From assembly GCA_947650365.1 (NCBI GenBank), contig OX393551.1, forward strand, positions 6,377,501-6,441,500: DNA of 64,000 bases, in the 5' to 3' direction. The position numbers and the translations under genes were made by a program. This DNA is from Chamaelirium japonicum (Eukaryota > Streptophyta > Magnoliopsida > Liliales > Melanthiaceae). Below are positions 1 through 64,000 of this stretch, piece by piece (the first letter of the stretch is position 1; every line of letters begins with the position of its first letter). A model generated the notes under the pieces. It was not told the DNA's origin. It saw nothing but the letters and a program-made list of their open reading frames with translations, and did no database searches.

Positions 1-2143
1 AAATGAGTTCGTAGCTCTGATTAGGATTGATCGCCCTATCAGGATAAGCTGTTGGGATGACAGAACATGAGTGTCTCCACCACGGTCATTACCAGGCACA
101 GTGTCTGTGGCCGAACGGAACCAACACGGTGCATAGATCGGTGAGCAGACACTGGTGCACTAAACCGTGTTTCTGCTTAGGGTAAAATGATCATAAACCC
201 TGAGGAACCATGCCTGGTGGACTAACCAGTTGTGTGGTGCTTTGGCGCACCAATGTGTGAGGATCCGGATGCAGTGATCCAAAACCATAGTGTACTGGGT
301 TACCCGGTTGGCGTTGCATCAGCTTTTCACTCCTGCAGGCTATCTATACCCCTAACGGGAGGTGCGTTCCTTAGTCTGACCTACGTCTTATTAAACCCTA
401 GCTAGCTGGTCATTAGTTGGACTGGTGACGGATCCGGTTGCTCGTAAGAGTAATCGAAGGTACGATGTATGTGGTCAACCTAGAAGGAACCGAGTCATAT
501 GAGCACTCGAGTATGACGGTATTCTCTACCGTTCGAGTTGCATCATGGCACCAGATGGAGGGACAGCGAGTTTACCATACTAAGCGGAGAGCAGGGGTAT
601 GAGGGAGAACATAGTAAGTCCGGGGGAATTAGAGTGCAGCCTGCGTCGCACTCTGGGTGGCCACACAGGTTAACTCGGACTCAGAAAATCGATGGTACAC
701 TTGGGTAGTGTGTCGATCGAGTCTAAGTTGGAAGCCATGAACCCTGGTCCCTGAAGGTTCCACCTTATTGACATTATGTACGGTCCTAGTACCATCTCCT
801 CGAAACATAGAACGCAGTAAGAGGAAGCGAGTAGTCCAAGCCTACGCTCCGTGAGTGCTTTACACTAGTGCACGGTAGATGCGTAGCTACGTGTGTGCAC
901 TAAGGGGAAACCCTACGTTAGTGCGGAGACACATATAACAATTCCTTGTCATAAGTGGACTTTGCCACATGGGTGCGATACACCGGGATATATTGCAAGT
1001 TGACTAGTTGACTTCACTAGGGGCACTCTACGGGAACCTCAGAGAATAGTGAAATCACTAGTGCACTTCACTTATGTATGCCTTGCAATGTCTCGTATAC
1101 GAGGAACGACCAACTAATGACATACGGGCGTTTTGGTCATACTATGCACCACTATGCACTAGGGGGGCCGGCCCTAAGTGTTGGGAGACTGGTCTAGGCC
1201 GACCCCATTGGTTTTAGGAGGTTGTTGCCTCCAATGAATGGGCCGGTGATGAGGCACAGAAAATGGGCTGGTTTTGACCGTTTTCAAAACCAAGGAAAAG
1301 ATAGAGATAAACGAACATATATATAGGGAGAGGTTTGAATCAGTCAAACTTATCCGTACTATCCTTATCCATATGGATAGGCTGGCCCTATATAAGGGAA
1401 AAGGAGAGAAGGGGGTCGACAATGGATGCAAGCCCTAGGGGCCGGCCATGCCATGGGGAAACCCTAGCCGCCCCCTCTCCTCTCTTCTCTTCTCCTCTCT
1501 CATCTCTCTCTCCCTCGCTTGCGCCATTGGATGACGACTCGTCTTCTTCGTATAGGGTTTCATAGAAGGAGAAGGCTCATTGGATAGAGGCACTCAGAGA
1601 TCCATCGACATGGTGCCGTGCATTGTGTGAGATTGGGTGAACTAGAAGGGCATCTCCCGCAACCTTTTGTTGTCCAGAATCTGCACAGAAAATCAGCGTT
1701 GTTTTTATTATTTTAGGAGCTACAGATGTCCAAATGAGGTGAAACTTGTTTCAAAGTTGCGTCTTGAAGTTGGCTACCTGCAGTTCAAATTTCAGCCTAA
1801 TCTGAGTTCAGAACATAAAGTTATGGCTATCGCACCGAAGCTATGTCAAGCAGATCCGAGCCCGTCTCCATCGACAAAGAAGAAACTTGTCGCGGTGAAA
1901 GAATCTGCACGCAGGTATGATCTCTAACATATAGATCTAACATAGATAGAACATGCATGCATGCTAGATTGTTCTTTCGCGTTAGATCGACGTTAGGGGT
2001 TCGCGTAGTTACCATGCTAGATTCATACACGCACGTGTAGATCATTTCGATAAAAATTTTGTTATGTAACCATACCGCTCTCAGTCTTCGGACCTTCACT
2101 TTGCTTCCGCTACGGGCCTCTATCATAGGATTTACATCCAACA
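1..2143 (+). repeat. LTR-like repeat, copy 1 (left edge outside the window)
   Basis: A diverged copy of the sequence at about 2200-3833. Shared anchors include the stretches around 198-243 and 2309-2358 (ending in CCAGTTGTGTGGTGCTTT), the CTCTGGGTGG stretch, CCTGAAGGTTCCACC, GGCCGGCCCT-rich promoter-like sequence, and TTGCTTCCGCTACG near the 3' end. The copy ends in CCAACA at 2143, like an LTR terminus. It has a TATATAAGGG-type promoter near 1389 and a CT-rich leader. No long coding frame is present. The first 60 to 110 bases do not align clearly with copy 2. I infer a degraded LTR retrotransposon; the lineage is unknown. Confidence 0.5.
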
Positions 2144-2199
2144 GTTGGCAGGTAGAGGATGTTGTGAAGTCTTTACCACGGGAACATGGAATTCCCATT

Positions 2200-3833
2200 C
2201 ACCTGACCAAGCACGATGATCGTGTTGAACAGGAACCAAGACGGTGCACAATTTAGTGATTCAGACACTGGTGCATAAACCGTCTTACTACTATAGATAA
2301 TCTGTCCTTAACCCTGAGGGACCATATACTCTGGGCCAACCAGTTGTGTGGTGCTTTAATGTGCCAACGTGTACGGACCTTCCATAGTCCAATACCACGA
2401 TACGTTGGGTTACCCGACTGGTGCTTGAGTGACATATAATCCCTATAGGTTATCCGACGTCCAGAGTTGGATGGGTGCGTTTTGATGAGTCAATTTGTCC
2501 ACATAGTTAACCCAGGTCTGGTGGTTGTCAGTAAGACTTACGATGTTCTGGCTGCTAGGCATAGCACCGGAAGGTGTGGTGTTATAGATGACAAGTCATC
2601 AATTCCTAGTCAGATGATCGTTCGGGATCTGACGGTGCTCCCTACCGCCCGAGTCATATCATGGCACGAGTAATAGGAGGAACTAAGGATTATCAGAGTA
2701 TAGTAAAGAACAAGGTTATGAGGGAGTAACATAAGTTTAGGATCACTAGAGTTCGACTCGTGTCGCACTCTGGGTGGTTACGCGGGTTAATCGGATTAGG
2801 GCTGATTAACGGAACTTTCGGCGTGTCACCGAATCAGTTAATCAGGGATCCGGTTGGAGCTAGAGATCCTGAACCCTGAAGGTTCCACCCTGTCGTTGTG
2901 TATAGGAATTGTTCCCTGACCTGGATGGATACGTTAGATGCGAAGTAGCACGACGGAGCACAAGCCCGGAGCCTAAGAACCTAATTCACATGTGTTAGGG
3001 ACCATAGGGGTATTTTGGTAAATACTAAAATATGGATCAGAACATATTGAATATGGATCTTAGAATGAGCGAAATAATTCCAGGAGCTCATAGGCGCTGA
3101 CGGAACTCGATTCCGAGTAGCGCACCTCACTCAATCTCTCTTTCAGTTTTTCACTTTTCGTAAAGGGCGTTTTCATCCAGGCTTCACGATAGACACTTGG
3201 AAACCCTGAAAACCGCCCCCCCTCATCCCTATCCATCTAGGGCCGGCCCTAGCTTGCTTGTAGCACTAGGAGGCCGGCCCTATAAGAGGATTAGAGAGGG
3301 AGGGGCCGGCCCTATGCTCTCCCCCTCTCCTAAAACCTGACCCTCTCTCCCTTTCTGAGGTTTCGGCCAAGGAAGAAAGAGGAAGAAGAAGGAAGAAGAA
3401 GGAGGAAGGAAGGAAAAGGAAGAAGAGAGAAAGAGGAGGAGGAGATCTCGCGGCACGCCATCATCTTCGCAATGAATTCCTCCGTCGGCTCGTAGTCCTT
3501 GCACTCAGAGGTAGGACTTCGAGGATTCCTCCCTTCGCAAAGGACAAGGTGCTATCCGACAGCTTCCCTTGCGATTCACGTGCAATTCATCATCGTTCCG
3601 TTCTCTCCGGATCATAGATCCATAAGGTATGATGATTCTAAGCACCTAACTAGATGCATGCATGTCTTTCGTAGATCGTAGTATGCCTCTAGGGTGTTCG
3701 CGCATATGCTAAGATCATAGATTTGCATGTAGATTGTTTTGTAGAATTAATTGTAATGAAACATACATCGTATGATCTTCAGATCTTTGTTTTGCTTCCG
3801 CTACGACTCTGATAAGTGGATCCAATTCCAACA
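2200..3833 (+). repeat. LTR-like repeat, copy 2
   Basis: Second diverged copy, in the same orientation as copy 1 and only about 60 bases from its end. It also ends in CCAACA (3833) and carries three GGCCGGCC octamers. It is shorter than copy 1, which has extra sequence around 1600-1900. Almost no internal region separates the copies, so this looks like a tandem LTR or a large internal deletion. No coding region was recognised. The left boundary is approximate. Confidence 0.5.
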
Positions 3834-3835
3834 GC

Positions 3836-3990
3836 TTGATGCCATGCAGCTCAGTTCATTGAGCGACTTGGTGACATCACGGGCAGACGCGGCAGAGACA
3901 ACTTACGCGGCCTGATGCCACGTAGCATAGCTCGTTAAGTGATCTAGTGATATCACGGACAAGCGTGATGAAGACACCATATATGGCCTG
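3836..3990 (+). repeat. Tandem duplication of about 76 bp
   Basis: Two adjacent units both start with TTGATGCCA/CTGATGCCA. They share a GATATCACGG/GACATCACGG block and end in GCGGCC/ATGGCC. They are about 75% alike by eye. They lie between the LTR-like copy 2 and the solo LTR; nothing else was recognised in 3991-4142. Confidence 0.5.
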
Positions 3991-4142
3991 TGGTAACACT
4001 TTATTGCCGACTTCACATAATGAAATACAGTTTAGCTGGAGCTGGTCAGCAGACGGAAGGATCAAACTGGTCTACATTGACGACCTCATTGGGCTCCTAA
4101 ACAGACGAAGTTATGCCTGATCGCCCACTCAGGAGGGGGTAA

Positions 4143-5966
4143 TGATGGTGCCAAAAATGTCACCGGCTTGTTGTCCACATGACAGTAGCAGGAAAAAGAA
4201 TACCATGAAATGACGGACATCCCCAGGGAGGTCGCCCTTGTCTTGGGGTGCGCCCAGGGCAACCTTTGGTGATCGAAGCAGGAAGCCCCCTCCCTCCGGG
4301 GGTGGGTTTGAGACTCAAGGTCAAACGCGAGTTTTGGGCAGGTAGCCTTATGACCAGGATAGGTCTTGGAATTTAAAGAACACTTCCAGATAGCTTGCCT
4401 TGGCCGTCGCAACCAGAATACCCGTAGAAGAGGCTGCCTGTGGCTGGTGTTTACAGCCCGCCCGGGGCTGACCCTGGCCATATGCGACCAGCTCGCACAC
4501 GAAAGAGGTCGCCCCACGGCTGGTGCTCGTAGCCCGCTCGGAGTTTACAGTAGCGGTTCGTGGCTCACAGCCCGCCTGGGGCTGACTCTGGCCTCATGCG
4601 ACCAGCTTGCACGCAGAAGAGGTCGCCCCGCGGCTGGTGCTCGTAACCCGCCTGGAGCTTACAGTAGCGGTTCGTGGCTCACAGCTCGCCCGGTGCTGAC
4701 TCTGGCCGTATGTGACTAGCTCGCACGCAGAAGAGTTCTCCCTGCGGCTGGTGCTCGTAGCCCGCTCGGAGCTTATAGTAGCGATTCGTGGCTCACAGCC
4801 CGCCCAGGGTTGACCTTGGTTGTATGTGATCAGCTCGCACGCAGAAGAGGTCGCCTTGTGGCTGGTGCTCGTAGCTGGCTGGAGCTTACAGTAGCGGTTC
4901 GTGGCTCACAGCCCACCCAGGGCTGACCCTGGCCGCACGCAACCAGCTCGCACGTGGAAGAGATCGCCCCGCGGCTGGTGCTCGTAGCTTACAGTAACGG
5001 CTTGTGGCTCACAGCCCGCCCGGGGCTAACCCTGGCCGCACGCGGAAGAGGTCGCCAAGTGGCCGACACTTGTAGCCCGTCCAGGGCTTGCAGTAGCGAA
5101 TCATTGCGTCCCTTGGACAGAGGCCGCCTGTGGCTGTGGCTTGCAGCTCGCCCAGGGTTGACCCTGACCATATACGACTAGCCCACACGCCAAGAGATCG
5201 CCCCCTTTTGCTAATAGAAAGCTTAGAATGATACCTATGAATACCCACAGCTTGCTCAGGAGCTCGCCTGATCATACAACCGCCATAGAGCTCGCCCATT
5301 GACAATAGAAAGAAGTAGGCGGATCAACGACACCAATGGGGTCTCCACGGAGTTTGCCCACAGCTCGCTTAGGAGCTCGCCTAATCATGCAACGGCCAAA
5401 GAGTCCACCTATTGATGGTAGGAAAGGTTTTGAAGGTTCTTCCCCCTGACCAGGAGCTCGCCCTCTTTACCACAGAGGTCTCCCTCAATAAGGCGGTATC
5501 AAATCGACAGATGTCATCACCCCCGTGGAGCTACATGGACAATTGCAGTTCACGGAAGTCAGCAAAAGTCGGTCTAGGACCTCCTAGACTAAAGCTTTTC
5601 AGAATCTCCACCTAGCAAGGACAAGACCGGTGCATCCCCCTTTACCACCGCCTGGCAGGCTAAACGACAAAGGCCATGAAGAGCCCATGTGGGCTGGCAC
5701 ATGGGGGCATAGAAGGTGCGGGAAGACGCTGCCACGTGTCAACCATTGATGGCCTGCAAAAGGCTTTAAAAGGTACGACCCCCGGCTCCAAAGTACAGGT
5801 TTGAAACCCAAAACCCTACCACTTCTAGCTACTACAGCTCTCTCTTGTTGATACCTGGTTTGACTTGAGCGTCGGAGGGTCTGCGTTCCTAAGGGAGCCA
5901 ACCGTTCTCATGCTTTCACTGTCTTGCAGAACGACCGCACGAGCCAGCGAAAAATATCCCCCAACA
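4143..5966 (+). mobile_element. Solo LTR of a Ty3/gypsy-type retrotransposon (LTR A)
   Basis: The segment starts TGATGGTGCCAAAAATG and ends CCCCCAACA, so it has TG...CA termini. It is flanked by GGTAA (4138-4142) and AGTAA (5967-5971), a 5-bp target duplication with one mismatch. Near the 3' end is TTGACTTGAGCGTCGGAGGG (about 5860-5879), a motif common in the U5 region of plant gypsy LTRs, and a TTTAAAAGG promoter-like box near 5765. No internal coding region follows, so it is a solo LTR. A relative in the opposite orientation lies at about 40049-53146. Confidence 0.65.
4440..5165 (+). repeat. 114-bp tandem repeat inside LTR A
   Basis: The phrase CGGCTGGTGCTCGTAG recurs at 4517, 4631, 4745, about 4859 and about 4972, a period of 113-114 bases. 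About six units are present, the last ones shortened. Each unit also holds ACAGTAGCGGTTCGTGGCTC and a GCACGCAGAAGAG block. Reading frames here are repeat artefacts. Confidence 0.85.
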
Positions 5967-8649
5967 AGTAACATGAGTAAAATGGTCAAAACAACGCTCT
6001 ATGTTTAGTCATGGGACTCCTCCAAGTCGGATACGAATGTAAGGTTATAACAGGGTGATCCTAGGACGAACCTAAGTGATCATGGTGGCACAAGAGTAAC
6101 CATAAGGAGAAATTAGAAGGTAGCCATCATCTCAATGCCATCCTGCACAAGGGAGCTTTTGGTTAATATGTCAAACATCAAGGGAGGTCCACGTATTTTT
6201 TGGAACCTCATGGGGGGTGCGCGTAATTACCCCTAACCTCAGGGGAGGTAAATGTATTTTTTCCAAAATTAAACTGATGATGTTATTTGCACCCAAAAGA
6301 AATATTAAGTGCCCCCAACTTGAAATTGACAAAACATTATACGTCTTCCGTGAGCACCTACATTTTTTTTTGGGAAAATTAAATATAAGTCTTGTATATA
6401 GCATCAAGAAAATGTGCATGACAGATAATAGTTTTTGTTGAGCGTCCAAATGATGCGAATTATCCTTTTAGTATCATGCATATAGCGTCAGTTTCTTACG
6501 TAAAACTTTCATACTACTCGTAAAGTGTATCATTTTTTATTCACCGTTGCATTGTATATTTTGATACGAACACAACGGCATATTGCACCATTCACATGCA
6601 TCTCATATATGAAAGTTACAAAGCCTAATGATCAACTTTATCGTTTTCTTGATAAATGTGTTATAGAAGTTTTGATACTTCTTTTCTATGTATCATTCTA
6701 CAGGTATGCGATGGATGATGGATCCCATGGCAACCACAGTACGAAAGAAGAGCGGATACATCAATTGGACGTGGCATCGAGGACACCCAACCAATCACCT
6801 AGAAGATATTGGATTAGCTTACATTCAAAGAAATCCAAAATTAAAGAAAGAAAAAGTTAACACAAAGACGCGTGACAATAAAAGGTGGACGGCAACCGAA
6901 GGCAACACCAGAACCCAAGCCGCCCATAAACCCATCATGGCAAGGTCTTCGGGCCAATCGCACAAACCCGACTCCCTCTCATGACCTCGTCTTTTCTTTC
7001 TAAACCCAAGTCGTGCATTCCCATAGGTCTTTACATATCAAGCCCGGCTCGGTCTTGCACCCAACCTCTTAGCCATAGAGCATTGCCCTTGAGCCCTCTT
7101 TAAATCCCCTCTGATCCACTCTTTCCCATCCGGAGCTTGCATCGCAGCCGTCCATGACACCTAATTCCTCACATGCATACAAGTCCCAAACCCATCGATG
7201 CATTCATACACGATACCATCGCAACCATCCCTTTCCGACTCCCATACGCAAATTCCACCCATAGCCATGTGCATGCATACATCCCGGCCATTCGATTCCA
7301 TCTTAATTTCTTACTAAATCGGAGCCGTCCATTTTGCACAAACCCAATATCCCATCAATTCAACCATGCATGCACCCAACATGCATGTAGATCACAACCA
7401 TAACTATTATTCCCTCTCTAAATTTCCTTACCCGTCCGATCTCATCAGAGCCGTCCGAGACCCAAGCTTATAACAAATCCTAACCCAACACACCCACCCT
7501 AGCTTGGTGGTACTTTTCTCTTTCTTTATTTTCTTTATTTTATTAACAAAGCCAATCACAACCCTCCATTACATGCAAACTTATCATAACCATCCCTTAC
7601 ATTCTATAGAAACCCATGCATCTCTCTCCCTTATCTTCCCTCTCCTTAACTCTCTCTCCCCGTCCATCTCTCTACCTTCTCTATCTTTCTAATCGTCTAA
7701 ACCCAGTCGAGATCCCCTCCGGATCTCATTACGATCTCCAGCACCTACCCCACCTCATCAACAGCCATGCATCCAGCTAGCAATTCCATCACAACCGGGA
7801 TTATCTCTACCATTTATGTCCACTCTCTCTCCTCTTAATTATTTTATTTATCTTGATCCCTTGATCCTATCGATCATAACCGTTTCAAATTCAATCGCAG
7901 CCGTTAAGCTGCCCAACCATCGATGCATTCATGCCCAATCCCATTCCGAGCAGTACCCAACTCAACTGTGATCTCCTATTCTCTCTGGGAAAATCCTCTC
8001 ATTTACTCTCTTTCCTAATATGATCCCAACCCACGTATAGCCATGCACGTCTAACACCTTCTCTCTCTAAACCATATTTCAATCACGATCCTTCTTTCTC
8101 TCTCTAGATATTCATATCTGAGATCCCTCCCGAAAAAAACTACGATCAGTCATCTTTATTCCTTCTCACCTAGTCCCTTTTTCTAAATATCTCAATTCCC
8201 TTATTAACTCCTCATTTATAACCCTGATTCTATCATAATCCCACTCTAAAATCCCAACCAATCACATAGGATTATAGCCATGTATGCATGCCCGAAACCA
8301 CTCTCTTCCGCAATCTGTCCCTATTTTTTCTGCGATCAGAACCCCCACCCCTCATCGCGAGCCTTTCTTTTAATTTCCCTATTCCTTGCGATCCCTTCTC
8401 TGATCGTAGCCATCCCATCACGTCCAACATCTCATCCAACAACCGTCCGATTTCCTACCCCATGCAATCTGATCCCTGATGTCTTTCCTTATTCATCCAA
8501 ACCGCAATAGCCCACGAGTGCTACCCCCCTCTTCCGCGACCTCTCCTTCTCTTCGATGTCTTTTCCTTCTTCCCCAAGCTTCCTCTCTCTATTTAAAGAT
8601 GGACCATGGTAGGCTAAAGAGAGGGGGGGGGGGGGGGAGAACCGACCCA
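5967..8649. other. Gene-free region, C/T-rich in its second half
   Basis: No coding sequence recognised. Around 6175-6270 there are short direct repeats of a GGGGAGGT...GTATTTTTT type. From about 7000 to 8590 the plus strand is rich in C and T with recurring CGCAGCCGTCCA/GAGCCGTCCGA phrases, resembling an untranslated or LTR-derived leader of a decayed retroelement. A G-run lies at about 8622-8638. Short open frames here lack recognisable domains. Confidence 0.4.
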
Positions 8650-8911
8650 CCCCTCCCGCCAGGGAGGGGCATGCAGTTTTTCCAAGAGCTATCATCTATT
8701 ATTTTGTAGAGAGGGTGCAAAACAAGTGTGATATAATGTTAAATTTCTGAATTAGTTGATGTAGTTGTCTGTGTTATTTTAATAAAAACTCTATTGTCGT
8801 TTTATTTTTATGCATTCGTCTTCTTCTGCTGCAATATTTTTCTGTCTTTATTTTTTTTTGTTCTTACATCATGGCCGGCTGAATAAGCTACCTCCCGCCA
8901 GGGAGAGGGAT
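8650..8911. repeat. Pair of GC-rich hairpins
   Basis: A perfect 8-bp stem with a 4-base loop, CCCCTCCC-GCCA-GGGAGGGG, lies at 8650-8669. A near copy, CCTCCCGCCAGGGAG, lies at about 8891-8905. The sequence between them is AT-rich and includes AATAAA near 8781. Function unknown. Confidence 0.5.
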
Positions 8912-9134
8912 CAATACCATGGTAAATAGTTACTTTTCTCTCTTGTAAGTTGCTCTCGAATGCACTTAACATTCATTCCTCTCGATCATTTGATTTCAAA
9001 GAGAGAAGAAGCTCACCCGTATTTCCATTCAATTGGGATTCGAGTGATACTTCAAACTCCGACAGTTGAATAGGCGAACTATTATTATTATCTAATTTTC
9101 AGTATATAAATTCGTACAATTGAACTGAATGTAC

Positions 9135-9505
9135 TTCTTCACTATAAGAAGGATTTTGTTCGTGAGATTGTGGGAGTATTTTATAATGAAATTAGATAAA
9201 TAGGGCTTAAACTCTAAACCTTACGCTTGAGACGGTAAAACTTTCGTTCTCAAGTGTGGATAACCGAGAAAACTCTAATATTGAATTATTGATTAAGATG
9301 AGAAATATCGTAATTTTCTTATTGAATTTTTATTATGTAAATTTTTGCAATTGAGTACCAGTCTTACTTCTTCACTATAAGAAGGATTCGGTTCTTGAGA
9401 TTGCAAGGATATTACATAATGAAATGAGATAAAGTGGACTTAAACTCTAAATCTTCCGCTTGAGATGGTAAAGTTTTCGTTCTCAAGTGTGGATAAACGA
9501 GAGTA
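9135..9505 (+). repeat. Direct duplication of about 145 bp
   Basis: About 9135-9285 and 9363-9505 are direct copies. Both begin CTTCTTCACTATAAGAAGGA, share CTTAAACTCTAAA, and share GTTCTCAAGTGTGGATAA. The copies are about 228 bases apart and roughly 80-85% alike by eye. No coding content was recognised in 8912-10019. Confidence 0.75.
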
Positions 9506-10019
9506 ACATTGCAAGAGAAATGACTCTATACTATGGTTTACAAATCCCTTTCCTAGGTGGGATATTTCTTCTGTTTTATTTTAATTTGAATTACTAGTTT
9601 TCTATTTTTAATTTTAAAATAAATCATTTTTAAAATAAAAAATTCCAAACTCCCTTCAATTCAATCTAGCTTCTCTTGTGATCTCTTCTCTAGGCATCAA
9701 CTTACGTATGGTTCGATCCCTTACTTGCCCTATACTATTAAAATTCTCTGAGTTATATATGCAGGTATTGGTTTTTGATAATAGCTTTCACATACAACGA
9801 CAATTATGCAAAAAGCTAGTTATCAGTTTTCTCTAAGCCTAGGTCCACGAAATCAAAGTAGTTTTAAGGGCGATCCTCTTTGATGGTTTTACAGGTAATA
9901 GATCTTTTGCATCCGCTTTGGATGACATGATTTTTTAAATACCAAAATACCTATAGAATCCTCTCACATTAATTAACAGTAGATGATATACGAACACACT
10001 ATTTTTTGATGGGAATTGT

Positions 10020-10345
10020 GGCATGGGTAGCTACAATGATTTCACTGTAGTAGCTACAGTGAATTCACTGTAGTTGCAATAGTGATTTTCATCGTTATTG
10101 CTAAAAAGACTTCCCTACAGTAAAATCATTGTAGCAATGATACTCAATTATATGCAAATAATACTCAATTTAATTAAGTATTATTTTGTATATATTTGAG
10201 TATCATTTGAAACCATGATAGCTGCTACAGGGATTTTCACCGTGGCTGCTAAAAGACTTCTCTATAGTGAAATCATTGTACGTAGCAATGATACAAAATT
10301 ATATGCAAATGATACTCAGTGCTACAATGATTTCATTATAAATAT
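10020..10345 (+). repeat. Long inverted repeat, left arm
   Basis: AT-rich sequence made of TAGCTACAGTGATTTCACTGTAGC-like palindromes, including the perfect 20-bp palindrome CTACAGTGAATTCACTGTAG at 10054-10073. It also contains an internal direct duplication (GCTAAAAAGACTTC and GCTAAAAGACTTC). Its reverse complement resembles 13985-14230, so the two form inverted terminal repeats about 3.6 kb apart. Confidence 0.55.
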
Positions 10346-10349
10346 TTTG

Positions 10350-12453
10350 GAGTCCGTCTTAGGTTCTATTTCTCTCTTTTCAGAGTTTGGAGACTTGTTA
10401 CTAGGTCGATGTCATAGTGTTTGGACTTAGAATACTAATATGTCGTTAGATGTTCTTTATTTAGTACATAGACTTCTAAGTATAATGTTTTTACCGAGCA
10501 TAATTAGAGACCATTATTTTCGTGTGGCTTGGTTGACGAATCCGTCTCAACTCATGTTTTATATTCTTGGGTGTCCCAAGTCACTCCAATAGTAGTAATT
10601 ATTCGAGTGTTTCCAAGTTCTTTCTTTTCTCTACATGTAGGTAACTGATTCAAGAGGTTGGTTACAATTTTGTTAAATATGTGGTGCTAGTTTGTCTTGC
10701 CAAATGAAGTCTATCTATGGGAGTTCTTAGATTTTATTAGCAACTTGATGTTTTCCTGTGTCAGAGTACCAATGCATCATTCACGATTGTTTTTTTTTCT
10801 TAGGTTGTGGTGTGGGCTAGCTTGTCCTATGATATATAAAAGCTTGTGTTTCCTTTATTAACCTACCATGGATATTAGTGTTTGAGAAAGTAATTTTGAT
10901 TATAGGATGATCCTCAGACCTAGTTCCCTAGTATAGCTCCCTATCATGGGATGTTTTATATCCTTGCCCTACCTTTCATTACTTCTAATCATAATTTGGC
11001 TCAAATTACCAGATATGTTTTTTTTTGTATCTTTACAGCTTGTGATTGGTTCCTCTATACCTTTATGCATCTGTTTTCTAATATTATGGTATTAGCTACT
11101 AGCTTTATCACATATGTATGTCTCATGGTTTTTCTTGGACCTTCTTTTTCAACTCGTTGTGGTTTGAGATAGCAGGTTTTGACCGTGGGATAATTTTTTG
11201 TTGGTGTTTCGGTACCTTCTTTTGGAGAATTCCATTGGCGTTCAGTTTATCTTCCAATCCTCCTATAGTCAATTGGGTATTGTTTCTAATTAGCATTTCT
11301 TTGTCAATCTCCAATACGACTTGTCACTCTAGTCATTTTCTAGGTTCTTAAAGATCATTTGTGCCTTACTTGAATTGTTCTTTATCAGTTAGCTTTTTGA
11401 AAATTTTCTTCTTCTTCTTTATTTAGTGGTATTATAGTAGATAATTATTGATTCTGATATGTCCATCATTTCGACTTTCTTGTGTTCTTTCTTAGTCCAC
11501 TTTATGTGGTTTCTCAATTCGACTATGTTAATTTTAAAGTAATTATAGTTTTCTGATTTCTCTTTGGTCGTACAACTCTTGTAGTGTTTGCTTAAAATTT
11601 TCTCAGATGGTTAGTTTTTTTTTTTAATTGCTTTCATCCTTGTTTAGGTTGGGTGTGATAGTTTTGTCTCTTTCAATGTGATCAAGCTGACTTCTAGTTG
11701 TCCTTAATTTCCTTGAGTTTTTATTTTTGTCAATCGAACTTGGATCGCCCCTGTTTGAACTACCATAACGTTTCCCTTTAGTTTGTTATCCCAAGTTTTG
11801 CTCCTATTAATTTTATGCGCTTATGTCTATTCGATTTCTAGGGATGATTATCTCGATTCTTAGTTTTTCAAGATTTTTCGTTCTTTTCTTGATCATCCTT
11901 ATTTTGCTTGGAGTAATCTTAGAGGATCCAATTGGTTCTGCTTTGCTTGAAGCTGTCTTGAGTTGTTCTAATTATCCTGGTTAATATATTTTGGTCTTCT
12001 TATATTCTGTGAGGAGTTCAGTGTTGCTTATGAATTTTCTCTTGGTCCTAGTGTTGATCTGATGAGTGCCTGAAGCTACTTGAAAGCTAGTCGATAAATA
12101 CTCATTTTTGTGTTACTCATAATTATCTTTCTAGTTATTGATTAAGTCTAAGTTTCGGTTTAGGTCCTTTAGGATCGATCCTCGAATCATGGAGTCAAGG
12201 AGGTGACTACTTAACCTTGAGTAGAGTCGTGAGTACTAGAGTCTAAGGCAAAGCTTTCCCTTTTTGGTAAGTTGGGTGTAGTGGTTTACTTTTCTCGTTA
12301 ATAATATTAATAATGATATTCGTAGCAGTCATAAGTTTGCCTTCATTGTTTTAGGTTCTTGTTTTTCTTTTTTTGGTAGTAGGGGTTAGTAGAATTGTAT
12401 CTTTAGTTTTATAAGAAATTTTCGGGACGAAAATTCTAATATGGTGGGTAGGA
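10350..12453 (+). pseudogene. Heavily decayed Ty3/gypsy remnant (weak call)
   Basis: This T-rich stretch has no intact frame. Two signs suggest an eroded gypsy 3' half on the plus strand. First, near 11140-11165 a translation like PSFSTRCG resembles the integrase DPxFxSxFW segment. Second, TTTTCGGGACGAAAATT near 12417-12434 matches the conserved chromovirus 3' motif that precedes the polypurine tract. It is followed at 12454 by TGTAATATCTGGCAC, a plausible LTR start. The T bias fits long-term deamination of methylated C. No protein can be read through. Confidence 0.35.
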
Positions 12454-13984
12454 TGTAATATCTGGCACTTTAGAGTTGGTTCTTGCTAGAACCATGATTT
12501 TTTTTTTTTATTATTGTGGATTGGGGTACATGCTAATATCTGCTTGGATTAATTACATCTTAATGGACAATGTGTCCGGAATATGTATGATTGTGGATTT
12601 GAATTGGACCGGACCCTGTTTCTTGGGTCCGGGTCAAGAGGCGATATTTCAGTGGTAGTATGGTTGTCAGACGTGTGTGTGTGTGCATGTTTTAAGCGTG
12701 CGTGAAAGCACACATAATTTTATATTATTAAGTAATGGTTTGTATATAGCCGACCAGGGTTTATCTCTGTAGCGACCCGTCGACAAGCAGCACAAGTCAT
12801 GGGACCCAATCGGTCGTTCGACCTAGGGCCGGTAGGTTGCCCCTAGTACCAATCTAACTCGATCGCATCATCTCGATTCCCGAAACCCTAGGCTGTCACC
12901 TCGTAGCTCCACCCATTTATACATCTTTCTTTTTCCTTGGTCATTGGATTGCAAGTTGGCGTATTTGATTTCTTCTCATTTACCCTGTAATTATTATCAT
13001 AATCGTTCATCCAAGAAAAGCCCCTCTCTTTAACCTAGACCATCGGATTTTGATCCGAAGTGCCACATTAACCCCCTCCACTACTCAAGTGCCCAACTCA
13101 AATATCTGTACAACACTTCGTCACTACCTAGGCCTGGCAATTTCGGACCCGACACGAAGTTAGCGGGTCTGGGTCAGGGCTAATCAGGTCGGGTCGGGTC
13201 TAACCGCAATCCGATACTATAATATATAATACCAGCGGGTCTTTCGGGTCAGGTCGGGTCGAGTCGGATTGGGTCAACTGAATAGACCCGGGTGGCAAAC
13301 GGGTCTTACCGGGTCTTATCGGGTCTACCCGTTTAGTAGCGGGTCGGGTACGGGTTTAGGATCTAGACACAATTAGTTAAATGGGTCGGGTCCGGGTCTG
13401 GGGTTTTTGGACATGACACGAAACCCGACACGACACCAACCCGACACGACACGACCCATTGCAACCCCTATCAATACCCAACCAAGCTCTTTAAACCCAT
13501 CCCATTCAGCCAACCCTCTTCAACCAAACCCCAACCCAACCAACCAAACACCTCTCAACCCAACAGCCATCCCCTTTCAACCACCCCACTTCAGCCAACT
13601 TGAAACCCAGCCAACCCAATCCCCATTTCCCCCTCTCTCTCTCTTTCTCTCTCTAACCCAACCCAAACCCAATCGTTCCTCCCTCTCTCCCTGATCCCAC
13701 CTCCCTCTCAAACCCAAACCCATCCAACCGTCCATCTCCCTCTCTCCTCAAATCCCACTCTCCCTTTCACCCGATCCCCCTCTCATCTCTCTCGGATTCC
13801 CCCATCCCAGCCGATCCAACCCGGCCCCCCATCCGATGCTCCCCTGGTCTCTCGAGCCGCCCCCCCCTCTGCTCTGACAGCCGCCTCGAACCCCGCCGGC
13901 CGCCGCTGCCCTAGATTCTCGCCGAACAGTCGGCCGCCGCCCCTACCCTGCAGTCGCCGCCCTACCCGCCGCATATAATTGAGT
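12454..13984 (+). repeat. Probable LTR remnant holding a hAT MITE
   Basis: Begins TGTAATATCTGGCAC directly after the gypsy-like 3' motif. It contains no coding sequence. 13129-13470 is a nested MITE, listed separately. 13480-13980 is C-rich and CT-repeat-rich. The 3' LTR end was not found; the segment runs into the right arm of the long inverted repeat. Confidence 0.3.
13129..13470. mobile_element. hAT-type MITE (342 bp)
   Basis: The left end TAGGCCTGGCAAT and the reverse complement of the right end TAGGGGTTGCAAT match at 10 of 13 bases and resemble plant hAT termini (TAGGGGTGGCAA). Flanking 8-mers TCACTACC (13121-13128) and TCAATACC (13471-13478) form an 8-bp target duplication with one mismatch, as expected for hAT. 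The inside is built of GGGTCGGGTC-like repeats in both orientations. No transposase is encoded. Confidence 0.75.
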
Positions 13985-14230
13985 AGCATTTTAAATAAAT
14001 ATAGTAACTATAGTGAAATCAATTATACGAAATGATATTCAGCACTATAGTGATTTCAAAGTAGAAAATTGAGTATCATTATTATAAAATTGACTATTAT
14101 TGGTACAATGATTTCATTGTAGCAAAGTGTTTTTAGCAGCACGATGAAATGACTATAGCAGCTATAGTGATTTCACTTTAGCTGCTTCAGTGACATCACT
14201 GTAGCAATTATAGTGATCCCACTATCGGTT
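13985..14230 (-). repeat. Long inverted repeat, right arm
   Basis: On the minus strand this reads like the left arm at 10020-10345: both have GCTGCTAAAA followed by a CT-rich stretch, then GTGAAATCATTGTA/ATGAAATCATTGTA and ATGATACTCAA. The arms could be the termini of a MULE-like or fold-back element later invaded by other elements, or two independent MITE copies in opposite orientation. Confidence 0.5.
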
Positions 14231-14928
14231 TCGAAACTAGATATTTCGTAGAGATGTGGGTGGTTTTATAGGCAATGACAATTTGATAAATCAGGTAACT
14301 TATCCTGATCATTTTATTCTTTTAGTAATTAATTGGGCGTTGCAATTTAAACGGTGAAACATAGATCTGGGCTAAGAGAAAAAAAAATTATTGGGACCTA
14401 TCCTAAAACGAAACTGTTAAAAATGACTGATTGCTATCCGCCCCTCTTTTTTATCAATCCCACATCTATGTGAATCTAGTAGCCTGCCGTCATCGCTGGT
14501 ACTCTTGCAATCCACCTCTACCACCACCACCAGTACCTCCTCCTCCTGATACTATAAAGGAAAAAAGGGCCGACCAGCCTTGAAGCAGTGGGAAAAGGCT
14601 ATATCAAGAAGCTACAGGCTGCCAGCCACGAGCACAATGGAAGCACACAGTGCATGGGGACCAAACGATAGGCAGGGGGCTCAGATGGGTGAAGGAGGAA
14701 CGAGGCGTTGGCCATGGGTGCCAGGCGCAAATGCAGATCCGCTGACACGCGGCGGATAATGCTTTTGAGCACAAGGCATTGGAAATAGGCTGCCAGATAA
14801 GAATGCAGGAGAGCTGAAGGCCTGTGGCCAATCCATATGCAACTTATAACATAACCTTTCCATAAGTGCTAACTTATGCTCATGATGACATCTACAAACA
14901 ATGTAATGCCATAAACAATTCCAATCCA
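14231..14928. other. Gene-free region downstream of G6PDH
   Basis: Nothing convincing was recognised. Short minus-strand frames at 14604-14929 overlap each other in different frames and show no known domain or codon periodicity. Confidence 0.4.
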
Positions 14929-14931
14929 TTA

Positions 14932-15200
14932 TGCCGCGTTCGGTAACAAGAAAGTTTTAACTGAGGAAGGATAAAGGAAATGCTAAGCCGGGGAATAGGA
15001 TTCCTCTCGGTGAGAAGAGGAATGTGTTGCTTGTCACTTTTCCACCGGTTGGCTTGTTTCTGTACAAAGAATAGATTTACTTTACCATTTCTTAGTGAAA
15101 CTTTCATGGCTACTGAAGGCACACAATAGAGCTCTCACGCAAGGGAATCCCGTTACTTCCCCCCCTCCTTAGTGAAACTTTCCGTCTACCAAACAAGACC
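14932..15200. mobile_element. Tourist-like MITE (269 bp)
   Basis: The left end GCCGCGTTCGGTAACAAG and the reverse complement of the right end GGTCTTGTTTGGTAGACGG are diverged inverted repeats of the (G)xGTTTGGTA kind. Flanking TTA lies at 14929-14931 and 15201-15203, the 3-bp TTA/TAA duplication typical of PIF/Harbinger MITEs. It sits about 375 bases downstream of the G6PDH stop codon. Confidence 0.6.
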
Positions 15201-15574
15201 TTAAAGCTTTGAATCCAATTTCTATATCAAAATCCACAATTACCAATTTGGTCCATATCAAAAAGTCGGAAAAAAAGAGAGGAGAAAATCTTGGCACAGA
15301 AAATGCCAGCTATATTCAGTGTCCAAGGTAGTGATAACCTTATTCTATAGCAATTCCAGTCACAAGTCTCAACTGAAACAGTTGCAAACAGAAACTGTAG
15401 AAGGACTCATCCTTGCTGCAAGAAAGAAAAAAAAAAAATCAAAATGCTACATAATAAACCCAAATCTGTTCCTCGCTGTCGATCCGGACTTTGTGCCATG
15501 TACATTTCAACCTCCAATATAACTCATTGGGGTATACATTTTACAGTCAAGAAAAATTACAATTTGATGGAGCA

Positions 15575-18500
15575 TCAGGCACTGATATCGCCCCATCGGA
15601 CATTGTACTTGGCCGCAAGATAGTGGGCACCTACCGGCCCTCGGCTTCCGTAGGGATAGAGCTCAGGGGCAATCTTCTTCTCCTCCAGCTCTTTCAGCAG
15701 TGGCGTGAAGAGCTCCCAAGCAGCGTCCAGCTCGTCGGAACGAATGAAAAGCCGTCGTTCCCCTTCGATCGCATCGAGCAGAAGCCTCTCATAAGCATCA
15801 GGTATCTCTTTCGAATATCTACAATAAAATTAACAGTTAGTACGACGGGGAAAAAAAAGTATGTGGCTTCAATGAAATTATGCGAGTACTGGACTAATAA
15901 GCATGTCAGCTTTCTGATCAAAAGGGAATTGTTGTCTTACCTTGCTGCATAGTGAAGATTCAGATTGCTGCGATCTAGCCTCATACCCAGACCAGGGATC
16001 TTGTTGTTGATCTTTAAGTAAATAGCCTCATCGGGCTGTACCCGTATCACGAGCTCGTTCGTAGCTCGATCGAGATCTGTCCCAAAGCTCCTCCTGTATA
16101 GATTTCCAGGGACATGTCTAAACTGCACTCTGATCTCCGCTCTGCATTCAGAAAGAACTTCGAACTCAACATTACATCAAGCAGGGTCGCAGATATGGAT
16201 AACCTTTTCGAGGAAAAAGTAACATAGAAGAGCCAGGAGAGGATAGAAACAGTGTACCTCCTAGTATGCAATGCCTTCCCGGCTTTCATGAGAAAGGGCA
16301 CTCCATCCCACCTCGCATTGTCTATGAAAAGAGCAGCCGCAGCAAATGTTGGAGTCAGGCTGTTCTTGGGTACAGTCTTGTCATCTGTGTATGCTTGATG
16401 AGTAATGCCACCCTTCGTATGGGCTTTATACTGCCCTATCACCACGTTTTCCAGTTGCAACGGCTTCATGGAACGCAGAACTTTCACCTGAGATACAAGG
16501 AGTTCTTCATTAGAGCATCTCCAAGCTCACCACTCTGCCTCCTTCGCTACAGTAGCAAGCGGGGTGGGAAAAAGACGCTCCAACGTGCTCCTATATACCC
16601 TCACTAGTTGCTATTGCAGTGTTTCGCGACTCCACTCGCCACTTCTAGCGAGCGAGCGAGTACTCGCTACCCCTGGACCCCACTCGGTTGTGATTTTTCT
16701 TTAAAAAAAAAATCAACGTCACTAACATGACCTCTTCCCATACAGCCGTTGGCAACCCCTGGGCCCCACTTGCCATTTGATCATTTCAAATAATAGGAAA
16801 GAATAGCAAGTCCCTTGGAGTTGGTTCCAAAAAGTGGCTCCCTATTTTTTAGGGAAGCCCATCTCTCCCCAAGTAATAGGGAAAGAATAGGGAGTCCCTT
16901 GGAGATGAACTTAAAACAGTCCTTTAACGTCTGTTCCTCTACTTTTGATGGGTAAGCTGGGTTTGGTCCATTAAGACTAGATGTATATACCGTTGTCGAC
17001 CAACCTATGACTATGAGGCATGAATGCAACTAAGGGTCCATCTGGCTAGGGGAGTTGTAGTTTGAACTGCAGCAACAGACTACAACCCCTCAACACTGTT
17101 GTTTGTTCATGTAGTTGTAGTCAACATATGTAAGTCAAGCTGCAATATGAGGCAAACCAACCTATTCCAACCTTTCACCAAAAACGATTGGAGAACGAGC
17201 TACAGCCGTCATAACTACAATAGTCACCGACGTATTTCAATTTCAGTAGCTAAAACTAAACTGAAGTTTCAACTGTGTAGTTGTAAACTTGTAATTACAA
17301 CTAGAAGTGCATTTCAAACACCACCAACCAAATGGACCCTAACATGCACAGTAGAATTGAAAAGGAAATCATTAAGAAAATTGGATCCTTTCCAAACGAA
17401 CCTTTTCATTCCTGATGTCCTCTGCATCCAAGCTGACAGGAGTTTCCATAGCAAACAAGGCTAATATTTGAAGCAGATGATTCTGCATAATATCTCTGAT
17501 GATACCATAGCTATCAAAGTACCTGAGAGACACCAAGAAATAATCAAACTTACCATGAGTTAGACATTTCCTCTAGCCTCTAGGGTACTCGTATGGATGC
17601 TAAGATCTAGTAAACCTACCCTCCACGTCCTTCGGTGCCGAAGTCTTCTGAAAAGATCAATTGTACATTCCTTATATATTGCCTCGTCCACAAAGGTTCA
17701 AATACAAGATTCGAGAAGCGAAGAACGGACAAGTTCTCGACCAGTTCCTTTCCCAAGTAATGGTCAATTCTGCAGAATAACAAAGATAACAGAAAGACAG
17801 TAGTTAAAGGTCATAAAGGGATATCAATTCAACCTCAATTTAGGTGTAATAGTACCTGAAAATTTGATCCTCAACTAGGTACTGCTTGAGGCCTCTTGTC
17901 AAAGCTGCGGAGGATTCAGAGTCCCGGCCAAATGGTTTTTCGACTATAACCCTTGTCCAGCCATTTGCAGAAGAAGCTGACTTGCTGGCACATTTTACCA
18001 CATCTATGAATATATTTGGAGGAATTGATAAATAGAATAGGCGGTTTGGAAGCCTCCCAGCCTACATGGACAGTTAAAAATTAAAAATTAGAAACTCCAC
18101 TCTCCTTCCATTATGACTTTCTTGTTTTTCTTTATATTTTTCTTTTTCTTTTCTTCTTTGTTTAGGAACAACTTGTCAAATGAAACCTAGATGTTGAAGG
18201 GTAGAATTTGTGTATGATCAAAAGAAAATGTCATGATGATGATAAAAAGGAACAGGCATACATGTCAAGTATGGTTGTAGTAGATGATTGGAGAATTGTT
18301 TAACTGAATTTAGGGAGAGTTAGAATGAGTTGGAAAAGTTGTGGGATGACAAAATGGGTGATAATGCTTGATAAACTGGTTGCTCAACCGTTGGTGCCTA
18401 TCTCAAAATTTATAAGAAAGAAGACAAAATCGGCAGTTATAAATGTATAAAACCGCATATGAGACACATATATGATTCAGTGACCTATGTAACCGTGACA

Positions 18501-21500
18501 AGTCAATTTGTTCTAATTCCGTAGAGTTGGAATAATACAAGAGCTTCATCTTATGCAAACAAACTCCACTTTCAAAAGCTCATGTTTGTTTCTCTCCTTC
18601 GTGCTTTTTATGGTTCAAATGATGAGTAAGTCGTACACACAAAGTAGCTTAAACACTAGATAATCACATCCTGAACCCCTCATAAAGGATGAATTCCTTC
18701 GGAAAATCTTTAGAATATGTACTATGAAATAAAAGAATCTCTAAAACCTCTAGTGCGCAGTCATCTTAGATTTCATTGGACATGTAAACATTGTTAGGGT
18801 CGTCGTGGCAGGCAACACACAGGTGATCTTGAAGAGAATAATTGTCCTTGATGATAATCTTAAAGGAAAAACCATAGTCCCAACCTAGAAGTGAAACATT
18901 CTAAGCATGAAAGTCTCCTCAAACAGGCAAATCCTTCTGAGTCTAGCCTTTGACCCATGCAATAATACAAAATTCAACACACCATGCCCATACCCAAAAT
19001 CTATAAGCAACCTCCACCTGATACCACAACACCGGTCCAACCCCAAACAAATAGAAAACTCAAGCCCTTGCTGCTTACAAAAGGATCCTTCACCTTAGGG
19101 TTCCCAGAGACCTAAATTGTCCCTCCACGTAACAACCCATCCTAGTGCTCTCTTTCTCGAAAACATATCTTCCAATCAAACAAGGCAAAATCAATATCCT
19201 CCTGTGATAGCTAATTACCAAAGAAGAAGCCAATTTTATGTAGTATTATGCCTTGTGACCAGATTTGCCAAGTGTTGCACTCAACAATTATAGAACGCTC
19301 GCGAAGAGGATAGTTGAGTAGTAAATAAATACTATGTACGAGTCGACAGCATAATAAGTGGAAAAATAATAATTATCCTTGTTTACAAAAAAGTAATTTT
19401 CTAAGAAAGAGGAATTTCTGACATTGATCTAGACGTATCCTAACAATTGAACAAGAATTCTTTGGCTCTGAATAATTGACAGTCAACGTAAACGCCAGAA
19501 GTACACTCCAACCAGAAGTGCCATGGGCTGACACGGGCAAACACAAGCTATTACACCATTTTAATGTGCCTAAGAGTGTCACTGTACAAGCATCAAAGAA
19601 CTTAGACACTATGGTTCGAGGGTTCGTCCAAACCTGAGCCAAACCGTTGAACCGGCTCGGATTTAGCCGATCAGAACTGAAATACAACCAGAAACCAAAA
19701 TAATGCCAAAATTCTGATTCAGTTTGCTAGTTCGACATAGTTTGAATAAGACCGAATCAGAAACGATCAAGCCCAATAAGGCATGATTCAGCCAATCATG
19801 CAAAAAATAGGATGAATGAAAATTGATCGTCTGAATTCGATCGAATATCTTCTTTTTTTTTAACTGTTAATATTTGGCTTGAAGCGGCTGAAGCGGTCAA
19901 ACTCGAACCCACACCGATCAAACCGATCGTTTTTCACCTGGTCAAAACCCAAATTATCAAGCTTTGTTAGCCACTCAAAATATTTACGAAGTCTAATGTT
20001 ATGTTCTAATGCTGGCAAATCCTATTGGAGATAGTTTGTCCTTATTAGTAATAAGTTTGTCCTTATTAGTAATATGTTTTTCTTTGAGGACTTCTTTGTA
20101 ATTCTGGTATCTCATTATATTATAAAAGGGTGGGTTAGGGTTTGTTTAACCTTAACCCCGCGTTTCGCTTCATGGTATGAGAGCCATAGTTGACGCCCGC
20201 CTCTGTCTCTCATCACATCGGCCTCCGGCGCCGCCCACTCTCCTTCCGGTCGCCCCCGAGCCTCCCCTACTGCACCACGAACCACCCCGCAAACTCCCGC
20301 GCCTCCCCTGCTGCTCCACCGCGCCTCCCCCGCGCCTCCTCGTGCCACCCTGCGGCCTCCCGCGCCACCCCCGCGCCTCCTCGTGCCCCCCCCGCGCCTC
20401 CCCCACGCCTCCCCGTGCCACCCCGCCCCCCCCTGCGCTCTTGCTGCCACTCCCGCGCCACCCTTTGCTACCCCGGCCCCCCCTGCGCTCCTGCCGCCCC
20501 TCCCGCGCCACCCTGCGTCCCCCGCGCCTGCTCCCCTGCAACTGTAACCCTGTAAAACTACAATGGGTTATCAAAACAACCATTCGGTGATGGCTACAAG
20601 CATGGAAGATCGACGAAACTGCACCTAAGTTCTATATCATCAGGAGACGAGATCAAATGAACATTCAACACTGGCTTGCACCATCCATTAATCCAGATTC
20701 AAGAAAGAGCGTCTAGAGTTTTTTTTTTCTTTTCATTACTCCCCATGGATTCCAAGGTCGCCCCCCTTGTTGGCTCTCAAGACGGTTTTGCCCGTCGCAT
20801 TACTACCGTTCTCCTAGATGACAAGAACTTTCTTTCCTGGTCCAACTCTGTTCGTGTCTATCTTGCCGGTCGCGATAAGCTTGCATGGCTTACTGGTGTC
20901 TCGAAGCCTACAGAGGCGGCCGAAGTATTACAGTGGACCACCGAAAATTTCCAGATTCTTGGTTGGCTTCAATGCTCGATGGAGCCCAAAATCTATGAGC
21001 AGTTCATGCGGTATGATTCCGTTTCTGCCTTATGGTCTGCTCTCCAAAGGACTTATGGTCACACTCGGGTTGATGCTCGGATCTATGCTGTATATCGGGA
21101 AATTACTGCCGCTACTCAGGGCGATCGTTCTGTTCAAGAATATTTCTCTTTTCTTCAGAGTCGTTTTCTTGAGCTGTCTGATTTAGAGCCGCTGGGTGCT
21201 TTCCAGGACCCTACTGATGCTGCGCTTGCTCGGCGCCGACAGGAGAAACGGGAGACGTATCAGTTTTTGATGGGACTTCGCTACGAGTTTGAGGCTATTC
21301 GTGTTCAGATTATTGGGATGTCCCCTCTCCCCGATCTTCTCGATGCCTTTTCTTTGGTTGCTGATCAGGAGCGTCGCCTTCGTCTTACTGGTGCACAACG
21401 GGTGTTTGTTCCTCCTTCCGGTGATCTTCCGACTGAGCAGATGGCTCTTGCTTCTGGTTTCCGTCCTCCGCTCTCGCACGCTCGTGGTCGTGGTGGTCGC

Positions 21501-24500
21501 TCTCTGTCTGGTGGTCGTGGTCTACCTGGTGGTCATGGCACTAGTGGTCCTCCCGGTCCTTGTACCTATTGTGGCAAGCAGTTTCATGATCGCTCCCGAT
21601 GTTACCAGCTGTTCCCACATCTGCGTACTACCCCTCCACCTGCTCCTCGTTCACCGACTGTGGCTGCTGCAGACATCTCTAGTTCGTCCACATCTCCTTC
21701 TCCGACTTCTGGAGTTTTGGATTTCAGTCAGATGGTCTCCCAGGTGCAACAACTGATGAGCCAGCTTCAGCATCTTCAGCCTTCGTCTTCTCAGCCCTCA
21801 GCGTCCACTGCTTCCTCATCAGGTACTTCGTTCGCTTTCCAAGCATCCGGGGTTGATCCCAGTTCTTCACCCTGGGTGATCGACTCTGGTGCTACTGACC
21901 ACATGACTGGTGAGCTTCGTCTTCTTTCCCATATTGAGCCTTATCGTCAGCAAAATGTGCGCCTTGCTGATGGTTCCGTTACACCGATCCTTAGCAAGGG
22001 TACTGTCCCTCTTTCTTCTGCTGTTAGTCTTGACTCTGTCTTGCATGTTCCTAAACTGTCCCTTAATTTGCTATCATGAACAAGAAGAAATTAAAAAAGT
22101 TGTGTTAGTGTGTGATACACTGAAGTTGCCAAAGAGAAGTCCGATGGAAACTTATGTAAACCATATAATTTAATGAACGTATTTACATACTAAATACATT
22201 TCTATCAACCATGATGAATTGTAGGTTTAATAACATATGTAGAATGTGTAATATGCACATTACATTCAAGTAATATTTTTTAGCCTTTAAAACTCATATT
22301 AGTTGGATCCTAGATGAGACACAAAATGAAAGTTCTACCAAAACAATGTCTTATTAGTTACTACAAGTTTAAACTTAAGTGTTCTCAATGTCCTGTGTTA
22401 TGACAAGTCATTTTCTTATTGAATGTCCGATTGCATTAGAGTCTCAAGACATGTGTATCAGATGCATTTTATGAACCATCCAAATCAAGCAATGTATATC
22501 AATCCACAATTTGTAATTATTAGAATCCTGAATCCATATCGGAAATGTGCTCCCTTGTTATTGGTAACTTGTTTCGTTTTAACTGGAATCATATCTCTAA
22601 AACTTTTTTTCCTAAAAAATGTAGATTACATTTCCAGAGTGGATACACTGGGTGATGTGCAAGCTTCCTGCGGTTAGGGGAACAGTGACTAGAAGTTCTA
22701 TAAATCGCCTAGCTTTATCTCCCCTTTCCTATCTAAAGTTAGCAACTTAGGAGCTAAATTTTCCCTTAGAACCTCTCCACTCTTAATCCTAGTTATACTT
22801 TAGGTACAAGAACCTCCAAGCTTAAGAACTATGGATAACTACGAGAAAGCCACAAGCACCTAGCTTAAGCCCTCTATAATGTAATTCTATAACAAGGATC
22901 AAGAATTCGGGTTCGGATTCGGTCCGGTCAAAAAATGAACCTATTCAGGTTTGGACTTGGGTTTGGGTTGAAGAAGCTATCTGCAAACCCTTTGCAAAAC
23001 ATATTTGAAAGAAATATTTTACGTTGTTAGTCTAGCTTTTGCAGCAAAAACAATTGTAGAGGTGCACTGCTACTGCACTCAACTCCTTTCCAGAGAACTA
23101 AAGGATTAACCCATCTTTCATTTGGGATAACTTTGCTACAGTGCCAATTTACCCACCAAACTCACCTTAGTTCCCTCAACACTAGCCTTGAATTTTCTCA
23201 TGAGAACAGGTGACACCGAACATCATTGGGCCAACCCACAAGGTATCTAATTGACCCATCAATTAGTCCATTAGTTAATTTATTTCCCCTTGTTATTCTG
23301 TAACTAATGTATTCATTGTGTGCTACTAAATCGAGTCATGTATTTTACATCATCTAGGTGCATTATTATTTTTATTTAATGGAGAGAGAATGTTTGTTAG
23401 GTCAATTACCAAGTACTTTTGCAAGTTTACAAATAAAAAATATCTAGCAATGGCATGAGATATACATATGGATGAATGAAATATTCTACAGTGAACTATC
23501 TAGTGGTGAATAGTGGATACCACCAATTGATCTTCTTTTTTACTTGGGGGAATGTGTGAGCGATCCTTGACAAATATATCAGTTAAGTTGAAGTCCTCTA
23601 AATTGATGTGAATGAAAATACCCTCCATATCAATTCAAAATTTTAAAACGATACCATCGGTTCTCAATGCCAGATCTACTCGCCTCCGGTTTGGTCGCCA
23701 CCGCCGGAGCCCCATCTCCTTTTCCCTCCTCATCTATCCTCACCAACGGTGGCTGCCATTGGGCTGGGGTGCGATGCACAGGTCAGCAGTGACGGCTGCC
23801 AGGCTGGAGTGTGATGCACGGGCCGAAGCCCCACCTCCTCCTTTCTTACCGGCGGTGGCTGCCGTCAGGCTAGGGTGCGATGCACCAGTCGACGGTGGCT
23901 GCCGTCAGGTTGGGGTGCGATGCACGAGCTGGAGTCCCACCTCCTCCCTCCTCATCGGTGGTGACTGCCGTCGGACTAGGGTGCGATGCACCGGTCGGCG
24001 GTGGCTGCCGTCAGGCTGGGGGGCAATGCACCAGCCAGAGCCCCGCTGCCTCCAGCCGCCTCCCCAATCTCCGGCCACCCGAGGACCTGTCGCACCCCCG
24101 CTTGCCCGATCTCCTACCACCGCTGCCTCCAGCGACCACCGCGCTCGAGAGAGAAGGGAGAAGGAGAGGCTACGCGCAATTTTGGGTTTCTAAAGAAAAT
24201 GAGAAACTTTTCGTAAAATGAAATGTCTAGTTGTCATGCACCTTGACATTTGTTATGTTAGGGATTGATTACCAATTAACCTTTTTTACTTCCTCACCGA
24301 AAATGTGAGATTGTCACCCTATGGTCCCATGTCAAGGAGCCTCAAGATCCAACTTGACATCCATTTTCCATCCATCCTCGCTCACCCATTTTTTTCACAT
24401 CTATAACCATGGCAATCTGGTCCTATGGGTCAGGTTAACACCCCATGCTATAAACAATTCCAACTTACCTTAACCACTACTCAACAACACCACTTACTTA

Positions 24501-27500
24501 ATCATATGCTCATCTTCAGACGAGCAGGTTTCTGACCAACATTGTTTATCATTCACACCAACTAGAATCACAACTACATTAAAGAAAAAAGTGTTAGCAG
24601 TCCTTATATATAAAGCTACAAAGTTAAACAATTTCTTCTCAGATATATCTAAACTGTTTGCAGCCTGGTTAAACCCAAAAGCATGCATATGATCAGTTGC
24701 AAAGTAGCACTAACTACCATATGCAGTGAGCTAAACCTAATTAAGACTTACTATGAGGTGCTAGAATGAATAAAATTAAGATGCTTCTCTTTAATACTAT
24801 TATCCTCCAGAATTATAGTTATTAACATACTAAGATTGTCAGCATCACAAGCAACCATGGAATGAAACTTACATGCTGCATCTAGGTTTATAAGATGTTA
24901 TGAGCTGTAAAACATACACATTACCTCATGTTCTTTCAGCTTCTTGTCTAGCTCTGCAAAATTTTCCTCGGAATCGTACTGACCTGAATGATAGAAGCAT
25001 CTTTTTAGAAACTCATCCATCTTTTCACTACAGTTCTCCCTGAAACATAGTAACAACACACAGTATCAGTGGAAGAAATTGAATATAACTTGCACATCAT
25101 GTAACAACCCAACATAAGCATAACAACTTCAAAACAAGTAGAGGACAAGTGCAAAATCATGTTCTCCAAGGACCCTTTGAAAAGCAGAAAACAAAATATA
25201 GGTGAGATAAGAGTCATGATAACCTTTTATCGATTCTGCATGTAAGCGTACTGCTGACCATATCTCGCAATTCAGCATCTGTCATCTTACTCCGAGCATA
25301 GCCAAAAATTGTAAAATGCTGCAAAAAAATATCTACACATTTTTAAGATATAAAAACAATTATTTTTACCGAACATTAATAGTGACTCCTTATATGAGAT
25401 TTAATTGAATTTACCTTTGGAAGGCAATCTTCGTAGTAAAGAGCAAATAACGCAGGAAATATCTTCTTCTTAGCAAGGTCTCCAGATGCTCCAACAACAG
25501 TGATACTAACTGTAGACTCCTTGCTAGTGTCACCTGCTATATCTTGATATTCCTCCAAAGAGATAGTTGGTAATGCACCATTTTCAACGTTTTCCTTTGG
25601 AATTTCTTTTGTAGAAGGCACAGGTACAAATGCACTTGCTATGCCAAGACCAATATAAACATTTAAGCCCAGCATATGAATCAATACAAATCTTTATTAC
25701 TTGATAGGTAACCATAATGCAGAACAAAAATCAATATACGGATAAAAGCATGGCGACTAAAGATAACTTTTGCCATTTAAGCAAATGGTGAAGGGTGAAG
25801 AGAAAAAAGATTCAAACATTAAGAAAAGAAGTTTAAACAGATGAAACAAAATAAAAAATCTTAACTAAAGAGAATGTTGTTACGCTTCAGTTCTTTGTCA
25901 GTTTGGCTTATAATTTGTGCCATAGAGATGAATGCAATTCGCTATATCAAATCTTGACTCCCAACCTCATCATCTAGGCTCTTTCCTAAAGTGTTGATCC
26001 CTGGTTGCCTGAGCTTAAATTGCATAATCAACAAGGTAGGTCTCCCTACCCAAATAACCAACAACTGTAGTGTGCGTGTTGTCAAAGAATCAAAGACTCA
26101 AATAAATTACAAGTTTTTGTAAATAAGCTTTTCTACGAATAAAAAGTGCCATTTTGAGTTTTTGGACATGCTTTAGGATTTTCTGCACACGCTAAGGTTT
26201 AAGGTATTGAAAAATCTGATGCCTACAAAGGCACTTGCACCGGATACCCGGTCTGAGTTCATATAACATTGGGCACAGAATCCACTGATGAGGAACAAGT
26301 GAGAAAAAAATGTGCCTTTTAGCTCTGAAATTAAAGCAAACCAATAATTTCTCCTAATAGGCTACGGTGCAAGGTCAATGGTGGGGGTAAAACATTAGCT
26401 ATCAACTCATTTCGTCTCATGCAGCATTTCAGGGGTTACACTTGAGCAATCCAAAGCAATGACTGCCCCAAGTTTTGGATAACAAGTAAAATCATTAAAA
26501 AGTCGACGAATGGACGAGGACTCGGAGATCAGGGAAGGTCTTAATTTACAAACTTTTTTGGGCAAATTCGGTATAGGTCCTTAACTATTTTGCAATATTA
26601 GCTGCAGGACATACTAATTTGCTATATTAGCTAAGGTCCCTGCCCTCTTCTCCTCCACTCTCCCGAGCAGCTCCGACGGAGGCGACCTCGCGCTCGACCC
26701 CGACCACCCCATCGACCCTTAGAGCAGCTCCAGCGACGAAGGCAGCGGCTACAACAGTGGGGGCAGCGGCCAGCAGCTCCGGTGTCTGCGGAGACAGAAG
26801 CGGCGAGCAACAGGGGAAGCGGCGGTGGCGAGGTGGTTCAGTTGAGCTCCCTAGGTCTGGGGTTCATCCCATGGCCTGTAGATTAGGGGTGTATGTGTGT
26901 GTGTGTGTGGGGGGGGGGGGGGTTCGGTTAGGTCTGACAGCAGCGAGGGGGGGTTCGGTTAGGTTCGGCGGTCATGGGGAGGGGGGGCGGGGGTTCAGTT
27001 AGGTCCAGCGGCGGGGGAGGGGGGGGGGGGGGGGGTGTTCGGTTACGTCCGGTGGCGGGGGAGGGGGGGCGAGGGGTTCGGTTAGGTTTGGCGGTGGCGG
27101 GGGAGCGGGGGGCGGCGGTGAGGGAGGGGGGCGGGGGTTCGGTTTGGTCCGGCGGCGGCAACAGGGGAGGGGGGGAGGCGGGGGAAGGGGGCAGGGGTTT
27201 GGTTAGGTCCGGCAGCGACAGCGGCGGCGGGGGGGGGCAGTCGGGAGGGACTTGAGCTATATTTCAAAATTAGTTTGTCATGCAGCTAAAAGTCATCTCT
27301 CAAGGACTTATGTCAAAGTTCAGTTTTTTTTTTTTGGGTATGCTTTGGTCCTGATTAGTATCATCCCAATTGAGCACAGCCACACTACATCAACCAAAAA
27401 CTATAGAATCCCAAGCCAAATTTAAGCGACTCGGACAATTTCATTATGAATGGTTCTAATTATGGTGATTCAAGTAAGTGTGTGCATGACATGATGCACC

Positions 27501-28007
27501 CACTACAAAGTTGGAAGCAATTAGGTTACCCTCTATGATTTGATTCTAATTTTTTTTAGATATTCGATAAGGGTCGTTTTTTGGTTTCCAGGGAAATAAA
27601 ATAAGGGAAACAATTTCAGCAGAAATTCATTTCTGCATAAATTCTTTCCACTCTATTAAATTTCCATAGTTCTTTTACACAGGCAAGGGAAATCTAATAA
27701 CAAGTAAAACCCAGAAAGGAACGAGATCAAAAACAACAAATCAACAAGGTAAAATTGAAGAAAATCCAACAAAACCCAGATAGCAAACTGAGGATAAACT
27801 AATTAAGAAGACAAAAAATATCCAACCTTCTTGCATGGATACACCATTCCAGTGGCGATTTCTACGCGATTTAAAGGAGACCCATTTCCTGAAGAGACGT
27901 TTAGGGAGGGGAGCGGCAAAAGAGAGTGTCACTCGTTGGGCTCTGGGAAGAGGAGAGGGGTCAGGGGCAAATCGGGAAGAGGGGTATTTCGGGGAAGAGA
28001 GGGCCAT
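15575..28007 (-). CDS. G6PD: Glucose-6-phosphate 1-dehydrogenase, plastidic (10 exons, 588 aa)
   Basis: Oxidises glucose-6-phosphate to 6-phosphogluconolactone with NADP+, the first step of the oxidative pentose phosphate pathway, in plastids. Exons in coding order: 28007-27827, 25638-25415, 25318-25224, 25039-24925, 18061-17856, 17769-17620, 17522-17402, 16487-16258, 16141-15941, 15818-15575. All introns are GT-AG, the phases join, and the total is 1767 nt. Exon 1 gives a 60-residue S/P/R-rich leader, a likely transit peptide, joined in phase 1 (MQE-A-SAFVP). Seen: NADP-binding [10 protein letters not shown] (exon 2), substrate and catalytic RIDHYLGKE (exons 5-6 junction), EKPFGRD, and [20 protein letters not shown] pair eight residues apart matches the regulatory cysteines of chloroplast isoforms, suggesting redox control by thioredoxin. 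Length is normal for the plastidic family and no stop or frameshift was seen. The P1 versus P2 subtype is not settled. Confidence 0.95.
16513..16910. mobile_element. Tourist-like MITE in G6PDH intron 7 (398 bp)
   Basis: Ends GAGCATCTCCAA and, reverse-complemented from the right, GTTCATCTCCAA (10 of 12 match). The TTA target duplication lies at 16510-16512 and 16911-16913. Internal phrases AGTCCCTTGGAG repeat near the right end. It begins only 23 bases upstream, in transcript terms, of the exon 8 acceptor at 16488, so it sits inside the normal branch-point zone. Confidence 0.7.
17034..17339. mobile_element. Tourist-like MITE in G6PDH intron 7 (306 bp)
   Basis: Left end GGGTCCATCTGGCTAGGGG; right end reverse-complemented GGGTCCATTTGGTTGGTGG. 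About 14 of 19 bases match. The TAA target duplication lies at 17031-17033 and 17340-17342. It is AT-rich inside with no coding sequence. It ends about 60 bases from the exon 7 donor. Confidence 0.75.
18064..20024. other. Intron 4 of G6PDH, part with no recognised element
   Basis: Non-coding intron sequence. It includes a CAACCAGAAACCAAAA/ACCGATCAAACCG-type segment (about 19600-19940) rich in GGTTCG and CGAACC, which may be a degraded hAT-like MITE. No splice-joined exon of G6PDH is missing between exons 4 and 5, so no coding role is expected. Confidence 0.5.
20190..20545. repeat. C-rich degenerate tandem repeat in the copia leader
   Basis: Repeats of a CCCGCGCCTCC/CCTCGTGCCACCC kind, 15-30 bases long. 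Overlapping frames on both strands give proline/arginine- or glycine-rich translations; these are composition artefacts. Confidence 0.7.
20745..22079 (+). CDS. Copia gag-protease fragment (444 aa)
   Basis: The open frame encodes the capsid/nucleocapsid polyprotein and the start of the aspartic protease of a Ty1/copia element. I chose the ATG at 20745 ([10 protein letters not shown]) because the gag homology starts there; an upstream in-frame ATG at 20676 is possible. Seen: a UBN2-type gag core with [12 protein letters not shown] near residue 28 and WxxLQRTYG; an RGRGG-rich linker; one zinc knuckle [14 protein letters not shown] (CX2CX4HX4C) near residue 277; and the protease active site [10 protein letters not shown] near residue 378. 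The frame ends at [12 protein letters not shown], where intact elements continue into the rest of the polyprotein. The gag frame has no internal stop, so the insertion may be fairly recent or the fragment retained by chance. Confidence 0.9.
   Translation: MDSKVAPLVGSQDGFARRITTVLLDDKNFLSWSNSVRVYLAGRDKLAWLTGVSKPTEAAEVLQWTTENFQILGWLQCSMEPKIYEQFMRYDSVSALWSALQRTYGHTRVDARIYAVYREITAATQGDRSVQEYFSFLQSRFLELSDLEPLGAFQDPTDAALARRRQEKRETYQFLMGLRYEFEAIRVQIIGMSPLPDLLDAFSLVADQERRLRLTGAQRVFVPPSGDLPTEQMALASGFRPPLSHARGRGGRSLSGGRGLPGGHGTSGPPGPCTYCGKQFHDRSRCYQLFPHLRTTPPPAPRSPTVAAADISSSSTSPSPTSGVLDFSQMVSQVQQLMSQLQHLQPSSSQPSASTASSSGTSFAFQASGVDPSSSPWVIDSGATDHMTGELRLLSHIEPYRQQNVRLADGSVTPILSKGTVPLSSAVSLDSVLHVPKLSLNLLS
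22080..24924. other. Remainder of G6PDH intron 4
   Basis: No gene recognised. AT-rich, with an isolated TTCGGGTTCGGATTCGG segment near 22910 and a GC-rich minisatellite at 23745-24045 listed separately. 24225-24924 shows nothing beyond ordinary intron sequence. Confidence 0.5.
23745..24045 (+). repeat. GC-rich minisatellite in intron 4
   Basis: A short unit, GGTGGCTGCCGTCAGGCTGG + GGTGCGATGCAC, recurs about seven times. It sits in a larger period of about 112 bases that includes GGAGTCCCACCTCCTCC. The frame over 23612-24193 stays open because of this repetition, and its peptide has no known domain. Confidence 0.65.
26565..27320. repeat. G-rich low-complexity block in G6PDH intron 1
   Basis: Starts near GGTCCTTAACTATTTTGCAATATTAGC and ends near TTGTCATGCAGCTAAAAGTC. 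In between lie (GT)n at about 26890-26908, long G runs, and a repeated GGGGTTCGGTTAGGTCCGGCGGC motif (period about 50-60 bases). Open frames on both strands are glycine- or proline-rich artefacts. It may be an old insertion, since the AT-rich edges share words, but no clean ends or target duplication were found. Confidence 0.4.
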
Positions 28008-28364
28008 CTCTCCTCAGGCGACGGGATTACTTGGAGCAGAGGTTGGGTTTGAGGCGTTGGACGAAGAGGAAACTTGAAGGGGTGTGAACGTCGGAAGCAT
28101 CGACGGGGGGGGTGGAGGGCCTTGAGATCAACGAAGGGCTATTTTGGGAAGATGGAGATTTTGGGAAGAGAGAAGGGGGCAGCGTCGCAGCAGACAAATA
28201 CGGTGGCGTTGCTGCAATTCCATCAGTAGACGTTGATTCTGTTTAACAAGGCCTCCGAGCTGCCAACAACCGCTAGTTGTCTATTCTTCATGTGGGGCCC
28301 AATTGGAATGTTAAAAGATGAAGAGTATGACCAATTTGACTTTCATGTTAATAAAAAAAAAAAA

Positions 28365-28562
28365 CAGGTAAGTTACACATAGATCGCTGTCGTTTGACCG
28401 ATTATCACTTACACCCCTCTTATGTTTAAAACCCTACATATGCCCAGAGGGGTCTATGTGTATGGTTTTTCATCCTATATGAAGACATATGTAGGGTTTT
28501 AAACAAGAGGGGTTGTAAATGATAATCGGTCAAACTAAAGGGGTCTATGTGTAATTTACCCT
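28365..28562. mobile_element. Fold-back MITE in the G6PDH upstream region (198 bp)
   Basis: Two arms of about 80 bases are near-perfect inverted repeats. Left: CAGGTAAGTTACACATAG, then GTTTGACCGATTATCA and GTTTAAAACCCTACATATG. Right, reverse-complemented: AGGGTAAATTACACATAG, GTTTGACCGATTATCA and GTTTAAAACCCTACATATG. It is flanked by A runs on both sides, so the target duplication cannot be sized. It lies 358 bp upstream of the G6PDH ATG, so it may affect that promoter. Confidence 0.8.
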
Positions 28563-29161
28563 AAAAAAATGATCCATTTGAGTCACTTGACTTTGTACAT
28601 GTCCAACCCGTTTGATGGTTGAAACGGCCTTTGGAACCGACAAAAGGACAATTTTATTGGCATTCCAAAATTACTTAACATACTCCGCTTTCCTTGGATT
28701 TTTCTTCATTTATCGAATATTTTTTGAATGGTAAGTATACACTTCACTTAACCCATCTCGTACCCTACTTTCAGCCCTTTTGCCCCATCTCAAACCCCAT
28801 CAAGCTTCAGCCTCCTCTCCTTCCTCATTGCCAAAGGCGCTCCCGCTCCCCCCCCCCCCCCCTTCCGCACCACCTCTCACATATATATAGCCACTTTGCA
28901 CTTCCCACCGTCGGAGGCGATGGGAAAGGACAACTGATGGAGAAGGAGGGAGCGGGGAGGTGACACCAGCTCCGATGTTGGGAAAGGAGGAGGAGGAGGT
29001 GAGGAGGAGTCGCAACTCTGGCGATAGTAAAGGAAGGAGGAGGGAAGCAGGTGGAGTATCAAGGATTGTGGAGGAGGGAAGCAAGTAGGGTATGAGAGAG
29101 AGAGGGGTGGGGGGGGGGGACAATTGCTCTAGCGATGGGGAAGAAGGAGGAGGAGGGAAGT
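28563..29161. other. Gene-free, purine-rich tract
   Basis: 28900-29160 is rich in GGAGGA/GGGAAG, with loosely repeated words such as GGAGTATCAAGG/GGGTATGAGAG. A C-run lies at about 28850-28862. Similar purine-rich words continue at 36990-37200, on the other side of the gypsy insertion, so the two parts were once contiguous. The last five bases (GAAGT) are the target duplication. Confidence 0.55.
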
Positions 29162-31245
29162 TGTAATGCCCCGGTATTTTACGGATTTAGGCAACCCGTA
29201 TAACACTGGGGTGTTAGAAGTAAAACTTGATATTAAAATAATTTCCATGAAATATGGAAAACATTGGAGCCTCTTTTATTTATACCCATATATTATAGAT
29301 AAAAGTTTGATACATAGTTTGATATAAAAACTTAAACGTCCATCTAGAATCTTCTTACTTCACATCTCCGCTCCTGCATCCTCATAGTATGGAGTGTATA
29401 GCGGGTCCTTGATCCCCTCCGGTTCCTTCTCGTTGTGCGCTTTCTCTTCTTCATATCCTGTAAGGCCAGTCTCTGTAGAGGCCATAACACCTGTAAGGGG
29501 GTGACTCTAATCAACTGACTCACCTATTTAACCTAGTTCATTCATGGTAAGATGAATGTACTGAAAAAAATAGTTCACATGAATATGAATAGTAATTTAA
29601 AAGTTATTGATCACCCGATTCCCTTTTAGACTCAAACCAGGGTAGGAATCACAATCATACCCAGGGACTTTTTGTCTTATACAACGCTATCCCCACACCT
29701 AGGTTCTTTTAGTCACAAGACTAGGCTAGCCCCACACCAAGGTTTCTTTTTGGCCTCAGCCAGGGCTAGCCCCACACCCAGGTTCCTTTTTAGCCTCAGC
29801 CAGGGCTAGACCCACACCTAGGTTTCTTTTTGGCCCCCAAGCCAGTGCTAGCCCCACACCCGATTTAAATAACCAATACATCTTATAAATTAAACTAAAT
29901 CCATAGCACATTACCATTATTGCAACGACATATACTTATCAAGAGTCTACTAAGTTTAGTCCCCTACCTGAAGAGTTGGAGAATCTTTCTCTCGATGAAG
30001 ATGCCTTAGAAAGCTCACGACCTGAAATATATTTTTATCTTTTGTTAGTTTTACAAGGATTCGACAAAATCAAATTCCGATGTTAGATTCTTTATTTATT
30101 GCATTTTATCTTATAGGAGTATTTAGGTTATTTTTTAAAAATAGATTTGAAATTATACCCATGTTGTAGGGTTTTTTGTTATGAAAACGTGGCTGCAGAT
30201 GGAACTCAATTCGGAGTTCGTTTGCTCCCGATATGGCCAAACTAGTCGGTATTAACGGAAAATAAATGGTTGGTCTGCTCGTAGTAAAACGGTCAGGTTA
30301 CTCTAAACAATAGTGTTTCAGTTTAACTAATGGTAGAGTTGTTTTATCATAGTTGGTTCTTGGGCTTAATGGGCTTCGGTCCAAAAATGTTTAATGAGCT
30401 ACTGTGCTTAATGGGCTTCGGCCCAGAGGGTGTTTAATGGGCTTCGGCCTTAATATACTAATGGGCTTCAGCCCAATTTCCTAGTGGGCTTAAGCCCAGG
30501 AATTAAATAAAATTAATTTTCCTACCGAATATAGGGGTGGCCGGTGGGCCTTAGCGACAGTCCGGCGGCAGTCCGGCGGCGGCGAGCGGCGATCGGCGGT
30601 AGGTGACGACCGGCGGTGACTGCGGCGGTCCGGCGACGACCGGCAGGGGTCTGGCGGCAGCGGCGACCGACGACTGGCGGCGGGCTATGGGAGCGACGAC
30701 CGGCGGCAGCGACCGGCGGCGGGCGATGGAGGTGGTTGGGTGGCAGAGGGGGCTGGGTGGGATACGATTTTCGAGGCAAATGGGTTGAGTGCAGCACTTG
30801 GAGTTTTAGGGGGTTTTTATAGGCCTTTTTTCGGAATACCAAGAGTCTAGGGTCTTAATTGCAAATCGACTCATTATTGTATTGATTATTTCTGTTTTTA
30901 TCCGATCAGAATCCAAAGGTCTACGGTTGGCTGTCTTTTGGTCTCCCCCCCCACTATAAATATTTATTTACTAAAGTTTAGAATGAATAATTATAAGGGC
31001 TTTTTTGTTAGAGGGGGAAGATATAAAACTTTACCAATAGGTCCATAGTTCGAACCCTACTTGGCCATTTTTACTTTTATTTTTAAATGTTCTAAACATG
31101 CTTAAAACATAAAAGTTTGTATATGGTTTTTTATTGTTTCGATGAGCCGGATGCAATGACATAGTTCAATTTTTGTTTTTGAAATTTGTACATAAAATTC
31201 CTTATTATATTAGATTAAAATCATTAATATTTTTGGGATGTTATA
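29162..31245 (-). repeat. 3' LTR of the gypsy element
   Basis: Starts TGTAATGCCCC and ends GATGTTATA in window orientation; the expected TTACA has become TTATA. Inside are three to four tandem units of about 57 bp (GCTAGCCCCACACC...GGTTCCTTTTTGGCCT, about 29690-29860), repeats of GGGCTTAATGGGCTTCGGCCC (30360-30500), and a CGGCGG-rich block (30540-30725). A minus-strand TATAAAAA at 30814-30821 is the likely LTR promoter. A tRNA box-B-like AGTTCGAACCC lies at 31047-31057. Confidence 0.9.
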
Positions 31246-31309
31246 TCCTCTACATCTAATAAAAATTTCATCCTCGAAATTTAAAGTACGTACCTTAGTG
31301 GTCGAACAA

Positions 31310-31660
31310 ATGTGAATATTACTTTCGTATTTCTGACTCTAATTCCCAAATAGCTTCTTTCTCATTGTGATGTTGCCATAGCACTTTTACCAATCGTATA
31401 GTTTTCATTCGTAGTACTTTATCTTTTTTGTCTAAAACTTTTATAGGTACTTCCACGTAAGATGTATCTGCTTGAATACTGATATTTTTATCTTCTAGAA
31501 TATGAGAAGGATCAGGCTCATATTTGCGAAGCATGGATACGTGAAAGACTGGATGTACATTAGCCAAACTTAGGGGTATCGCCAAACGATATGCGACTGG
31601 TCCAACTTTACCCAATTTTTCATGGGGCCCAATATATATGGGAGCAAGTTTACCTTTAAG
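31310..31660 (-). pseudogene. Gypsy post-integrase C-terminal region
   Basis: The frame reads FDLKGKLAPIYIGPHEKLG, YRLAIPLSLANVHPVFHV, SMLRKYEPDPSHIL and ends VLWQHHNEKEAIWELESE. These are conserved after the integrase core in chromoviruses. It is joined directly to the RNase H end near 31660-31675, so the roughly 1-kb integrase zinc-finger and DDE core is deleted. Confidence 0.85.
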
Positions 31661-31689
31661 GTCAAAACATCCGCTACTATATTTGCCTT

Positions 31690-32960
31690 TCCGGAATGGT
31701 AGACAAAATTATAATCGTAATCGACCAACAATCCTACCCACCTTCTTTGTCATAGATTTAAATCCTTCTGCGTGCTAATGTATTTCAAACTCTGATGATC
31801 AGAGTATAATTCAAACTGTTCTCTATACAAATAGTGGCGCCAAATATTAAGTGCGAATATGATAGCTGCCAACTCTAGATCATGGGTAGGACAATTCTTT
31901 TCATGAGTTTTTAATTGTCTTGAAGCATAAGCCACTACTCGACCATCCTGCATAAGTACACCTCCTAACCCTACATGAGAAGCATCCGTGTAAAGTGTGT
32001 ACTTCTTCCCACTTTCTGGTATTGTCAATACCGGAGCTGTAGTGAGTTTCTTCTTTAGTTCTTGGAATGCATTCTCATAAGGTTTCGACCACTCAACTTT
32101 TACTCATTTCTTAGTGAGTCGGGTTATAGGTACAGCGATACTGGAAATTTTTTTAATAAATCTAAGATAATATCCTACTAACCCCAGGAAACTTCTGATT
32201 CTGTAATGTTCCTTGGTGGTTTCTAATTAACTACTGCTTCAATTTTTGCTGGATCAACAGTAACTCCTTCATGAGAGATTACGTGTCCCAGAAAGTTAAC
32301 TTTAGAAATCTAGAACTCGTATTTACTGAGTTTGGCATACAATTGATGAAGATTCAACTCTTGTAGTACCAATCTCAAATGATTTTCATGCTCCTCCTTG
32401 GTTTTTGAATAGATCAATATATCATCTATAAATACTACCACAAATTGATCTAAGAATTTTTTAAAGATCTGATTCATCAAATCCATAAATGCCGCAGGAG
32501 CATTGGTGAGACCGAAAGGCATTACTAGAAATTCAAAATGTCCATATCGAGTTCTGAAGGCTGTCTTCGGTATGTCTTCTTCCTTGATTCTTAACTGATG
32601 ATATCCTGATCGAAGATCTATTTTAGAAAAATACCTTGCTCCTTTAAGTTGATCAAATAAGTCTTCGATTCTTGGAAGTGGATATTTGTTCTTTATAGTC
32701 ATCTGATTTATTCTTCTGTAATCGATGCATATTCTTTTTGTCCTATCATTCTTCTATACAAATAATACTGAGGCACCCCATGGTGAAGTACTGGGTCTTA
32801 TAAATCCAAGAGTTAGTAACTCATCCAGCTGTTTCTTCAACTCCTTTAGCTCTACAGGTGCCATTCTATAAGGAGCGATTAAAATAGGAGCTACTTTGGG
32901 AATCAATTCTATTGCAAAATCTATTTCTCTTTTTGGTGGTAAACCTGGAAGGTTTTCGGG
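31690..32960 (-). pseudogene. Gypsy reverse transcriptase and RNase H, with stops
   Basis: RT core 32310-32702: [47 protein letters not shown], and the catalytic FIDDILIYS (xxDD). RNase H 31750-32028: [18 protein letters not shown], ending in [10 protein letters not shown]. In-frame stops occur at SVLFV-stop-KNDRTKR, VVN-stop-KPPRN, LTKK-stop-VKVEW and KDLNL-stop-QRRW. The TGG-to-TAG and CGA-to-TGA types suggest deamination. The last segment, DYDYNFVYHSGKANIVADVL, is the usual end of RNase H, directly before the expected integrase. Confidence 0.9.
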
Positions 32961-33080
32961 AAAAACTTATGGAAATTCGGATATTACCAGCGTGGAATTA
33001 AGTGAAGGAATTTTCATATCTTCTTCTAATAGTTGAGTCAAGTAACAGACTTTTGCTTTTGTCTTTCCGAACTTTCTTCC

Positions 33081-33338
33081 CTAGAATATTATTTTATTTC
33101 CTTCAGGTATTTGTAAGGTAACCTTCTTCCGATAACAATCTATAACCGCCCTATATTTGGATAACCATTCCATTCCTAATAGAATATCGAATTTCCCCAA
33201 TTTTAGTAGAATTAAATTGGCCACTAACTCCACTTCTTCAATTCTTAGTATACAGTCTCTGCAGACTCTGTTTGTTTTGGCCGTATCACTAAGTGTAGTG
33301 GTGATGACAAGTATGTACCCTAACGGTCCTGTCTTCAA
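33081..33338 (-). pseudogene. Gypsy protease-to-RT linker region
   Basis: The clean frame includes FDILLGMEWLSKYRAVIDC and RKKVTLQIPEG, which are conserved just after the aspartic protease in plant gypsy elements. The expected active-site triad lies further upstream, near 33400, where the reading frame is damaged. Confidence 0.8.
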
Positions 33339-33479
33339 TTGTAAGTCTCTAGTTAGGTAAATTGATATGAACGAATGGGTCGAACCCGGATCTAAAATTA
33401 CTCAAGCTAGACTTCCATAAATATGAATGGTGCCTACGAAAATTAACTTTTTGGTTATAACTTACCTACTTTTAACGGA

Positions 33480-34446
33480 AATGTTATTTTAAAAGTGGAT
33501 AGTTCATACCTTCAATGATGTCGTTTGATTCTTCTTCAGTTGACATTGCAAAGGCCTTTCCAGGCACCTTTTGAAGTTGGCCAGGTCGAGTCACAGGTAC
33601 TTGTGGAGCATTTCTGAATGGAGGTCTGGTTGAAATATTACCATTGATATGATGACAGTTCCGTTGAAAATGATCCTGCGATCAGCACGTGAAACAATTT
33701 TGAGGTCCCAAAGATATTGGAGGACCACTCTTCCCTACTGAAAACTCTTGCATCCTTGGCCTTTTATTTGACTCTATTGATGGTGTACTCCTTTTTATTT
33801 TATTCTTTTCAAATATCTTCCGAGTTTCTTCCCATTCCCGCTCTACCACTAAAACAGTTTGTACTAGTTCTCCATATTTTCAAATACGAAGTACCGTCAC
33901 TCTGGTTCGGATATGAGGGTTCAATCCTTGCTCAAACCTTTTGGACTTTAGTTCTTCAGTGGCTATTAAATACTGGGTAAAACGGGACTGTTCAGTGAAT
34001 TTAGCTTCATACTGGGAAACACTAAGTTTCCCTTGGTAGAGTTCTAAGAATTCCGCAATCATTTTATCTATAGTAGCGTCTGAGAAATATTTCTCCAAGA
34101 AAACTTTGTTAAACTCTCCCCAAGTGAAACAAGATTGAGTTCTTTTGACAGAATCCCATCAGTAATCTGCCTCTTCTTCTAACATATAAGTAGCTAAGGT
34201 GACTTTCTGTTCATCAGTTGCTTTCAAAGTTTCCAATATCTTTCTCACCTATTTTAGCCATCTATCGGCAATCAGAGGATCAGGTTCTCCCGTCAATGCA
34301 GGGGGTTTTAATTCCTTGAATTCTTTTAAGATAACTCCCATTCTTTAATTTTCCTTGGAGGAGTTTATCTTTTCTATAAGTTGATGTAGAGCTCCTAATA
34401 CCTTGGTTAGGTCTTCATTTGGAGTAGAGTTTTCAAATGAATCCAT
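33480..34446 (-). pseudogene. Gypsy gag (capsid/nucleocapsid), broken by stops
   Basis: Starts MDSFENSTPNEDLTK at 34446. Capsid-like segments include FKELKPPALTGEPDP, LEEEADY followed by a stop, then WDSVKR, and FEQGLNPHIRTRV. The zinc knuckle CFTC-stop-SQDHFQRNC has a stop where a glycine is expected. At least five in-frame stops are present; several fit single C-to-T or G-to-A changes. The longest clean piece is 33880-34098. It is not translatable as a whole. Confidence 0.85.
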
Positions 34447-34864
34447 GTTTCTGAAAATATGAATGAACAAGACTCTTCAAATAAACACGAAGGAAAACAC
34501 TTTCATTCATTAAAGATAACTTTTCTTTTCGTTTTACATATAGCCAACTACTATTTTGAAAAACATTGGATATTTGCAACGGTTCTCATCGCCCACTTTT
34601 CCACAGATACATCGGTAGCGTTTAGAGAAAACAATCTCATTTTTAAGGGTAGCTAGTTTCTTCTCCTTCTTTGACTTTATGATTTTCTTCTTAGGTTTCA
34701 CCTTTTCTCCCGATGAGCTACCTTCAGTGATTTTTGACTTCATGACTCTGCTAAAAAAAAAATTTAATTCATAAGTTTATTTGAAATATAAGTAACTAAA
34801 TTATGTGGCTATCCTACTGATGTAATTCTAGTAAATCTTTTAATTCGTAGGACCTATTACCTAA

Positions 34865-34876
34865 GCTCTGATACCA
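34865..34876 (-). promoter_or_regulatory. Primer-binding site for initiator tRNA-Met
   Basis: Read on the minus strand, TGGTATCAGAGC follows the 5' LTR edge after a 3-base spacer. It is a perfect match to the common plant tRNA-iMet primer site. Confidence 0.9.
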
Positions 34877-34879
34877 AGT

Positions 34880-36985
34880 TGTAGCGCCCCAGTATTTTAC
34901 GGATTTAGGAAACCCGTATAACACTGGGGTGTTAGAAGTAAAACTTGATACTAAAAGAATTTTCATGAAATATGGAAAACATTGAAGCCTCTTTTATTTA
35001 TAACCATATATTATATATAAAAGTTTGATACATGGCTTGATATAAAAACTTAAACACTCATCTAGAATCTTCTTTCTTCACATCTCCGCTCCCGCATCCT
35101 CGTAGTATGGAGTATATAGCGGGTCCTCGATCCCCTCCGGTTCCTTCTCGTTGTGCACTTCCTCTTCTCTATATCCTATAGGGTCAGTCTCTGTAGAGAC
35201 CATAACACCTATAGGGGGGTGAGTCTAATCCACTGACTCACCTATTTAACCTAGTTCATTCATGGTAAGATAAATGTACTGAAGAAAATAGTTCACATAA
35301 ATATAAATAGTAATTTAAAAGTTATTGATCATCCGATTCCCTTTTAGGCTCAAACCAGGGTAGGAATCACAATCATACCCGGAGACTTTTTGTCTTATAT
35401 AAGGCTAGCCCCACACCTAAGTTTCTTTTTGGCCTCAACCAGGGCTAGCCCCACACACAGGTTCCTTTTTAGCCTCAGCCAGGGCTAGACCCACACCCAG
35501 GTTTCTTTTTGGCTCGCAAGCCAGGGCTAGCCCCATACCCGATTAAAATGACCAATACATCTTATAAATTAAACTAAATCCATAGCACATTACTATTATT
35601 TCAATGACATATACTTATCAAGAGTCTACTAGGTTTAGTCCCCTACCTGAAGAGTCGTGGAATCTTTTCTCCGATGAAGATGCCTTAGAAAGCTCATGAC
35701 CTGAAATATATTTTTATCTTTTGTTAGTTTTACAAGGATTCGACGGAATCAAATTCCGATGTTAGATTCTTTATTTATTGCATTTTATCTTATAGGGGTA
35801 TTTAGGTTATTTTTTTTAAATAGATTTGAAATTATACCCATGTTGTAGGGTTTTTCGTTCTGAAAACGTGGCCGTAGACGGAACTCAATTCGGAGTTCGT
35901 TTGCTTCCGATATGACCAAAATAGCCGGTATTGACGGATAATAAATGGTTGGTTTGCCCTTAGTAAAACGGTCAGGTTGCTCTAAACAATAGTGTTTCAG
36001 TTTAAATAATGGCAGAGTTGTTTTATCACAGTTGGTTACTGGGCTTAATGGGCTTCCGTCCAAAAGTGTTTAATGGGCTACTGTGCTTAACGGGCTTCGG
36101 CCCAGAGTGTGTTTAATGGGCTACTGTGCTTAATGGGCTTCGGCCCAGAGGGTGTTTAATGGGCTTCGGCCTTAAATATACTTAATGGGCTTCGGCCCAA
36201 TTTTCTAGTGGGCTTAAGCCTAGGAATTAAATAAAATTAATTTGCCTACCGAATATAGGGGTGGCTGGTGGGGCTTAGCGACGGTCGACGGCGGCGGTTC
36301 GGTGACGACCGGCGGCAGTCCGGCGACGGGTGGCGACTGCGGGGGTCCGGCGACGACCGACGGGGGTCCGGTGGCAGCGGCGACCGGAGACGGTCCGACG
36401 ACGGTCGGCGGCAGCGACGACCGGCGGCGGGCGGCAGCTGCGGCTGCGAAGGTGGCTGTGGGTAGTGGAGGTGGTTGGGTGGCAAAGGGGGCTGGGTGGG
36501 GCATGGTTTTCGAGGCAAATGGGTTGAGTGCAGCACTTGGAGTTTTAGGGGGTTTTTATAGGCCTTTTTCCTGAATACCAAGAGTCTTAATTGCAAATCG
36601 GCTCATTATTTTATTGATTATTTCCGTTTTGATCCTATCAGAATCCAAAGGTCTACGGTTGGCTTCCTTTTGGTCTCCCCCCCCCCCCCCCCACTACAAA
36701 TATTTATTTACTGAAGTTTAGAATGAATAATTAAAAGGGCTTTCTGGTTAGAGGGGGATGATATAAAACTTTGCCAATAGGTCCATAGTTCGAACCCTAC
36801 TTGGTCATTTTTTACTTTTATTTTTAAATGTTCTAAACATGCTTGTAACATAAAAGTTTGTATACATTTTTTGATCGTTTTGATGAGCCGGATGCAATGA
36901 CGCAGTCCGATTTTTATTTTAAAATTTGTACAAAAAATTTCTTATTATATTAGATTAAAATCATTAATATTTTTGGGATGTTACA
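34880..36985 (-). repeat. 5' LTR of the gypsy element
   Basis: Starts TGTAGCGCCCC and ends GATGTTACA in window orientation. It has the same internal blocks as the other LTR, with one extra GGGCTTAATGGGCTTCGGCCC unit (36040-36225). The minus-strand TATAAAAA at 36553-36560 is the likely start region for element transcription. The C-run at about 36678-36692 is longer than its partner. Confidence 0.9.
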
Positions 36986-36990
36986 GAAGT

Positions 36991-38575
36991 GGTGGCCAAC
37001 GGTTGCTCCGGCGAGGAGGAGGTGGAGGGAATGAGAGGTGAAGATGACTCTAGCAAGAAGGAGGGGAGGTTGGGGCAGTTCCAACGAGGAGGAAGAGGGC
37101 AAGTTGTGGTGGCTCCGACGATGGGGAAGTAGGGGAGGAAGGAGAAGGGAAGCAGGTGGGGTATGAAAGAGAAGAAGCAAATGGGGTATAGGGGAGGGCA
37201 AACCTATTATTAAAAAAAATATAGTAAACCATGGGGGGAATGGTAATCGAGATAATCACATCACTTTTGGGGTGTGAACAAAATTTCCCCTAATTGAACA
37301 TATTTGAGTGCGACCATAATATCAACAATTTGTTCCGACACTTAAAACTCCACATGATTGAAGGTTTGCGCCTAGTGTTTGTGTCTGCACTTAGAAGTTT
37401 TTTTTTAAAATCCAAAATTATCCTTATTCCTAACTTCCACCCAACAACCCCCCCCCCCCCCCCCCCCCCCATTTGTCCGGCCATGTCGTTCTTTCCAATG
37501 CCAATCCAACCCCCTCCACCGACCTCCTCTTCCTCCTTCCTCCTACTTCAACCTTCCTCCTTCGTCCTCTTCCTCGCTTGAACCCTAACCCATCTGGATG
37601 ATGTCGGTGGCCACATGACGACATTGTAATGACAAGGTCGACTTGTGGGTGGACATCTTCAGTGGTTTAGGGTTCAGACAGAAACACAGAGGAGGAGGAA
37701 GGAGGGTGGCAGAGGGGGCTGAGCATGCGTCGCAAAGGGGATGCAAATAGGGGTGAAGTGTTTGGATGGAGGTTAGGGATTAGAGTATTTTGGGGTTATT
37801 AGGGGTGCCATTACAGATCCATCTAATTTGGTTGGGTTGCAGGAACATTTTGGGTGCGGATATTATGATGGGTGCATTTAGACTCCCCAAACTCCAAGCT
37901 TGTACTTGATTGTAGGAATCTTTTACCTAGGGTGTTGAATTTGTACACTCCCCTTAAGGCTTCCACCCCAATCTTGAAACATACCTTTAAGTTATATCAA
38001 ATTTGATCTTACTTCACTAATACAATAATAAATTGTTATTTGATGACATTTTAATCCATGTACAAGTAAAAGAGCATATGCTTATGCTTATCGATTCATG
38101 AAGGTTCAAGGGTCATTTTGATGTTGAAAGCAATGGCTCCTACAGAGTTTAAAGGGATGTATGTGGAATGTTATCAAATTCGATGGTTGCCACTGAAAGG
38201 CTTCTTGATGGCCTTGATCAATTTCTCTATATCCAAATGAATTGATAAATCAAGTTATCTTAATTTCACTCAAATGCATTTCACTTCACTTTACTTCTTT
38301 GAATAAAAACACATCTTAGTGATTTTAATTAGTGAAACTTATATGAAAGATCATCAGCTTAAATCCACTCATGGACTTACCATGAATTGAAGTAGTCGAT
38401 ATAAATCATCAAATTGTTTAAATTAACCCACTGAATATTTAGGTGCTAAAAAAAAAAAAACAATCCCACACTTCTACAGAAGATCTTACATTCTTTGATA
38501 ACACTTTTTTTTTCTTTTTTTTTTTTGGTTTAACTCTTGCTAAAATACAACTTGCTTCCTATCTCTCAAGTTGTA
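36991..38575. other. Gene-free region between the gypsy element and the DUF4408 gene
   Basis: Purine-rich to about 37200, then AT-rich. A C-run lies at 37448-37470 and T-runs at about 38507-38527. No coding sequence recognised. Confidence 0.5.
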
Positions 38576-38581
38576 TTTATT
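38576..38581 (-). terminator. Poly(A) signal of the DUF4408/DUF761 gene
   Basis: AATAAA on the minus strand, 36 bases after the stop codon at 38617-38619. Confidence 0.5.
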
Positions 38582-38616
38582 TAGGGTTAGATATTCCTCA
38601 CTCCTCCTCTCCCTCC

Positions 38617-39168
38617 TCACCCAAAACAAGCCATCATTCTTGCTTCAAGCATCCTTTGCTTGTTCACCTTTGCAATAAAGTCCTCCACCTTTCTATTCAA
38701 TTCATCTAAGCCCTTCTCTCCCTCTCCATCCAGGTCCTCATAGCCACCCTCCATCTCCTCCAATCCTCCACCACTTCCATCTCCCTCTCCCTCTTCCATC
38801 TCCTCACCTCCCTCCCTCGGCTTCTCCAGTTCGCTAGTAGACAGCCCGCGAGATCTCCGATTCACGCACTCATTGTAGGTATCGGGAGAGGACTTTGAGC
38901 GCTTCGACTCGCCTACAAGGAAGACAACGATGGCGTTGCACACAAAGAAGAGAGGTTTGGGCCCGAAGATGAAGAAGCTCATTTTGGGGAGGGAGACAAG
39001 GAGGAAAATCTTGACAGAAGAGCACATGGTGGGGAGCCAAAGGGGGCATGAGAGGAACAGGCCAAGAAATAGGATTGTTAGAGAGTATTGGATGAGGCTT
39101 GGGAGGAGTTGCTTCTTCATCTTGTACCTCTTCATGACTTGAAACTTCTCTATCATGATAGGATCCAT
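38617..39168 (-). CDS. DUF4408/DUF761 domain plant membrane protein (183 aa)
   Basis: Single-exon gene with a complete frame. The N-terminal half has two hydrophobic segments (about residues 24-47 and 54-86, including FFIFGPKPLFFVCNAIVVFL followed by VGES), typical of the plant DUF4408 family. The middle is acidic and glycine-rich (EEMEEGEGDGSGG). The C-terminus DELNRKVEDFIAKVNKQR matches DUF761, a short helix that usually ends these proteins. Predicted to be a small membrane-anchored protein; the molecular role of the family is not established to my knowledge. It has its own TATA box and AATAAA signal. A 208-aa frame on the same strand (38870-39496) overlaps it and has no domain. I start at the ATG at 39168 because MIEKFQVMKRYKMKKQ leads into the first membrane segment. 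Confidence 0.85.
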   Translation of the reverse strand: MDPIMIEKFQVMKRYKMKKQLLPSLIQYSLTILFLGLFLSCPLWLPTMCSSVKIFLLVSLPKMSFFIFGPKPLFFVCNAIVVFLVGESKRSKSSPDTYNECVNRRSRGLSTSELEKPREGGEEMEEGEGDGSGGGLEEMEGGYEDLDGEGEKGLDELNRKVEDFIAKVNKQRMLEARMMACFG

Positions 39169-39309
39169 GGTGCCAATGAAGGGTTAAAGAAATGTAGTAT
39201 AGGGTTGGCTTGTGAATGAGGCCGGTCAAGGAAAAGTGGAGTCTTGAGGAGGGGATACAGAGTGGTTCCACATCAGACAGAACAGAGAGCAATGCAAGAG
39301 TAGATCGAG

Positions 39310-39317
39310 TTATATAG
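39310..39317 (-). promoter_or_regulatory. TATA box of the DUF4408/DUF761 gene
   Basis: CTATATAA on the minus strand, about 142 bases upstream of the ATG at 39168. This is a plausible plant spacing with a 5' leader of about 110 bases. Confidence 0.55.
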
Positions 39318-40048
39318 AGAGGGAAAAGGAGGTCTCTCCTTGTGGTGGGGTGCACCATATGCTTAGTGTGGGTGTTCTTTTCTAAAAGATATGGAGGGAG
39401 GTTGGAGGCTTCTTTTGCTTTCCACCTTCCTTTGTTAGATGGTTTTGATGTGAACCCTTTTAGTTTATTGCCATGGCTACAAATTAAGAGATTCAACTCT
39501 ATTGTGTTGAGTGGGACTTTATAGAGGTGCCATAGTGGCCTGATACTTGTTCAAAATGCTCTTATTTATTGTAATTTTTTTTTTAAAAATATTATTTAAT
39601 CCGAATGCGTTAAGGATTCCTTTTAACCAGTATGGCGTGTCCGATTCACATCCGTTCGTTGCACCTGATTCCAAGTGATGAATTGCACTTAGCCCCGATC
39701 AACATGCAAAGAGACGTTGTGATTGGATGCCACATCATTCTAGTTAAACATTTGGGTTAAACGTTCGGAATGAATAGCATTTGATCATTTTTTCATATGC
39801 AAATTAGCTTCCATTTGAGGGGGGTTTACATAAACCCCAATCTAGCTATATATTTGTTAGTCGTCCAGAAATAAGAGTAGTGGCCCCATCAGGCATCCTA
39901 CACCGTAAGATGGCGAGTATGATGCACATCTGCTGTGTTTGCATGCCACACTGAGACAGTCTTGATGCATCATGCCCCCCACCTCACAGTACGGGACGCT
40001 TGATGGTATCATTTCACATGTTATAATCAAAATTAGATGTCTTTAAAT
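39318..40048. other. Gene-free region
   Basis: Upstream region of the DUF4408 gene, followed by unremarkable sequence. No element ends recognised. Confidence 0.45.
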
Positions 40049-40555
40049 GTGACATATCTTTCGGGGATAAAATCGCTTATGCTCTCTCAATTTCCGTTGG
40101 TCGAAGTTCTTTGCGGGAGTGAGGTTGCTGCAGTGACTCCATTCTTCCTTGCTGTTGACAGGAAGCATGTAAGCGGTATGAGACAGGCTAGAAGGAAGGT
40201 AAAGTGTAAAAGACGATCGGCTCCCTAAGGAGCGTGGACCCTTTGATGCCTAAGTCAACACTATATAAGAGAATGATGAGCTAATGATAGGAGAGTGCTA
40301 GGGTAGTAGGGGAGTCACAGTGATTTTTCAACCCCTTGAACAGTGCCCTGATTGAGCTTTTATAGGATCTCGGAAGGCAAGGACGTCAACACGTGGCAGT
40401 CAGGTGACGGTGTACAACTGCTGCAGAGGGTCACCTCTCGGGACATCCTGGAGGCTATCGAGTGTGGGCGGTATCATACTGCAGATCAGGTTGCCCGGAG
40501 AAACCGCACATGATGCTCAAGTGTTGGTGCAGAGATGTCACTACAAGAAAGAGGG

Positions 40556-41285
40556 GCTTTACCGACAGACATTTTTATCACCGTCGGTAATAATAACCTT
40601 TTTACCGACGGTGACAATAATATCCGTCGGTATTATAACTTCAATTTTTTAAATTTTTTTTGCACATTTATTACCGACGGTCAAATAGTATTCGTCGGTA
40701 CAATTATTTATACCGACGGTACATATATGTACCGTCGGTAATATACTTTATACCGACGGCTACATAAAGACCGTCGGTAAAATGTCACGACAGAACTCAG
40801 TGTAAAAACCAAGCCTCTGGGGAAAAATGGAATCCTGAGTTTCGTCGGAGATTATTACCGACGGACTTTATATTTCCGTCGGCATAAATAATTATACCGA
40901 CGGATATTATATGGCCGTCGGTACGATACCGACGGTAATTAAATATCCGTCGGTAAAATTGTCCCGACGAAACTCAGGGTAAAAACCGAGCCTCTGGAAA
41001 AAAATGAAACCCTGAGTTTCGTCGGCGGTTTGTACCGACGGACTAATTACTTCCGTCGGCATAACTAATTATACCGACGGCAATTATATGTCCGTCGGTA
41101 CAATACCGACGGTAATTAAATATCCGTCGGTAAAATTGTCCCGACGAAACTCAGGGTGAAAACCCGAGCCTCTGGAAAAAATGGAACCCTGAGTTTCGTC
41201 GCTGATTTTTACCGACGGACATTATTATACCGTCGGTATAAAGTAATTATACCGACGAAAATTATAGTTCCGTCGGTAAAAACTC
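40556..41285. repeat. CACTA-1 left subterminal repeats
   Basis: About two dozen ACCGACGG or CCGTCGG(T/C) octamers occur in both orientations, spaced roughly 10-35 bases. Many pairs form small hairpins. In En/Spm-type elements such subterminal repeats bind the TNPA/TNP1-type protein. Three larger hairpins are embedded, listed separately. Confidence 0.9.
40786..41201. repeat. Three 63-bp hairpins in the left subterminal region
   Basis: 40786-40848, 40963-41025 and about 41140-41201. Each has a left arm CCGACGAAACTCAGGGT, a loop around AAAAACCGAGCCTCTGG with an A run, and a right arm ACCCTGAGTTTCGTCGG. Copies 2 and 3 are near identical; copy 1 has several changes in its left arm. The copies are 177-178 bases apart. 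I did not find them at the right end. Confidence 0.85.
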
Positions 41286-41289
41286 CTTA

Positions 41290-41544
41290 CTTATCCACCC
41301 CAGCCTGCACCCTTTTCTTTTTGTGTTTCGACTCCGGCGCGCGCCCCTCTCTCAATCTCTCTCTCTCTCTCACCGACCCGACCCCCCGGCGACCCCGTCC
41401 CCCTCCGGCAGCCCCGCGATCCCCTCCGGCCACCCATCCCCCTCCCGGCCACCCATCCCCCTCCCGACCTCCGCCCCTCCCCGGCCTCCCGGCCCTCTTT
41501 CTCTCTCCCCGGCTTCCTCCCCCCCTCCCCGGCCTCCCTAGCCT

Positions 41545-41581
<37 letters not shown>

Positions 41582-41738
41582 CCTCCCCTCACCTGTCTCT
41601 CTCTCTCTCTCGATCTAAACCCCCCCTCCGGCCGGCCACCCATCCCCTCCCTTGCACCTCCGGCCACCCCTCCGCTTTCTCGCGCCACCAACTGCGACAC
41701 CCATCCTCCTCCTTCTCGAGGCCTACCGACCATCGCTG
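41290..41738 (+). other. Predicted 5'-UTR exon of the CACTA-1 gene
   Basis: C/T-rich leader with a CT microsatellite at 41548-41578. It ends ACCATCGCTG followed by GTGAGC (41739), a strong donor. The next good acceptor, TTGTTTCAG, ends at 43505, directly before the ATG at 43506. The 5' edge is a guess. The open frame across 41156-41800 is a low-complexity artefact. Confidence 0.5.
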
Positions 41739-41759
41739 GTGAGCTCCTCCTCCTCCTCC

Positions 41760-42176
41760 CTTTCCCCCTTCGGTTAATTTGTGGTAATATATTGTGGTAA
41801 TTTTTATTTAGGTAAAATCACAGGAATTAAATATAGTGTGGTATTGTGGTAATATATTGTAGTAATTTATTTAGGTAATATATTGTGGTAATTTTTATTA
41901 GGTAATTTATTGTGGTAGTTTTTATCTTGTGGTAATATATTGTGATTTACAACAATACCATAATTTGTGGTAATATATTTGTGGTAATATATTGTGGTTA
42001 ATTCCCTCATTTGGTAATTTTTACACTGTTTTAAAACTCGCCGAGTCGACTCGAAACTCGACCGAGTCGACTCGACTCGGTTGAGTTTCGATCCGACTCG
42101 GTCCAAAACTCGAGTTTCGATCCGACTCGGCTGAGTTTCGATCCGACTCGAGTTTTGTCGGGTTTTAGCCGAGTTG
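41760..42176. repeat. AT-rich and GAGTC-rich short repeats in intron 1
   Basis: 41790-42020: irregular repeats of GTGGTAATATATTGTGG. 42030-42170: repeats of CGAGTCGACTCGAAACTCG/TTTCGATCCGACTCGG. The phrase ATCACAGGAATTAAAT occurs here (about 41818) and again at about 51855 near the right end, in the same orientation. Confidence 0.7.
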
Positions 42177-43370
42177 TCGTGTTGGAATTATTCCGTATTT
42201 CGGACTTGCGAGCGGGTTCTAATTGGATATTTGACCAATTTACGCTCCGATTCACCGATTTAGAGTCTAAGTGTTGGAAAATCATAAGTTAGCGTGTTTT
42301 GGATATGAAATAGGTTTGGATTCGATCCGATCGTCATCGGATCGGCATCCGGTAATTCGAAGTTGGAATTATTCCGTATTTCGGACTTGCGAGCGGGTTC
42401 TAATTGGATATTTGACCAATTTACGCTCCGATTCACCGATTTAGAGTCTAAGTGTTGGAAAATCATAAGTTAGCGTGTTTCGGATATAAAATAGGTTTGG
42501 ATTCGATCCGATCGTCATCGGCTCGGCATCCGATAATTCGAACTTGGAATTATTCCGTATTTCGGACTTGCGAGCGGGTTCTAATTGGATATTTGACCAA
42601 TTTACGCTCCGATTCACCGATTTAGAGTCTAAGTGTTGGAAAATCATAAGTTAGCGTGTTTCGGATATGAAATAGGTTTGGATTCGATCCGATCGTCATC
42701 GGATCGGCATCCGGTAATTCGAACTTGGAATTATTCCGTATTTCGGACTTGCGAGCGGGTTCTAATTGGATATTTGACCAATTTACGCTCCGATTCACCG
42801 ATTTAGAGTCTAAGTGTTGGAAAATCATAAGTTAGCGTGTTTCGGATATAAAATAGGTTTGGATTCGATCCGATCGTCATCGGATCGGCATCCAATAATT
42901 CGAAGTTGGATTTATTCCGTATTTCGGACTTGCAAGCGGGTTCTAATTGGATATTTGACCAATTTACGCTCCGATTCACCGATTTAGAATCTAAGTGTTG
43001 GAAAATCATAAGTTAGCGTGTTTCGGATATGAAATAGGTTTGGATTCGATCCGATCGTCATCGGATCGGCATCCGGTAATTCGAAGTTGGAATTATTCCG
43101 TATTTCGGACTTGCGAGCGGGTTCTAATTGGATATTTGACCAATTTACGCTCCGATTCACCGATTTAGAGTCTAAGTGTTGGAAAATCATAAGTTAGCGT
43201 GTTTCGGATATAAAATAGGTTTGGATTCGATCCGATCGTCATCGGATCGGCATCCGATAATTCGAACTTGGAATTATATTCCGTATTTCGGACTTGCGAG
43301 CGGGTTCTAATTGGATATTTGACCACTTTACGATCCGATTAACCGATTTAGAGTCTAACTGTTTCATATT
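42177..43370 (-). repeat. 181-bp satellite, left array (about 6 units, minus orientation)
   Basis: On the minus strand, unit starts (ATGATTTTCCAACACTTAGA) fall at 43190, 43009, 42828, 42647, 42466 and 42285, exactly 181 apart, with partial units at both ends. Units are very alike, differing at a few positions (GATCC or GAGCC; TTTCATAT or TTTTATAT). The inner edge decays into TGTTTCATATGTAAATC repeats at 43370-43500. It lies wholly within the predicted first intron (41739-43505). Confidence 0.97.
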
Positions 43371-43505
43371 GCGAGCGGGTTCATATTGTTTTATATTGTT
43401 TCATATGTAAATCATACTGTTTCATATGTAAATCAAACTGTTTCATATTGTTTCATATGTAAATCTTAAATCTTACTGTTTCATATGTAAATTAAATTGT
43501 TTCAG

Positions 43506-45206
43506 ATGGCATCACGGTCATATGTTCGTAGAGGCAGAGGCAGAGGCAGGGGTGGGGTAGCTCAGAGCGCTCCGGCTGCCACCCCAGGGTCTGAGGCTGA
43601 GCCGTCCGGATCTGGTAGTGCTGTTCCTCTCTCCACACCAGCTCCTGCTGTGGTCGCAGCCTCCGGAGCTTCGAGCAGTGCTCAGCACTCGGCTGCAGCG
43701 TCTACGCCCACAGGTAATGTTTAGATCTAAAGTTTTATACATGTTGTAAATACTTCTTCAGTACTGATGTATATTTTATTTGCAGGGTCGACCAGGTACG
43801 TAGGCGATCGGGGCGTGACGACGGCCCGGCGCTTGTCGGCCTTACGCGAGCCGCTGTCCCTACAGTGGAGCGGCCATACCTTTGTGGGCGAGCACGCTTC
43901 TGACGCCGCCACGTGGGTCGGCATGATAGTACGGGAGGAGAGGAATGCCCCGATTGTGGGGTTAAGGGGGTGGAAGAACATTGATGCATCCTATAAGGAG
44001 AGGATGTATCAGTAGTTTTTGGTACGTTAGTTTCATTAAAGCATTTTAGAATAATATCGTACTTCTTTATAATTTGATTTGATAAAATGACTTGTTTCTA
44101 AATTGATTTTACAGGAGAAATTTAAATGGGTGAACATGGAAACCGACACCCATCGGGAGGACTTGTTGAAGACGATGGGTGAGCGGTATAGGGATTACCG
44201 TCACGAGCTCTACCAGCTCTACGGTTACTTGGTCGGCCAGCCGGCTGAGGAGGTACAGGCTGCGGCCGGGACGAGAGACGCGCCACCGCTGCACATTCTA
44301 CAGTTTTTGGTCGCTCACTGGGCCACCCCTAGCTTTCAGGTATAATTATAATTTTGTTGATTCGTACTTGTTTTAATGTTATACTAAAAATTTGTATTGA
44401 TGTTTCAAAATTTAATTGATTCACACAGAGGAAATCTGCTATAGGCAAGCAGAATAGAAGTGCCTCGACGACACCTGCTCCAGTGAAGGGGAGGACCTCC
44501 ATGCCCCAGCTTGCCCAGCAGCTGGTAAATGATACAAACATTGTTATTATTTAAAGCTCTATACATGTTATATTAACTCGACTATTTATTTTATATGTTC
44601 AACAGACACAGTCCTTGGGCCACGAGCCTAATAGGATTGACCTTTTTGAGGCCTCTAGGAGGCGGCGTATCGATGGGGCATTTCTGGATGACAGGGTTGC
44701 CTCGCAAGTGGTAAGTAATTAAATTACTGTTAATATATTCTTATACATATGCCATAAAATATCATTGAATATCATTGGTTGTTTTTATATAGGAGAGGAT
44801 GCGACTTATGGTGACCCCGTCGGGCGAGGCCGGCTCCTCCTCCAGCTCAGTATCTGTCGACTCAGCGATGGATACTGTGCTGAGACCTGCCACGCACGAC
44901 CGTGTCCTCTGTACGGGCCTAGGAGTCACGCCCTCCTCCTACTTTGGACGAGAGGGTATGCGCTCGAGGGCACGGGACACCCAGACCGGTGCTATCACTC
45001 AGCTGCAGTCTGCGCTAGACGCGGAGCGAGAGCAGAGGCAGGCCCTCGAGCAGAGGATGGAGGCGGAGCGAGAGCAGAGGCAAGCCCTCGAGCAGAGGGT
45101 TGAGGCGGAGAAGAAGGCCCTCGATGAGGAAAGAGAAGCTCGCAGGGAACTGGAGCGTAAATTTAATGAATTCATAAGCCGGTCTAGCGGTGGCTCATCC
45201 TCATGA
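43506..45206 (+). CDS. TNP1-like (Transposase_24-type) protein of CACTA-1, one in-frame stop
   Basis: Predicted DNA-binding accessory protein of a CACTA transposon. Exons: 43506-43713, 43786-44021, 44115-44339, 44429-44524, 44606-44710, 44793-45206. All introns are GT-AG and phases join; total 1284 nt (427 codons plus stop). Seen: an RGRGRGRGG N-terminus; a core with WVGMIVREERNAPIVGLRG and YRDYRHELYQLYGYL; GKQNRSASTTPAP; LGHEPNRIDLFE; and a C-terminal coiled coil with tandem EREQRQALEQRMEAEREQRQ heptads. This order matches plant Transposase_24 proteins and the exons of the related gene at 58503-60455. Exon 2 has one stop (MYQ-stop-FL, TAG at 44013-44015) where CAG would fit, so the copy is almost intact but probably not functional unless read through. 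Confidence 0.85.
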
Positions 45207-45210
45207 TCAG

Positions 45211-48200
45211 GTACTTACTAATCTTTATAATATTAGCAAAAAATATGAATCTTACTAATTTGAGTTTTGATCATATTATCACACTTATGATTTTTCAACA
45301 CTTAGACTATAAATCGGTAAATCGAATCGTAAATGGTCTCTCTCTCTCTCATGGTAATGATGTAGCCTCTGTTTTTCTTTTAAATACGGAATAATTCCAA
45401 CTTCGAATTACCGGATGCCGATCCGATGACGATCGGATCGAATCCAAACCTATTTCATATCCGAAACACGCTAACTTATGATTTTCCAACACTTAGACTC
45501 TAAATCGGTGAATCGGAGCGTAAATTGGTCAAATATCCAATTAGAACCCGCTCGCAAGTCCGAAATACAAAATAATTTCAAGTTCGAATTACCGGATGCC
45601 GAGCCGATGACGATCGGATCGAATCCAAACCTATTTCATATCCGAAACACGCTAACTTATGATTTTCCAACACTTAGACTCTAAATCGGTGAATCGGAGC
45701 GTAAATTGGTCAAATATCCAATTAGAACCCGCTCGCAAGTCCGAAATACGGAATAATTCCAACTTCGAATTACCGGATGCCGATCCGATGACGATCGGAT
45801 CGAATCCAAACCTATTTCATATCCGAAACACGCTAACTTATGATTTTCCAACACTTAGACTCTAAATCGGTGAATCGGAGCGTAAATTGGTCAAATATCC
45901 AATTAGAACCCGCTCGCAAGTCCGAAATACGGAATAAATCCAAGTTCGAATTATCGGATGCCGAGCCGATGACGATCGGATCGAATCCAAACCTATTTCA
46001 TATCCGAAACACGCTAACTTATGATTTTCCAACACTTAGACTCTAAATCGGTGAATCGGAGCGTAAATTGGTCAAATATCCAATTAGAACCCGCTCGCAA
46101 ATCCGAAATACGGAATAATTCCAAGTTTGAATTATCGGATGCCGAGCCGATGACGATCGGATCGAATCCAAACCTATTTTATATCCGAAACACGCTAACT
46201 TATGATTTTCCAACACTTAGACTCTAAATCGGTGAATCGGAGCGTAAATTGGTCAAATATCCAATTAGAACCCGCTCGCAAGTCCGAAATACGGAATAAT
46301 TCCAACTTCGAATTACCAGATGCCGAGCCGATGACGATCGGATCGAATCCAAACCTATTTTATATCCGAAACACGCTAACTTATGATTTTCCAACACTTA
46401 GACTCTAAATCGGTGAATCGGAGCATAAATTGGTCAAATATCCAATTAGAACCCGCTCGCAAGTCTGAAATACGGAATAATTCCAACTTCGAATTACCGG
46501 ATGCCGATCCGATGACGATCGGATCGAATCCAAACCTATTTCATATCCGAAACACGCTAACTTATGATTTTCCAACACTTAGACTATAAATCGGTGAATC
46601 GGAGCGTAAATTGGTCAAATATCCAATTAGAACCCGCTCGCAAGTCCGAAATACGGAATAATTCCAAGTTCGAATTATTGGATGCCGAGCCGATGACGAT
46701 CGGATTGAATCCAAACCTATTTTATATCCGAAACACGCTAACTTATGATTTTCCAACACTTAGACTCTAAATCGGTGAATCGGAGCGTAAATTGGTCAAA
46801 TATCCAATTAGAACCCGCTCGCAAGTCCGAAATACGGAATAATTCCAACTTCGAATTACCGGATGTCGATCCGATGACGATCGGATCGAATCCAAACCTA
46901 TTTCATATCCGAAACACGCTAACTTATGATTTTCCAACACTTAGACTCTAAATCGGTGAATCGGAGCGTAAATTGGTCAAATATCCAATTAGAACCCGCT
47001 CGCAAGTCCGAAATACGGAATAATTCCAACTTCGAATTACCGGATGCCGATCCGATGATGATCGGATCGAATCCAAACCTATTTCATATCCGAAACACGC
47101 TAACTTATGATTTTCCAACACTTAGACTCTAAATCGGTGAATCGGAGCGTAAATTGGTCAAATATCCAATTAGAACCCGCTCGCAAGTCCGAAATACGGA
47201 ATAATTCCAAGTTCGAATTATCGGATGCCGATCCGATGACGATCGGATCGAATCCAAACCTATTTCATATCCGAAACACGCTAACTTATGATTTTCCAAC
47301 ACTTAGACTCTAAATCGGTGAATCGGAGCGTAAATTGGTCAAATATCCAATTAGAACCCGCTCGCAAGTCCGAAATACGGAATAATTCCAAGTTCGAATT
47401 ATAGGATACCGATCCGATGACGATCGGATCGAATCCAAACCTATTTTATATCCGAAACACGCTAACTTATGATTTTCCAACACTTAGACTCTAAATCGGT
47501 GAATCGGAGCGTAAATTGGTCAAATATCCAATTAGAACCCGCTCGCAAGTCCGAAATACGGAATAATTCCAACTTCGAATTACCGGATGCCGATCCGATG
47601 ACGATCGGATCGAATCCAAACCTATTTCATATCCGAAACACGCTAACTTATGATTTTCCAACACTTAGACTCTAAATCGGTGAATCGGAGCGTAAATTGG
47701 TCAAATATCCAATTAGAACCCGCTCGCAAGTCCGAAATACGGAATAATTCCAACTTCGAATTACCGGATGCCGATCCGATGATGATCGGATCGAATCCAA
47801 TCCTATTTCATATCCGAAACACGCTAACTTATGATTTTCCAACACTTAGACTCTAAATCGGTGAATCGGAGCGTAAATTGGTCAAATATCCAATTAGAAC
47901 CCGCTCGCAAGTCCGAAATACGGAATAATTCCAACTTCGAATTACCGGATGCCGATCCGATGACGATCGGATCGAATCCAAACCTATTTCATATCCGAAA
48001 CACGCTAACTTATGATTTTCCAACACTTAGACTCTAAATCGGTGAATCGGAGCGTAAATTGGTCAAATATCCAATTAGAACCCGCTCGCAAGTCCGAAAT
48101 ACGGAATAATTCCAAGTTTGAATTATCGGATGCCGAGCCGATGACGATCGGATCGAATCCAAACCTATTTTATATCCGAAACACGCTAACTTATGATTTT

Positions 48201-51200
48201 CCAACACTTAGACTCTAAATCGGTGAATCGGAGCGTAAATTGGTCAAATATCCAATTAGAACCCGCTCGCAAGTCCGAAATACGGAATAATTCCAACTTC
48301 GAATTACCGGATGCCGATCCGATGACGATCGGATCGAATCCAAACCTATTTCATATCCGAAACACGCTAACTTATGATTTTCCAACACTTAGACTCTAAA
48401 TCGGTGAATCGGAGCGTAAATTGGTCAAATATCCAATTAGAACCCGCTCGCAAGTCCGAAATACGGAATAATTCCAAGTTCGAATTACCGGATGCCGATC
48501 CGATGACGATCGGATCGAATCCAAACCTATTTCATATCCGAAACACGCTAACTTATGATTTTCCAACACTTAGACTCTAAATCGGTGAATCAGAGCGTAA
48601 ATTGGTCAAATATCCAATTAGAACCCGCTCGCAAGTCCGAAATACGGAATAATTCCAACTTCGAATTACCGGATGTCGATCCGATGACGATCGGATCGAA
48701 TCCAAACCTATTTCATATCCGAAACACGCTAACTTATGATTTTCCAACACTTAGACTCTAAATCGGTGAATCGGAGCGTAAATTGGTCAAATATCCAATT
48801 AGAACCCGCTCGCAAGTCCGAAATACGGAATAATTCCAACTTTGAATTACCGGATGTCGAGCCGATGATGATCGGATCGAATCCAAACCTATTTCATATC
48901 CGTAACACGCTAACTTATGATTTTCCAACACTTAGACTCTAAATCGGTGAATCGGAGCGTAAATTGGTCAAATATCCAATTAGAACCCGCTCGCAAGTCC
49001 GAAATACGGAATAATTCCAAGTTCGAATTACCGGATGCCGATCCGATGACGATCGGATCGAATCCAAACCTATTTCATATCCGAAACACGCTAACTTATG
49101 ATTTTCCAATACTTAGACTCTAAATCGGTGAATCAGAGCGTAAATTGGTCAAATATCCAATTAGAACCCGCTCGCAAGTCCGAAATACGGAATAAATCCA
49201 AGTTCGAATTATCGGATGCCGATCCGATGACGATCGGATCGAATCCAAACCTATTTCATATCCGAAACACGCTAACTTATGATTTTCCAACACTTAGACT
49301 CTAAATCGGTGAATCGGAGCGTAAATTGGTCAAATATCCAATTAGAACCCGCTCGCAAGTCCGAAATTCGGAATAATTCCAAGTTCGAATTATCGAATGC
49401 CGAGCCGATGACGATCGGATCGAAGCCAAACCTATTTCATATCCGAAACACACTAACTTATGATTTTCCAACACTTAGACTCTAAATCGGTGAATCAGAG
49501 CGTAAATTGGTCAAATATCCAATTAGAACCCGCTCGCAAGTCCGAAATACGGAATAATTCCAAGTTCGAATTACCGGATGCCGATCCGATGACGATCGGA
49601 TTGAATCCAAACCTATTTCATATCCGAAACACGCTAACTTATGATTTTCCAACACTTAGACTCTAAATCGGTGAATCAGAGCGTAAATTGGTCAAATATC
49701 CAATTAGAACCCGCTCGCAAGTCCGAAATACGGAATAATTCCAAGTTCGAATTATCGAATGCTGAGCCGATGACGATCGGATCGAATCCAAACCTATTTC
49801 ATATCCGAAACACGCTAACTTATGATTTTCCAACACTTGACTCTAAATCGGTGAATCGGAGCGTAAATTGGTCAAATATCCAATTAGAACCCGCTCGCAA
49901 GTCCGAAATACGGAATAATTCCAAGTTCGAATTACCGGATGCCGAGCCGATGACGATCCGATCGAATCCAAACCTATTTCATATCCGAAACACGCTAACT
50001 TATGATTTTCCAACACTTAGACTCTAAATCGGTGAATCGGAGCGTAAATTGGTCAAATATCCAATTAGAACCCGCTCGCAAGTCCGAAATTCGGAATAAT
50101 TCCAAGTTCGAATTATCGAATGCCGATCCGATGACGATCGGATCGAATCCAAACCTATTTCATATCCGAAACACGCTAACTTATGATTTTCCAACACTTA
50201 GACTCTAAATCGGTGAATCAGAGCGTAAATTGGTCAAATATCCAATTAGAACCCGCTCGCAAGTCCGAAATACGAAATAATTCCAAGTTCGAATTATCGA
50301 ATGCCGAGCCGATGACGATCGGATCGAATCCAAACCTATTTCATATCCGAAACACGCTAACTTATGATTTTCCAACACTTAGACTCTAAATCGGTGAATC
50401 GGAGCGTAAATTGGTCAAATATCCAATTAGAACCCGCTCGCAAGTCCGAAATACGGAATAATTCCAAGTTCGAATTACCGGATGCCGAGCCGATGACGAT
50501 CCGATCGAATCCAAACCTATTTCATATCCGAAACACGCTAACTTATGATTTTCCAACACTTAGACTCTAAATCGGTGAATCGGAGCGTAAATTGGTCAAA
50601 TATCCAATTAGAACCCGCTCGCAAGTCCGAAATTCGGAATAATTCCAAGTTCGAATTATCGAATGCCGATCCGATGACGATCCGATCGAATCCAAACCTA
50701 GCTATTTCATATCCGAAATACGCTAAGTTATGATTTTTCAACACTTAGACTCTAAATCGGTGAATCGGAGCGTAAATTGGTCAAATATCCAATTAGAACC
50801 CGCTCGCAAGTCCGAAATACGGAATAATTCCAAGTTCGAATTATCGGATACCGAGCCGATGACGATCCGATCGAATCCAAACCTATTTTATATCCGAAAC
50901 ACGCTAACTTATGATTTTCCAACACTTAGACTCTAAATCGGTGAATCGGAGCGTAAATTGGTCAAATATCCAATTAGAACCCGCTCGCAAGTCCGAAATA
51001 CGGAATAATTCCAAGTTCGAATTATCGGATGCCGAGCCGATGACGATCCGATCGAATCCAAACCTATTTTATATCCGAAACACGCTAACTTATGATTTTC
51101 CAACACTTAGACTCTAAATCGGTGAATCGGAGCGTAAATTGGTCAAATATCCAATTAGAACCCACTCGCAAGTCCGAAATTCGGAATAATTCCAAGTTCG

Positions 51201-51527
51201 AATTATCGAATGCCGATCCGATGACGATCCGATCGAATCCAAACCTAGCTATTTCATATCCGAAACACGCTAAGTTATGATTTTTCAACACTTAGACTCT
51301 AAATAGGTGAATCGGAGCATAAATTGGTCAAATATCCAATTAGAACCCGCTCGCAAGTCCGAAATACGGAATAATTCCAAGTTCGAATTATCGGATGCCG
51401 ATAATTCTACGATCGGATCGAATCCAAACCTATTTCAAAATCGAAACACGCTAACTTATCATTTTTTAACGCTTAGACTCAGTTATAGATATAAACCATT
51501 TTTTTAACAAATACATGTTAATTGCAG
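45211..51527 (+). other. Predicted 3'-UTR intron of the CACTA-1 gene
   Basis: Four bases after the stop codon (45204-45206) comes CAG followed by GTACTTAC, a good donor. After the right array, TTTTTTTAAC...TTAATTGCAG ends at 51527, a good acceptor. The right satellite array lies entirely between them, so it would be spliced out. This is inference from splice signals only. Confidence 0.5.
45284..51480 (+). repeat. 181-bp satellite, right array (about 33 units, plus orientation)
   Basis: Unit starts run from 45478 to 51277 with a 181-base period, preceded by one degenerate unit (from 45284) that has a CT-rich insertion. Exceptions: the unit at 49822 has lost one A; two units (from 50545 and from 51092) carry an extra AGCT before TTTCATAT, giving 185 bases. 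Most units hold a CGATCCGAT-GACG-ATCGGATCG palindrome; variants start CGAGCC or have ATCCGATCG on the right. Units differ by only a few per cent by eye. Because 181 is not a multiple of three, the many 68-residue open frames here are not proteins. Confidence 0.98.
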
Positions 51528-51730
51528 GAGCAGGGCGGCGTCAGGGGATCGATGAGAGCACCAGCGTTGGTGGTGGGCGGGCGTGGTTGAGATAGGGCGG
51601 CGTCAGGGGATCGATGAGAGCACCGGCGTTGGTGGCGGGCGGGGGTGGTTGAGATAGGACATGTATCATCTCTCAGTTCTGGATTGTGTAAATATTATTT
51701 TGTAATATATGGTTATTTTTTGTTCTTGTC
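51528..51730 (+). other. Predicted last exon (3' UTR) of the CACTA-1 gene
   Basis: Begins GAGCAGGGCGGCGTCAGGGG after the acceptor. It holds a tandem duplication of about 60 bases (GGCGGCGTCAGGGGATCGAT at about 51535 and 51597). It ends in T-rich sequence with ATTTTGTAATATATGG, which could serve as a plant 3'-end region. Borders are uncertain. Confidence 0.4.
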
Positions 51731-51739
51731 TATAATTGT

Positions 51740-52448
51740 CGGCCGGGAACTGTGGTAATATTTGATAATTTGCTGTAATTTTTTATCAATTTAGGTAATA
51801 TTTTATAAATTGTGGTAATATTTGATAAATTGTGGTAATATATTGTGGTATTGAATCACAGGAATTAAATAACATTATTTAGGTAAATTTATTAAAAAAA
51901 AAAACATACTTATTATCGACGGAAATTAATTATTCCGTCGGTAATAATATTTTTATTTTTTTTAAATTATTAATGATTTGCCGACGGCATATAATATCCG
52001 TCGGTAATATATATATTATTACCGACGGGTAATATATATATCCGTCGGTAATATATATAGTATTACCGACGGTTATATGAATTTGGTCGGTAATATATAT
52101 ATTATTACCGACGGGTAATATATATATGTGTCGGTAATATATATAGTATTACCGACAGTATAAAATATACCCGTCGGTAAAATGGTTATATATTACCGAC
52201 GGATTCTTATATTTCGTCGGCAATACTAAATTATATTAGTTTTAAATTGATTAATTATTACCGACGGCGTTAATATTACCGTCGGTATTAATTATTATTA
52301 CCGAAGGTAATATTTGGTCCGTCGTATTGTTTTCCCCGACGCCTTCTTTCCCGACAGCAAGCGACGGAAATATCTTCCGTCGCTATAGAATATTACCGAC
52401 GAAATTTTAATATTACCGACGGATATTGTCCGTCGGTAATAACTGTTT
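51740..52448. repeat. CACTA-1 right subterminal repeats
   Basis: 51740-51900 repeats GTGGTAATATTTGATAA words, mirroring the AT-rich block near the left end. 51915-52445 carries about 20 ACCGACGG/CCGTCGG motifs, many as ATTACCGACGG...CCGTCGGTAATA hairpins, up to the terminal inverted repeat. Confidence 0.9.
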
Positions 52449-53146
52449 TTTTTGTAGTGTGTCTAGGTCAGAGTAGGGAGCCTCTATGAGTTGATCTCTA
52501 GTTAGTGCGCAGGGCATTAGCATTGTCTAGGAAGCCGATTGGTGGAGTCGAGCATGTTGCTCTCATTTGCCACATGTTGCGCTTCGATACTGGCATCAAC
52601 ATCTTTGTGTAAGCTTTGCAGGCGCGGCGCCTGGTACATGCCCTGCTGTTTGACACATGAGCAACACTAGGAAACAAACATGCTCTTGCAGTTTTGTGCC
52701 TTCCCATTCTCGTTTGGAAAAAATGCTAAGTGTTGCGTGATTTGGGAGGTTGTTGAGGGAGGAGCTAGGCACGTAGGGCCCGGAGGCGAATTCCCACATA
52801 AGGATTCCTCATTTGGGCTCGCTCCTACATACTACCTGACAACGTCATCATGACGTCGTACAGGCAAGCTCCCACCTCTCATGGGCGGGCAACCAGATGA
52901 CATCATCATAACGCGCTCGTACCTCTTTCAGGCGGGCTACCTGATGGCATCGGTCTGATGTTATTCATGAGGGCCTCCTTGGGGTGAGCTACACGTTATC
53001 CGGGTGGACTACTATCTTCTTGGGGCGAGCTACCATCTCCTCGTTCTTGTCTTAGGCCTTCTTTGACGTCCTCACCATCTTGCCACATGGGCGGCCTTCA
53101 TACGATCACGCAGATGATGAGCGGGTAACTTTTTTGGACACCAACA

Positions 53147-53743
53147 ATGTCTATAGCTATAAAGATATATAGTTCTTGCTTGTTTTTCATGTAATATATA
53201 ATAGTAGATTATTAACCATCTGTAATGGAACTTGTTTATAATTTCTTAGATAATTTTCTAACCCATAATCACAAACAAATTATTGTTTTATTGATAACCG
53301 ACCATACAGGAGAGAACTCTGACCTTTGGTTCTAAATCAAACTAAAATAAGGGGAAAGAGGAGTTCTGGTGGGGATTGTGGCTCCATCCTACTGCTAAGA
53401 GTCGCAGAGCTCCTTTTGACATTATTGAGTAGTAGTAGTAATAGATGGTGCCTCCAATAATGAAAATAAAGCTGGAAAGCTATATAAAAAGTGTGATTAA
53501 TTTAATTAGATCTTATTTTTAATTAGTTGAATCACCATTTGTATTATTTTTTTGGTAAGGGTACTTATAATTAGCCATCAGCAGTGCTAATTAATACAAC
53601 TCAAAGACGTGGATGAACACGCATACGATGGTCTTGGCGTACCAGTTCATCCAACTCCCAGGGTAGATTATGGGCGTTGACGATGCCAGTACCGCCTCGA
53701 TGAACCTCGGGCACAAGCCAATCAGCAACCCCCCATTGCCTTA
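53147..53743. other. Gene-free region
   Basis: AT-rich sequence without recognised coding or repeat features. Confidence 0.45.
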
Positions 53744-54313
53744 ACAAAAAGGGTTTTTAACAAATCGATCCCTACAAACTAGCCTAATTGTGTATTAACA
53801 CCTTAAAACCTAGCCTTATATTTACATATCGATTCTCCAAAACATATTAAGTTGTGCTTCACCCCTTCGTTACTATCCGTCAATAGAAAATGACTTAAAC
53901 ATGGCTAGGATCTAATTAACCTGAGGTCCAAATAACCATTTTACCCATAGTCAAATTGTGACTTACCACCTGCATAAGCTAATTTTAGTTGTTTTCAATG
54001 CAAGTATATCTATCCTAACCCCAACTCCACTCCGGTCTCCCCTCGATGCTCGTCCAGCCCTCCACGCTTGTCTGATAGCCCTCTATGTTTGTCCGGTAGC
54101 TAGGTTCGTCAGCCTGGCCTCCTCGTTTACACCTACTAGCCAACCGAGGAATATTTTGAGTATATCCACCCTTTTGAGATGGTAGCTAATCGGAGGGGTG
54201 AATATGCATGACTTTATATATTTTAAAGAGTTGTTATGTAAATTAAGGTTTCTAGGGATATTATTACACAATTAGACTAGTTTTTGCAAAAAAAAATGTG
54301 AAACCTCTTTTGT
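53744..54313. mobile_element. Fold-back/MITE-like element (about 570 bp)
   Basis: Arms of about 80 bases are diverged inverted repeats. Left: ACAAAAAGGGTTTTTAAC, AAACTAGCCTAATTGTGTA, TTATATTTACATA. Right, reverse-complemented: ACAAAAGAGGTTTCACAT, AAACTAGTCTAATTGTGTA, TTAATTTACATA. No clear target duplication was found and no coding capacity is present. Confidence 0.6.
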
Positions 54314-55370
54314 CATGTGAGATTCGAAACCCTAAAACTTAGAAACCAAGGAAACATGAAAGGCCCCATAAGTCCAACCAACCAAAGGATTGATTCCCTT
54401 GCATTGATGGACCCCGGCCTGTATGTCTTTAGGATCTTGGAGCCCCAGATGATGGACCCCTGTGTGTTATTAGATTTCAAGGAGCCCTTGGTGTGCCAAC
54501 ATTTCTTAGCCATCCAAGTTGACATGAATGGCTATGATGGTCTATAAGCAGCATTGTTGGGTGTAGAAGACTCCTCATGTACGTGTACTGATTTTTTTGA
54601 AGAAAGAAAAAAAGCTTACTGATCAACAGCTGGGTTCCAAGGCCTACCAACAAAGGTTAGGCCCTCGAAGCTTAAGTGGGGGGACCTTTTTCAGGTGGTG
54701 GAAGGGTGAGTGAGGCCTTAATGGTTTGAAGGGGAGTTGGGTGTGAGGTAAGCACTGTGGCTTCTTGTGGAGTGATATATAGGAGGCGGCCGTGATGGAG
54801 TTGATGGGTGTGCATGGCTCTTTGATTCGAGTTCGACTCCTCTACTGTCCGTCCTCTCCCCGAGTTCACTCCGTCAGGGCCCAACACGCATCACGGCCGC
54901 ATGATGGGGCACCCTGAAGAGTGTACGTATCACACCACGCCCAACTTTGGCTCCATCAAACGACTGTGATTTCTCCCACATCACCGATAAACTGAACCGT
55001 GGGAGATGACAGACCATAGAGGAGTCGAGCTCCTTCATTCTCTCTCTATCTCTCACTCTCTCTCTCTCTCTCTCTCTCTCAGCCCATGATTGCTTTAAAT
55101 ACCATTACATACATGGAGTTAGAGCTTTCAAGAGCAAAAGGGCTCTCAACTCTCAAGATTCCCTCCCAAAAAGTGATCCTCTAGATCTGGGATCTAATTA
55201 ATTACCTTTACATGCTAATGGTTCTTTTCTTTCCTTCTTTATCTAAGTAAAGAATACACTTAGGTCCCCACTTCTTCTGCATGGATGGTTCCATGATACA
55301 TATACATGATGTTGCGCATTGGGCCACATGTATACATGTGTCGCATTATCTTTGAGGGCAACTGTAATAC
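54314..55370. other. Gene-free region
   Basis: A (CT)n microsatellite lies at about 55049-55080. 54780-54850 has a GATTCGAGTTCGACTCC box-B-like word but no clear SINE body. No coding sequence recognised. Confidence 0.45.
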
Positions 55371-55577
55371 TTTTTTTTTTTTTTAAAGATCGGCTGGTGT
55401 CCCAAAATCTTTCGGGCAATGGCCCATTTCAAGATCAGACTAATTCCTCTGACAGTGAAGCCCGATCCACTTGCAATTCCCACTTCACTCCCAGGTGAAT
55501 CGACAGGAGGAGTTGAACCCACAACCCGGCCGTCACCAAGGCATCAGTTGCTTACCAACTCCACTATCACCAGGTGT
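55371..55577 (-). mobile_element. Probable tRNA-derived SINE
   Basis: On the minus strand: an A-box-like TGGTGATAGTGG near the start, a B-box-like GGTTCAACTCC about 45 bases on, a unique body, and a 14-base A tail (T run at 55371-55384 in window orientation). This is the layout of a plant tRNA-related SINE. No flanking target duplication was found, so the 5' end may be truncated. Confidence 0.45.
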
Positions 55578-55722
55578 TGGGGTGACAATCGATTGGATTT
55601 GGGTCGAAACCTAACCCTATCCATACCCATACCCATTCGGGTATGGCAGGGTCCATACCCGACCCATATCGATTCGTTTTGAACAGGGTCCTTACCCGAT
55701 AGGGTTTTTGGTTTCGTTATGA
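55578..55722. repeat. Fragment of a hAT-like MITE, cut by CACTA-2
   Basis: Begins TTGGGGTGACAATCGATTGG, like TAGGGGTGGCAA hAT ends, and is full of CCATACCC/GGGTATGG repeats. The right end is missing because CACTA-2 starts at 55723. Confidence 0.35.
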
Positions 55723-55759
55723 CACTACAACAGAACTTGTTAATTAAGGGGGCCAAAAA

Positions 55760-56035
55760 TGGCCGCTTAAATGTTTAAGCGGGGGTGTTGCCGTCGGATA
55801 TACCGGCCGCATTAGACTCCGTCGCAATTGGGTAGCCCCCGGAAATGGTGGTTTAAACGGCTAGTGTTTAGCCGCCGGAAATGGGGTTTTAAACGGCCGG
55901 TGTTTAGCCGCCGGAAATGGGGTTTGAAGCGGCTGGAGTTTAGCCGCCGGAAATGATGGTTTAAACGGCCGTTGTTAGCCGCCGGAAATGGTGGTCCAAA
56001 AGGTTGTTTGGCCGCCGGGAATTATGTGGTTTAAA
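55760..56035. repeat. CACTA-2 left subterminal repeats
   Basis: Five to six copies of TTTAGCCGCCGGAAATGG, each followed by GGTTTAAACGGCCG or a variant, with a period near 40 bases. GCCGCC and CGGCCG words give alternating orientation. Confidence 0.85.
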
Positions 56036-56039
56036 CAAA

Positions 56040-56300
56040 TTGTAGTAGAACTGCTGCTGTACTACAAGAACTGCTGCTGTACTACAAGAACTGCTGCTGT
56101 ATACAAGTAACTCAAAAAAAAAATTCAGACTTATAATCTCTGTGGTAGAACTGCTGCTGTACTACAAGAACTGCTGCTGTACTACAACTAATTGTAGTAG
56201 AACTGCTGCTGTACTACAAGAACTGCTGTTGTACTACAAAAACTGCTGCTGTACTACAACTAATTGCCACTAATTGTAGTAGAACTGTTGCTGTACTACA
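56040..56300. repeat. GAACTGCTGCTGTACTACAA 20-bp tandem repeat
   Basis: About nine copies in three clusters, separated by CTAATTG or CAAGTAACTC spacers. TTGTAGTA before the first unit of a cluster and TACTACAA after it form inverted arms around GAACTGCTGCTG. The block CAAGTAACTCAAAAAAAAAT occurs at about 56104 and about 56359. Confidence 0.8.
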
Positions 56301-57139
56301 ACTAATCTCTGTGAGATTTTTACAACCCAACACATATGTGATGACCAACATGTACAAACAAGTAACTCAAAAAAAAATTCAGACTTATAATTACTTGGCA
56401 ATCATTTATAATGAAGTAAAACATTCATTTAGCCAAACCACGTTCAAACAACTTAGAAATTTTTCCGACCAACAAACGTATGTTAAAATTTTTGAAATTC
56501 ATACAACAAATTATCAAATTCATAGAAAAAATTTCCTTCTTAGTCAGCTGAGTTGCCTCCCGAATCAAGATCTTTGGCCTCATGGAGTTAGCTTCTACAT
56601 CTGCAATTAATTCAAGTACATAATTCAGATATCAAGAACTCAATTGAGTGAGCTAATCTAAGATGATTAAATAAGGCCGCATGCTTTGGTATATAGTTCA
56701 GATGGTTGCCTAGCTTCCACTAAACAAAGTAAAAAAAAGGTAAGAATGCAGATATGACATCCAAAGTAAACATGAGTGCTTAATTTGTATCTCTCTAGGA
56801 GTGCATTTTTGCTGCCCGATTGATTTGCTGCCTTTGCTCATGACCCAAAGTAAACATGAGTGCTTAGTTTGTATTTTGGCCGATTTGAGCCACCAAATCA
56901 GCATTATGCGCTCGAATCTGAGAAGACCGTACTTCATACGTGAGCTGGGACTGAGTAGACTGAGTAGTACTGGGACAACGTGAGAAGCCCAGTACTGGCC
57001 TCTCACGTTGTGATAGTGGAGCAGTATGCCTGTGACGCTGATTGTGGGGTTCCTTTGCATGGCCTCTGATTTCAGAATAAAATTTGGAAAATTGGCTATG
57101 GAGATTCCGCGCGGTCAGATTCCGCACGGTCAGATAATC

Positions 57140-58045
57140 AAAGACTAAAACAGCCTTTAATGCCTCCCAATAGAATCCTACCCAAGTCCGTTTTAAATTA
57201 AATGGTATCAGAGGTCCAAATATCAAACCATCCAAGACCTAAACATCAATGGAGCTTCAGTATTGAGTCCTACCCATGTCCTATTTAAGAGACAAGATAT
57301 GTTTCAACAAAATCCTCTTTAATTAACTAAAGATGGCAAGTTAGAAAAATGAGCAGCAACAACCTATGAAACAATTCAAAGAAAGAAAAGCAAGGACTAC
57401 AAACAAAAGTCCAAAATCTCCAACAAAGCCTTGACAACTAAGGAACCAAATTGTTGATTCTAAAAGGTTTATTTCATCTCTTTATGTGTGTAGTTTTACT
57501 ATTCGATCTGATCTCATCTGGCTTGAGCCATTAGGAGCAACTTATCCTAATCTTTTGATGCTCTTTATCGTATATTTGATTGTCCTAAACATGTGGATGA
57601 TTCCTATATGATGTTCATGTTAATTTTATGGTTAAAGTAGTAAGAATCCAATCCCTTAGGAAAAGAACTCAAATTTGAACTTCAAACTCGAAGCAAACCA
57701 ATAGTTTAGTGTGAAACTCCTTAAGGTCTGGTTGCTGTCCTGCAGTGGGCAGCAAACAAAACTTGTGTTTCAGGTACCAATAACTCGTTCAAAACGCTTC
57801 AAAAGGTTGCTAGGCTGCAACCCCTCATCCTACTTAAGGTTGATTGCATTATTTTGGTACCAAAGCCCAAATAACACATGATCAAAGCTTACAACACCAT
57901 TAAAGCCTCCTAATAGAATCCCACCAAAGTCCTTTTACATTAAGTGGTATCAGAGCTCCAAATATCAAAGCATCCAAGGCATAAACACTAATGGAGTTTC
58001 AACAAATAGTCATACCCAAGTCCTGTTTACATTAACTATTGTAGG
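57140..58045 (+). repeat. Duplicated LTR/primer-site remnant
   Basis: Two direct copies about 745 bases apart (about 57155-57265 and 57900-58010). Each reads like CCTCCTAATAGAATCC...AAGTCC, then TGGTATCAGAG(G/C)TCCAAATATCAA, then TGGAG(C/T)TTCA. TGGTATCAGAGC in the second copy is a perfect initiator-tRNA primer site. These look like relics of a small LTR element (possibly TRIM-like) inside CACTA-2. No coding sequence recognised. Confidence 0.5.
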
Positions 58046-58502
58046 GTATAAATGGGGCCTCAAAGCACCATAGTTTAATGACTGAAATTGGCAATTTGCT
58101 TAAATCTTATCTGATTGTTGTTGCAATTTATTAGGTGTGATGTGTTGGTCTCTCCCATGATGTGATGTAATGGAACTACTCAGTGCGCCGCCTTGACGAT
58201 GGTGTAAGGTGAGACTCCTCTACTAATTGTCCTTTTATGTCAACTTGTTTATCTTAATTCCCTTTTTTCTAGATTTCCCCCATCGCCCTGGCCTATACTC
58301 CCTCACATACTACCTTGCACTTCTCCAAAGATTGTGCAATTCCGAGTATTCCCAAACTTTTTCGATAAAGCAAATCCCAAACTTTTTCGATAAAAACATA
58401 AAGGTAACCTACCCCAAAAAAAAACATACAGGAATAAATGGAAAGACATATATAAGGACATATTTATATTAGAAATTTGAAATTTAAAATTTATTACCTA
58501 AA

Positions 58503-60455
58503 TCATTCATGTCGTGGGGGTTCAAAGATGTCTGCATGGGTAGGATGTGGAGCACGTGGTGCTGGAGGCAAAAAACCACCATGTAGCATCTGTGTGAAGC
58601 TCGGTTGTTGGTATGGAAGCTGAGAGCTTGACATTTTGTGAAGACATGGATGCAAATGTATCCTACATGATCAAATTACAAAAGTTTATTTTTTATCAAA
58701 TGTTAGAAATAATTTTAACATTTACATTCCACTAAACGCACCCGATGTAACATCTGGCTAAGCGCCTGAAAGTTTGTACGTAATTCATTAATGGCTTCAT
58801 TCAACTGCAGGTTCTCGTCTACCAAGAGCTCATACTTTGAGATGAACTTGTCGTGCTCTGACTTGAGTTCCTCGTACTTTGAATGGAGCTGCTCGTGCTC
58901 TGATTGAAGCTGCTTGTGCTCTAATTGAAGCTGTTCCTGTTCTGAATAGAGAGTAGTTATCTGCTCTTACATCTCTTGTTGCAAAGGATGCTCAAAGCTG
59001 AAGTATTCCCGACGTCTGATGCCCATCCCCTGGCCCTGTATGCGTCCTCGACTCTCTGAACCAAGGACTTCCTAAAATATTGCATCCTCGTCTACAGTCC
59101 CAGAGTTCTGTCTAGATTGCTCCATCAGCTGATCCATCCGACTCTGCAATGCATGAGAGATGAATAAATAATGTTTTATACACTTGAAGACAACAAGAAT
59201 ATAAATTGAAGCCATCGATAACTATTATCAGAAAAACTTACTGTGATCTGCTGGGTGTGCAAGTTCGCGGAGGTCTCGTCTTCCTTAACATGGGTGCGAT
59301 CCCACAACTACTTTCGGTTTGGGTCCCGACCCAAATCTGTTCGCTGCAAATAACAAGAAGACTATTCAATTATAATACACTAAAAATTATCACAAATTCT
59401 AAAATTAATACATATATACCAAGTCATCTCTCCTCTGTGCGAAACTCGTCCGCCCAGATACATGTGTGACCTTCTGATGTACACGATTTTTCGTGTTTCT
59501 GTCACATGTTTTCTAAAAAAATAGAATGTTACATATTATAATAGTGAATACATGTAATTATTGCATTACAAAACAACTTAATTCATTACTTACCCTCCAC
59601 CATGGCTGCGAGAAAATATCCTCACAAATCTTGGTCCAAGTAACATTATCCAAACCACGGGGAATGTGAAGTATCGCCTCTTGATGTGTATATGACTCGT
59701 AGAAATCCCTATACAACTTCGACCTAGTATCATTCCAGGTCTTCCTACAGTTGTCTTTCAAGATGGAGGACAGATCCCCCACAAAATCAATATCAAAATA
59801 CTCTTGATAATATTAAGAAATAACAATAAGTATACATTGTAAATTATACATGCAGTTCTTTAAATTTTATCTTACCCTAGCAATCGTCGCCATATCAACC
59901 CATTTTGAATGTTGGAAGTTGTCAAAATTTCGTTGCCAAAAGGGAAAGTTATTTTGGTCCTTCACCCACACACCGATCTTTGTGATGAATTTATTCCGAT
60001 TCGGACCCACAGGTCTTCCGTTATTAATTCTTATCGGAAGTCTGTCTGCGGCATTAGTTGGTCTAGGGATACCCTTTGCATCGCCCCTTGGTCTCTTTAG
60101 GTTAGAAGAAGATGATCCTATATGAAAAATAACAATAAAATTAGTATACAGTCATCTGTAATATAATATAAAAATAACAATTTGTCTTAAAATGATAAAA
60201 CTTCAACATACCTCTAATAGAGGATACTATAACAGATGTATTGGCTGGAACATTGGTATCAAACGACTCCTGTGTCTCTGCGTCCTCCAAACTTGGATGA
60301 TCATGTATAGGAGGATCCAATATAGGAGAATCCCGTGTCGGACCATCCAATATAGGAGGATCACGTGTTGGAGGATCCAATATAGGAGAATCTGTTATAC
60401 GAGTACCCCCCTCCACCCCCACCCTCCCATGCCGACGCCACCTACCACGAAGCAT
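58503..60455 (-). pseudogene. TNP1-like (Transposase_24-type) gene of CACTA-2, three in-frame stops
   Basis: Exons in coding order: 60455-60212, 60117-59876, 59800-59594, 59512-59420, 59343-59242, 59143-58742, then a last exon from about 58664 to the stop at 58503. Exons join in phase except the last, where the natural frame (SSSQLPYQQPSFTQM...PPAP) needs a different acceptor. Seen: a TRDPPILD repeat at the N-terminus; GRPVGPNRNKFITKIGVWVK; the Transposase_24 core YFDIDFVGDL...CRKTWNDTRSKLYRDFY; NTKNRVHQKVTHVSGRTSF; LGRDPNRK; and a coiled coil of QLQSEHEQLHSKYEELKSEH. Stops: TAG at 59308-59310 (after DPNRK), TAG after EDAIF and TAA after LQQEM in the sixth exon. It is probably a dead copy of the accessory transposition protein. 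Confidence 0.85.
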
Positions 60456-62056
60456 TTATAGAATAAAGGTACAACCTGTTACATGGAATAATAAGGGAAT
60501 AAAGTTGTAAGTCATGCTTTGTTTAGGAATAAAGTTTAGGAATAAAGTTGAAAGTCATGCTTTGTTTAGCAATTGCAGATTGCTAGTCAAAATGCATGAA
60601 CACCAAGCTAGAACACCAAACAATTAGTGTTAAACAAAAAACAATAATAGCTATAATCTGATTTAATAGCATGAACACCAAGCACGAAACAACTGAAACT
60701 ATGTTTTTTCATAACGAGCAGTTCCAAGCTAGATGTGCAAAAGCTGGTAGAATCTCAAAACATCATTCACTAATTCCGTGGCATAAGCACTATATGGCAG
60801 TACTAGATGCTAACAAATACAGCTAAGGCATATTTCCCATTTTCCGTAGTCTACGAGCATTACCTGACAGGCTATGACTGAATTTCGATGCTGAAAATGC
60901 TGAAATGGTGTAGTTCTAACTTGGATACTGGTGCTGAAATACCGAAATGCTGTGATTGAATAAAAAATTGATCATCTCATCCACTACAGGTCTCAGATAA
61001 ACATATGGAAGAAAAAAAATTGATAGGCATATGACATGCAAGCTAAATAAGAATCACACATTGATCAGCGTGGTCTTTCAAGAAATTTGACCAGTGCTCA
61101 TACACACACACTGAAAGAATTGCAGTAAAAATGACCTAACTAGATCCAGTTAACATTGCAGAGTTTTGAGCAAAAATAGATTAGAGTAAAATTAGAATGC
61201 GTACGAACTGCAACAAATTGTGATCAAAATAAATGGGCATAGCATAGGAAAAATATCCATTGGAGAAAGCATATTCACGAACTTGAGATTCATGGTTGAT
61301 TCAGTAAGGGGGAATAATTGTACTTCAGCAAAATAAACAAAAACAAAAAGGGTATAGGAACATTTAAAGATCAAGAAGATTAATAAAAAACAAAAAGAAA
61401 CAAACAAATTATGTGGCAGAATCCTGCAAAATTTTGAACAATTCCAAAAACTGCTAAGATCATTTATGAAATTTGCTAGATATTAGACAAAACAGATTTC
61501 CATGTAGCCTGATAAAATTACAAACATAACATGAAGGTAAATCTGAAATGTCTAAATAATCTATGAATTTGTGATGATTTTTAAGTTTGATTCTCTCAAA
61601 AATCATCTTCATGCATTACATTTAAACTGCAGAAAATGGCTCTTAGTACATGTGCTCTATTAAAATATAGATCAAAACATTAAAAAAAAAAGCAGAATCT
61701 CATTTGTAATCCTACCTAAGAGTGTCATGAATAAGAAGGTAAGTAGCTGTAACTGACCCACAAACACACAGTATGCCAAGAGAACCATAAACATGGATAG
61801 TTATAGAAAGGTGATATCATGAGGTGGTTATGAAAGTAAAAGAGGTGCATCGATTTATTCTCAAAACTCGAAGGGCTATCTCTCCCTTATCCAAGAGCTC
61901 AGTCCTGAACCTGGTATGAATTATGACATGAAGTTTTTCAGGAGAGGAGTTACTAAGCACCAGTTACTTCAGAAGTCCAAGAAAAGAGGATGTTCTGGAA
62001 ACTTGCGCATTACAATAATCTCAGTCTGATTCCAATAACATCCAAAACATTTAATT

Positions 62057-62120
<64 letters not shown>

Positions 62121-62924
62121 GAAGTTAAGAACTTAAGATTACATAAATCAACAAAAAGTAATGTGCTACTCTATCTACATAAGTTGCAACAAGAATAACT
62201 CACCACTGCCACTGGTTACAGCAAAAGATACTCCATCAAGAATCTTTCTTTCTGTTAAATATCTGAAAAAAGAAGAAAACACAGAAAAAATGTATGATAG
62301 AAGAAATAATATGGAGTAGAAGAATGCCTACAAGAGATGCAATAGAAACAGCAGTCAGCAAGAGCTGCATAGGTAAACAAGCACTAAGCGCTGGTCTAGT
62401 CTTTCGAGCATTAACCAAGCAACCCAAGTCTTCACTTATGGCCTTTGACCTGGGACAACAAATTATGCCAACAAATTATGCCAACAACTTTTTTAAAATC
62501 AGCTTCAAGGGCTCGTACCATATACTTGTGAAAATCAAAAAGTAAACGAAATGCCAAGGTCCACTCTTGATCACAGGCTATGTTCCTCAAACAAGGTATG
62601 TGTTGCATATGATGAAAACTTTCACTAGTTTAATAGAGCCTTTGACCTGGGACAACTCGCTTGCAAAAAGTTAAATTCTTGCTGACAGCCTTAGAAGCAA
62701 TCCTTACCAAATATACTAAAAAGGCATTCTTTATTTTGGCTGATGATATTCAAGGCCCTTTCGTTAGAGATCAAGTAGTCAGATGGAGTATACCTATAAG
62801 AAAAAATGCTAGAATCAGTCAGATAGAGTATACCTATAAGAATCAATGATCCAAATATTCCACAATATTTAGGATGGATGTTAATTACCTGACAGGCAAT
62901 TATAAGGCTCCTAGAAACCATCAT
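60456..62924. other. Spacer between TNP1-like and TNP2 genes of CACTA-2
   Basis: No coding sequence recognised in this AT-rich stretch. An (AT)n microsatellite lies at 62059-62115. AGAGTATACCTATAAGAA is duplicated near 62787 and 62824. Confidence 0.5.
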
Positions 62925-64000
62925 CTAACCGATGAGAGGTGGGATATCATTTCGTACCCAGTCTATATCATCATCACGATCCAACATAGAAGAAGTAAAC
63001 CGAATAGGGATATCGCCATTATCATCCTGCTGATAAGGCTCATCATCTTGTTGGGACTCTATATCGATGACAGGCATGTTGTAATAGTTCCGTGGCTGCG
63101 TCTTTACTACAACATGCCATTTGGGATCTTTAATTTGTTTTATATAGAATACCTGCATAGCCTGCGATGCTAATACATATGGTTGGTCACCATATGCAGT
63201 GCGTGTAACATTTACGCTTTCCATTTCCATTTTTTGCTTGTATCCGTTCCGACGATTCTCGACATCAAACCATTTGCACTTGAATAACACAACCTGCATA
63301 CTAGAATAACACACCTCCAAAATTTGTTGAAGGACACCATAAAATGTTTCTGTATTGTTGGTGGCATCATCTCCCTTAACCTGAACACCGTAGTTTTGCA
63401 TTTTTCTACACAATTGAGATGCTTCTGTTGAAAATCTATAACCATTTACATTGTAGGTATCATAAATTTTCGCTTCACGATAAGGGCCCTTTGCAAGTAA
63501 TTTGATTTCGTCAATTACGTCTGATTTCTCTACCTATTTTAGATTATGATTAATTAATATATATCATATAAGTATTAGGAAGCTTATTATAGTTTAAATG
63601 AAGTTAATATGAATATTTACCATCTCTTTAAACCATTCAGCAAATTTGTTCATGTGCTCCCGCTCAATGTTATTTACACCAGATCTTGTAATCTCCTCTA
63701 CGTGCTGACTATAAACATAAAACATAGTGCTCAGGCATTTAGATGAATTAAGAATATTATTTAATGCAGTATGCTAAGTTTTTAAACAAAACTTACTCAA
63801 TATATGGAAAGAGTTCCATGCAATTCTGTAGCACATAGAAGTGAGCCTGATTTATTTCAGCATTGGTAAGGAAGTACGTGCGGCCTCTTGCTATCGGACG
63901 ACCGGTGGAGGAAAAAATAGACAAGGTTGCTTCAGGGTGTATCTGACCTCCATCAAAATTCCTTTCTGGTCGATTAAATCGGGTCTCGATACCACTAAGA
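62925..64000 (-). CDS. TNP2-type CACTA transposase, 3' end (partial)
   Basis: C-terminal part of the transposase; the catalytic region lies beyond the window. Exons in coding order: at least 64000-63797, 63708-63621, 63533-62925, phases joined, GT-AG introns, no internal stop. The first exon carries the end of DUF4218: GIETRFNRPERNFDGG, IHPEATLSIFSSTGRPI, FLTNAEINQAHFYVLQNC, LFPYIE. The last exon carries DUF4216: NYGVQVKGDD, FYGVLQQILEV, VVLFKCKWFDV, YVLASQAMQVFYIKQIKDP, and an acidic tail. In intact elements this protein cuts the ends. The segment seen is open, so CACTA-2 might still make transposase if the upstream part is intact. Confidence 0.93.

Follow-up and report, generated by a model that had tools for sequence, protein, structure and literature searches.

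Structure of the element

The window, a 64-kb stretch of Chamaelirium japonicum contig OX393551.1, contains an 11,921-bp CACTA element with intact ends, running from CACTACAAGAAA at position 40539 to TTTTTTTTGTAGTG at 52459 and flanked by a TGT target site duplication (Table 1). The first-pass annotation of this DNA had recognized the ends and the duplication, and had placed the start one base early, at 40538. The motif ACCGACGG/CCGTCGGT recurs in both orientations at both ends of the element, the subterminal repetition expected of a CACTA element. An Rfam scan of positions 40400-52600 gave no family above its threshold.

Two satellite arrays together make up 62% of this copy, in line with the earlier estimate of more than half. 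Tandem Repeats Finder assigns a period of 181 to both, with 6.5 copies (97% matches) in the left array and 33.7 copies (96% matches) in the right array, close to the roughly 6 minus-strand and 33 plus-strand units noted earlier. Between the arrays lies tnpA, and ahead of it the left array is embedded in a spacer of AT-rich 21-bp repeats that, in copies with the transposase, separates its stop codon from the tnpA start. In copy C7a of the family, which retains the transposase, the left array begins 176 bp beyond the transposase stop codon; in the window about 176 bp, including a diverged partial unit, separate the tnpA stop from the right array.

Table 1. Features of the CACTA element and its flanks (positions in the window)
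Feature	Position	Strand	Basis or remark
Left target site duplication TGT	40536..40538	.	sequence
5' terminal inverted repeat (CACTA) and subterminal repeats	40539..41280	+	motif ACCGACGG/CCGTCGGT 21 times
Predicted 5' UTR exon of tnpA, CT-rich	41281..41738	+	GTGAGC donor next; start not a defined boundary
Predicted first intron of tnpA	41739..43505	+	acceptor TTTCAG/ATGG in 11/11 copies
Left satellite array, 6.5 x 181 bp	42181..43363	-	inverted relative to right array
AT-rich 21-bp repeat spacer, left array to tnpA start	43364..43505	+	sequence
tnpA, six coding exons	43506..45206	+	premature stop in coding exon 2
tnpA coding exons	43506-43713, 43786-44021, 44115-44339, 44429-44524, 44606-44710, 44793-45206	+	
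Predicted 3' UTR intron of tnpA, containing right array	45211..51528	+	splice strings in 11/11 copies
Diverged partial satellite unit ahead of right array	45283..45338	+	89.5% match
Right satellite array, 33.7 x 181 bp	45382..51480	+	Tandem Repeats Finder
Predicted 3' UTR of tnpA	51529..51900	+	conserved in 11/11 copies; end not a defined boundary
3' subterminal repeats and terminal inverted repeat	51901..52459	+	motif 12 times
Right target site duplication TGT	52460..52462	.	sequence

A family of separate insertions

We searched the genome (1.52 Gb, 3253 contigs) for other copies. The 5' end gave 2169 first-look candidates, of which 40 were scored, at 97-100% identity, and the last tnpA exon gave 1554, of which the best 40 scored have 99-100% identity; a 30-base word of this exon has 749 exact matches in the genome. 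Ten of the 40 scored exon matches were taken with 20 kb of surrounding sequence and, together with the window, make up 11 gene-selected copies. Since they were drawn from the best tnpA-exon matches, counts out of 11 describe a non-random sample. All seven copies with both ends in hand (the window and six others) have CACTA ends and an exact 3-bp duplication, and the seven duplications all differ, indicating that the copies are separate insertions. Copy C9b has its 5' end and lacks the exact 3' end, and the 5' ends of C6, C1 and C2a lie outside the fetched stretch.

In all 11 gene-selected copies the right array is direct and the left one inverted: each left array finds its match in the right array of the same copy on the minus strand alone, so that the two are reverse complements. 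Array edges and junctions are near-identical across the 11 copies and, judged by these sequences, the arrays are inherited with the element. Their lengths are by contrast variable. The left arrays comprise 0.8, 3.8, 6.4, 7.1, 7.2, 7.2, 9.2, 11.2, 12.2, 14.1 and 14.2 units and the right arrays 17.3 to 49.3 units, with no significant correlation between the two (rho 0.41, p 0.21, n = 11). Unit types are mostly constant at the array ends while the number and order of units differ in the middle, as expected of internal growth and shrinkage.

Coding capacity and predicted splicing

The tnpA gene has six predicted coding exons with GT-AG boundaries and 427 codons. Its translation in copy C9b matches PF03004 (plant transposase Ptta/En/Spm; E 4e-16), which, together with the minus-strand-only match between the arrays, bears out the description of a TNPA-type gene between two opposed arrays. 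A protein search with TNPA gave no hit at E ≤ 0.001 among 7995 scored candidates. With the same exon reading, the full 427-codon frame is found in 5 of the 11 copies (C9b, C5, C4, C2a and C1), although the donor after exon 5 is changed in C5; the frame is open but shorter in C7a and interrupted in the remaining five (C9a, C7b, C6, C2b and the window).

A transposase region is kept in 8 of the 11 gene-selected copies, the window, C7b and C5 having none. In C7a, the single copy scanned, this region matches PF02992 (E 3.9e-102) as well as PF13963, PF13960 and PF13952. The initial description of a single TNP1-like gene thus fits the window copy but not the family. By its sequence, the family is a high-copy, two-gene CACTA (En/Spm) family of which the window copy is a deletion derivative: an internal deletion has removed the transposase region, and the intron now runs straight into the interior of the left array.

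The eight transposase regions sit in the predicted first intron of tnpA. The acceptor TTTCAG/ATGG ahead of the tnpA start is present in 11/11 copies and the leader donor string (GTGAGC) in 9/11. The right array is bracketed in 11/11 copies by the donor CAG/GTACTT, 4 nt past the tnpA stop codon, and the acceptor TTGCAG/GAGCAGG. We also considered GTATGT, past the transposase stop codon, as a possible donor site, but the subfamily termed B below does not conserve this string, and we therefore do not claim a separate intron there. The layout resembles that of the maize En/Spm element, which has CACTA ends, a 3-bp duplication, a transposase reading frame in the first intron of tnpA, a second gene of TNPA type and a 5.8-kb tnpD transcript that includes the tnpA exons as well; as described in the cited passages, however, En/Spm is without opposed satellite arrays in two introns (PMC2613891). 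Given this En/Spm-like layout, with the transposase within intron 1, both arrays are predicted to lie within introns of tnpA and in one primary transcript.

Satellite inside and outside the elements

A genome search with the 181-bp unit, as the first-pass annotation had proposed, gave 27,380 exact matches to a 28-base word of the unit. The same word in reversed order gave none, so the abundance of the satellite is not a matter of chance; the matches correspond to about 5 Mb of satellite in this unit. The 11 gene-selected copies hold 380 satellite words, or 34.5 each, compared with a genome-wide satellite/tnpA word ratio of 36.6. On this calibration, which comes from copies picked for good tnpA matches, the 749 tnpA words predict 25,875 satellite words, 94.5% of those observed; diverged copies lose either exact word, which affects both counts. 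By word counts, nearly all of the satellite appears to lie within elements, with a free fraction of several per cent possible.

A sample selected on the satellite itself gives a similar picture. We took 2.5 kb beside each of six satellite clusters in one stretch of contig C1, and tnpA adjoins all six. Three of these copies (L030, L032 and L034) have both arrays by sequence; in L033 the sequence shows the right array and word positions alone indicate the left, and B1 (= L029) and B2 (= L031) have the right array only. Among the nine satellite clusters listed in C1:0-5.28 Mb, eight adjoin tnpA (six by exact word, two by sequence), and the ninth begins 3.6 kb after an element 5' end. Over the 17 copies from the two samples, 14 thus have both arrays by sequence, one has its left array by word positions and two have the right array only. 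The concern that other copies might lack the arrays is therefore borne out for the left array of those two copies and not for the others.

The exact word at the left inner junction occurs 503 times in the genome. On contig C1, 36 of 82 tnpA words have this junction at a spacing of 1.47-1.50 kb, and a tnpA word accompanies 36 of 56 left junctions; both are lower bounds, since the left arrays of L033 and copy D (L032) lack the exact word at that junction. Candidates for copies lacking one array, taken from the list of exact words, were rejected, the sequence showing the array at four places (L030, L032 with L037, L033 and L034). Because arrays can be present in units without the exact word, we did not use absence of the word as absence of an array.

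Order of appearance of the two arrays

The copies fall into a main group, A, a diverged subfamily, B, and copy D. Subfamily B consists of B1 and B2, which are 0.12% apart; in tnpA, B1 differs by 4.7% from C7a, a member of group A. The distance from C7a is 3.2% for copy D, in which both arrays are present. In B1 and B2 the stretch from transposase stop to tnpA start consists of about 250 bp of 21-bp AT-rich repeats without any satellite match, and the left array of A and D lies inside such a stretch, with the same left boundary. The empty AT-rich spacer of the right-only subfamily suggests that the left array was gained later. Most simply read, the right array is the older of the two and the left one was acquired in the common ancestor of A and D, subfamily B being represented by two nearly identical copies only. 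It is possible instead that the left array was lost in B, which would need a scarless loss.

Exchange between the opposed arrays

Although A-left and D-left share a site, their units are less alike (95.9% identity) than those of A-left and A-right (97.6%; 436 units). Base C is found at unit column 29 in 60% of A-left and 52% of A-right units, whereas the 7 D-left, 1 D-right and 24 B-right units all have T there (C in 0/32). On these comparisons the opposed arrays share subfamily-specific alleles. The single D-right unit does not extend the pattern in overall identity, D-left being no closer to it (95.1%) than to A-right (95.8%).

Within individual copies the signal is concentrated in C7a. Three alleles private to its two arrays all fall on one antidiagonal, and in that register there are 3 differences in 1262 bp (99.8%) compared with at least 42 per 1150 bp in other registers. 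To judge from this alignment, the tract is a clear case of inverted exchange within one element, and the only clear one among the copies compared. Counting the alleles found in just one left and one right array gives 4 for 10 same-copy pairs (three of them in C7a) and 8 for 100 different-copy pairs. Unit identity is not higher within a copy than between copies (97.66 vs 97.61%, 345 units), and identical left/right units are 3.2% in the same copy and 2.9% in different copies. Ordered strings of left and right units show no consistent excess of matches over shuffled order except in C7a against itself, and thus do not demonstrate that the left array was copied, in inverted orientation, from a particular stretch of the present right arrays.

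Origin and possible consequences of the arrangement

We propose, with a probability of roughly 0.7 for the explanation as a whole, that the window copy is a deletion derivative whose arrays were inherited with the element, the left one gained once, that the two arrays convert each other and are spliced out, and that they form a hairpin giving rise to siRNA. The left array would go back to an inverted copy of satellite placed in the AT-rich spacer, perhaps by template switch or ectopic repair. Both arrays would then grow, shrink and convert each other through recombination; they would have spread by transposition and have been tolerated because splicing removes them.

The predicted hairpin follows from the similarity of the arms. 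In 10 of the 11 copies the left array aligns in one piece, along practically all of its length, to its own right array at 96.5-98.5%, and between the arms is a 1.7-1.9 kb loop that holds the tnpA exons. In the eleventh, C7b, the left array is 141 bp only, at 95.7% to its own right array. With arms this alike, the unspliced transcript is predicted to fold into a hairpin with arms of up to 2.6 kb. The element has a long inverted repeat in one predicted transcription unit, the arrangement by which inverted-repeat siRNA loci are recognized. Long hairpin RNA is a substrate of plant Dicer-like enzymes, so that siRNA against the satellite, and hence against every copy, would be a likely effect, and the hairpin enclosing the tnpA exons would probably supply siRNA by which the family is silenced. 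Pairing of the flanking introns might also favor circular tnpA RNAs. That the arrays are a built-in module, pairing across the tnpA exons to cause silencing or back-spliced circles, is a more tentative proposition, which we rather doubt. Were it so, the output of the element would depend on how many copies there are and how efficiently they are spliced, and the stem would be kept almost perfect by gene conversion, in inverted orientation, from arm to arm.

The main alternative to a role in silencing or circularization is toleration without function of arrays that are spliced out. Here the repeats grew in two dispensable intronic stretches, and their opposite orientation, hairpin and pairing are of no consequence to the element. 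We give this about even odds. Both arrays lie in predicted introns, their lengths differ greatly from copy to copy with no evident constraint, the left array of one copy is only 141 bp long, and opposite orientation by itself has an even chance of arising. Neutral growth by itself leaves the shared alleles and the exchange tract unexplained, but functionless recombination would explain both.

Other explanations fare less well. The first-pass annotation had suggested that the element is a vehicle that makes or spreads satellite. Transposition does appear to have multiplied it, with about 5 Mb now spread over the genome; the 40 contigs scored include several small ones with matches, as well as 10 of the 12 contigs C1-C12. 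The further step, that elements seed free arrays elsewhere, for example at centromeres, is very unlikely in view of the near agreement of the genome-wide and per-element word ratios and of the tnpA genes beside all six satellite-selected places and eight of the nine clusters listed on C1, the ninth itself following an element end. Nor do the arrays readily fit the role of a bank of additional TNPA binding sites, there to titrate the transposition complex or to guide it. In En/Spm, according to the cited passages (PMC2613891), the repeated subterminal motifs are bound by TNPA-type proteins, and the 181-bp unit contains a 9-bp dyad; however, ACCGACGG/CCGTCGGT occurs 33 times in the ends and not once in the unit, so the arrays do not look like additional TNPA sites, and we regard this role as highly improbable. 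Long arrays about 97% alike are hard to assemble and might have been collapsed, expanded or mis-oriented, but an artefact is almost certainly not the explanation of an orientation and near-identical junctions that are constant in 11/11 gene-selected copies, of different exact duplications in 7/7 testable copies, and of fetched copies that contain no N.

If the proposed history is correct, the life of a satellite can be read in steps: an array in one intron, a second, inverted array in a separate spacer, an empty site in a sister subfamily, and exchange between the two arrays. This bears on the origin of satellites inside transposons, on whether inverted arrays homogenize each other and on whether intronic hairpins limit transposon copy number.

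Relation to known elements

The miR820 hairpin of rice is reportedly a short miRNA hairpin aimed at a host methyltransferase, whereas the hairpin predicted here is a kilobase-scale satellite structure without known target. The rice CACTA elements bearing miR820 (PMC3459959) resemble the present family in carrying a source of hairpin RNA, which is a predicted one here.

Single satellite arrays in CACTA elements are known already. What appears to be new is an opposed, co-evolving pair around tnpA, of which we found no report in the titles, abstract openings and passages of the open-licence literature; the cited passages of PMC4158355 and PMC4219821 contain nothing relevant to opposed arrays. The ENSAT1 satellite is tied to the CACTA element Atenspm, where it is placed in the 5' UTR (PMC9659126), and CficCl-61-40 of Chenopodium is a satellite growing from a transposase fragment (PMC9659126, PMC7320549). 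These are likewise satellite repeats derived from or located in CACTA elements, but the cited passages do not mention an opposed pair. Jozin, a CACTA element of Chenopodium, differs in having one array near its 3' end, of about 32 (32.5) copies of a 171-bp unit, with no opposed second array described in the cited passages; it shares with the present family an array placed after the coding region near the 3' end and a satellite common to several elements (PMC8978399).

Element ends and array structure

Within the first 2 kb, C9a, C4, C2a and C5, gene-selected genomic copies of the CACTA family, were only 77-88% identical to another such copy, C7a, or did not match it at all. From the transposase onward, identity of C9a, C4 and C2a to C7a was 98-100% in nearly all windows, the exception being a single window of C2a at 95%; C5 lacks the transposase region. 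It is as if one body had been joined to differing 5' ends.

The 11 copies of the main subfamily A carry a CT-rich insertion between the right array and the diverged partial unit that precedes it; in the diverged subfamily B and the diverged copy D, the partial unit passes directly into the array. The satellite unit consensus (example unit 45563-45743) contains a 9-bp dyad whose loop is 4 bases long. One site within this dyad is divided almost evenly between T and G in right-array units (137/130), and is T in 73 of 77 left-array units.

Other tandem repeats

The two pairs of related 40- to 43-bp tandem repeats (29686-29861 with 35403-35540, and 30361-30454 with 36037-36165) are similarly spaced, and perhaps represent two copies of a different repeat element. 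Several of the additional tandem repeats have very high GC.

Repeat features and insertion, in window positions
Feature	Position	Description
Tandem-repeat pair 1	29686-29861 + 35403-35540	related 40- to 43-bp repeats
Tandem-repeat pair 2	30361-30454 + 36037-36165	related 40- to 43-bp repeats
Additional tandem repeats	20296-20529, 23737-24044, 26947-27235, 55833-56036	
CT-rich insertion	45339-45381	between diverged first partial unit and right array
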